64,000 nucleotides of DNA from Ulota crispa (Eukaryota > Streptophyta > Bryopsida > Orthotrichales > Orthotrichaceae), in NCBI GenBank assembly GCA_963920765.1, contig OY987244.1, forward strand, positions 16,844,358 through 16,908,357, written 5' to 3'. How positions within the stretch are numbered: the first letter of the stretch is position 1; each line of letters begins with the position of its first letter. Made by a program: the position numbers and the translations under genes. Below, one piece after another: positions 1-64,000 of this stretch. The notes under the pieces were generated by a model that saw only the letters and a list, made by a program, of their open reading frames with translations, did no database searches and was not told the DNA's origin.

Positions 1-542
1 CTTGTTGAAGTCTTGTTTTAGTATCAAAATTTTGATTTTGAAAATAACTAATTATGATTTTTCTATTTAAGATTTTGTGCAAGGGTGTCTGTTGCAAATT
101 CTTCACTTTCTAGTGTTGAGAGCTCATGGAAATGAGCCTAAAGTACACTAGAACTTGGAGAATTAATCACATTAGAAACTTAATTTAAAAAGTTGTAGAG
201 TAGATTTAAGAAGCCATAAATTGATTAGGGTTGCACATGTTGTACTCTACATACTCATATTTTTTTAGTATCCTCAATTTTAAGTTTGAGATGTGAAAAG
301 AGGATTGAAAGACTTCAAATCACTTTCTTAGTTTTAACACCCTCTTGATCAAATGTTATAATCTTTCAATCCATAAGAGATATTGTTGTGTTTTCTTTTG
401 CTATGTGATCTCTAACATATCTAGTTAGAATTTGTATGGTTACAATTTTTTTTAAATTGATGCAACTTATCAAAATATTGACATTTTGTTCATCCAAGAA
501 CAAATTCTAAGATACTCAGGAAAGAGCATGGGCCTTGAGAGG
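1..542 (-). repeat. TTAA-family MITE, truncated by window start
   Basis: This segment is the diverged reverse complement of the element at 3323-3966. Both share a stretch about 'rule-like' fragments such as TTTCAATCCATAA and GATATTGTTGTG in opposite orientation. Its right end falls directly on the TTAA at 543-546, the same TTAA from which the next element starts. It has no coding potential. Confidence 0.6.
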
Positions 543-546
543 TTAA

Positions 547-1440
547 CCCCTAAAGGACCAAGCACATTTTTTTTTCAAAAAACACTCAAAATTGTCATTT
601 CTAGTGATTTGATTCCAAAAACAATCTTTTTCAAAAAAAATTCAAATCTAACCTTAGGATCTTGTAATAGACTCATTCAAGAACATACCATGAAATTTTT
701 GTGAACTTTGACCATACGGATCAAGAGATATGATCATCTAAAGGTAGTACATGAAGTTTTTTTACCCCTGCCCAAAATTTTCAGGTGCCTTTGACCACAT
801 GTGGTGAACAATTTTTGCACTATAGGTGCTCAAGAGATTTGTCTAACATGCTCTAAATCATGTTAGGCATATCTTTCCAAGTGTTTGTGATCAACCAAGA
901 CATGGAACACACCCTCCATGGCCCTGCATTGCAAACATTTGCTTGAAATTCACACTACATTGAGGTTTTTTGTCAACCAAGTTTTCTAAAGATGTATTAA
1001 AAAATACACAAATCCAAGCGGTGGATTGGAAGAGTTTAGCTTCATTGACAATTTCAAGAAAGAAAACTGGAAAAAAAAACCAAATCTCTAGTAGCTATTG
1101 TAATTCAAAGGTTAATGTAATTATCAAACACAATAATGTATTTATTTAGCACACTATTGCTTTGGATAGATTCCATTGAGGGGCATCCCTCATTGGTTCC
1201 CCTTGGGAGAAGTCAACAAAAAATGGCATGCCCAAGCTACCCCTCCAACTAAAATTCACATGTTTACACCTATAATTTTTGAATTGTAAATTGGAATTTA
1301 GTAAAAATTATTCTCCCACGTAACTCTTGCAAAACTCTATCTCTGGAGAAAAAATTATAGAATTTGGTTGTGAATTGTAGTAGCATGACCTTGCCCAAAA
1401 TTCTATTTGTCCCCTATAGGGGCAAGTGGTCCTTTAGGGA
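547..1440. mobile_element. TTAA-flanked MITE, about 894 bp (piggyBac-like)
   Basis: The left end reads TTAA then CCCCTAAAGGACCAAG. The right end reads AGTGGTCCTTTAGGG, then one A, then TTAA at 1441-1444. The ends are inverted repeats and the flanking TTAA is the target duplication expected for the piggyBac superfamily. There is no transposase, so it is non-autonomous. It belongs to a roughly 900-bp size class that recurs at 9492, 12821, 46042 and 52235. Confidence 0.7.
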
Positions 1441-1444
1441 TTAA

Positions 1445-1516
1445 CCCCTGAACGCCCCAGAGGACTAATAGTGTCCTCCATTTAGTGTTTTTTTGAAAAC
1501 CGTGGGCGTTCAGGGG
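1445..1516. mobile_element. Mini TTAA element, 72 bp hairpin
   Basis: The element opens with CCCCTGAACGCCC and closes with GGGCGTTCAGGGG, with TTAA on both sides (1441-1444 and 1517-1520). It is little more than two terminal repeats. Its left TTAA is the right TTAA of the preceding element. Confidence 0.6.
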
Positions 1517-1579
1517 TTAAGCACCTAGTCAACCTGGCCATTTAATGCCATGTAGAGGCACATAAAACATCCTTTTTAA

Positions 1580-1808
1580 CCCCTGAGCGCCCAGAGTTAT
1601 TTTAGGATTTAGGAGAAAATGGAGAGTTTAATGGCCACCACAGCTTGAAAAATTACATTCAGAAAAAGTGATCGCAAGATTTGAAAAGGACTATCTTCTG
1701 TGCTAATGGGGACCAACCATGACTATCTTCACCGTATGGATAGAGAAAAGAAGCAAAATAAAGTTTGTGGGCCCATAGACAATATAATATCGACCGGGCG
1801 CTCAGGGG
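1580..1808. mobile_element. TTAA-flanked MITE, 229 bp
   Basis: The ends CCCCTGAGCGCCC and GGGCGCTCAGGGG are perfect inverted repeats, with TTAA immediately outside at 1576-1579 and 1809-1812. Its size matches the 233-bp copy at 51873-52105, although the interiors differ. Confidence 0.7.
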
Positions 1809-2099
1809 TTAAAATTCAACAACTTGGAATTTGCAGTGAATCCAAGCTCTTGCGTTCAGTTGTGGGCCATATTATCAACAAATGATATTGTGTACTTTAT
1901 TCCTTTAAAAATCTTCGGCATTTTCTTCCACATTTCTAGGCACTTATGGCCAGAGGACCCACCGCATACAAATTCTTTTCTTCAGCCATGATTAGCAGTG
2001 ATCACCATAAGTGATTTTTCATAATTAGCTTGAGTGACGAAAGACACTGCTAATCAGTGAAAATATTTTGGATGAAGTGGTCTTAGCTTTTTTTTCTAA

Positions 2100-2153
2100 C
2101 CAAAAAATAGTTGGGTACCAAAAAATAGTTGGGTACCAAAAAATAGTTGGGTA
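2100..2153. repeat. 18-bp tandem repeat, three units
   Basis: The unit CCAAAAAATAGTTGGGTA is repeated three times without a mismatch, so it is a recent local amplification. No gene is adjacent. Confidence 0.9.
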
Positions 2154-2464
2154 TTAAGGATGGCTACATTTTTTTTTGCAGATGTAAAGTTGAATGCTTT
2201 CAACCTTTCATTTAAGTTAAATCTCATGATGATTTTGTGAGAAATTAGAATGTCGCATTAGTAGGGTGAGGCAATATCAAGTGGAACCGTGAAAATCTGG
2301 TTCCTAATCCCAAACCTGTGTGTAAAAGTTGGCTAAATATTTTACATTTTTTCAAAAAAGACTATAGAACCATTAGTCACACCAATTTTGGTGTAGCAAA
2401 AATGCGATAATTAGCACAAAATCATTTCATTGCTGTTAATTGTGCAGAAAACAAACCAAATAAC

Positions 2465-2767
2465 CTACACGGAATATTGCATTTAGGTTGCCCCCACACT
2501 TATTTCTTGACATTTTGCACTATATTAATACTTATTGCTATTGCAATAAATTTCATCAAAAATAACTACAATAAATAGTTTGTAAAGGGCTTGTCAACAA
2601 CAATGAAGTTGCAGAAAAACAAACCAGTGATGTTCAAGTCGTAAACCATGTGAAATCCAAGTATCTAAAGAGTTGTATGTGTCTCCAAGTGACCAAGAGT
2701 AATAAGGTAACTTATTAGGATAAGGCTACTTAATTGTCAAGGCAACCTAAATGCAATATTCAATGTA
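2465..2767. mobile_element. MITE with AATATTGCATTTAGGTTGCC ends
   Basis: The core of the terminal inverted repeat is AATATTGCATTTAGGTTGCC at 2473, with its reverse complement ending at 2760. The outer bases also pair partly. A second copy of the same family, with colinear interior, lies at 62904-63188 inside a hexokinase intron. The superfamily is not clear to me. Confidence 0.7.
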
Positions 2768-2769
2768 CA

Positions 2770-3318
2770 TATTTTTCGGCTCGGTTTACAACACATATGT
2801 GTTTATGGGGTCAAGGTGAAATAGCTTTGATTTTTTTGCATTCCAAATAATGTTAAGGTTTAGATCTTTCCATCACAAGATAGAATTGGAGTGATTTACA
2901 TTTACATTTAAATTTGTAGACCTTGATTTTATCTAGAAATTAGGAGGAGAACTAAATTAACCAATTCCAAAATAGGGTCAGATTATTACTTTTGCCCTTG
3001 TTTGTAAAAAGAGCTGAGATTTTCCAGCGTGGCCCCACAAACATGCATGTGCATTACATGGAGCCCATTTTTTTACCCATTGGAGAGAAAAGGGTACAAG
3101 GCCCAGTCAAGAACAGTTTGGGATAAACTAGAAAAAAGAAAAAGAAAAAGTACAATAAAATGACAATGATAACAAGATAGACAACCATAAGGCGGCCATG
3201 CCATGGAAAAACACACTAGAGGACCAAGTGGCTATCACAAGGTTGTTGCACCAAAACCCAATGCACCCCAAACACAAAGTTGGTCAATTTACAAGCATTC
3301 AGTGTTTGAAGACAATTT
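2770..3318. other. Non-coding, contains a dispersed repeat
   Basis: The stretch 2790-3000 (landmarks GTTTATGGGG, GACCTTGATTT, TATTACTTTT) is alignable by eye to about 7370-7565. Both are fragments of one dispersed repeat whose ends I could not define. I see no coding sequence. Confidence 0.4.
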
Positions 3319-3322
3319 TTAA

Positions 3323-3966
3323 CACTTCACCGCCCAAGGTATTTTTGAGTATTTTAGAATTTGTTTGAAAGTGAACAAAATGTCAATATTTTGATCAATC
3401 TCATCAATTTTTTTTGAAGCTCAACCGTACAAACTCAAAGTAGACATGTTGTAGATCACATAGGAAAAGAATTACAACAATATCATTTATGGATTGAAAG
3501 ATTATAATGTTTAATAATGAGGGTGTTAAAAATGCAAAAGTGATTTGAGGTCTTTCAATCCTCTTTTTGCATCTCAAACCTAAAATTGAGGGTACCAAAA
3601 AAATATGATTATGTAAAGTATAACATGCATAGCCCCAATTAATTTACGGCTTCTCAAAATCTATTCTACAATTTTTTAAATTGAATTTTTAATGTGATTT
3701 TTTCTCCAAGTTCTAGTGTACTTGAGGCTCATTTCTAAGAGCTTCAACACTAGAAAGTGAGGATTTGCAGTGGACACTCTTGCACAAAATCTTGAATAGA
3801 CAAATCACTTTAATGCATTTTCAAAATTAGACTCTTGATGCTAAAACTAGACTAAAATAATAATTTAAAAATAATAATAATCACTAAGAAAAATCTTGAA
3901 GAAAGGTTGCACATCCCTATATAAAATTCAAAAGGGCCCACTTTGAGCCCCTTGGGCGGTGAGGGG
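3323..3966. mobile_element. TTAA-flanked MITE, 644 bp
   Basis: The left end is TTAA then CACTTCACCGCCCAAGG. The right end is CCTTGGGCGGTGAGGGG then TTAA. The ends differ from the CCCCTAAAGG subfamily, but the element has the same layout, the same TTAA flanks and a terminal CCC/CAC. The interior is inverted relative to 1-542. Confidence 0.7.
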
Positions 3967-4133
3967 TTAAGCTTCATTGGCTAACATCTAGCATCTCCAT
4001 TTTCAATCCATAATTCAATACCCTTGCATTGGATATTGCTTACATGTGTACTATAATTATATATTGTTTTGAAAATCTAACTAATTTTTTTTTTCTGGGG
4101 TTTCAAGGGTGAATTGACTCTTTACATTTAATA

Positions 4134-4715
4134 CTCCCTCTGTCCCAATATAAACCTCCAAATAAGGCATAGTTCTTGTCCCATTAAAAAGCTCCTTTTT
4201 GCTAATTTCAATTGTTGAGAAAGCGTTTGTCATGTCCAATGATCTCATGGGGGTAAGTTAAGCAATTAAAGAGCATTCCTATCCTAACAAGCTTGGCCTT
4301 GCCCATATGAGGTACCATTGTTGCTATTAATCATTAAATCATCAATAATGAGGAGCTAGCAACATGTACAAACATGGTACTTTTTGCATGGAATTTGGGT
4401 GCCCAAATGGCAACATAAAAATTTGAGATTTTGCAGATATTTGGTAGATGGTATATTGATTCTAGAATGCATGTGTCATCATTACAAAAGCTAAAATTAA
4501 TAGGAGCCGGCATTTTTCACAAACAATGCACAAAAATGATACTTTTTGCATGGAATTTGGATGTCTAAATGGCAACATAAAAACTTGAGATTTTGTAGAT
4601 ATTTGGTAGGTGGTACATTGATTCTAGAATACATTTGTCACTAGCATAATGACTTAAAATAAATTTAATCCCTCATGGAGAATTTTTTTGGAGGTTTATA
4701 ATGGGACAGAGGGAG
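4134..4715. mobile_element. Stowaway-like (Tc1/mariner) MITE, about 582 bp
   Basis: The ends are CTCCCTCTGTCCCA and its inverted copy TGGGACAGAGGGAG, with the dinucleotide TA on each side as target duplication. CTCCCTC ends with TA target sites are the hallmark of plant Stowaway MITEs. Inside, two diverged copies of a block of about 130 bp (near 4375 and 4545, with CATGGAATTTGG) are tandem. Confidence 0.8.
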
Positions 4716-4717
4716 TA

Positions 4718-4960
4718 CCATATTCGGTAAATTGGGAAAAACGGAGGTACCATTTTGTACTCCACCTTAATCTTGCATATAGTAAATGTAGGCATAGCTA
4801 TATCTCAAAGTTGAAAATTATTTGAAATTCTTGTAGGCAATCACTGAGACTTCAATATTGTTCAAAAAAATGCATACATTTTTTTTTTTAATATGTCAAA
4901 TTTTATTTAAAGACGTGAAAGTCCCATAATGTACTCTTTTTCCAATTTACCTAATATGGT
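4718..4960. mobile_element. 250-bp MITE family, copy 1
   Basis: The inverted ends are CCATATTCGGTAAATTGGG and CCAATTTACCTAATATGG, with the shared inner block GTACTCCACCTTAA. Homologous copies are at 12366-12613 and 59781-60030. This copy abuts the Stowaway-like element, with only the TA of that element between them. Confidence 0.7.
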
Positions 4961-5814
4961 GTTTTAGCAGCTGGCTAACAACACACAAAATGTCAATTCT
5001 CCTTGTGCATTGCACTCTATTTGAAAATTTGATATAAGATTTTCTAAACTTAGCCTCATTTATGAGAATTAGTGTAAGATCTTCATTGTCCATTCTTGTC
5101 AAGTTTATTCTTTTTGTTGACCACTTCACATGTTATGATGTGCCTTACAATTATAAAATTTGCCAATATTTTGCATGACAACCAAAAATGATTTTTTGCC
5201 TAGGCAAGCTGGTTAGTTATTCAATTTTTGGTATTTGTAATAGTAACTTCAAAATATCACGCTCTATATGCCAATTTGTTTTTTGTGATTCTAATAGATA
5301 TTGCTCAACATTGTAAAGGTTTTCCATGTTTGGTGTAAATTTTAGGTACCTCTAGCTAATAAGAACCTTTTTTAGTTTTTTTTTTCTTATTGAGCTCATA
5401 AAATAATATTTAGATTTGACTTTTTAGGTCCATGTATACCTAGAAATTTTTGAATCATGTATTTTCCGTTGATGAAAGAAGTTGTGATAAAAATCACTAT
5501 TTTGGTGCATGGAATTTAACTTGCTATTTCAAGACAAAACTTGGAGAGCTTGGTAGTAAAAGAATACATGCTCAAAAAATTCAATAAAAAAATCAAATTT
5601 GCAAGCAATTTAATACATAACAAGAGTATATAAGTACTTGAATCTTTGCATGTTTAGAATGGAACATACAACTTTCTATTTTCATGATAGCAATATGTGA
5701 ATATTGTGTAGTATAATGTGAACAAGACTATCTTTTGTAAGGATAATTTTATTTTGAAATAATGTTTTGGTTTCACCACTTGAATTTGGAAAGATGTGTA
5801 TACTAGGCTACTAG
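4961..5814. other. No gene seen
   Basis: AT-rich sequence with stop codons in all frames. I see no clear repeat ends, RNA gene or exon-like stretch. Confidence 0.4.
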
Positions 5815-7154
5815 CCCCTAAAGGCTTTTGACTAAGTTTTCACCAAAACTGCTTCAAAATTGTCATTTCTAGTACAAGTACCAAATTTTAAAAAAACATC
5901 ATTTTGGGACACATGTAACCGTGAGATCTTGTAGTACACTAGTGTCAAAAGATGTGAAAAAAAATTCAGAAATTTCCACCATGTACAGTGGCCTCCAACA
6001 AAGTATGTCTGACCCTCTTTTAGTAGTTAGAACTCATGTCTTGTTATGACACAAAGTTGAGGTCAGTTGGCCTTATTTTATATTGAGTTTTTTGTATTTC
6101 ATCCCTACCCCCAATTCCAACCAAGCATATCAAAATTCAACCCCAAAAAACTAAAATCCAAAATTTGATAAATTGTTTTGTGTCACAAATCATGGTTTTA
6201 CATGGTTCTACAATGAAAATTGATTGAAAATCATTGATGATGAATTTTTGAGATTTAATTGCATGGGTATATAGGTAATATCCATACGCACATCCATATG
6301 CACATCTCCCATGCTAAAAAAACTCCCCTCAAGTAGAACAAAGTTAATCTTCAAAAGGTTAAGTGTGACTTATGATATGTCCAAACTTTGTAAAATATGT
6401 ATTTTCTTTTGATAATCAAATTTTGATATTTGACCCATACATTGTGACTAAGTTTGTACTTTTGAATACGTTGTTGTGTTTGTTTGGTGAAAAGCTTACT
6501 CAAAATTAATGACATCTATTTTACAAAGTTTGGACATATCACAAGTCACACTTAACCTTTTGAAGATTAACTTTGTTTTGCTTGAGGGGGTTTTTTTAGC
6601 ATGGGAGATGTGCATATGGATGTGCGTATGGATGTTACCTATATACCCATGCAATCAAGTCTCAAAAATTCATCATCAATGTTTTTCAATCAATTTTCAT
6701 TGTAGAACCATATAAAACTATGATTTGTGACACAAAACAATTTATCAAATTTTGGATTTTAGTTTTTGGGGTTGAATTTTGATATGCTTGGTTGGAATTG
6801 GGGATAGCAATGAAATATAAAAAATTCAAAATAAAATAAGGTCAACTGGCCTCAACTTTGTGTCATATCATGACATGAGCTCTAACTAGTAAAGGAGGGT
6901 CTGACATACTTTGTTGGAGGCCATTGTACATTGCTAGATATTTGAGTTTGAATTGACAAAAAGCCATTTTTTGTCCTTGCAAAAACTTGGACATTTGCAC
7001 TTCATAAGGTCATATTTGTATGAACTTTTTTTCCAAAATGGTTGTAATTCTTTGGATTCATTCTTCAAGGCAAGTTGAATACATGTACACTTGAAATTTT
7101 TCAAATCATTTGGAATTGTACAATACATGGGAGAAAAACAATAAGTAGAAAGGT
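5815..7154. mobile_element. TTAA-family element split by a nested foldback
   Basis: The left end CCCCTAAAGG at 5815 and the following 165 bases match the reverse complement of 10230-10404. After the nested insertion, 6930-7150 matches the reverse complement of 10040-10240. This is therefore a second copy of the 9492-10404 element carrying an insertion of about 945 bp. The right end is lost near the CACTA-like MITE at 7155. Confidence 0.6.
5984..6930. mobile_element. Foldback MITE of about 945 bp nested in a TTAA element
   Basis: Two arms of roughly 400 bases are near-perfect inverted copies: the left arm starts ATGTACAGTGGCCTCC near 5981 and the right arm ends in its complement near 6931. 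A spacer of about 120 bases lies around 6400-6515. The high arm identity implies recent arm homogenisation or a young insertion. Superfamily unknown. Confidence 0.75.
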
Positions 7155-7310
7155 CACTAGTAGAAAATTGCGTTAGAATTTTACGTTTTCACATAATGTA
7201 GTTTTTGTTGAGTTCCTTGTTTCCAACACAAAATCTACGTTGAAAACAAGGAACTCAACAAAAACTACATTACATGAAAATGTAAACTCTAACATGGTTT
7301 TCTACTAGTG
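7155..7310. mobile_element. CACTA-like MITE, 156 bp
   Basis: The element runs from CACTAGTAGAAAA to TTTTCTACTAGTG and is flanked by a 3-base duplication GGT at 7152-7154 and 7311-7313. CACTA ends with a 3-base target duplication are diagnostic for the CACTA (CMC) superfamily. The inner arms also pair almost completely, so the transcript would be one hairpin. Confidence 0.85.
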
Positions 7311-7651
7311 GGTGAACTGATCTCCCATTGCCCTTTTCCTAGATGAATGGGGTTGGGAGCTCAGTCAACTGCTTTACATGTTTATGGGGCCAAGGTGAAT
7401 TTTTTGAGAGTTTGGAAATTTATCAACAAAAAATTGAATTTGAAAATTTCAACTTCACATGTGGATTTAGAGACCTTGATTTAGTTCAAAATCCAAGAAG
7501 AGGATATAATTAAACAATACAAAAATAAGGAAAAATTTATTACTTTTACTTTTGTCTGAGAATTACAAAAAAGTTATAACGTGAAAAAAAATGTGCATTG
7601 GATAGCTCCCAAGGCCTTGTTCATCCAAGAAATGGGGAAATGAGGGGGTCA

Positions 7652-8265
7652 GAGCATCTCCCGCCACCCGCTAAATGAGCCCCGCGTGTTCAACTTATGA
7701 CGGCTTCTTTGTTTCAAGCCTCCAATAATACTGTACTTGTTGATGTGCAGACGCAGGGCCTTTTAGGCTAAACCACATTAAGGGGAATGCTAAATTGTGA
7801 GCAGGGATTCATGAGCTGTGAGCCGTGAGCATAATTTTTTTGTCAAAAAATTAAATTTCACCTATAAATGTGTACATAAAACCTTATAATTGCACATTAT
7901 AAACATTCATCTCTTGAAAAATTGTTGCTTTTTAAGTTTTTCCATTAATTTTGAGCTCAAAATTGATTCCTACTCACAAAATCTTGGCTCACTGCTCATA
8001 GGCTCACCATTCTATGCTCACAAAATAGCTTACCTTGCCACATTCATGGGAAATTCTAGCTTTGTACAGGTCCTCTTCACAACCCTATCATGCATATGGA
8101 AGCAAAAATGAGGAAATTAGGGTTGCAGGCTCCCTTGCGATCTTGCAAGGGACTTCAAACCGGGTTGGAGGAAACTTCATGCCTTGCCTTGCTACTTCAT
8201 GCTACAATCCCCTCAAAACTTGGTTTGGCAAGGTTTCTCCAAGCGGTTGGTAGAAGATGATCTCA
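7652..8265. mobile_element. MITE with GAGCATCTCC ends, with nested insertion
   Basis: The left end is GAGCATCTCCCGCCACCCG and the right end is a diverged inverted copy near 8250. The left 120 bases and right 210 bases match the uninterrupted copy at 37550-37932. The extra DNA at about 7785-8032 is a nested element. Confidence 0.65.
7785..8032. mobile_element. Nested MITE with GTGAGC-rich ends
   Basis: The ends are inverted repeats of about 45 bases containing several GTGAGC and TGAGC motifs (near 7790-7830 and 7985-8030). The segment is absent from the related copy at 37550-37932, which marks it as an insertion. Superfamily unknown. Confidence 0.55.
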
Positions 8266-9487
8266 TGCCCTATTCTCATCAGAACATTTGACAAATTGAT
8301 CCGTCCATCGAGAACACTGTTGCAGATGAGTTTACAAAAATTTCATCCTCCCTAGCCGTAGACGTGAAAGGAAAAAGCATGGATAAAAACTATAAAAAAA
8401 ACCAAAAGCACAAAAAAGTTTTAGATATTCAGCACTTTAGAAAGTCCCACTTGATTACTTTTTTTTTTTGAGGTCACACGGCATCATCCCATTGGCTGCT
8501 GAAAATGAGGGAATGCATCATAAGAGGAAACGTCTTTCACTGACGTCTTCTCTCAAACATTTGAAGAAAGAATCTTCACGCATTTTTATGACCCATGTTA
8601 AGGAAGATGACAAAAAATTTCTTACCGAAACACATCGGACTGCCTGGTGAGAACGGGCCTTCAGCCGGTTCACCCCAAGCAAGATCCAAGGAGTCGCAGG
8701 ACTCGCAGCAATGAAGAAGCAGAACCAGCGGCTACTTCATTGTTACAGATGACCTGATTGGTTGCTCTTACCAAGAGCGCTGTCTCAATATCAAAACTTG
8801 CCTTTCAAGGAAAAAACCCCATTTTAGGAAAAGCATACAAAAATTAAAAAATCGAAACTAAAGCATCAATGATAATGGAGTATTCCAGACATTGGTTGGT
8901 TGAAGACTTGAAGTCACTCAAGTGCAAAATTCTCCACAGACAGTGGCTACTAGAAAACCATTAGAAACTTTTTGGGGTCTCCAAAAGGCCCTCTAAGAGG
9001 CCCACTAGCTTTTTTGGCCTGGGCAGCAAAGAATTACACCATGTCTTGGGGCAACAGTTGCTTGTGATCATGTCCTGCCAAGTTGGTACAAAGGTGGCAA
9101 ACATATCCACTGTGGTTGATAATTGGAGCTGTCCTTAGTGTTTATTCTTTTGTATTCAGTCGTCCTTGAAACAAGTAATTGTTTAATCTTTTGCATAGAC
9201 ATGGAATTTGGCTGGTCATGTGTCTCACATGCTGAGTCAACTGATTGAATCAGGGATGTAACTTTCTAACAATTGAAGAGCTCAAGAACGAACAGCCTTT
9301 GATATTGAAACTCCCTACTAACTAGGGGTGTACTGATTAGTTCTACTTTCAAAAATTCATTGTTTTGAGAATACATGTATTTAAAAGCCATAATTTAAAA
9401 GAATACCCAAAGATGTTTAATCCACAATTTGTTCTTATTGGCAAATTAAACAATTGAGGGTTAGTGTAGTTAGTATAAGTTAGTTGC
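8266..9487. other. No intact gene; possible relic
   Basis: Less AT-rich than its surroundings. Short open stretches (for example 8468-8650) have no recognisable domain. Two segments, 8963-9000 and 9205-9250, recur near 36,990-37,030 (inverted) and 36,730-36,765 (direct), so this may be debris of a dispersed element or gene. Confidence 0.3.
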
Positions 9488-9491
9488 TTAA

Positions 9492-10404
9492 CCCCTAAAG
9501 CATTGAACAACATTTCTCGGCAACATAACAATTTTGAGCAGCTCACTACCAATGGGGTTTTTTTTTTTTTTTTTTGAAATTTTTACACATGATGTATCCA
9601 AGAAGTAGCTTTAAAGCCCAACAAATTTCATAAATTTTGACATCATGGTTCAAAAATTATTGCATGATATGTGGTTTTTTTTGTTCGGCGGGTAGCTAGA
9701 CAACTTCTTTAGAAATTACATTTTTTAATTTTGTTTTTTGAAATTGGTTCTTTAGATTTGTATATACACAAGAAGCTTTGAATCATTCCATTTTTATCAA
9801 TGAGATGAAAGTTATGAGGAGATTTTATTTGCGGGCAAGTTATGGATTCTCTACTCTAAAATAAACTTTGAAATCCATCAGTTTACTCAGTCTTTAATAT
9901 TTTAGAAACAAAACAAAACCAAAAGATGTAGATTGTTTATCACAACATAATCGTCATTGGGATTAGGATTTTTTATTTCCATAATTATATTCTTAACAAT
10001 TTAGTGGTTTGAATCATTCTCTACTTCTTTTTACTTACTATTTTTTTCCATGTGTTTCACAATTCCAAATGATTTAAAAAATTTCAAAAGTGTACCCAAC
10101 TTGCTTTGAAGAACAAATCCAAAAAATTACAATCATTTTGGAATTTTTTTCATACAAATATGACCTTGTGAAGTGCAGCTGCCTAGATTTTTGCAAAGGC
10201 AAAACATGGCTTTTTGTCAATTCAAACTCAAATATCTTACAAACATGGTGAATACTCATGAATTTTTTTCATGTTTTTTAGTACTAGTGTAGCACAAGAT
10301 CTTATGACTACATTTGTCAAAAAAAATCTAAAATTTGGTACTTGTACTAGAAATGACAGTTTTGGAGTAATTTTAGTGAAAATTTGAGCATAGTGATTTA
10401 GGGG
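9492..10404. mobile_element. TTAA-flanked MITE, 913 bp
   Basis: TTAA plus CCCCTAAAG at the left, TTTAGGGG plus TTAA at the right. The left half (9690-9840) matches the arms of the foldback elements at 35505 and 53636. The right half matches 5815-7150. It therefore looks like a composite of, or the ancestor to, several family members. Confidence 0.7.
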
Positions 10405-10408
10405 TTAA

Positions 10409-12365
10409 ACTCCGAGAATGACCCCTCACTCTAAACATGTCCTCAACAAGGCAGTCCACCGATTATTTATTGCCTCATATCACCACACTATTATGATGCT
10501 AGGAGTACTATACCTAACAGTCATAAGAGCATTAAATGACTATTAATTTTCACGATTCTCCCCACGGCAACCCATGCCATCACCGAAGTGCTTGAACCCA
10601 CTTGATTTTGCTTCTTTTTAAGCTTATTACCAATTCCAAGAAAGCTTGCTCAAGTCTCTTTTTCAAAACTCACACCCTAACAAGTAACAACAACACCTGC
10701 CCAAAGAAGGACAGTTATAGTTACCAAGTAACTTAAACTAGGCCCTTGCTGCAACACATACAACTAAACCCTAACCCCTAAAAATTCAAAGCCTAAACTT
10801 TTCTTCATTTTACAACTTATAAGACCTGCCTTCAAAATATATTATAAACTACAAGATAATTTGGATTGTATTGATAGAGGGACACGGAAACACATACCAA
10901 TTCAAATAAATTAAACCAAGCAAAATTGTGGCTTCAAGTTATGAAGAATTTTATGTTGCAAGGCAATGAAGGCAAAATAAACACAGAAAGCCCATTCAAT
11001 TTTGAAAACTTTCAAATCTAAATAACATAGAGGCATATAATTGTTTCCAAGAACCATCTTTGACCACAAAAAATTTCAGTTCTCAATTTCTTGTAGAAAA
11101 CATTGGCTATTTTGTTTTTTCTTTCAAAATGCACCGCATCCCACTTAAAATTTTTTTGTCTACATTCAACTTCAAACTTTGTAATGATTTTTCTTTTTGT
11201 GCAATTTTATGATTATCATGAAAATATATCTTTAATAAGTGAAGATGCATAATTAATAACTCCAATTATAATGGTTATCAGGAACTATGATTTTTGAGAC
11301 CATCGCACTAGCTTGCTTATTTATCCCTGAAAGACCAAGAATTTCCATGGGATATTTAAATTTTTGATCAAGTTGGCGTTTGTTAAATACGTTTGGCATG
11401 TTTTTTTGAAATTTGGAATTGGTGATAGAAAAATGCATTAGCCATGCCACTTGCAACATATAAAAATCACCAAAACTCAATATAAAACTCGGGTTTTTTT
11501 GCTTTTTTAAGAAAATATTGTTGTCTATATGAAAAGCTTTGGCTCATAGTTCATTTGGACTAGCAACAAGAAAGTTATAGAGAATCTTATTTTGGGGCCT
11601 ATAGTTGTTATTATGTGAACTTATGATTGTGAGCACATGAGCATAAGGGTTTAAAATTCTATATTATAGGTGTCTAACTATTTATTGTATAGATTATTTC
11701 CGTGGTTGTAGGTTATCTATGTTAGAGATACTTATATTAGAGGTTACTGGTAATAATCAACGTCCTATCTAACCGCCTCATTTACAAATTGGCATCATAA
11801 ACGACTAGTAAAAAACTAAAACTTGACCAATATGTGACTGCCATGTCAATTAGATGTATATCAGCTGTTCTTCTGAGCGTGGCAAACAAACTTTGCAACA
11901 AAATTGTCTTCATCACAATTTCACATCCGCTAGTAGATGATATTAATGTTGAGAATAGTGTTGTTTGGCATCTTTTACTAGCAGTTGTAATTTAGTTGTT
12001 TGTTGAAGATATGATTTTATAGTAATATTAAAGATCTACTACAAACCTACAACAAAATGACTCCTACACTTTATTTTGATTTTATACAAAAAATGATGTA
12101 TTTGCTAATTGAAAAAAAAGTGCGGGCTGCCCAAGAGCAATATTTTGAACTCCCTCTTCTTTTTGTATTGTAGTGTGAAAGGGTAGTACCTTCAAAGTCA
12201 TTTAGCAATTGTTTAGCTACAACTATGGTGCTACTAGTTTATGCCTAGAGAACAACTTCAAATTTTTATTTAGCCTTGATGCAAAATATTCAACTACACA
12301 TTCTATTTTGGCTTTAGTGTGAACCCTTCCAACTCAAGAGTTGTCTGTCAATTGTTTAATTAACA
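10409..12365. other. No gene seen
   Basis: AT-rich sequence without long open frames that look coding, without recognisable RNA genes and without clear element ends. The open frame at 11253-11480 (minus) has no recognisable domain or splice context. Confidence 0.4.
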
Positions 12366-12613
12366 CCATATTAGGTAAATTGGATAAAATAGTACATTCT
12401 GGGATTTTTACTATTTCTTTGTTATGTACAATTTAGCATATTACAAAAAAAACAAACCTGCACTTTCTTGTACAACAGTGAAGTCTCAATGATTGCCTCC
12501 AAGAATTTCAAACGATTACACCTTTGAGCTATAGCTATGGCTACATTTACTATATGTAAGATTAAGGTGGAGTACAAAGTGGTCCCTCTGTTTTCTCAAT
12601 TTACCTAATATGG
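12366..12613. mobile_element. 250-bp MITE family, copy 2
   Basis: CCATATTAGGTAAATTGG at the left and CCTAATATGG at the right. The inner block GTGGAGTACAAA is inverted relative to copy 1. The flanks TAACA and TGTTA are mirror images, so the inverted repeat may extend further or the target may be palindromic. Confidence 0.7.
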
Positions 12614-12820
12614 TGTTAATTACAATTTTTGCGCTATTAAAATATTACTAAATAACAACTTCAAAAGCTTATTTTGGTTTCACATTGGGAATTGTGTACA
12701 AATTTTTATTTTAGTTTCTCCTAGTATGTAGTATGTATGGCTATGGAGCAAGAAAGCTTCTCTTGCTCTTGCTTCAATGTGAACAATTTTGTACTAATGA
12801 GTTATTTGGAAGCTGCTTAA

Positions 12821-13735
12821 CCCCTAAAATTCTTTTGTGTTTAGAGGCCCAAAACTGCTTCAAAATACTAGTCCCCAAACTAGGGTCAAAATCTTCATTG
12901 AAACTTACTTTTTAACAAATCCAACCATAGGATCCTTTGGTTAAATTGCACAAGTACATTGTCTCAAAATTTCAGAATGAACATCCCCACCAATTGCAAG
13001 ATCAATGTGCCTAAACTTCAAAATGTAGGTTTTTCTAGTCCTTCCAAAAGGTGAGGTTTTGATTTTCAAACTTTTTAGAAAAAAACACATATGTTGTATC
13101 TCTTGTGCAATTTTTGCAATATGTCGGAAAACGGGTTGAAAGCATATATAAAAAAATTAACCAAAAAAGAATTGGATTCATTTTTACAAAAATTGTAAAG
13201 TGAAAGGTATTGATGAATGAAAGGTATAACTAATATGCTAATAAGTTTTGGAAGAATTTGAAAATTGTTAATCCCAATGGTGAGAATGCTCTAACAGACA
13301 ATTAGGAACTTTATTTTTCATTTTCATTTGAAAATTTTCAAAATTGAGAGTAAAAGATAACTTTATATGTTTTTTCTACCCTCTTCCTACCTTCATTGCC
13401 CACAAAAGAAAACTCCTTGTAACTCTTACCTCATTATTTGGAATTGAGTGATTCAATTTTTTTAAGTAGGTATCAATCTATACAATTCTATTAAAAAAAA
13501 AAAAAAATTTAAAATTTAGAATACATTTTTTGCTGCCCGGTTTGACATTGAGATTGAAAAAACCTTCTAACTTTTGCAATACTTATTGGAATGACATGAA
13601 ATAAAGCTTCACATGTAGATTATGATGAGTAGCATCCATCCTAAAAATTTCATGAAAAATTTCCAAATTATGAAGTCAATAGAGCCTGCCCAAGTTCTCA
13701 TAAAGCCCAAAGTGGACTCCTTGGGCCTTTAGGGG
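12821..13735. mobile_element. TTAA-flanked MITE, 915 bp
   Basis: TTAA (12817-12820) then CCCCTAAAATTC. The right end is GGGCCTTTAGGGG then TTAA (13736-13739). Length and terminal bases match the 900-bp class, while the interior is diverged, so it is an old copy. Confidence 0.7.
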
Positions 13736-13739
13736 TTAA

Positions 13740-14313
13740 TTACCATTGTGGTACTATTAGTATATTACTAGAGATTGACTTCAGCAATTTAGAATGGTCT
13801 TATACTAAGATTTGTGTACAAGTGCTTATTTCATTTTTATTTTTTCTATTAGCAAGCTTGAAAAATATTATATTTATACATAACAATGTCAAGTAGTCCT
13901 TTTAGTATTAAATTGATTTTAAAAGAGATGTAAGGCATGTTAACTCTACAGTACACAGCCAAAAATCCGTCTTGCAAAATCCCTTGTATGATTACATTTT
14001 TGAATTTATCCAATTGTACCAAAAAACTATTAACCAATCAACTTTTCAAGGGCAGTTAGTGTTATTTTTTAATGATTTTCATTTTTGTTTTAAATAAGTA
14101 GGTAGATTTATTAAAAAAAGCTAATTTCCTTGTTTTTCTGATTTTCTCAAAATTTCAAAAATGACCTTAATGCCATACTTAACTACATTTGGATTATTTG
14201 CGGAATTTGGGACTAGACCAAGATTATAAAGGTTGGGTGATCTCTATAAAGTATGCAAGAAGAAGGTGCTAAGTGTAGAAACATGCAAGAAAGGTCAAGA
14301 GTAGTGGTTAATG
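13740..14313. other. No gene seen; left border zone of palindrome domain
   Basis: AT-rich with no gene. The sequence character changes near 14,200-14,300, just before the first copy of the GGATC-centred palindrome. Confidence 0.3.
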
Positions 14314-16583
14314 TCACTGGGGATCTCTCGATATACTGTGCTCATGTACAATATGATATTACTTGGTGTAGATGATTTCATATAGTCACACATTTACTTC
14401 AGAGATACAAGAGAAATGGGGAATTTCTGATGTATAACACCGGATTGATAATCAGAAAACATATCAATGATAAGAGAACGTTATTGATATCTTAGTTGGC
14501 GAGGGTCGGGAGTAGACTAGAATGACAGAAGTGTGAGTCCTTTGCCTAGATTTAATTGTGATTTGATACAATGAAAAATCAGCAGTAGACAAACCAAGAA
14601 ATAAGAGAGAAGGGACATGCAATCATCTGGTGAAGTGAGAAATATCGACCATGGGGTGGCTTGAATCCGATAAAGTAGAAATCAATGACGCTGTAGACTA
14701 AGAACTACTAACGACTGCATGATCCAAACATCCACCTGGAGTCGCCAAACGATTGAACTGTACAATATGTATCAAGGGATCCCCCGACAACAGTAATACA
14801 TTAGTGGACACATCAAGATGTAGGGGTAGATTATACCCTGCTAAGATATAGAGAATGGCAATCGTAACAATCACCCATCTGGGGATCCCCCAATAAAGTG
14901 AGTCCAGCAATAGAACAAAACCAAATTAAGACTACACAGTGACTATCATCCAATAGATGAAAGCAAAATCAGTTGGCAGATTGAAGGCAATGGCAAATCA
15001 AGACATAGGAATACATAGAGTATAACATGCATAGCCTCAAAAAAATGTCCAAACTTTGTTCATATGCATAGAATGACCACATTTGTGTCTATTGGAATAA
15101 AATAGGAATTGCACAGTAAAAATACAGAACTAAGTGCATGTAGCTTCTGTAATATGTAAAAACCTTGGTTGACCACGTAATTGACGATAATTCAGAGGAT
15201 CAACGGCAAGCATCTTCAATCTCCTATTTATAAATATTCTACGTGTGACAGGATTTTGTAGGAGCAATGTCACAATTTCTGAAGGGGAGGGCCTAAACTT
15301 GCTCCAGTGATAACCAACAGATCCTACTAAAAATTGAAACTGTGAGACAACATCCTGGGAAGAATACGTCAAAGAAGCTCTGCAAGTGTGTCAGGATTCA
15401 TTGCCGACCATAACCCACAACAAGTATGGGTAACTTAAAACCGAACTAGTCGGACAAAGCCCAGATCTACTTCAATAGGCTGAGGAAGATCCGCAATGCC
15501 ACTCGGAACTCATAGAGCACCATGTAGTACAAATACCATTGCCTCTTGCAAAATGAAACCTCACAAAAGAGTCAAAGATGAAGAATGCAAGATCTCACAA
15601 GAAAGTCGAGTATGACAATTGAAGGAACAGGCCATCATCGAGGGATCCCTGGATAAATAGAGAACAACAAATATCGCAGAAATAAAACATACTATCATTG
15701 CATCTCATTTACAAGGACAAACTAATTAAATCACAACTCAATAGAGATGCGTGAGAAATTCATCTGACTCTAATGAACAACACAATAAAATGGAAACATA
15801 AAAAAGAAAATGCATGTACACAACTAATTTACAATACAAACATTGAACTGTACTATCTAAGTAAGGTAAGCAACAAATTATTCCAAATTATACAATTTGA
15901 AAGTTATAAGAGTAATCAGCATATTGAGTGATAAATGGAGAAAGTCCTAACGATGCTGCAGCTTTCACACACAGGCTAGAATACAACCATGTGAATGAAA
16001 CAAGTAGGCGTGAAAGAATCACAAAATTGAAAGAAAGTACAACCAGTAGGAGTACATCTCCAGACCGGTGCAACACAAATACGTTATAAATATGTGACAT
16101 GGAATTTGTGAAGTGATCAAAAAAGACAAGAATATTCTCAATGGATTGATTACAATGTCAACAAGAAATCATACAAAACACACTTAGGCCATCTTGAATG
16201 TTCAAAAATTCTAGAGGGCATTAGAGACTCAGAGTACCATCAAGGGATCCCCCAATGGTTGGAGAGATGAATCAACAAAAACAGCAGCAGTTCTATGGCA
16301 TTGCACAAAATAGAAACATGAAAACAAATAATGTAAAAATCAACAATTCAAGACAAAAATAGGAAAAGTTAATTAAGATATTATCAACAGATTGCTTTAG
16401 AATATTGTCATTATAGATGTTTGACTTTGAAGTCATGAATTGAATAAAAGGGAATAGTTCATTCCCAAATGTACATTTTCAATATGAACAAAAACTCATA
16501 CTATATACACTAAAGCCTCCTCAAACGCTGCGGTATCGTACCCGGCAATAGAAGAAACATACCATCATTGGGGATCCCCGGAT
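14314..16583. repeat. Dispersed GGGGATCCCC palindromes, left group
   Basis: Copies with centres near 14323, 14779, 14885, 15645, 16247 and 16574 follow the consensus CATC(A/G)GGGGATCCCC(C/G)GATG, each with a few substitutions. The sequence between copies is not repeated. Weak open frames (for example 15130-15372, minus) could be exon remnants, but I recognise no domain. Confidence 0.75.
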
Positions 16584-16626
16584 GTTTACATTAGATGGCA
16601 GTGTCCTATTGTGGTGGTAGTCCCTA

Positions 16627-19172
16627 TCAAATGCACTCCACTAATTCCGGATCCACATCTAACCATCTTTGGCACCGTGGTAGTGGATTCTCCTTGACAA
16701 AGGTAACAACATGTTGATTTGATCTAAAAAGATCGTCAAGCCACGGAATCAACAGATTGATGAGAAAAGTGTCGTTTGGATTCCCAGCCCATGAAATAGG
16801 GTGGATTGCGCAGTATATATTGTTTAGAAGATTTTTATATAGATTGTCATCAACTAGAAGAATATCCTCTAGTGTTGGGTTGTGCCCGCACACCCTCGCG
16901 TACGTCCTTAAGTCTTTAAGAAAATATGGTTTATCTGGATTACAATGACTTCGGTAAGAGGACTCTATGCAAGAATCCTGCATTAAGGTAGCAACGTCAA
17001 GATCACCAAATAAGGCGTCATACGTCAAATCCGCAATCATAACCTGCACGCTAGCTTGAGAAGCACAACTTGAGGACCCAAGTGTTGCTTTGGTGTACAA
17101 CCAATTCGAAAATTGTCTAGCTCCTAGTCCCCAGATACAATGGGGTTTTCCATGGATTCTATATTTGTGAATCAAAACTCCGTTCAGATCTAGAACCACA
17201 GTATACCGTCAAAGTGGTACCTCATTCAACTGCACCAGTTGTAATGGAATATCCACTAGTTAATCTGCAAAGGACAATGACGCCAGGAAGTTAGAGTCAA
17301 AGAAACCAAATTGGAAAGCCAAAGGGACGATGCCAATGTCAAAGTAGGGTGTCATTCTCAGCACCTGGGACTTTGTCATCTCTTACACCCTTTCCCTCAC
17401 AATCCTCAGGATCCCCTCTCGTTGGTGAAGGACTACCCAACTCATCCTCTTTGTTTAACTCCACCCCCTAACAAATAACAAAGTCAAAAGATGAATTGTA
17501 AGTAAATTGCTGACGCAACATGACGGCTTAAATTCTTTTGGAATGAATTGACAGAGAAGAGAGCCTATGAGGAAGAATAAAACTAAAAAAAAAATCAAGT
17601 TCAATGCTTCTAAGTCAGATACAGACCTCTTCAGTATGAACTTTTGCTAGTGTGACAATATTATAATTGGCCACACTTGAACCACCCAGCAAAGGAGCAG
17701 TTGACAGATTAAGGGGCGGTGCATTTGTCATGGTCACAGTCGGCCCTTCAATCAGTGTGACGATATTGACTTCAAAATACAATACCGCTTGCCCAGCAGT
17801 TGTAGGTGGAGGACTAAGAGGGCGGATGTCTTTAAAAGTGTCCAAACAAACCTCTTGAGTTATGAGTTCCATAGGACTGGATTGGGATTCATCCATGTGA
17901 ATAACTACAGCATCAAGCGAGGGCTTGCGGAGTATCCGGGGATCCCCTGATGCATTGACGCTTGCATCTGCATCCTCGGGAGCCCCACCTAAAGTCGACA
18001 AAGAGACAGTCACAGGAGGAGTGGGGGAATGTGAAGGTGGCTGCTGTAATTGGACTCGCGCAGGCTGTGGATGGTCGGAAACTACATGTAGAGAGAGGGC
18101 GGTGATAGTCGCTTGGATTGAGTCGATTGGGGGTGGGGTTGGAATTATTGGGATTGACCTACTTGCTGGAGGAGCAGCCTGCCTGGTTACAAGTGACCGA
18201 CAACATACGCGTTCAGCTCTCTTGGACGCATCCGATTTCTTTGCGTCATCGTCAGTCTCGGAAGTCCGATCCGCCCTAGTCTCCAATTGTTTCTTTGAAG
18301 CAATTCCCTTTGCGCATTGAGCCAATGGCATCGGACCCTTTTTGCATTGGATTGGCCTCTTTGATGAACTCCACATCCTTTTTGTAGGCGCAGACTTCTT
18401 CAAAGCCTTGGCACCGCTCCGCTCCGGACTTTTTCTGGACCTCCAAGTTGGGAATTTGGCCGAGGGGCCAGCAACATTCTTTTCCTTCAATTGACTGGAA
18501 GCCCAAGTATGCTGCCGTGATGTTACATGAAGAACATCTTGCACACACAATGAACAGTGATGAACATCATACGCATCAATTAGGTTGCTAATTAGAGTGA
18601 AAGTGCATCAAGAGATCCCTGGATATCAGTTACCTATGCTCTCGGCATTGTTAAGCATCCGGGGATCCCCCAACAAGAGTCATGTAAGGATCATTCCATA
18701 TCCTGAACTACTGGCTTTAGATATGAAGAGTTCAAACCTGGTCAACATGTTGTAAGTGATGATCGTCCTCGCTGGATTCAGAGGAGCTGGACAATTTCCG
18801 CGATCGTCGATCGACCGAGGGCTCCCTAGTCCTACGCTGATCCGACAGACTTGGGCTCCCTTGACGCCTACGCGAAGGAGGAGATTTTGGAGGCGATTTG
18901 TAAAACTGATTTGAGAGGCCAAAAATTAGGATCCAAATTGAGTTTTGTGATTTAGACAATTGTTGGCATCGGGGGTTCCCTAATAAGAGAGAGAAATTCA
19001 TTGCGAGGGTAGGCACATTGGGAGATCCCCCGATGGTTAGGTAAGGGTACAAACCTCTTCAATATCAAGCCGACGCTGCAAGGGTTCGCGAGAGTGGGAT
19101 GAGTGCTTTGATGGCAACCGTGTGGGGCTCCTCACGCTTCTCTGGGATCAAGGAGAATCAGGCTGGGCTTCC
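16627..19172 (-). CDS. FCP1/NIF-like phosphatase-domain gene, probably decayed
   Basis: The last exon (about 17199-16627) encodes a domain of the FCP1/NLI-interacting-factor type (HAD fold). It shows VVLDLNGVLI, where the usual second Asp of DxDx(T/V) is Asn, then KPYFLKDLR, then LLVDDNLYKNLL, and finally the SWAGNPNDTFL stretch typical of plant members. These phosphatases normally dephosphorylate Ser or Thr residues. The upstream exons are low complexity: about 18550-17631 is rich in Pro, Ser and Thr, about 18900-18735 is Arg/Ser-rich (RRRQGSPSLSDQRR), and about 19172-19054 continues the Arg/Ser character. Exon ends fit GT donors (for example after 17631 and 18735). Two or more in-frame interruptions suggest a decaying copy. 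GGATC palindromes lie in the introns and one lies in coding sequence at 17934-17953. Boundaries are approximate. Confidence 0.5.
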
Positions 19173-19307
19173 TGAAAGTCAATCACAGAGTTAGAATGAG
19201 AAGGATCTCTGTTGCGGTTATTATTGACACCGATAGCAATCAATAAATCTCCCAATATGAGCAACCAAATGATATTTGCAACGCAGCCATCGGGGATCCC
19301 CGAATGG
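17934..19307. repeat. Dispersed GGGGATCCCC palindromes in and around the FCP1-like gene
   Basis: Centres lie near 17942, 18616, 18665, 18976, 19025 and 19296. Two pairs (18616/18665 and 18976/19025) are each 49 bases apart and sit in introns. The copy at 17942 is in exon sequence and would encode the peptide ASGDPRI. Confidence 0.75.
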
Positions 19308-20267
19308 GCACCTCAAAATTCATACTTGGACATTGATGAGCTGCCTCTGGGCCGGATCTTGAGAACCGACCATGTGGTCTAATGCTTCCTCCACTAGTAG
19401 AAAATTCAGCTCAAAATCAACAGAATTTCAACCAAAAACTGTTGATTTTTTCTGTGAATTTGGTCAAGTTGATTTAGGTACTTTTCTGTTGATTTTCTGT
19501 TGATTATTTACAGTTTTCTGTTAATTTGTTGTTGATTTCTATTACGTGTTTTATGTTGTTCAATTCTATTTCTTTTCATTTTTAAAATTTTTTTTCGTAG
19601 AATTTGTTATTATTTTACAAAAATGTGAACTTTTTAGGGGGATGGGCAGCTGCCCGAACTCTCGGGCAGCTGCCAATAGCGGGGTTTGAACCCTCCACCT
19701 CTCCTCTCACACTCCACAACCTTAGCACATTTTCAAAACCACTAGAGAATGTGCAAATGCACATGCATACATTAATATCTTGATTCTATTTGTACATTAA
19801 ATGTTCATGTCTTTAGTAATCCAATAGATTTTGGAGGCTATTTCCGCCCATTAAAAGATTTTTTTTCAAAAAACTTAGAATTAAGAAAAGTTGGTAGATG
19901 TATTTTACTTTCACCTCCATCAGTTTTTTTTGGATTTCAATCTTTTTATCAAAAGTTATGAGCTAAAACCAGAGAAGGTGTTTAGAAATTTTAAATAAAT
20001 TGTTTATTTCCATCCTTTTGATTTTGTTTATAAATTTTTTTTGGAATTCACAAATCTCATAAGGATTGTTGCAGGCAAAGGTTGGATTCATTAATAAACA
20101 TTATTTAGTGCTAGTTTTTTTGTAAAAAGAACCTTATTTTGTTAAAATAGCCTCCATAGTTTGATAGCTTCAAATAACATGAAGTTGTGAAAAGTTATGA
20201 ATTTAAATCCTTGCAATTATAAAATCAAAATTCTATTGACTTTTGAATAGTTTTGGATATTTTGTAA

Positions 20268-20700
20268 GGGCATTAATATGTGAACCACACCCTTTGAACT
20301 ACTGTACCACACCCTTTGAACTACTGTATCACACCCTTGGAGTAAATTTTAGATTTCTACCATCAAAAATTTGAGTTTGAGAATTTTGAATTCAAATTTG
20401 GACTTAGGGACCATGGTATTATCTAGGACCATAAAAAAAATTGCAATTCAACAACACCCAATGAAAAAGCTTATCTTTTTTTACAAACAAAAGTAAAATT
20501 AACAATTTTCTCCCTAACTAAACTTTTTCATTGGGTGTTGTTGAATTGCAACTTTTTTTATGGTTCTAGACAATACCATGGTCTCTAAGTCCAAATCTGA
20601 ATTCAAATTTTCAAATTTAGCTTCTTGATGGTAGAAATTTAAAATTTACCTCATGGTGTGGTATAGTAATTGGAAGAGTGTGGTACACATATCAATTCCC
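20268..20700. mobile_element. Foldback MITE of 433 bp, nested in the CACTA-like element
   Basis: Long inverted arms run inward from GGGCATTAATATGTG and GGGAATTGATATGTG, and both contain ACCACAC-rich blocks and the string CAATACCATGGTC or its equivalent. A truncated relative of one arm occurs at about 37933-38060, beside the GAGCATCTCC element. Confidence 0.7.
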
Positions 20701-21319
20701 ATCTTTTAAAGCTTATAAAAATATTTTATAAGATTGTTTTTTTTTAATTCATTTGATTAGTAATAGAAGGAAAATTACTAAAAATACCCTTTAAGTCTTT
20801 CAAAATATCAAGTTTACGCCGAAAATATGTGAAACATAAAAAATAGTCCTTATTTTTTGTAGGAATATCAATTATACTCCTATTATTTTAGAAAATTAAT
20901 AAAATAACTCTTCTATTTTGAAATGTTAAATATATCCTTGTGTTATTTGAAATGTAAATATCACCTTTGGTTTCTTGTAAGAATTTGCATTAAATTATAC
21001 ACTTGGTTATCATGTAACACAAAAATATTTTTGGTACTTTTAATCTTTAAGGGACATTTATGATTTCTTCAAAGAATTGAGGAGCATCTTTTATATTTAT
21101 TTGTAAAGAAATTTTGGTATTTAAAACAACAAAGTGTTGTACTTTTTGTATAAAATTTTGTTGAATTAGTGAAGTTGTGTCCAAAAGTATCTAGATCAAC
21201 AAAAAACTGTTGAGTTTTTTGTTATTATGGTCATGTGTTTACTTGACTTTAAAGGCTGCTAAGTTTAAATCTTACCAAATTGTGAAAAGTAAAGAAAATA
21301 AAATCAGTCAATGTACACT

Positions 21320-21895
21320 CAAACTTCTAAAAGATTCTTTTTTTTTGAAAACTTCTTTTATTTTTTAAAACTTCAGAAAAATTTAATGATGTCCAAAAAG
21401 GTTTTAGAAAGATTTCAAAAACAAACCTAAACTATTGTGATAGTTTTTTTGAAAGAATTTTGATGATTTACAAAAAGATTCCTAAAGGACTCTAATTCAA
21501 TCTAAGAGATCTATTTCTATAAGTATTTTGAAGTACTTTAACAAATTCCATAAAGATTTTAAAAAGATTCTCAAAGATTCCAAAAAGGTTCTTGAAAATT
21601 CTTAGAGAGTTTCAAAGATTTTTTGAATTTCAAAAAAGATTTTCAAAAGATTCTCAAAGATTCTCAATTGTTCTCAAACATTCTCAAAGATTCCAAAATA
21701 CTTGAAAAGATTTCGAAAGATATCCAAAGATTCATGAAGATTCCTAAAAGATTCTCAAAGATTCTAAAATCTCAAAAGGATTCTTAAATATTCTTAAAAA
21801 TCATGAAAAGATTTTCAATGATTCCCAAAAGATTCTTGAAAATTCTTAAAGATTCACAAAAAATTCCCAAAAGATCTTCAAAAGATTCCAAAATT
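21320..21895. repeat. Degenerate AAAGATTC satellite-like stretch
   Basis: About 570 bases are built from loose repeats of AAAGATTCTC, AAAGATTCCA and TTCTTGAAAA words. It is inside the CACTA-like element and non-coding. Confidence 0.7.
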
Positions 21896-22344
21896 TCTGT
21901 TGATTTAGATAATGGTGTCCAAATCAACAGAATGTATTTAGTTTTTTACAGAATTCTGTTAAATTAGTCAATTAGCGTGGGCAAGTGCCCAAATCAACAA
22001 GAAACTGTTGGTTTACTGTTGTTTTGGAAGAAGTTTTCTACTAGTGAAAACACAGCGTTCCCAATTAGTGTATCACATTGTTCTAGACCACTTCAACCTT
22101 CACAAATTTCCTCATTTCTTCACCAATATTACCATGTTTCATGATTTTTGTAGCGACACATACTACAACCCATGCACTCTGTCACGACGTTCTTCTACAA
22201 AACGACATGACCAACCATTGAAGACTATTAATGTGCTACAACAAGCTTAACTACAGCTCAACATTGCTGAAGACGTCAAAACAGATTCATTGCTCAAAAT
22301 GATAGAGAGAGTTCCGATTCCTTACTAGAGTTTAGAGCCCGAGC

Positions 22345-22746
22345 TTGGTGATGCTGCAGCCGTCCAAATCAGAGTGTGCATTCACAAAAAATGTGACCCC
22401 GCTAACAAACGCCTACGTTGCTGCAACAAGTACTCCACCCACAATCTACGCGAAGCAATATTTCACTAATCAAGCAAGGTCGATTTGTAAAACCGCAAGC
22501 AACAATTCTAATTGCGCTCCACTGACAAGGGCCTATGGTGCTGCAACAATAAAACACCCCAACAATCTAAATGATGCAATACTCTACAAATCAAGGGTGG
22601 TTGATAATTCAAATCTGCAAGCAGCAACTACAATCATGCAAATCCAAAAGCAACAACTACAATTGCACAAGGATGCAAGCAACACGGACGTCCAGAGCAA
22701 AATTACAATGTTTGTAATGCATCGGGGGGAAATGAGGGAGACGTAG
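22345..22746 (+). CDS. Open frame with an internal 120-base duplication, unrecognised
   Basis: The frame of 133 codons has two tandem diverged units of about 120 bases (22395-22514 and 22515-22634), encoding TPLTNAYVAATS and APLTRAYGAATI. Reading frame is kept across both units, which hints at past coding. I recognise no domain, and no splice context or partner exon is evident. It lies directly right of the CACTA-like insertion and might be an exon of the interrupted region. Confidence 0.2.
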   Translation: MVMLQPSKSECAFTKNVTPLTNAYVAATSTPPTIYAKQYFTNQARSICKTASNNSNCAPLTRAYGAATIKHPNNLNDAILYKSRVVDNSNLQAATTIMQIQKQQLQLHKDASNTDVQSKITMFVMHRGEMRET

Positions 22747-22869
22747 TTCCCATCCAACGGGAACGTGCCCGCGTTCCCACTTTGGGGACGCGCTCATGAT
22801 GAAGCCGCCACTAGAAAAAGCCATTGTCCTTGTCGGATCTGAGATTTTTGGGTGCCGAAGCACTCAATT

Positions 22870-24150
22870 CGGCATCATGAAGATTAGAGCTAACCTATTA
22901 ATGATGAAAGTGAATTGCTGGATTAATCCCACCAACAAGCAACCTTAAACTTCTAGTCATCCATATCCTTTTAAAATTGTCATACCTGTTTTCAAAGCTA
23001 AATATGCTAGTTCCAACAGTGTTCAAACATTTAGTGTATATTGTTAATGCTAAATGATAAATCATTGCCACAAATTTCATTTTAGTTCAAGTAAGGATGT
23101 TCTTGTTCACAGTTATTATTTTCATCTGCAATGAATTAAAGTATTTTAAACTTGCATTAATAGTCCTTATCAATTTTTTGTATATTTTAGAGCTCACGGC
23201 AGCATCATTGATTTGCTTGTGAGTATTTTAACTGCTCACATTTCATTATACTTGAACAAGGTCCAATATAATATTTTTCTTATCAAATTTTACTGAGATA
23301 CCTTGTTTATCCACAAATTCAATTATAGTATAAGTTCACGATTTTCATTGCTGCAAGACACAATCATTAGCATTATTTGAAATTGTTATTCTATTCATTT
23401 GAAGAAGAATTTGAATTACTCTTACTCCTTAAAGATGTATGTTGATATTACATTATATTGTTTAGAATATCTTTCACATTCTTGTAGTCTGTGTGTATTT
23501 TATTGGTGCCACATACATTTATGTCAATTCTTTATTGTATTTCCTTTAGTACATTCATATCTTCTAATTCAAATAATAAATGGAAGAACTTTATGATTTA
23601 GATATTTTTCTCATTCTTCAAGCGTTTTTGCTACTACAAAGAGGTGTGACCCTACAGTATGGCTTCTTTAATCTCTCTTATATTTCAAAAGGCATGAAGA
23701 CAAGAATCAAACCCTTTCATAAATAAACTATAATTACATAACACTAATCCAATAGTAAACTTTATTGTTATAATTTAATATTCAAAATGAAAATAAACCA
23801 ACAAAGTCCTAAATAAAGAAGCACTTGTGACCTATCCAAGATATGTGAATATGGAAGAGTTAATGGACTTTCTTGCCCTCAATTCATAGATGGGTCATAA
23901 AAGTATATCCTTGAACTCAAGAGGATGTTAGAGGCCCACTTTAAGATGATCCCCTTAAAGGAGGACCCCATTACCTCATCCTTATGTTTGTGGTTTAGGT
24001 AAACTACTGGGTAATATTCCAATTGCATACCATTGGAATGATATTATTATCACATAATGATTGTACCGCAAGGCTCATTGTGTAAATGTTGTGGATTTGG
24101 TTGAAATAATCCAAGTGAAGACCCCCTAAACCCAAAACCCTTTGCGTTTT
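22870..24150. other. No gene seen
   Basis: AT-rich, with no convincing exon, RNA gene, palindrome or element end. The short open frame at 23399-23596 is hydrophobic low-complexity translation only. Confidence 0.35.
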
Positions 24151-24710
24151 ACAAGAACAAAGAAGTTAATCCAAAATGAGTAGCAATCAAGGTTGGAATG
24201 GAAAGAAAATTGAACCACATGGTCATGATACTATAAGGGGCATTGGGGAATTTTTGTGGAATTAATTCACCCAATCTCATTGGGCCCCCCTTATACCCTA
24301 TCCCTTTTTAGTTACCATGGACTAAGGGGTTATTTCCAAAATTATAGCAAAAAGAGTCAAAATGGGGTGAAAACTGAACCACCTGGTCAGGGTGTTGTAA
24401 AGGGCTATGTATAATTCTTGTGGAACTAAGTGACCCAATATCATTGGGCTCCCTTTATACCCTATCCGTTTTTAGTTTCCATGAACTAACGGGTTAACTC
24501 TCAATGATAAGCAACAAAGGTCAGTATTAAATGAAAATTTAACCACTTGGACAAGGTAGCGTAAGGGGGTATGGGGAATTGTTGTGGAATTAATTGAGCC
24601 AATCTCATTGGACTCCCCTTACATCCTAAACCCTTCAAAATTTTCATGAATTAAGGGATTACTTCCAAATGAATAGCAATGATTGTTGGAATGGAATGAC
24701 AATTTCTTCA
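24150..24710. repeat. Tandem array of about 163-bp units
   Basis: Three diverged units start near 24178, 24345 and 24508, with part units on both sides. Each carries GAACCAC(A/C)TGGTCA-like, GTGGAATTAATT and CTCCCTTATACCCTA-like blocks in order. Divergence is substantial, so the array is old. Confidence 0.75.
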
Positions 24711-25930
24711 TATAGTGAGCGGATTAGGATCCTAGGGGGTTTAGTGACTAGTATGTATCTGAGGTCGTAGTTGTGGTTTGTGTGAAAGTATTCTGTACTA
24801 TTAATATGACAGATGTAAAAGACAAGGTGAGGTGAAATTTATACTTATTTATGCTTTGTTCCATTATAAAATTACAAGAACGGCCAGCCACTCACTCTAC
24901 CTTGCGGTACCGTGAACAATGTACTACTCTACATCATCATTCCTCTTTGTAGACTTTCCCACAACGAATATGAATTTTATATTCCAATGGCGGGACCAAT
25001 TTTCAAATTCAAAACAGCTCTCAAGAATTGGAAGGCGGGATTCAAGCCCCGCAGCGACAGCCATGATCCTGCTCCCGCATGGCATCACTGCCATTTTCAC
25101 TCTTGCTCCTAGTCCGAGTTCCGTGCTGATTTGATGTAGCAAGCTCTTGTTTCATTCATTTCATAACGTGTATGAATTGCGGCAGAGTTCCTGAAGTTAG
25201 AGATCAAGATTGTTAGTAGATTTTATGCCTGATGAATATAGTCTTGATTTCTTGACACAACAACAAGGCGCGGCGAGAAGATGAATAGTAATTTCTAAAT
25301 TACGGTGTGGATCGGCGGTGAGTGAGGGAGTGCGTCGCATGTCATCATTTAAGAATCTGCTACAGGTATGAATGCGCGCTTTTCCTGTTGTATTATTCAA
25401 TCCTCATTATAAATCTGCCGTTCACCACTCTGCAATGGATTCAAAAGTGCAATACTCGTCTATGTAGTTGGAGCATGCAGTGAAATTTTCATTTGCACGG
25501 ACAATGATTCAGTCGCTCAATTTCCCGGCCATCCGATTGTGGATTGTAGCAATTTCTATGAGTGCTCTATTTTATCATGTGATGGTCAATTCCAATGAGT
25601 TGTATCTTTAGATTCAACCATGTTTCTGACTTCTGTGATAAAAATTGAAGTGTTTACTTATCTTATAACTAGACCTACAGTGAATCAGTCAATCAGCAAG
25701 TAGATATTTGTGTTATAGCAAAAATGAATAATAACAAGAACCATTGTATACGGACAATGGAATGTGCGAGACTATACTTTATCAAAAATCATGATTAGGT
25801 GATGCCATACAGTTCTTACCTGGATGGCAGTGTAGTGGCCGATATACTTTGATTATCTTCAGATGAAGGCCGTACAGTCAACTCTTGCATATTTTCTTCT
25901 GATGAGTGTATTTCAGTATGACCTATCTAT
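24711..25930. other. No clear gene; possible exon remnants
   Basis: Less AT-rich patches at 25010-25130 and 25290-25400 have short open frames on both strands without recognisable domains. A GCGGGATTCAAGCCCCGC block at 25036 resembles a tRNA-type box B but has no matching box A or cloverleaf. Confidence 0.3.
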
Positions 25931-26598
25931 ATCGAGGGATCCCCGGATAAGTAGAGCGTTTATATCTAGAATGATCATTGTCTGACTAAAGCCGATGCAC
26001 GTAGATGATTCAACGGGGGATCCCCGGATAGATAATTGTCCATCAGTAGTCATGGGTAAAAAGCATCGGGGGATCCTCAATAGATTTGGAATATGCCTTG
26101 TTGAACAATTATAGTAAGGTTTGAATTTTTTGATTATCATCGAGGGATCCCCGGATAGAATGCGTCATTCTTGTTTATTTAGAGTGTAGCATCTGGGGAT
26201 CCCCGACGCATTTTGTATATACATCTCGAAATGGTCACACTAGTGTTCATAAACTCGGACTATTGTCCCAAGATCCCTGGATAGATGTGGGCCCTCTTCA
26301 ATATTGGTATTGACTGCATCCGGGGATCCCCTGATTGATAAGGACATATTTCAATCGTCGGAAGTCTCTCTACCTTTAGAAACATTTATGGGAGGTAGTT
26401 TGATGCTCACTGAATCAATTTCTATTGGGGGACCTCTAGATAGCAATTTTTTGAGTCATATTTTGGTAGTCTCAATGACATTCTTGTTTTTTTACTGTTG
26501 TTGGCTTTAATATATTTAATGAAGTCACTATGCTTTGAATGCTTGCCAGACCTAATGCTAACCAGAATTGACTACTCTCATTGGGGGATCCTTGGATA
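25931..26598. repeat. Dense array of GGGGATCCCC palindromes
   Basis: Nine copies have centres near 25939, 26020, 26073, 26147, 26199, 26273, 26326, 26432 and 26588. Spacings are 81, 53, 74, 52, 74, 53, 106 and 156. The spacer sequences are unrelated, so this is not a simple tandem repeat. Several copies are near-perfect palindromes of 16-20 bases. Confidence 0.85.
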
Positions 26599-26929
26599 CT
26601 TTGAATGCAGTTTTTGGTTTAGTCCAGGCCGTAGTTCCCTAATGAGTTCACATGGAATGCTGCATCGGTATTTGGTATTAGTTGAGTTCCTAATAATAAT
26701 TATGTAGTTGTATACATATTGTTGGTAGAGAACTGCTAATTTGTACTGAGATTAAGATATATGCTCATTTTGTAATCTAGTTTTGGTAGCTGACACTGGC
26801 CAGAAAGTATTGGGAGCAAATTCTTGCTTCTTTTGCATCTGGGATAGAGTATACGATTTGCTTAATTTAGTCGAACGTCCAGATTATGGTCTTGCCTAAC
26901 CTTTATAATATGATCTCAGATTCTCATTC

Positions 26930-27860
26930 GTGTCAAGAATAATGGATGCTTTCAACGAATGCATCGTCAACAACTTTACCCTCTCTAGGATTCATCCGCC
27001 TTCATTTGAAAGATCTCAAAATTCCACTCAATACTCAGAAGCCATCTGTAATGGCAATGCAGTCAAGCTTTTTGTTACAGGAGTTGGAGAAATTAGAGAT
27101 GCTGTTGTTGTGGAGGCTCACCCTCAAGGTCAATGGTTTGGTGTCATCATCCCTTTGCAGCCATGGATCTATATTCTATTGCGGCCGTTGTCTATCATTG
27201 CGAGCGCTTGTGCAATGTCTGTTGACCCATGTCAAAGGGATCTGAAGTTGCTAGTGGATGTCATTGACATGTTCATTTTGTGGAGGGTTTCTTGTGTGGT
27301 GAAGTCATTAGGAGATTCCTAACGGATTTGTCTTTATTCATTTATCCAGATAAGTGGCTTGGTCTTGAAGTCCACTACAAGGATATTGACCGTTAGCTTC
27401 TTTCTTCCGGACAAATAAATTGCTGCCCGCCGGACAATCATTTTCAAGGTGGTACCTTGGATGACGAAGATGTAGGGGTTACTGTCCTTGACATGTTCGT
27501 TGGCAACAAAGACCTCATTATGACACACTCTTAATGGCCATTATCATTGTGCTGGTTTCTAGATGGTCACTCCTTGACTAAAACCCTTGAGCATTTCTCA
27601 GCCTTCTATGTTATCCAAGACCCCCGAGCATATCTTGGTGCTAGGCTGAAAGCGTCTTATCAATTCGTTGTTCAAAAACCTAGTCTGCATAACAAAGATT
27701 AGCAATACGTTTCTAAAACTCAAGATGCTGAAATTCAAAAGGTTAGCTTATAGAAATGCTGCGACAGTTGCTGCTGTCAGTTTTTTCCACAAGACCTGAC
27801 TTTGATGATTTGACAAAAGTTCTACTTGAAGCCATTTGAGGACCGTTGAGAATATGGAAT
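26930..27860 (+). pseudogene. Decayed coding-like region, unrecognised
   Basis: Sequence of higher GC than its neighbours with several open stretches (26930-27322, and pieces on to about 27,860) broken by stops. Readable peptides include DKWLGLEVHYKDID and QDPRAYLGARLKASYQFVV. I recognise no family. It lies between the dense palindrome array and the DUF7869-like gene, on the same strand as the latter, and may be a third gene of the palindrome domain. Confidence 0.3.
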
Positions 27861-27899
27861 TGCGGTGTCCTGATGGAGATATCTCCATCATGTAGATAT

Positions 27900-28205
27900 T
27901 CGTTATATATTTATGTTTGTGTTGATTTCAATAAATCAACAGTTGAGGCAAAAGAGGTGGTCGTGGTGAGGACCACGGTTTGGTGACAGCGCAGCGGCCA
28001 TAGATTCCAGTGCGCTGCGCCGTCTTGTCACATGCACAACTCAGGAAGGTAGGTAGCGGGTTGGCTGGGCTAATTTCCTGCCTCACTAGCTGCCAAGCCG
28101 TGAGCCGCCATCACTGCTCGACGAGTTCGATGAGATTCAAACCCGGACCGGCGGGCGACTAGAGACGACCGCTTTTCCAGTCAACCAAATTCACGACTTG
28201 GCGAC
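27900..28205 (-). mobile_element. Possible tRNA-derived SINE
   Basis: On the minus strand the head (about 28,195 downward) reads TTGGTTGACTGGAAAAGCGG, resembling a tRNA box A. About 35 bases later comes GGGTTTGAATCTC, a good box B. A GC-rich body of about 230 bases follows with a block of self-complementary GTGGTCCTCACCACGACCAC. No poly-A tail or target duplication was confirmed. Confidence 0.4.
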
Positions 28206-28599
28206 TGAAGACAAGCGTTTAACGCTATTATATGCTCGCAAGGGTACGTGGCCATTTTACGATGGTATTTATTTTGTAATTTAATTATTTTCATATGTTT
28301 ATCTAGATGTTTTGGAGGCTCATATATTTTGCCTTTGTTTAAATAAAAATACTAAGGGTTTAGAAGTCAATAGGAAAGGTGTGAAAGGAAAAAGGATTTG
28401 GCATCTATGGTGGGGTTAAGATAGGGAGGGCATGGGCTGATGTGCTCCACCTCTCTACCTTAGATAGGGTCGAAATTATGGAATAAAGATTCCTTAGTTG
28501 TTGGAAGTTAGTGTATGAGTGTTGGTGGGAAGAAGGGGAAAAATCCCAAAACTTTGATGTGAGATTTTTTTCTGTATATACATGATTTTGAATTGAAAT

Positions 28600-29410
28600 T
28601 TAAGGAGATTGTTCCTTGTGTGATTACCTTTCCAAAATGAATTTGCAAGTTTGATTTGGAATTGTGATGCAAAAGTTATGAGTGTTTGAATTTTGGAGTC
28701 AAAAAGCCAAACTATGAAGAAAGGCTGAGACTTCGACAAGCCATAACTTATGATTTGTATATCATTTTGCAACAAGATTTAGAGGAAGTGTTTATCTTAG
28801 TATTGGCTTTTTAGAAAGTCTTTAAACTTGAGGTTTGAAGCTTAGACGAGAAAGTTATAGAAGTGTGAAGGTTTGGAAGTGGCTGCCCTTTTGTTAGGAG
28901 AAAGCCGAGACTTTGAAGAGCTACAACTTTTGGATAGTATGAGATTTTTTCTTCAGATTTTTAGAAGTGATAGTTTGTTGTCATAGTTTTTTGAATTGTT
29001 TTTAATCATTTCATTTGAAGTTTTATTGAAGAAGTTATAGTGGGTAGAAGTTGCGGATTTGGGTGCTCTCTAAAAAATTGAGACCCACACTTTGATTGAC
29101 TAGAGCTTTCGGACAGAGTTTTGTTTTGAAGTGAAAATTTTACAGATTGTAGCCAGTGATATCATCTTTCTAAATTGATATCACGTTTCTATGAGTAATG
29201 TATAGATCAAAAGTTATAGAGGTTTATAGAGGCAATGTTTAGTTTGTAAGGAAGAAGAAGAGCCTCTACTTTGAACCCACATAACTTTTGGACAGTATCT
29301 TATTGAGTTGAAATTTGGAGGAGTATTAGAGGGTTAGAAGAGCTTTTCAAATTGCTATTATACTTAGCATTTGAATCTTTGAGCCATCTATGGCACTAGA
29401 TAAAAGGTCG
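28600..29410. repeat. Diverged tandem array with 180-bp period
   Basis: Two landmark words recur at a steady interval. AAGTTAT(A/G)(G/A) occurs near 28671, 28850, 29031 and 29211. An ACTT(T/A)-TGGA(C/T)AG-like word occurs near 28744, 28925, 29106 and 29284. The period is 178-181 bases over four or more units, each about 60-70% alike by eye. Non-coding. Confidence 0.75.
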
Positions 29411-30018
29411 CTGCTTTTCTAGGACTTGTTATTTGTGATTTTCCCCATTGTTTTTATTAAAACATAAAGACTTGAAGACATGAAGACTTGAAGATCTGAA
29501 GATATGAAGATTTCAAGAGGAATGTTTTGGGTTTATTTTTTATGTATGTGTGGGATGTGGCTTTGTTATTCTTAGCCGGTTTTGGAGGCTCGTTTGTCAA
29601 TTCATTTCCATTCTATTTTGTAAACCTTGTTGCGGGCAGTTTGGGTTAAACCAAACTTAACCCCATTTATTGTTGTGGTGACGAAGTGGGATTGATCATC
29701 CACATGGTCGAGACTTGCTCTGTTCTCACGATCTGGAGTTTTGACCAGCAGATCGTAAATTTGATTTTAGGATCCCGTCATACGGACGGCAGCTCGTGTC
29801 TGCTGTCCCGATCTACCCGTCCCGTATCCAGTGGGCTCTTATCCCTACCTTGACCTTTATACCTTTAGAGCCAGCCACAAGATATGTCAACGGAAGACTG
29901 AAGACTGAAGATTTGAAGAGAAGATCAAGATTAAAGACGATTTTAATCAGCAACGCACGATCGCAGCAAGACACCCTGCGTGTTCCCAAGGCGCACTCCT
30001 CTCAACCCAACAGCGGCT
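29411..30018. other. Leader region of the DUF7869-like gene
   Basis: Contains two patches of GAAGACTTGAAGAT-like short tandem repeats (29465-29515 and 29893-29935) and otherwise unique sequence of moderate GC. It probably includes the promoter or 5' exon of the gene at 30019, but no core promoter is certain. Confidence 0.3.
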
Positions 30019-32488
30019 AGAGGCCAGATTCATAAGCTAGACAGAATCCGCAAGCACAAGTTTATCACACTTGATGGATTTGAGGTTTGCATGACTGCAT
30101 GGCAATTGATCCACGAAATTCCTAAATCCACTTATCACAATTACATTGACCAATACAAAGCAGGAATAATTACTAGAATTCACGAAAACAAGGGCATTAA
30201 GTGTCCTAGGATTTGGAATGTTCAGATCAAGGGAACTATGCAAGCTATTATTGATGACAACGCCGATCAGATGTCATATCAAATGCGCTCTATTGGCAAT
30301 AGTAGAATGGACACTCTCAAGTTTCTCCTGGCCGAAAATAATTGGAAATGTGTCCGGGCAAAGGCAAATGAGGTAGGTCTCTTTATCCATTTTTGCGGAG
30401 ATTTTCCTCATTGGGGGATCCCCAAATGATTAGTTCTAGTCTTCTATTTTGTGATTCAAGGCAGGTCACCATGTCTTTTGCTGTCTTTTCAGTCCTTTGG
30501 TTTGCTTTCTTGTTGATAGGGCCATTTCTGATTTCATTTTGTGGTGATTGTGCAATTGAACAAAGACTATGGAGTTCCTCCGGTGAGCCAATCTACCATA
30601 AGTAGAATCAAGAAGGAACATTTTAACAATGTGGCTATCAAACCTGTCGGAAGCACTTTTGCTAAGTGTACTATCTGCGATCAACTTCAGCAGTTCCTAC
30701 TAAAAATACCAAAAGGGAGTCTTGAGTATGTTGAGTTCATGAAGCAACGAACAAAACATCTGAACCACCAATTTCTTGCCGTTGTCTGTATATTTCATGG
30801 CGTAACAAGTCCAAGAGGAACCTGCGGGAATTCTTTGTGTCATTCACGACAAAATGGATACAACCAAAACAGCTATTCCTAGGATGCGAGTCACAACGAA
30901 AGGAATGTCAAGACTTAAGCAATTGCCAATGAGCATTATTGGAATGGTAGCTCATGGCCACGTAGATGGAGCATATGCTCATTATGCTCCATCTTGTTGG
31001 CCAGGTGACTCCAATTTCACCGTATTGTTGCTAGCTAGATTACTTTGTCAATTAGAAGGACCCCCAATATGTGAAACCAGGGACCTCTTTCCATATGCTC
31101 CGGCAAATCCAATTTTTGAGGCACTTCTCAGAGGGAAATCTAGGTGTATGGAGAGTTTGAAATTAACTAAACTAGGAGCTTGTGTCAGATCCGCACCATT
31201 GTCTTGAAATCTTTATCTTCAGCTTGACAACTCCACAAAAGATAACCAAAACAAGTGTTTGATGGCATTTTTATCACTTCTCATTGCTTGTGGTGTCTTT
31301 AAGGAGATTCGAGTTGGATTCTTGCTAGTTGGGCACACTCATGAAGACATCAACGCTTACTTCAGGCATTTGTCTAAAGCCTTGAAGAGCAGCAATACAT
31401 TTGTAGTTGCTGATTTGATGCAGTCCTTTATGCAGTCGCAAGAATTTTCTTTCATGCCTGAGATAATACAAGAGGTTGCGGACTTCAAGTCTTTTATAAA
31501 AGATTATCCATGTAGTGGCTCTGCCAGGCTAATTGGGTTGGGTGATATGCACCTCTTCCGGTTCTACATTGATAATGAGGGGGTGCCAATAATGAAGTAC
31601 AAGAAATCTGCTGTTGATACTAATTGGCTTCTTTCAAATAAACCATCTACACGCCTTTGGAAGGAAGATAGTAGTAGCCGACCAATGCTTCCTCCAAGCT
31701 GCCCTAAGCCAATTCCCTTCAAGCCTATGTGGGGAAGCAAAGTTCTAAGTGCTATAGGAAACCAAGATAAGGCAAGGGAAATGGCTCAAAAAGCTACCTT
31801 GAACAAGAGTTTTATTTTAGTTGGACTGCAGAAGTACATTGGGTCCTGGAAGTATGGGAGTACAAAGTGCACGGGATATGCAACTGCAATTGCTCCTTAT
31901 GTTGAATATTGGAGTCGCGTGCTCTATGAGCTACAGCAGCCTCTACCTGACTGTCCATCCAAATTGGTGGAAGGCTTCTGACCTCATCACGACTAGAGAC
32001 TAGCTCAATACAATGTGTCTCGTCTGGGGGCGGTGTGTAACCCCAACAATGATATTCCAGAAGCTGAAGATGCTGAGCCTTATTGCGGCCCTGCTAATGA
32101 AGCGCCAAGGGAGTGGTTTAACCCTTGGCTCAATGTTCGACCTGGCTCTTGGGTTTTACTGAGACCTAAGGACCCTGTCGTTTGTGCAGTCTAGTTAGGA
32201 CAAGCGCTCTCCTTTGTTTGCAGAGTGGAATGAGATGAGAATAACGGAAAGTTTCTTCTTCAGTACTGGCAACCAAATAATTCCGCAACAAACCTAGAAA
32301 TTAAGTACCGTAACTATTGGCACGGGAAATGGGTGGTTGAGAACAGTGCCCCAACTTGGGTTGACGCTACTTGTGTTGTATATTCGACTTGGTCAAAGCT
32401 TGTGGATCCAAGAACCAGAGTGATTCCTAAGAAGAGCCGGGAAGCTGCATTAGTGAATCTGAACGTGTCCAATGAGGTCGACCCATGA
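30019..32488 (+). pseudogene. DUF7869-type gene with DDE-like acidic motifs, decayed
   Basis: The first exon (to a GT donor after 30372) encodes KLDRIRKHKFITLDGFEVCM and a basic, helix-rich region. A second block (about 30545-30770) carries a Cys pair, FAKCTICDQL. The core follows: CVIHDKMDTTKT near 30,845, LQLDNSTKDNQNKC near 31,225, and VGFLLVGHTHEDINAYF near 31,320. These are the signatures of the plant and algal DUF7869 family as I know it. The spacing D...D...HxHxD looks like an RNase H-fold (DDE-like) acidic triad; that is inference. The C-terminal part (to 32488) has PGSWVLLRPKD and NYWHGKWVV, a BAH-like or family-specific tail. About four interruptions make it non-functional as it stands. 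A palindrome lies in its intron at 30409. Confidence 0.6.
30409..30429. repeat. GGGGATCCCC palindrome in the intron of the DUF7869-like gene
   Basis: CATTGGGGGATCCCCAAATG is palindromic around 30418 and lies just after the donor at 30373. It is the only copy inside the gene body and lies in non-coding sequence. Confidence 0.75.
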
Positions 32489-32517
32489 TCCCAAACCTCT
32501 TCTTTGAGCTCATCTTT

Positions 32518-32675
32518 CATCGGAGATCCCCAATCCTTCCTTAGTTCTTGGGTCTTGTGTCTCATTTCATTGGGAGATCTCCCGATGATCATCAGCAACG
32601 TGCTTTCTCGGTTATAATTTTCATCAAGGGATCTCTCGATGTTCTCCTAGTTTTCTACTATCGGGATCCTGGGCT
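32518..32675. repeat. GGATC palindromes directly 3' of the DUF7869-like gene
   Basis: Four copies have centres near 32526, 32577, 32631 and 32666. The second, CATTGGGAGATCTCCCGATG, and the third, CATCAAGGGATCTCTCGATG, keep the outer CAT/ATG arms. They begin 30 bases after the stop codon and could fold as hairpins in the 3' end of the transcript. Confidence 0.75.
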
Positions 32676-33608
32676 AGTACTCAATTTTCTTTGATTTGTA
32701 TATTGATTCAAATATTTGGATTCCATTGCTCATCATGTAAGGGCTTCCTTATTTTTTATTCAAATTGTGATATTGGATATAGTGTTGTTGGTTGTCAATG
32801 ATTTGCCATTTTTTAAATTTGTAGCTTATATCATTTCTTTATTTTCATGCTCGGCTGCTCTTTTGCTAATGAAAATATATTTTTTCTTTTTCATAAATAT
32901 CCAACTTTTGTGAACATCATTTTTGTCATGCTACTTCACTCCTGCTTGATTGTGCATGTTAATGTGGTTTGTTATTTTGTGTTTCTTTTTGGATTGGTTG
33001 CATGTTTATTTCATACTCGCAATTGTATTTTGTTTCTTCACTCTTTGGTATGGCAATGTATTTCAACATGATTATGCAATACTTTGCTCAATCTTTGCGG
33101 AGTGTACTTGGTGGATGTGTTCCTCAGTAACCACTATGGCTCACCAATGACATTGGGAGATAAGCTAACGGACTTTATTGTTTGATATTGCTTGAACATT
33201 GAAGTGTTCTATCATATGTAGTGTTATAATAAGTAGACAAATTTCATTTTTAGATGCTGTAAATGCGAGCACCATCATATGACTAACTCTGCCACTTTGC
33301 TAGTTCACTGTAAAATATGATTTGTATTTTGGTTGCAATTTATTGCCTTTGCCCTCGTACCCAGAATCGTCACTGCAAGCATGTGTTCATTTTGTTTCTC
33401 TAGGTACACATGTATCTTCATCAAGAACATCTAACGTATTTATGATACGCTGGTGCTAAGTCTCTCTAGGCTTTGACATTTAGTGCGTTGCCGTTGGTTG
33501 CCTCCACCCTAAGCATGCATACCGTGATGGCCGAAATTTTTTGGCCTCATCCAACCGTCAATTTCAGTAGGTCTTGTTGTTTACTCAGGGAGATATACTA
33601 TGGTTTTT

Positions 33609-34060
33609 CATCAAGGGATCTCCCGATACATATGACAATGATTTTGTGCATGGCAATGAATTGCTTTACCAACATTAGACTTTGCACTATACATTGGGGG
33701 ATCCCTTGATGGAGTTGTATAAGTTTCATCCACATCCATGGAACTATTTTCAAGAAATTCTGACAATGATGATTCGTGCAACTATGGATTGCCTTATTGA
33801 CCTTAGATTTTGCACATCAGGGGATACCCTGATGGAGTTGTATAAATTGCATTGTCGTCCAAGGAACTATTTACAAGATATTCTGGCAATGATGATTTGC
33901 ACAGGACGGGATTGCTTTACTGACATTAGATTTTGCACTAGACATTGGAGGATCCCCACATATAGTCGAATAAATTTCATCCACATCCAAGGATCTATTA
34001 ACATGACATTTCGGTTTGCACTGGTCATTGGAAGCTTTTCCGATCCCTTGTATTAGCGTA
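33609..34060. repeat. Three tandem units of about 126 bp, each with one palindrome
   Basis: The units start near 33640, 33765 and 33890 and share TTAGA(C/T)TTTGCAC before the palindrome and GGAGTTGTATAA-like and CATCCA-GGAACTATT-like blocks after it. Palindrome centres are at 33618, 33701, 33825 and 33952. Sequence to the right of about 34,060 returns to plain AT-rich DNA, so this looks like the right edge of the palindrome domain. Confidence 0.75.
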
Positions 34061-34061
34061 C

Positions 34062-34584
34062 ATTCTGGTTATTATGATTTCTGGACTTTGGAAAGTTTAG
34101 AAGTAGTTAAATATGGCATCTTAGATCTTTAAACCATTTTGGAAATTTAACAAAAAATTCTCAAATAAAAATAATATAAAAATAGTATAAAATTGGTTCT
34201 TTGTTAAATGATGAAATTCATGTAAACTCCAATAAATAAATCTTATACTACCTCAAAATATCAATTGAGAGTTATGCATATTCTTAAGTTTATCTTTATT
34301 TTTCTAATTTTTGGAAAATCAATAAACAAAAAAATCTAATGCTACAAAAATAAAAAAGCTCAAAATGGGTATGTAGTGAAGGTAGCAAATATTGTGATCA
34401 AACTCACAACAATCTTCAATATAAGTATTGTTTTATTGAGTTAAATTCATTGTAATTATGCACAAGGATTGTAAAATTACCATGAGTACATTTCTTTTAT
34501 ATCTAAAATGAATTTTTAAATTTAATCACTGAAATTATTTGTTAAATTTAGAAAATCCAAAATGGTAAATTTAGTATACTAGTA
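34062..34584. other. No gene seen
   Basis: Very AT-rich intergenic DNA with no repeat ends, palindromes or coding potential noticed. Confidence 0.4.
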
Positions 34585-35005
34585 GGAGAAATTACAAATA
34601 GGGGCATAAAAATGTAAAATATTACAAATAGGGGCGCATTTTCAAAATAGTTACAAATAGGGGCACGATTTCAAAAAAAGTTTAATTTTTTGTAATTTTT
34701 TTTGTTTGGACATTGGTTGATTTAGACACATCACATTAAATATTAGCTAATTTCCAAAAAAATTAAAGGACTCTCCAAATCAAGCCTAAATAAAGAAATT
34801 TTAGTAAAGGGGATGGCAATTTTTGGAGATTATTAGGTTTTTAGGAAGTTAGCTAACATTTAATGTGATGTGTCTAAATCAAACAATGTCCAAATACAAA
34901 AAATTACACCTTTTTAAAAAAATGTGCCCCTATTTGTATTTATTTTGAAATTGCGCCCCTATTTGTAATATTTTACATTTTCATGCCCCTATTTGTAATT
35001 TCCCC
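34585..35005. mobile_element. MITE of 421 bp with repeated subterminal motif
   Basis: The left end GGAGAAATTACAAATAGGGGC is mirrored by the right end (GCCCCTATTTGTAATTTCCCC). The word TTACAAATAGGGGC recurs three times in the left subterminal part, and its complement three times in the right. Central arms with TTAGACACATCACATTAAAT also pair. No target duplication was identified. Confidence 0.75.
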
Positions 35006-35504
35006 ATAATAATACTAATAAAAATAATAATACTAATACTAATACTATATTACTAACAATAATTTAAAGACTATAATTAAACCTCTTTGAAAGGTACAAA
35101 AATTTATCTTTCATGAAAATATTAATTTTTTGGCAATTTTGATTATTTTCTAAAGATAGAAGACAAAATGTTCAACTTTTAATATCATCACCAACTCTCT
35201 TTTTTGAGTCTTTCATGGAGCTAGATTGCACCATTTTAAAATAATTGTTAACTTTTCACCAAATAAAAATAATCTTTTTTTGTCAAAAGTGTTTCATCTC
35301 CATTAAAAATGTGAATGATGTTGCAAAACTTGGATGAAAAAGTGCATAAATATTCTTAATATGTGTTTTCTGGTCCATAAGATGGACAAATGTAGAAATA
35401 CAATGGTCAACCTATTCTTAGTCATTTGATAGCAAAGAAAAAGTAAACAAAAGTTGGTGAATAAATCCACTTTTTAGCACTAATACACAAGGCAATAAAG
35501 TTAA

Positions 35505-36224
35505 CCCCTAAAGGACCAAGCCCCCTTTTGGGGGACAAATGGGATTTTGGGCATGTAGCTATGGTTAAACTACTTTGCATGATTTTTTGAAACTTTTATG
35601 AAAGATGGAGAATTCAAATATCTGCGTGGGCATTTAGTTTTTTCTTCATTCTAACATTTCTTGAAGAAGTTAAAAATAAATTTCTAGAAAAGGTCTATAT
35701 TGGGTAGCCCAAAAATTTCTTTTAAAATTGCATTAAAATAAAATAAAAATATGAAATAGGTTCTTTAGACTTATATATAGGGGGGAAGCTTTGAATCATT
35801 CAATTTTCATTGATGAGATGAAAGTAATGAGAAGTTTTTGTTTGTGGGTAGGTGTAATTTTGAAAGAAACCATACCTACCCACAAACAAAAACTTCTCAT
35901 AACTTTCATCTGATCCATGAAAATTGAATGATTCAAAGCTTCTCACCTATATATAAGTCTAAAGAACATATTTCATGTTTTTGTTTTATTTTAATGCAAA
36001 TTTTAAGAATTTTTTGGGCTGCCCAATCTGGATCTTTTTCCAGAAATTCATTTTTAACTTCTTCAATAAATGTTTGAATGAAGAAAAAAATTAGATGCCC
36101 ATGTAAATCTTTGAATTCCCCATCTTTCATAAAAGTTTCAAAAAATCACAAAAAGTAGTTTAGCCATAGGTACATGCCCAAAATCCCATTTGTCCCCCAA
36201 GGGGACAGTTGGTCCTTTAGGGGG
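35505..36224. mobile_element. TTAA-family foldback element, 720 bp
   Basis: Two arms of about 355 bases are inverted copies and meet near 35,866. The outer ends are TTAA plus CCCCTAAAGGACCAAG at the left and TTGGTCCTTTAGGGG at the right, where TTAA is missing because another foldback starts at once. A second copy is at 53636-54344, and one arm is shared with 9492-10404. Confidence 0.8.
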
Positions 36225-36668
36225 GAAAATTTCATGGATACCCTAAAGTTTGTAATAATTTCATAAATACCCTTGCTTTTTCAGAAATTTTAAAAAATAC
36301 CCTTGGATCCAAATTTTTCAAGCGCTTTTTTTGTTGTACATATCACTTCCCTTCTTCCCTTTGTGCACGCATTACTTCTTTTTTATTATGCAAGCGCATA
36401 AGGGAACAAAAAAAGTGCAACACTACAAGGAAACCACAGTTGAATTTACAAAAAGTTGACAAAGATTGTGACCTAATCTACAATACTATAGATTAGGTCA
36501 CAATCTTTGTCAAACTTTTTGTAAATTCAACCATAAGTGGTGACATCACTAGCATGCACAACAAAAAAAATCACTTGAAAATTTGGCCTAAGGGTATTTG
36601 TGAAATTTCTGAAAAAGCAGGAGTATCTTTTAAATTATTGCAAACTTCAGGGTATCCATGAAATTTTC
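36225..36668. mobile_element. Foldback MITE, 444 bp
   Basis: The inverted ends run from GAAAATTTCATGGATACCCT and its complement AGGGTATCCATGAAATTTTC inward for about 120 bases. It adjoins the preceding foldback with no spacer. The interior holds a separate long hairpin at about 36433-36541. Confidence 0.75.
36433..36541. mobile_element. Near-perfect hairpin of about 108 bp
   Basis: Arms of about 48 bases, with one or two mismatches, surround an 8-base loop near 36,480. The arms contain TAGATTAGGTCACAATC and its complement. The preceding CACTACAAGGAAA resembles a CACTA-type end, but the matching right end is not present. Confidence 0.6.
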
Positions 36669-37549
36669 TAGCTTGGCTAGATTTGATGATAATACATGGG
36701 ACCTAGACAGATCAGCACATGCAAGGCCATCTCATGTGTCTCACATGCTGAGTCAACTGATTGAATTGGAGATACCTAGTAAAGTCAGCAATTTCTGGCG
36801 CCTTATTATATTCAACGATATGCTTAAAGTAAGCTTGTACGCTCCTCAGCCGGTACTAATTTTCAATTGAATTGTGCGTTTGGTTCAATTTTTCTACAAT
36901 ATTTTAATGCAGGACAATCTCCAATTCTGACATCCCAGACTAGCTGGCACCATTGGTGACCCCTGTCCCCTCATGTACTTGAACTTCACAGCAGCTGCCC
37001 ACAGAGGGCCTTTTGGAGACCCAAAAAACTTTCTAATGAGTTACTAATAACAAGCTAAACTAAATAGAACCCCAAAACGGAAAGACTTCTTCAAGCTTAG
37101 CCTTGAAAGTAGCCGTCCCACCCATACGGATAGTGTTCACAAACGTGGCTAAATTCAGCAAAACTTCAACCACAAAGCTCAAAATAATAGAATTGTGAAC
37201 AAAATAACAAAATAATACCAGTGGTGCATTTTGCAATATGCGTTTTGTGATCATTTTGCAGTTAATTTAGCACATGGTGTAGTGTCGATTAAAAACTGGT
37301 GTCAGATAGTCATGAAGTCAGCCAGTCTTATTAATTTGCTTCCTATTGTTTTGGTATTTTGGTGCCGCATTCATGGTTCTCACGACTCTGAGTCTCTGAC
37401 ATGTGCTCCGTGATCATGAGCTTCGCCTGGCTTGCAACCTTCCGTTCACTATGCGCGAGGAGATTTTGAGCTTCTTCTGCATATTAACTTATTCCTAATT
37501 TCTTACATACCTTTGTTCAATTGTAATCTCCTTTGTAGTTCTAGACTAA
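36669..37549. other. No intact gene; fragments shared with 8.9-9.3 kb
   Basis: The segment around 36,730-36,765 (CTCACATGCTGAGTCAACTG) and the one at 36,990-37,030 recur at 9.22 kb and 8.97 kb. Splice-like words and moderate GC suggest a gene relic, but no domain is recognisable. Confidence 0.3.
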
Positions 37550-37932
37550 GAGCATCTCCTGCCACCCGTTAAATGAGTCCCGCTGGTTCAAACAAGAACG
37601 GCTTCTTAGTTTCAAGTCTCCACTAGCATTGTACTTGTCAATGTATAAGTGTGGGGCCTTCATTCAAGGTAAATTCAAACTTTGTATAGGACCCCTTCAC
37701 AACCCAACCACACACATGGAACCAAAACAAGGAAATTAGGAATGCAAGCTCCTTTGTGCTGTTGCCAAGACTTCAAGCTTGGTTGTTGCTGGAACTTATT
37801 GGGTTGTAAAGGAACTTCACACCTTGCCTTGCCTCGCTACTTTGTGATATTGTCCCTTCGAAACTTAGTTTAATGGAGTTCTTCAAAACCTGATTTGGCA
37901 AAATTTCTCCAAGCGGGTGGTAGGAGATGCTC
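37550..37932. mobile_element. MITE with GAGCATCTCC ends, 383 bp
   Basis: GAGCATCTCCTGCCACCCG at the left mirrors CGGGTGGTAGGAGATGCTC at the right, a near-perfect inverted repeat of 19 bases. It is the intact form of the copy at 7652-8265. No clear target duplication was found, so the superfamily stays open. Confidence 0.8.
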
Positions 37933-38361
37933 AAATTCAAGGTCTCTAAATCCAAATCTGAATTCAAGTTTCCAAATTCAACTTGTTGATGGTAAATATC
38001 TAAAATTTGCCCCCCCGGTGTCCGTATAACAACCCCGGGTGTGCCTAAATTAATTCCCTTATAAAAGCCAATGAAGGGATGAACTTCATATAGTATCCAA
38101 ACAGCGCGTATTCAAGTGTATTGGAGTCCTCTCAAGATGAGAACAAGACTCCCAAACAAATACATATAAAAAAGAAACCTATTTGATTCCAGTAATAGAA
38201 ATTCCTCAACAGCAGAAAGCCAGAGTAGTTTCCCAAAACCTTAGACAGAAAGCAATTTGAGAGTCTCTTGGAGACAATACAATGAAAATATACATGTATA
38301 TATAAGTATATACTTTGTGGACAGATTTTGAATGAAGAATGTCAATAAATATACACAAAAT
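37933..38361. other. Foldback fragment and 3' flank of the NYN gene
   Basis: 37933-38060 is a truncated arm of the foldback family seen at 20268-20700. The rest up to the NYN stop codon is presumably 3' UTR and terminator sequence of that minus-strand gene. Confidence 0.45.
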
Positions 38362-41300
38362 CTAATTCCACTTATTCTGTTCCCTTTCACGGAAACCCCG
38401 AGGCTCTGAGGCAGTGTCAGCAAGATAAAGGTGCTTGTTCTTGTCATCGACATACAGCATGTCTCCCATGCTTTGAATCATGTCAGTGAGCCTCCAATAT
38501 TCATATGCTACAAGTACCAAGGGTCGCCCAGTCAGCTTGCAATGCTCTGAACTTATGTGGTCCTTCGGAACACCATGCGGCCATAACGAATGCAGAATTT
38601 TGTACAAAATGCATCGCAGATCTTGCCTGCTGAAGTTAACCCGAGGTTTACGATCAATTCCACTCTGCAAAAACATATGGTTACAGTCAAAACACATGCA
38701 AAATAACTATTGAAATTAATTTACTCTACGTTAATTGAATTTGCCTAAAGTTTATGGACTTTGAGGTAGTTAAAGCACCATAGGACATTAGTTGGTAGAA
38801 AACCAAAAAGCTACACCAATAGTAAGTGCACATAATAAACCTAAGTTCCTACATATTCTAGTATGTAAAGTGACATCTCAATTGTATATGATGCTTGTTC
38901 AGTGAAGTAGATATAGTTGAGTCCTTTAGTACTAAGTATCTCACTTCTATAATTGGGTGGCAAGCTACGCTCTCATATCTTCTACTTTCAATAATAACCG
39001 ACATACAAAGTACTCTCATACCTTCTATTTTCAATGATACCCGAAATACAAAGTAAAGGAGGTTGATCAAGAGACTGGGTTTCTAAATACTCCATAAGTT
39101 CCTGACTAAGATCTACAAGAACTAAAACATGTCAGAGACTAGCTTACCTTGATGTAAGGGAAAATTCTCCAATCAGCAGCATCAATGGAAACATTGCGCA
39201 CAGAGAGCAAATCCGGCATGGACTGCAGGATGCTCTTGAGATTCGCAAACCCATAATGTGAGGTAACCAAAGGATGTCCGGTTTCGAGTTCATACAGCAT
39301 TTCGAACTGGTCAAAGGTCATGACTGCCTTGGGTTTCCCTTTGCAATACTTGTCAACAACGTAGGCAACCTCGCATCGCAGATACCGCAAAATCCGAACC
39401 CTGCCTCCCACAGGAGGTACAACGACCTTTGGCCCCACGTAACTGCTGTAGTCCACGTCAACTGGCGGTCTCCGAACATCTCTTGCCTTGCCACTAGAAT
39501 AGGAACTTGGAACGCAAGGACTACTCTTGGAACTGGCGAATTCCTCTGTACATATCCCCATCTCCAATTCTTTACATTCGTTGCACTCGTTTCTGGAGTG
39601 GTCATGCCGAGAATTGCTATCAAAAGTGCTCAAGACTTCTTCTTCTTCTTCTGTTGCAGTTGTATTCATGAAACTAGCATTCCTGTACTTCTTCCTCTGA
39701 ATGAGCCACATGCACTTGATCAGAGCACGTTGCAAAAACAGACGACAAGGATGATACTAGGGCTTCTGCATAGATCTGAGTAGAGGGAAGTTTGTACCTC
39801 CCCAGAGAGGCTGCCTGCAATTCTCTTGTCAGGAATTACACCCAAGGGCTCCACATCGTCACTTCCTTCTACAATATCGGACTTGTCGCAGCTGGATGGT
39901 ATCTGTTCGTCTAGTTTGATTTTGCGCAAGCGCACACATGTGTAAGACCAGGAGAAATAAAAGGGCTAAATTTTAATATTTGCCATGGGGATGAGAAATG
40001 GCAATATATAACTTGGTGCATACCTCGGAACTCGTATTTCAGAAGAACGTTACATGAACTTGATGCATCCCAGCCTCCAAACTCGAAATGATCGTCCTCC
40101 ATGATACTAACTTTCTCCGTGAAGCTGCTGTTCTGGAGGCCATAGGAACTGCTTCGAGAGCCTGGAATCTCCATCATCTCATCCCACTGCACGCAATAAT
40201 CTGCTGCCTGGGCCAAAATTGGGGGTATTCTCTGGTGGCCATTTCCAATGACCACTGTGGTGATGTATCTATTACTCAGCTCCCGCAGCAAAGCGCAGAA
40301 CCCTCTGTCTCCTGTCACAAGCACGATTCCATTTCCCGTGGATGCGTCGTCTTTCTCAACTGCCGGAGTATCGGGACATGATTTATGGTCGTATCCAAAC
40401 AGCAGAGCGTCCATTATTATAGCTTTGTCGGCAGATTCTTTTCCATCCGGCACGGGACACAGCTCAACGCCCATGCTCAGCAAACTAGGTGCCTGTAACC
40501 AACCCAGATGGTAACTATCAGATTAACGTTCTCACTAAACGGAACTCATACAACAGCATGGCTTGTTCTATTGAGATCCATTAAACAGCAGCCACCTATG
40601 CGCAGAACGATCCATAATAGAATTCAACTCTTTTGCTGCTATTCCCATTTTCTGTACTTATTGAAGGTAAGAACATTTAGAAGTTTTCAATAACTCATGG
40701 ACCGTAACCCCAAACATCACGAAACTAAATCTCTGCATCTCTCCTCGTTGAGGGCATTCCAACAACACCTCAAGTCTCATGATTTGTTGACATCAAAGCA
40801 AATAAACTGGTTTCCTTGAAACAATTGATGTCCATAACCCTAACGTACCATAGAAACTAGATAAGATGGTTGCAACAGAGAGACCAACCTGCCGAGTAAG
40901 ATACTCAAGCTTGCCGTATGCACGAAGACACTGTATTGTTCCAAAAGAAGCTCCGACCCTCTGCATCTGCTTCACCACCATCTGAGCATCCAAACCTCCT
41001 GGAATAGGGCAATTTTCAATGTCCCAGAAGATGCCAATCCTTCCCAGTTTTATAGCACCATGGCGATATGTGAAAGGAGAATCGAAGTATCGAAGCCGTA
41101 ACCGAGCCACCCAGAGTCGAACAGCATCCGTGATGCACAGCAATTGCACTGCAGAGTAAATGGCAAGAATCATAGTAAAAGAGGATCTTCGGATGGCGTC
41201 CTCATCGTCGCTGTCGCTGAGCAACGCATCGTCTTGGAGGAACGAGATCGGCGGTGCATGTGAAGGAGGAGAAGGAGACAAAATGTTCCACACCGAAGAT

Positions 41301-41635
41301 TGCCCTAATGTTGAAGTTGACCGCACGGGTGGCAAGGTGGACTCCAATGACGTTGGTGCATGCTTTGGCTGGTTCAAAGAATTCACCTCTGGCCCTGCTC
41401 TTCCTCCCACATCCTGCCTGGACCTATGCTGCTCCCCGAACGGCCGCTGAGGAAGAGCCGCTGCTCGACAGAGCTTCAACGAACTTCGCCTTGTAGGGAA
41501 GTGCGGGTCCCTGTTGTGTTCAGAATCCCACAGTAGCTGAGATTCAAACGGCGAAGACGAAGGGCTACCGTATATCGATGAGGAACTAGTGGCTGGCGAA
41601 GGAATTGCTCGTCCTTGCAACAGAATGATTGCCAT
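38362..41635 (-). CDS. NYN-domain ribonuclease with two OST-HTH/LOTUS domains (MARF1/limkain-like)
   Basis: Five exons read in frame: 41635-40889, 40492-40024, 39910-39798, 39696-39148 and 38664-38362, all GT-AG, giving 726 residues. The ATG at 41635 is chosen as the first Met of the open frame. Residues 1-195 are Ser/Pro-rich with a hydrophobic stretch near 165-185 (MILAIYSAVQLLCITDAV). An NYN (PIN-like) nuclease domain spans about 198-355, with the acidic sites FWDIENCPIP, ADKAIIMDALLFGYD and VLVTGDRGF. An OST-HTH/LOTUS domain follows at about 540-625 (ETGHPLVTSHYGFANLKSIL) and a second at about 637-715 (LTGRPLVLVAYEYWRLTDMI). In animals this layout belongs to MARF1, an RNA-cleaving regulator. 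The plant relatives are mostly uncharacterised and RNA cleavage is inferred. All key acidic residues are present. The gene stands alone. Confidence 0.85.
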
Positions 41636-41732
41636 GGCTATGGCTATGGCAATGGCTTTCACTCATCACTAGCCCTCCCACTTAACCTGACCTATTCATC
41701 CAACAAACAGAAGCAGAGATCTAATTTTTTCC

Positions 41733-41779
41733 TCTTCTTCTTCTTCTTCTTCTTCTTCTTCTTCTTCTTCTTCTTCTTC
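41733..41779. repeat. (CTT)n microsatellite in the leader of the NYN gene
   Basis: About 15 perfect CTT units, reading (GAA)n on the transcript strand. It lies about 100 bases upstream of the NYN start codon, directly after an upstream stop codon at 41778. Confidence 0.95.
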
Positions 41780-43150
41780 AATTACCGCAAACAAAGCGTT
41801 GATCGTCACCACCTCTGATGTCCGAACGATTTGCCGACACTTCACGTCCAGCAAGCTGTGTCAAAAACACGCAATTAACTCTCGGAAATCCAAGGATTCA
41901 TCGTTTCAAAACGATCAATTCGATTGATCATATGTTGAAAATGATACTAGGGCCAAATTATATCAATCAACAGAAACGGCGAAAGACCTTGCAATACACT
42001 GGTCAAAAATGATGAAAAATAATCAAAAAACAATAAAAAATAAGTCTTCATATGAGGCTTACCCTAGGTACTTTCAGAGTTAATTCCGCTGATACTCCAT
42101 CTCTGATTATCTGCTCAAGACCCAATCCCTGCACACACACGATCAGGCAGGCTCATCACTTCAATTCACAACACGTTGCAAGCTCCAGAAAACACTGACT
42201 ATTGCTTCTACTTCAAACCTACGACAAGTAACTAACACTCTAAAAACAAACTGAAACATAAAATCATACGTGCTCAAAAAGATGACTTAACCTTACACCG
42301 CCATTGCAATTTCCAGAACCTCGCACGATACTTAATTGAAAGCGAGAAGAAGATTACTTGAATTTTAATGAAAAATAATCAAAAATAATCAAAAATAAGT
42401 CTTCATATGAGGCTTACCCTAGGTACTTTCAGAGTTAATTCCGTTGATACTCCATCTGTAATTATCTGCTCAAGACACAATCTTGCACACACACGATCAG
42501 CCTCATCACTTCAATTCACAATTCGTTGCAAGCTCCAGAAAACACTGACTATTGCTTCTACTTCAAACCTATGACAAGTAACGAACTCTCTAAAAACAAA
42601 TCATACGCGCTCAAAAAGATGACTTACACCGCCATTGCAATTTCCAGAACCTCGCACGATACTTAATTGAAAGCGAAAGATATTTACTTGAATTTTAATG
42701 AAAAACACGACACTTACTCTGCAAAAAGAGTCATGAAATTCAATCTCGCACGATCGCGCGCTGTCCAATTTTCGATCCCGCCGATCCGACACCAAATGTA
42801 CAGTTACGAAGTGGCTTCACATCGAGCAAGCGTAGCGAGTATTATTCTTCGAGAGATGCTCGTCTGTTGTCTTCGAGCTATTTCTTTTTCACACCTACGG
42901 TTCACATCGTCTGTCTTTCCAGCAGCAACGGCTTCGATCGAGCCCTTGCGTGTTGTGATCCTTTCTGTCTTTCCGGTGTGAGGAGATTATCGTAGGGCCA
43001 ATGAGGAGTGACGACACTGAAATCACGCTCTTCCCTCCGTTTTGGACGGACGCATGGCCTCGACCGACGTAGTGTGTTCTTCCCCATTCTTCTACAGAAA
43101 GCTTCAAATTGCTCTGCAACTCGGAGCAATCAATCAATGCTGAGGACGCA
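41778..43150 (-). other. Spliced 5' leader or small upstream gene with duplicated exon
   Basis: Two minus-strand exon candidates join in frame: 42128-42063 (acceptor TGCAG, donor GGTAAGCC; 22 codons including LEQIIRDGVSAELTLKVP) and 41855-41778 (acceptor GACACAG; LAGREVSANRSDIRGG, then a stop). A copy of the first exon lies at about 42478-42413. Upstream, 43084-42900 contains an open frame starting MGKNTLRRSRP. I do not recognise the peptide. It may be an upstream ORF in the NYN mRNA, or a separate small gene whose 3' end overlaps the NYN leader. Confidence 0.4.
42013..42708. repeat. Tandem duplication, two units of about 350 bp
   Basis: Units 42013-42371 and 42372-42708 share nearly the whole sequence (for example TAAGTCTTCATATGAGGC at 42041 and 42396). 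Each contains the putative exon, its GTAAGC donor and a second exon-like block with GGTTCTGGAAATTGCAATGG. The second unit lacks two bases at its acceptor, which would change the reading frame. Confidence 0.85.
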
Positions 43151-43179
43151 AACCCTAATTCCTAAAACAGTAGTAGATT

Positions 43180-43612
43180 ATGCACTCTTCATGTCCTTGT
43201 GATTTAATTTACATGATTTAATTTACATGATTAGTGAAACTTAATGACACCATTGATTTACACACTATTGATTTCTTTTAGTGTCACTCTTTAACATGAA
43301 GTTTTAGTGTGCACTATTCATGTCTTTGTGACCTAATGTACTCTACATGATTGGTGATACTTAATTATATCATTGATTTTCTTGAGTATCACTCTCTAAC
43401 ATGAAGTTTTAGTATGCACTCTTCATGTCATTGTGACCTAATATACATGATTAGTGACACTTAATGACATCATTGATCTCTTTCAGCGTCACTCTCTAAC
43501 ATGAAGTTTTAGTATGCACTCTTCATGTCATTGTGACCTAATGTACATGGTTAGTGACACTTAATCACACCATTGATTTCCTTTAGTGTCACTCTAACAT
43601 GTAGTTTTAATA
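43180..43612. repeat. Tandem array of about 105-bp units
   Basis: Four diverged units each contain CACTCTTCATGTC, TTGTGACCTAAT, GATTAGTGACACTTAATGAC, CATTGATTTC and AACATGAAGTTTTAGT in that order. It lies at the 5' side of the putative leader region. Non-coding. Confidence 0.8.
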
Positions 43613-44899
43613 TATGATGAGGACGTGTTTTAATAATCATGTTTGGTACATCTTGAGAATGTGTCCTCATATAAGGAGATTAGATAAATTATGATTGATG
43701 AAGTGTATGTATTTAAACTGTTAAGTGTTGCAATTGAACAAAAAAATAGACTAGAATTTGGGTAAAAGAAAAACATGAGATTCTTTGTAAATAGAAGGAC
43801 ATGCATGTTGAAGTGGAAGCAAAATAAATTGGTTCAAAAATGGGAAGGTTTTGATTTTGAAGTTCATTATAAGAAAATATCCAAAATTGATAGTAGTGTT
43901 GCTTGTGGTTGAGCACAATTCTTGTTGAAAAGAATATGATGAGTTATCAAAATGGTGGATTTATAAAGTAAAGGGTGGTTTGTTCTACGTCCCACGTCCC
44001 ATCTCTCCAAGTCTCAATTAATTTTCCCCTCAAATTTAGAAGACAAGTGGTTGAAAATTGGAATTTCAACGGGTTTCATGCTCCCCTATATCTCTATAGC
44101 AACCTCTAGGTCAAAGTAGGTCAAAAATTGACAATTTATATAAAATCCCATTTTGTGCACATAACAACAATCTTTGTATTAGAAGTATCATGGATAATTT
44201 AGAATTGGAGAACAACATGATTGCATGAATATTGTCAAGCCAAAAAAAATGCAATGTATATGGTCTTAAGTAAGGCCAATAGTTGGAGGGACTCCAAACC
44301 ACTTTCTTTTTGCCTATGCATTGAAATGCAAAAAGTAGAATTGAGTGAATACTAATTGTTAAATGGTTGGTCCAATCTCATAATTAAGAGATTTATATTC
44401 TTGACTTTGTTATTAGAGTGTGTTTCAAGGCTCTTCTTACCATTGAAAATTTTAGTGCATACAAGTAGAAAAATTATCTAGACAATTTTTGCCATAATTT
44501 TACCTCATTTGACAAGTGTTATCTAAACATCAAAAAAATGGTCAAGAAATGGATGAAATTGCCAAATCCCTATAAAAACATTAGACATGCCAATATTCAG
44601 ATGGAATTTATTGATATTAGGTGGGTTAAAAAGATGAATGTTCATACACGACACTTCTACTCATTTTTTCCTTAATTTAGCATGTATTTTGGGAATGTGT
44701 AGCTCTATCATTAAAGAAAATAAAAACGATATCTTGTGTACAACTAAAAATTCTAGGAACAAAAAAAACATCCTTTAATTTCTTGGTCATACCAACTTGT
44801 ACCGTAATGCCACCATTGCCTTCCTCTTTGGGACTTGGATTGACTTCTATGTTTAAAACATTACAATACTCATTGCGTTTATAAAGTGTTTCTATTAGC

Positions 44900-44903
<4 letters not shown>
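43613..44903. other. No gene seen
   Basis: AT-rich sequence with no recognised domain in any frame and no clear repeat ends. Confidence 0.4.

Positions 44904-44952
<49 letters not shown>
44904..44952. repeat. (TA)n microsatellite
   Basis: About 24 perfect TA units. The apparent YI-repeat peptide on the minus strand is an artefact of this run. Confidence 0.95.
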
Positions 44953-44955
<3 letters not shown>

Positions 44956-46041
44956 ATTAATCCACATAATCCACATATAGATGTTTATATTTCAACTAGT
45001 CATCATAAAAGAATTATGCTTAAAGCCCGTAGGGCTCATGAATATATGTTATATGGTAGACATTCCACTTGTATTTGCAATACTCTAATTGAAAAATATA
45101 AAGTACGTTTATGATTGTTCTCTTGAGTTGCAAACAAGAGCACAAACTTGTTTGATATAGTACTTTTTCCATTAGATAATCTTCTCTTAAGTGTAGGCAA
45201 TAATAAGAAAACCCAATTTATTTTATAATTGAATATGAAATTGAGGATGTCACCTACTATCAGTTGCACACAACTTCATTAATACTTGAATTCCTAATAC
45301 AAGCAAAAATTTGTTTTAGTGGTATCATTTTTGCACATGGTCAAGGAAACCTTATTCATTTTGTACAAACAATTTTAAAATTCTTGATTAAATACAAGGT
45401 TATGTTTTCTTATACCTATTATTATTCAAGAGCTCCCCACCAACAAGAAAATAAATTAAAATGTTGCATTTAACTGAATATGGACTATTGGATATCTATT
45501 AGAAATAGTCCAAAAATAATTTTGATTTGTAAAACATTGAGAGGTGTGTGCAAGAATGCTTTGTGTGGGAAGGCGTGGCTCCTTGATGAATTCTCTCACA
45601 CTTCCCACAAATGCCTTATAAGGAAGTTAATAACAACTAGCACTCAAGAAGACAAAACCCTAAGGCATTTAAATACGTGACATTTGTCATTGCAAATTGA
45701 CATTCACACCCCATTTGCATCAAGATTTGCATTCAACCATAGATTGACAAATATGTCTATTGTTGGCATCATTCAAAATAAAATTTCATCTTTTATTTGC
45801 ATTGGCAAGAAGCGTCAAATGAACAAACACAGATTAACAAACACAGGTACAAACTAAAAGCACAAGAAGGTTTTAAAACCCCACCACCTAAAAGGCTCCA
45901 CATTTTTATTCTTATCTTTTAGGGATCACATGGAATCACCCTATTGTGTAAAATTACAAAATACATCATGTGGGAGAACGCATTTACTTAAAGCATTCTC
46001 CCATATGTTCCTCAAACACATGCAAAAAAATGTTTGTTCAA
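44953..46041. other. No gene seen
   Basis: AT-rich sequence with short open frames only. I recognise no domain, RNA gene or element end before the TTAA-family element at 46042. Confidence 0.4.
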
Positions 46042-46955
46042 CCCCTAAATGCCCAAGGCACCCAATTTAGGTGTCCAAAAAACTTCAAGAAACTTTGAAA
46101 CCCTGTTGAAGGTACGGATTTTATCATTTTCAAGTTCTTTTTTTTTGGAAAAGTTGCGCGCTCAAGTTAGCTCCACCGTTCAAATTCAACTTCCTCCATA
46201 TCTTATTCCAATTGTTTTTGGTGGAAGGTTAACTACAAGCATACATTTTGTGACATGAATAGTGTCATGAATAGTATTGTGAATAGTGTCATGGAGCCTA
46301 TGGGAAGTTGCCACATTGAAAAGGCGGGCATCAAGTTGAGCAAAAGGTGAAGATTTCCCTTGGGCACTCACTTGGGCAATAAGGGCCTTTTTACTGAAAT
46401 TTTGACATCTAACAAAATTTAAAAGTGCTTTTGGACTAATTTCACTTGGAATGTCTTTGTTATAAAATTTAGAATCCTTTCACCGTTGAAAATTCTTTCA
46501 TTCATAATGATTTTTGGGCAATAATTGGAGCTGAAAATTTCTTTGTATTAGACGTTTGCGTTTTGACAATTGCATTGCAGGCTCATTTGTGAAATTGTGG
46601 TCATGGATTTGGAAGGGGGGCCATTGATTTTGAAGTAACAACAATAAACACTAAAGCAATCTAAGTGGTTGTTTTCCAATTTTTGTATCTAGAAGTTGCC
46701 AATTTGCATTAGAAGTTTCGGACAGCTCTAAAAAAAGCAAAAAATTATATTCTCATCATTATTCAATTGCAAATATCTTAAAATCCGCACGGCCATTATG
46801 GATTCTTTTTGAGTAGCGTCATCTAAAAGTCTTGAAGTTCGAGATTCAACAATTACAATTTTATTTTGATGTTTAATAATGATCTTACAAGTACAAATCA
46901 AGAATTTCAAAACTGCCTTCCGAAAACAAGAAAAACACCCTTGGGCATTTAGGGG
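46042..46955. mobile_element. TTAA-family MITE, 914 bp
   Basis: The left end CCCCTAAATGCCCAAGG is mirrored by the right end CCTTGGGCATTTAGGGG. TTAA follows at the right (46956-46959), and the left flank has the one-base variant TCAA. Its size equals the 913-915 bp copies at 9492 and 12821. Confidence 0.75.
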
Positions 46956-47103
46956 TTAAATTCACATAGGAAAAAGAAGACGAAAACTCCAGCAAGAAGA
47001 TGCGACCAACGTGCCAGTGCAAATGGGCCTTCAGAGTAGTAAAGATTTCCTCCACCGACGCTAACCTTTAAAGCAACTCCTTGGATGAAAATGACGACCC
47101 ACA

Positions 47104-47192
47104 GATGAGAAAGATGAGAGAAATATGAGAGAAAGCTGAGAGAAAGCTGAGAGAAAGATGAGAGAAAGATGAGAGAAAGATGAGAGAAAGAT
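47104..47192. repeat. 11-bp minisatellite GATGAGAGAAA
   Basis: About eight units of GATGAGAGAAA or GCTGAGAGAAA. It lies about 1.1 kb upstream of the LysM start codon. The Ser/Leu-rich minus-strand open frame over it is a by-product. Confidence 0.85.
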
Positions 47193-48298
47193 GAGCAACA
47201 GACGAGAACAGGTAGATGACATATCGCAGTCAAGTAATGAGCTTCACCCGCTCTCCTCGGATGAAAACGACCACTATCCAACGAAAAACAATGCCAAACA
47301 GATGATAAAAAGTTCATCCACGCTCAATAATTGTGGATGAAGAGCGTGCTCCGGAACGCGGAAACCTTGCGGAGCTAGGTCAACATTTCTGCAAATGGCG
47401 AAGCCCCGGAATAGAACCCTCAAGAATGGTCCACAAGCCCTGTTTTTCTACAAATTTCTTCGATTTCTTCGACGAGCAGCTTGCGGTTCCTCAATCCTCA
47501 CGGTTTCCAACCTCCAATCCTATTTTTGTGGATTTTTCCACCGCCACAACAAAGTTCACCAGATGATGCTTTGATTCTTTTATACTCAGGCGCCCCATTT
47601 GATGCAACAAGTAGAGAGAGCGAGAGAAGCTGTGGCGAGAGATGTTTTCTTCTGCGAAGTCGAGGGAATTCGGCTTCAACCACTGGCAGATCTGTCGTTA
47701 TTTCAGTGATCTGGAGGATTATTAGAACTCGCAAAGTGTCGTGTCCCACGCTAACTTAACTTACCAGTCCCCGAGGAGGAGGAGTTTCCGTTGGCCGAGG
47801 TTACCCGCTTGAATCAAAGAATGCGCGTATTATTATATGAAAAGATGTATTGTTTGTAAACCTGGTCGGCTGTAGGTGGAATATTAGTGTACGCGGTGGT
47901 GAGAGTATCGTATTGTTGTGAGTAGTCGAGGTTTTGCTCGGCTATGGTAGCACGGATTTTTGATTGAGAAGTGTAACCCTAAAGGTTCCATTTGAGTCGA
48001 AGAAGAAGGCGAGCATCGACCGTTGCGTTTTGTATATTTGTATGATTGCTGTCATGTGGCGGACGATTGGTTGCGAGAATTTGAAGGACGCGTAGTTCGT
48101 GGTTTTTTATCGTACAAGTGGCTTAGTGGAAAAGGAAAACAGTCGTCGAGGCGGTTTGAAAATATCGGCGTCCTTTTTTGCGCTGGCGAGGTTTGTATGG
48201 GGCAAGGTGGCCGCGGGCAATTTTTTTGTTACCCTGGGAGAGAGTATTTCTCTCCTCCAGATCATCAGATAACGGGAAAGCACTGGACGAGGGCTGAA
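47193..48298 (+). promoter_or_regulatory. Upstream region and 5' leader of the LysM gene
   Basis: Higher GC than the flanking intergenic DNA, with short open frames on both strands that show no domain. It presumably holds the promoter and 5' UTR. No TATA box or start site can be assigned. A short upstream Met (near 48197) is in frame with the LysM exon and could extend the protein by 34 residues. Confidence 0.35.
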
Positions 48299-49833
48299 AT
48301 GCCCTCGTCTGCCATTATTATGGCGGAATCTGCAAGTGAAGCCAGCACTTCGGGGAGCAGAGCATACATCGAACACACTGTTACACGACTTGATACTCTG
48401 GCTGGCGTTGCTATCAAATACGGTATTGAGGTAAATGCCTGAACTTCAAGAGATTGTTACCAGTACTGCCTGTTATATTGTGTTTTGTCTCGGGAAAGTT
48501 TCTGTACTAAATCGAATATACTTTATCTTCTGTTGCCAAGTAGTTTTGAGAACATCCAGATTGTAACTTGCTTTGGTGACAGTCTCATTACGGTAAGTTA
48601 TCGTTATTTACAGATCTGCTCCTCTTTGTGGCTCCGGACTTCAGGTTGCAGATGTCAAGCGTTTCAATGGTCTCACCACAGATTTACAAATGTTTGCACT
48701 TAAAACATTACGAATACCGACACCGGGCAGGCATCCCCCGTCAAGCCCTACTCAGTTCAAGTTAGTTCATTCTCCATTTTCTCTGTCAATTTGGAGATGA
48801 TTTTAGCCAAGATTTTGAGAGGACAGCGTCTTGTTGACATGCATTTCAGTGAGGTGCTGCTTTTCCATACTGTTATTTCAAAAATTGTTTTCGTTTTACG
48901 GAGACTGATTACATTAGATTTATGAGTTGGTCAAAGTGATGAGTCTGATGGCTTGGCACTCTATTTGGAGCTGATGATGTTAACCTTGTGTGGTACAGAT
49001 CTGAAAATCCTACAACCAGTTCTCGCCTGCACCGTTTTAGCAGCCACGACTTCCAGCCCTCGAGTAATGGTAAACACAAGAAAACGGAGAAGAAAAAAGA
49101 CACATCCACAATGGAGCTGTTGAGAGGCTATTATGGCCTTCCTCCCACGTCGAAAAGTGGGATAGAGTACGTAGAAATGACTACCATTCACTCTAACAAA
49201 GAGACAGGTCTCGATGTTGAAGGCTTTCTGCCAATGAGCCGCCCTCCAAACTCCCCGGATTCTCGAGAATTCTCCACCGTGGATTACAAACCTAACCGCT
49301 GTGGTTACGTACGAGAATCATGTAACAACTTGCTAGAGTCCTGTTGGTCAGCTCAAAGCTCTCACTTGACACAGCCCAGCCGTCTTCTGAAATCAGGCAA
49401 GAATTTAGTTAGCGAAGGTGATTCATCGATTAAGGTGACTCCTATTAGGAGGCGTGCAAGGGGTGAGCTTGGCAGTGATGACACAGTTGATGTCAGTGAG
49501 AGAGTCAATTTCCCAAAGAGGGATCTTGCTCCAAGGCTGAAAGATGCCAATTGTAGTGTACCCTACGCTCGGTTTGTAAACCCTGCCTCAACGACTACTG
49601 ATTGGCACAACAGCAACGATGGTTTAAGCAGCATCAAGACTATTGGAGCTGCTCTCTTGGGAGGGAGGGAGGCTGTTGAGGGTCTTCTGTCCAAGGTGAT
49701 GACGACAGCAAACTCGACCACCTTGCAAGAATCCAGCAAACCTTTTTCGGAACGGGTGCCTTCCACTGGCTCGTTCAGCGTATTAGAAGGTATCACCTCT
49801 GTATACCGTCAAGCCAAATCTGCTTTGGATTAG
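48299..49833 (+). CDS. Cytoplasmic-type LysM domain protein
   Basis: Three exons, 48299-48430, 48645-48760 and 48999-49833, with GT-AG introns in phases 0 and 2, give 360 residues. One LysM domain spans about residues 23-67, reading YIEHTVTRLDTLAGVAIKYG, then across the splice VADVKRFNGLTTD and FALKTLRIP. The rest is Ser-rich and probably disordered, with the family block MELLRGYYGLPP near residue 120 and the C-terminal KSALD ending found in Arabidopsis relatives such as At5g23130 and At5g08200 (from memory). There is no signal peptide or membrane segment, so an intracellular role rather than apoplastic chitin sensing is likely; the function of this family is not settled. The Met at 48299 puts the LysM domain near the N-terminus, as usual. 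Confidence 0.88.
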
Positions 49834-50876
49834 GTTGCTGCTAGCTGATTTGTCAACGTTTTTCCAAATTTTGATGTGCGTCATGGGAGCCTCCTCGTTC
49901 CCATCTCGCGAGCAAAGACGGACAATAGGAAATCAGTGTGCAGAATCTTGTGCATCCTGACTTGCGGAGTTCTGTTTTGCAACTTTTTTAGATCATAGAA
50001 TGAGAGTATTTTCACATTCTTTGGCATAGAGTTCCTCAATGTAGAGAATAAGAGGTTTTTACTCTAGGCCTATTCTTGTCGCCGTCTAAGTTGTAGCGAT
50101 CGCTTTTACAACTTAGGTCCATTGGCTATGAATCCGTTTCGGTATCTTGGTTCATTTATTAGGTGAAGGAAGTACTGAGTAAGCTGCTTAGCGTTACCTC
50201 ATCCATTTGATATAAAGGTTGTTTAATGTACATTATACTCTTAAAGAAGAGGTTTCAGCATCATGAACCTGTTTTTTGTCTCTCTCATTACGGCGTTTTT
50301 TCCAGTTTCAGCATTGCAAATTTGGCGTTACTGCTGCTTAGGTTTATTTTTATTTTGAAGCTGGTCCTGGTTAGCCTTGCAGCTGGAGTTGGCCCACAGT
50401 GGTGCACCTTTTGCACGTTTTGAGGTTCTAGAGTTCCTTGCATTGTTGATTGTTTTCATGATCTGATACCGTTGTCGTAGCTGGATATAAACAGCGAATC
50501 GTGTAACTATGCCTCTGTTTCCAGTTCCTCACACTATCTCTGTTTAGTCAGAATAAGGATGCTTAACGATTTTTTCCTTTCTAACAGAATTCTGACGATT
50601 GTTTTTATGCTCAGAAAATCTGTAAATCCATGTTGGTATGGAGTTTCGCTCTTAGCTTAGCTCCCTTTAGAGTGCAGAAAGTAAAAGCACCCAATTAGGA
50701 CGCTGGCGTAACTGTGACACAGAAGATGGTGGCTAGGAAAATAAAGAAGGTTCTTAGATGTGTTCATATAGGTCAGACCAGGGTTTGGAGAAAAATTGAG
50801 CTCAACCAGCCCAGAAACCGCCTTTTGATATCTTGAAGGCTCTCGCTTGGCTAGTTGCAAACGGCTCGTTCAAATC
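49834..50876 (+). other. 3' UTR and downstream flank of the LysM gene
   Basis: Unique sequence of moderate GC, with no open frame of note. The start is 3' UTR. A GTTGTAGCGATCGCTTTTACAAC inverted repeat at about 50090-50112 could fold as a short hairpin. No poly-A signal can be assigned with certainty. Confidence 0.4.
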
Positions 50877-50880
50877 TTAA

Positions 50881-51211
50881 CCCTTAAAGGACTGACCCTG
50901 AACCCGTGGCTCAGACCTGGAGAGTGTGCACTGTTCATGGGCAGTGAACAGCCTGTGGCATGTCTGGCATGTCTCCTCAAAAGAAGGAAGTGTATCCTGT
51001 CCTCACAAAAAGGGTAGCAGGGACTTTGTACATCTCTTTACAAATTAGTGTTTTAAAAAATATGGAGGCATTGAAAGCGGCTATTTTTGACATTCAATGA
51101 TGTGGCACATCTCTGCCCACTTTCAAGAAAAAAAATTTAAAAATATATACTTTTCCACCCTCGGGGTGTGTTTTTGGCATGGAAAGGATGATTTTTGTCC
51201 TCAGTTAGGGG
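50881..51211. mobile_element. TTAA-flanked MITE, 331 bp
   Basis: TTAA (50877-50880) then CCCTTAAAGGACTGACC. The right end is GTCCTCAGTTAGGGG then TTAA (51212-51215). This subtype starts with CCCTT, closest to the classical piggyBac terminus. The ends are only partly complementary. Confidence 0.65.
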
Positions 51212-51215
51212 TTAA

Positions 51216-51872
51216 CTAGCCAAAAACCTTAATTTCTACCCTTGACAAGCATTGTTGTCACTTCATTTCAAGTACAACCGACCATCAGAAAAAACCATGT
51301 AATTAATAACTACTTAGGTTGTTGTATTATTAAATTGCTCCGAAAAAGAGTGACCGGTTCCACATCCTCCATACCAAGTGTAATTATCTCATTGAATTCC
51401 CACTATTACCATGTTGAATTTCTTGAAGTAATGGACCCATTTTGTTGAAGGAAAATGTTAGTAGCACGTAGATAGAGACGGGGACACAAAGATCCATTCC
51501 CAACTCACACCCCTCTCACACAATCAATATTGCATTAAATCTAAAATTTGAAATCATATATCTTGAAAGCTTTGATGATTATAGATTGAGAATGTATTGG
51601 TTCTAAATTGATGGTGGATTTGTAGTGATTTTAAAAGCATTTTAATCAAAATTTGATGTTTTTTTCAAATGTTATTTATTAGCACTTCTCCTAATTTGAT
51701 TCATGTCAAATTTTAGTACATTGTGCCCATCTTTCTATCTACAAGAGGCTTGCTTGAATTGAGGTAATTTCAAGCTCTATAAGGTGGTTAAAAGCTAAAA
51801 CATTGTTGAAAGATTAAAAGTAGATGAATATAACACATTTGATAATGCAAAATAGCACTTGGCATGGATTAA
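51216..51872. other. No gene seen
   Basis: AT-rich spacer between two TTAA-family elements with no coding potential or repeat ends. Confidence 0.4.
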
Positions 51873-52105
51873 CCCTTAAAGGACCAAGCTACTATAATAC
51901 GTATTGTGTACGCTGCTGTATAATTGGCATTTCGTACCCACAAAAGGTTTTAATTTGGGATCTTGACTACATCATTAGACAACATTGATCTATGTTCTAA
52001 CTTCTTTGTTGATCTCAAATGTAATAAAGGTGTGGATGCATTCCAAATACAAGAAAAATACTCCATATTGTACTAGTCACAAAGGACTACTAGGTCGTTC
52101 AAGGG
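51873..52105. mobile_element. TTAA-flanked MITE, 233 bp
   Basis: TTAA then CCCTTAAAGGACCAAGC, and the right end TAGGTCGTTCAAGGG then TTAA. The interior (CTTCTTTGTTGATCTCAAATG) matches a degenerate relative at about 58950-59165 in a hexokinase intron. Confidence 0.75.
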
Positions 52106-52234
52106 TTAAAGGCATGGAGATGGAATAGTCTATTCTTCAGATTTTAATACATATTGTCCCCCATAAGCTTTGAAATTATGTAATTGGTTTTAGATTTGAT
52201 GAAGAATTGATTATATGGGAAGGGATACTCTTAA

Positions 52235-53138
52235 CCCTTTAAAGACCACACATTTTCACAAAATCCAATAGAAATTGGGGTAGTAAACTTAGATGTGCAT
52301 TTGAATCAATTATGGACCCAATTTCAATCATCCAACTGTACAAATGAGAAGTAGACCTTATTTACTATAAAGCATCAAAATCTCAATTAGATCTACTGTT
52401 GGAGGTGACATATTATAATGATTGAGTGAGATGTAGGCAAGAATTCTCTAGTTTTCATGCTTGTGTGGTTTTGGATCTTACTGCTTTGTACAAGCTTTGC
52501 TTGAGAAAAACCTTATATGTCTAAAAAGCTGGGTTTTCCACCTTTCCAATAAGACTAGTTTCACACAAAATGGATAAAAATAGCAATCACTAGGTGTAGC
52601 TAAGTGAACAAAAAGGGTCAAAAATCCCACTTTCTTTGCTACCCAAAAATAGTTTTACAAGAAATTTGATAAATGCTATGGAAAATCCAATTGGTGAAAA
52701 CAATAAAGAATTGGCCTTAAATGTAGGACAACAAATTTTTAAGATGAAATGATAGCACCATTTCAATAGATCTTCAAATACTACAAGTATACTACTACTG
52801 TATAGGAAACCAATACAAGCATATTTCTTGAGCAATCTAAAATTTTTTAGGATTGCATAATTGAAATTTGACATTCTACTTGGATGTTTGATGTATTGTG
52901 TTGTTGCTTTGATCCATCTTTGACCAAATATGAATACATATTTTGAGGCCATGCCGTATAAACACCATTATTTATGAACTCACATACCCGATTCCATCGT
53001 TGTTTTTTTGGTTGGATGCAAAATTCTTGTGATCACTAGTGTTTTTCAAGACCAATTTCCAAATTATTGAACAATTTTACTCTATACGCCAGAAACTACT
53101 CTGCTGAACCAAAATATGGTTAGGTGGTTTCTAAACGG
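52235..53138. mobile_element. TTAA-flanked MITE, 904 bp
   Basis: TTAA then CCCTTTAAAGACCAC. The right end is GTGGTTTCTAAACGG then TTAA (53139-53142). The open frame at 52590-52952 (minus) inside it has no domain and is probably chance. Confidence 0.7.
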
Positions 53139-53253
53139 TTAAGCTCCCAACTCCTATACTCTTATGTTGTTCCTATACACTCGATATGAAAAAGCACCCG
53201 TACAAACACCCTCACACTACATCTAAAAACCTCACAGCCCTCTCCTCTACCAA

Positions 53254-54693
53254 GTTGCAAAAAATAAACACTCCTAAATGTGCAACAAATTCAAACTTGA
53301 CAAGAAAGGAAGTAACAATCTAATCTAGTATTACCACAAGAATAGAAAAGATGGTTCTCAAAAGAATGCAACTTGTTTTGAAAGAATTTGCTAATTCTAT
53401 ATATGAATTATATGGAACTCATAATTCCTATTTACAATTTATACAATTTATAAAAAGTATAAAATTCACAATATCAATAGGTAGATCTATATTGATGAGA
53501 GAATCAAATTACATAGTCTAGATACTTTGTAGACAAAACATACACTAACTAGTATTTGCATTTACTCTTGTGTAGCAAGGAATTTTTTTAGTGCAAGGGT
53601 GGGCTAGCTTTACCGGCCCCACGCACCCCTAAAGGACCGTTGGCCTTTTTGGGAGACTAATGGGATTTTGGGCATGTACCTATGGCTAAATTGCTTTGTG
53701 TGATTTTTTGAAACTTTTCTGGATGATGGGGAATTCAAAGATCTATGTGGGCATCTAAATTTTTCTTCATTTTGACATTTATTGAAGAAGCTAAAAATGA
53801 ATTTCTAGAAAACATGGGACTCTGGGCAGCCCAAAAACTTCTTTAAAAATTGCGTTATTTTCAAATAAAAATCTGAAATAGGTTCTTTAGACTTATATAG
53901 ACATGGGGAGCTTTGAATCATTCAATATTGATAAATGAGATGAAAATTATGAGAGGTTTTAGTTTGTAGGTAGGTGTGGTTTCTCTCAAAATCACACTTG
54001 CCCGAAACTGAAAATTTCTCATAACTTTCATCTCATCAATTAAAATTGAATGATTCAAAGCTCCCCATGTCTATATAAGTCTAAAGAACCTATTTCAGAT
54101 TTTTATTTGAAAATAATGCAATTTTTAAAGAAGTTTTTGGGCTGCCCAGAGTCCCCTGTTTTCCAGAAATTCATTTTTAGCTTCTTCAATAAATGTCAAA
54201 ATGAAGAAAAATTTAGATGCCCACATAGATCTTTGAATTCCCCATCATCCATAAAGGTTTCAAAAAATCACACAAAGCAGTTTAGCCATAGGTACATGCC
54301 CAAAATCCCATTTGTCCCTCGAAGGGACAATGGTCCTTTAGGGGTTAAGTTGCAAAAAAAGACACTCTTAAATGTGCAACAACTCCAAAATTGACAAGAA
54401 AGGAAGTAAAGATCCAATCTAGTACTGCTATAAGAATAGAAAATATGGTCCCAGAAAAACACAACTTGCTTTTGAAACATTTGCTAATTCCATACACAAA
54501 ACTTGTAACTCCTATTAACAATTTATAAAAAGTACAAAATCCACAACAACAAAAAGTATAACTATTTTTGATAAGAGAATCAAATATTACATAATCTACA
54601 CATGATATACACTCTAACTAGTATTCACATCTACTCTTTTGTAGCAAGGAAAATGTTTTGGTACAAGGGTGAGCTACCTTTATTGGCCCCACA
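53254..54693. repeat. Direct duplication flanking a foldback element
   Basis: Copy 1 (53254-53633) and copy 2 (54348-54693) are diverged direct repeats sharing AAATGTGCAACAA, GACAAGAAAGGAAGTAA, CTAACTAGTATT and GTAGCAAGGAA in order. The foldback at 53636-54344 occupies exactly the space between them. Copy 2 runs to within 70 bases of the hexokinase stop codon, so the duplicated DNA is part of the hexokinase 3' flank. Confidence 0.75.
53636..54344. mobile_element. TTAA-family foldback element, 709 bp
   Basis: Two inverted arms meet near 53,990. Arm sequence (for example CTTTGAATCATTCAAT and GGGCTGCCCA-like blocks) is the same as in 35505-36224. The right side has TTAGGGG plus TTAA; the left side starts CCCCTAAAGGACC without TTAA. 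Confidence 0.8.
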
Positions 54694-54760
54694 CAACTCC
54701 TCACGTCACCTTGCGTCATCTAGCATCTTTGCTATGGAGCTGTCATTGTCATGGAGCACA

Positions 54761-63495
<8,735 letters not shown>

Positions 63496-64000
63496 CTGCA
63501 AGCCATCAATCTCATCACATTAAAACAAAATTAATTCTAATAGCTTCACGTGTGTAAAATATATGTCTATCCGTAACATTTATGTCAAAATGTTCTCCAC
63601 AAACTCTTCATTATTTATAAATAGAGACCAATAAGCTATACATGTTTGTCTCAACTGCAGAAGTCACCAAATTCACAAGGTTATGCATGGGTTAACAAGG
63701 CTATGTCCCATGGTCTCATACAAACGACATAATTTGTAAAGATTGAGAACAGTAAGAATAGTTTTAGCTTCACTAGTCAATGTGAGTGAAGAACAAACCA
63801 TCAATAGTGTATATTATTTATTGATTTATTGTGCAGAATAATAAGACAACCTAAACTATGGCTCAAGAAAGAAGTCGAAGTGAGCTGATCTTTGTTCGTG
63901 ATAAGGTAAGTTTGGTCCAACTTCCCTCTAGACACAGCACCTCACATCTCCAAATAGCGCTATAAAGAGAGAATCTCAAACTACCCCTATAGACTCAACT
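63496..64000 (-). other. Hexokinase intron running out of the window
   Basis: The acceptor CTTGCAG before 63495 shows that this stretch is intron. No exon of the N-terminal hexokinase region (for example the LGGTNFRV motif) is present, so the preceding exon lies beyond the window. Confidence 0.6.

Follow-up and report, generated by a model that had tools for sequence, protein, structure and literature searches.

In a 64-kb window of the Ulota crispa genome (the whole stretch of 64,000 nucleotides analysed here), copies of one 20-bp palindrome recur over about 20 kb. This locus raises two questions: what kind of unit confines the palindromes, and what are they for?

A 20-bp palindrome confined to 20 kb

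If up to seven mismatches are allowed, CATCGGGGGATCCCCCGATG has 27 sites in the window, all of them within 14314-33962 (Table 1). One site has two mismatches, ten have three, five have four, four have five, four have six, and three have seven. The original prediction spoke of about 30 copies, most with one to five substitutions, which is a fair description, as 20 of the 27 sites have five mismatches or fewer. It also stated that there are none before or after the domain. This holds for the same motif, which is absent from the remaining 44 kb at up to seven mismatches, but not for a palindrome of another type, which is located in a MITE at 59777-60034.

First-order Markov simulations of the window (n = 3) give 0, 4, and 1 sites against the 27 real ones. 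With at most three mismatches, 11 sites exist in the window and 0 in 100 shuffles. The core GGGGATCCCC has 19 copies in the window (at most one mismatch) compared with an expected mean of 0.54. In the middle group, two adjacent pairs of palindromes are spaced at 53 and 52 bp. One of the 27 palindromes is in approximate coding sequence, which makes up 4557 of the 19950 bp by ORF limits that we set ourselves. Directly outside the 20 bp, the information content is about nil (151 sites).

Table 1. Positions of the transposon, its genes and palindromes, and the MITEs in the window
Feature	Position	Strand	Remarks
DUF7869 DNA transposon	14170..34119		19.95 kb; all 27 palindromes inside; ends common with relatives, TIRs and 4-bp TSD
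TSD, left copy	14166..14169		CTTA
TSD, right copy	34120..34123		CTTA
Left TIR	14170..14188	+	19 bp, ATGCCATACTTAACTACAT
Right TIR	34101..34119	-	19 bp, exact consensus ATGCCATATTTAACTACTT
Left palindrome group	14314..19306		n = 12; starts 14314, 14770, 14876, 15636, 16238, 16565, 17933, 18606, 18656, 18967, 19016, 19287
Middle palindrome group	25930..26598		n = 8; starts 25930, 26011, 26064, 26138, 26190, 26317, 26423, 26579
Lone palindrome	30409..30428		end of first ORF of DUF7869 gene, probable intron
Right palindrome group	32568..33962		n = 6; starts 32568, 32622, 33609, 33692, 33815, 33943
FCP1/NIF-like phosphatase-fold ORF	16627..17208	-	PF03031, E 9.4e-11; ~2.5 kb from left end
330-aa ORF	17615..18607	-	upstream of FCP1-like ORF; contains palindrome 17933
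137-aa ORF	26909..27322	+	homologous pieces in C2 and C6 elements
DUF7869 gene ORFs	30013..32488	+	putative transposase; in-frame TGA 31205-31207
Stretch not aligning with C2 element	19393..22046		boundaries approximate
2.2-kb insertion	27855..30012		missing from C2 element; boundaries approximate
MITE	59777-60034	-	TIR AATGCCATATTTGTTAAATTGGG, TSD TATG
Palindrome of this MITE	59962-59981		ATTAAGGTGACCACCTTAAT, 53 bp from MITE end
Second MITE	12362..12617		TIR is similar; ends and AATT TSD identified by eye

The palindrome domain is a DNA transposon

The palindrome domain is a single DNA transposon with a 4-bp target site duplication (TSD), which confirms the proposed domain of 20 kb. Homology to the C2 and C1 relatives stops at the identical base 34119, and the left limit of homology is at about 14170. 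The ends of the element exist as terminal inverted repeats (TIRs), ATGCCATA(C/T)TTAACTAC. Matching 4-bp TSDs are found in both of the giant elements tested, CTTA in the window and AAGA on either flank of the C2 relative (the latter read by eye). Common homology ends, inverted repeats, and matching flanking 4-mers together identify the domain as one DNA transposon. Its outermost palindromes are 144 bp inside the left terminus and 157 bp inside the right terminus.

The window copy is decayed. Its DUF7869 frame contains an in-frame TGA, and it has a 2.2-kb insertion, in which 29189-30007 has 91% identity to L017, and a stretch that is unalignable to the C2 element. The counterpart of this stretch in C2 is 4.6 kb and carries additional palindromes.

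Genes of the element

Two genes of the element have a Pfam match. The DUF7869 domain (PF25273) is found at 31208-31981 with an E-value of 1.7e-31 and 109.8 bits against a cut-off of 26, and its end is some 2.5 kb short of the right terminus of the transposon. The DUF7869 protein is probably the transposase. Its alignment has conserved D, DN, and GHTHED stretches, which would be compatible with a DDD/E enzyme. The other gene encodes the FCP1-like protein. FCP1/NIF proteins are expected to carry the motif DxDxT. The window ORF has DLNG in its place, and DLN is likewise present in the C6 and C2 copies. The FCP1-like ORF has 56 matches in the genome, the weakest of which are possibly host genes. 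The 330-aa ORF, which has homologous pieces in the C2 element, and the 137-aa ORF have no Pfam match.

In a Pfam scan of 20 ORFs (10 from the window and 10 from relatives), only NIF and DUF7869 are above the cut-off, and no recognisable DNA-binding domain is found among these ORFs. NCBIfam adds nothing beyond one phosphatase match below its cut-off. The predicted structure of the window DUF7869 protein has a mean pLDDT of 33.9, too low for use, and a search of solved structures gave just two matches at chance level. DUF7869 relatives were not found in viral contigs or phage records. In our literature search, DUF7869 is named in no paper, and such a system is described in none of the titles and abstracts, which reflects the limit of the searches and is not proof of absence.

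Distribution in the genome

The window-type palindrome has 193 sites in the 275-Mb genome (at most three mismatches), and the reversed control has none. Most of its clusters coincide with FCP1-like or DUF7869 genes, which the original prediction had named as the support to look for. Among the best 46 of the 193 sites (at most two mismatches), 44 have a DUF7869 or FCP1-like match at a distance of 25 kb or less, while 3.75 are expected; this count used 150 of the 157 DUF7869 and 38 of the 56 FCP1 matches, leaving out second fragments and weak matches. At the same distance, 21 of 23 palindrome clusters are near such a match.

The TIR consensus ATGCCATATTTAACTACTT has 254 + 277 matches in the genome (at most two mismatches) compared with 0 + 2 for the control. 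Among the matches listed, ten inward-facing pairs of exact TIRs are at most 50 kb apart. Nine of the ten (three on C1, one on C2, two on C4, one on C7, and two on C8) contain a DUF7869 and an FCP1-like gene toward opposite ends, the nearer gene edges being 1.8-2.7 kb from those ends. The misfit is C6:245355-294768. An exact TIR is present at C6:294750-294768, and no TIR of the C6 element was found near its outer palindromes.

Further ends of the TIR family also carry palindromes with at most four mismatches (10 of 10); these ends were picked by TIR and DUF7869 position, and one (L064) was known beforehand to carry palindromes. In 15 of 16 giant-element ends, a palindrome (at most eight mismatches) is located 142-157 bp inside the terminus. 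The exception is the right end of the C2 element, whose copy has a 1-bp gap.

Between neighbouring palindromes of the giant family, 45 of 167 gaps are 49-54 bp, compared with 3.1 at random. Because the sampled elements are related, neither these gaps nor the ends are independent of one another. Some of the 53-bp spacing arises by tandem duplication (L008, L041). Spacers are mostly unrelated, with a mean identity of 0.305 between sources, 0.284 when shuffled, and 0.40 within a source. General helical phasing of all palindromes was also considered. It is unsupported, as no 10.5-bp periodicity exists once the gaps of 48-55 bp are removed (R 0.08).

Other DUF7869 loci have their own palindromes

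Different 20-bp palindromes, mostly GATC-centred, are found at other DUF7869 loci. The genome contains 18 sites of TTTTAGTTGATCAACTAAAA (at most one mismatch), of which seven are at C2:7.40-7.45 Mb and seven at C5:0.54-0.57 Mb, and both stretches contain a DUF7869 match. ATGTACATGATCATGTACAT has six genome sites at the same threshold, five of them at C7:11.65-11.67 Mb. With at most three mismatches, the C7 element has 23 such sites in 31.3 kb around DUF7869. ATTATGTTGATCAACATAAT is found at one locus (C3:5.395 Mb), and the ATTAAGGTG type at one locus with weak sites (C7:19.218 Mb). Note that two of these types rest on single loci (L034 and L031, the latter weakly). Three of the four other types have a GATC centre, as does the window type. 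A GTGGG variant, CATCGTGGGATCCCACGATG, exists within the TIR family of the window itself. Both of its arms are changed, and it has 51 sites. As a control for the palindrome scan, 1 of 12 window pieces gave a cluster, which came from a tandem repeat.

Palindrome types follow the DUF7869 tree. A tree built from 32 DUF7869 sequences unites the window type and the GTGGG variant in one clade (support 0.987), in which the GTGGG variant is nested inside the window type (0.971). The remaining four palindrome types make up another clade (0.996). In three further groups of the tree, no palindrome occurs more than twice within the 3.4-kb loci.

A MITE family carries one palindrome per copy

Searches with the palindromes of other DUF7869 loci give hundreds of dispersed close variants genome-wide. 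All 20 dispersed loci that were fetched (all on C1, from the first rows of the palindrome match lists) are one MITE with a common backbone, 19 of them matching the first at 75-87%. The MITE is about 257 bp long (240-302 bp where both ends were measured), has the inverted ends AACACCATATTNGTTAAATTGGG, and is flanked by a matching 4-bp TSD in 16 of 17 copies. It is thus short and of high copy number, with TIRs and a TSD as in other MITEs, and is judged noncoding from its short length. The palindrome is exactly 53 bp from the MITE end in 15 of 19 measurable copies, and 47, 52, 54, and 59 bp from it in the others. While the backbone is constant, the palindrome varies between subfamilies. In the second MITE of the window (12362..12617), it is decayed or absent.

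An exact search anchored in the flanks of the palindrome gives 461 MITE matches and 0 for the control. Of the 52 sequences shown of these 461, 50 have a full-length palindrome-like 20-mer, in 35 distinct forms; the two omitted are one that is not palindromic and one with a 1-bp deletion. The DUF7869 family is probably linked to this abundant MITE family. The C7 giant element appears to terminate in the MITE terminal repeat, with one mismatch, and 75 bp at this end resemble the MITE. As the far end and the TSD of the C7 element were not found, the MITE-like end may be a MITE fragment adjoining the element.

The TIRs and TSD that bound the transposon, the separate palindromes at other DUF7869 loci, and the single palindrome per MITE all go beyond the original prediction.

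Dispersed single palindromes are what one would expect of tiny palindromes that insert themselves, a role that the original prediction had offered together with a comparison of filled and empty sites. The 20 fetched dispersed palindromes, however, are all inside the one MITE family, and in the alignment with the C2 element, which covers the element outside window positions 19393-24679, none of the 27 window sites shows a clean gain or loss of 20 bp. The only long indel among these aligned sites is a 51-bp unit of palindrome plus spacer. Self-insertion is thus disfavoured, and we consider it extremely improbable.

Variation of the palindrome arms

If the palindromes act as hairpins or cruciforms, in RNA or in single-stranded DNA, their two arms should change together. 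The consensus dyads are perfect, and arms do covary across the 35 distinct MITE palindromes: 292 paired positions compared with 256.6 expected and a maximum of 275 in 1000 shuffles, which ignore relatedness. In the C7 family covariation is weak (277 vs 267, with 10 of 500 shuffles as high). In the window family, on the other hand, no covariation is found (1048 paired vs 1052 expected, a value matched or exceeded by 340 of 500 shuffles), and the arms of the GTGGG variant do not covary either (356 vs 354). Rfam has no family in 13900-34400. Covariation is lacking in two of the three site sets, and the third covaries weakly. The hairpin reading, including the RNA hairpins of the original prediction, is therefore disfavoured and appears improbable. 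As arms do not covary in the window family and the GTGGG variant, a dimeric protein on the half-sites of double-stranded DNA is favoured over a hairpin.

Arms of window-family sites vary independently, and where a site departs from the consensus, the change is mostly G>A or C>T. When the window copy is compared with the C2 copy, palindromes differ by 17.3% and flanks by 11.4%; at G/C positions the two are about equal (26% vs 23%). Since the divergence of palindromes is no lower than that of flanks, these decaying copies give no hint of constraint.

Symmetry could also be kept by mutation and not by selection. In template switching, one arm of an imperfect palindrome serves as the template for rewriting the other, and elements would then spread any palindrome that they hold. 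Such switching could alter the two arms together, a pattern seen between MITE subfamilies. A frequent MITE form, TTTTAGTTGATCCCCTAAAA (7 of 50), is however asymmetric, window-family sites vary arm by arm, and both the shared position of the palindrome and its match with DUF7869 clades are left unexplained. We regard this origin as improbable too.

The palindromes as probable recognition sites

The palindromes seldom fall in coding sequence, giant elements and MITEs have them close to their ends, and the palindrome type changes with the DUF7869 lineage. For these reasons an element-encoded protein is proposed to read them as a family mark. Our main reading, to which we give a probability of about 0.7, is that the palindromes serve the DUF7869 transposon family as recognition sites in double-stranded DNA, read by a dimeric protein that is encoded by the element and marks its own elements. 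A dyad-symmetric (dimeric) protein would bind the palindrome; it may be the DUF7869 transposase or a partner that another of the element's genes encodes. The bound protein would thereby identify elements of its own family. This recognition could serve assembly of the transposition complex, regulation or de-silencing of the element, or both. The pattern suggests that each family's protein docks at the palindromes and so finds the copies on which it acts; we infer protein binding, the source of the protein in the element, and the family specificity of the site. Among the three roles in the original prediction, binding sites for a protein are the best supported.

Similar arrangements are known. 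CACTA (En/Spm) elements are large and encode a transposase and a DNA-binding protein; as described in PMC2613891, short repeated motifs close to their termini work in cis in transposition and have diverged along with the family, and non-autonomous copies that retain the cis signals can be mobilised in trans. The elements here resemble CACTA/TNPA in having short repeated motifs in large elements, and by analogy the palindromes would work similarly. They differ in that their TIR starts with ATGCC (ATGCCATATTTAACTACTT) and not CACTA, their TSD is 4 bp (CTTA, AAGA) and not 3 bp, and no Tnp2 domain is found in the 20 Pfam-scanned ORFs. In addition, the 20-bp palindromes exist over the whole element, and MITEs retain just one.

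Sola elements have 4-bp TSDs and variable TIRs, some are longer than 15 kb, and they are present in a moss, according to passages of PMC10741241. Both the giant elements and the MITEs have a 4-bp TSD and TIRs; this duplication and the element size would suit Sola as described there. Internal palindromes are absent from those passages on Sola (PMC10741241).

The VANDAL/VANC system is defined by a MULE transposase and a VANC protein, and neither has a Pfam match in the 20 scanned ORFs. The element here also differs in having TIRs and a 4-bp TSD. It is reported in sections of PMC5735166 that VANDAL elements have family-specific short motifs in introns, intergenic regions, and terminal noncoding DNA, and that these are often tandem repeats and differ between related families. 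Family-specific motifs in the noncoding DNA of the element are likewise found here. The VANC motifs given in those sections (YAGTATTAY; AGTTGTCC/AC; PMC5735166) are not palindromes, unlike the sites here.

VANC-type anti-silencing, in which binding of the motif is followed by loss of DNA methylation, is another reading: a protein of the element would bind the motifs throughout the noncoding DNA and strip repressive marks over the element, while transposition would need the terminal repeats only. The sites extend across all 20 kb and seldom occur in coding sequence, they have expanded in part by tandem duplication, and they differ between related families, as in VANDAL/VANC according to parts of PMC5735166 and PMC10398659. 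The prevalence of G>A and C>T departures is as expected of methylated copies. MITEs, however, encode nothing and yet retain one palindrome, in most copies at a distance of exactly 53 bp from the end, and giant elements retain one near each end. With this geometry of the ends, end recognition fits better, and anti-silencing alone appears rather unlikely. Note that anti-silencing overlaps with the recognition-site reading, which allows de-silencing.

The uncharacterised DUF7869 family is thereby given a definite place, as the central gene of TIR transposons that make 4-bp duplications. We also tentatively put forward, as possible but at less than even odds, that the palindrome is an exchangeable identity tag. 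A swap of just the palindrome located 53 bp from the end would then change which DUF7869 transposase family mobilises a MITE backbone or a giant-element lineage. If so, a tag and a reader that evolve together would split one genome into mutually blind transposon families. The elements and MITEs offer a natural series of related sites for tests of partner change between a transposon and its non-autonomous parasites, and the identical MITE backbone with differing palindromes resembles a natural swap experiment.

MITE palindromes and further copies

The most frequent palindrome of the MITEs (the non-autonomous family of about 257 bp) among the forms listed is TTTTAGTTGATCCCCTAAAA, found in 7 of the 50 sequences used. 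It consists of a TTGATC half-site and a GGGGATC half-site, a hybrid in which two palindrome types are combined. The window has a second MITE, in which a half-site of a decayed palindrome, ATGTACAA, seems by eye to be left near offset 53, and probably a further copy, where matches to the MITE ends occur as pieces in both orientations. At C5:2709256-2712275 in the source genome, a short stretch has a AACACCATATTTAACTA end and, at close spacing to one another, GGGGATCCCC-type palindromes; it is perhaps a MITE of the window transposon's own family.

Features of the window
Feature	Position	Remarks
Probable MITE copy	4717-4963	
Second MITE	12362-12617	terminal repeat AACACCATATTAGGTAAATTG; perfect arms 26 nt, flanking bases included
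FCP1-like protein	16627-17208	
Tandem repeat	24197-24628	unit ~164 bp; mid-transposon

Transposon proteins and distribution

DxD is the nucleophile motif. It is replaced by DLN in the FCP1-like protein of the window and in its copies in locus L048 and in the related giant transposon on contig C2, so that phosphatase activity may be absent from the FCP1-like family of these transposons. The ~164-bp tandem repeat is far longer in the C2 element (near 6733.4-6735.2 kb) than in the window copy. Within the source assembly, DUF7869 matches reach 4.9 per Mb on contig C11 (6.3 Mb) versus 0.45 on the ten contigs larger than it (about 11-fold); possibly C11 is a sex chromosome or a heterochromatic one.
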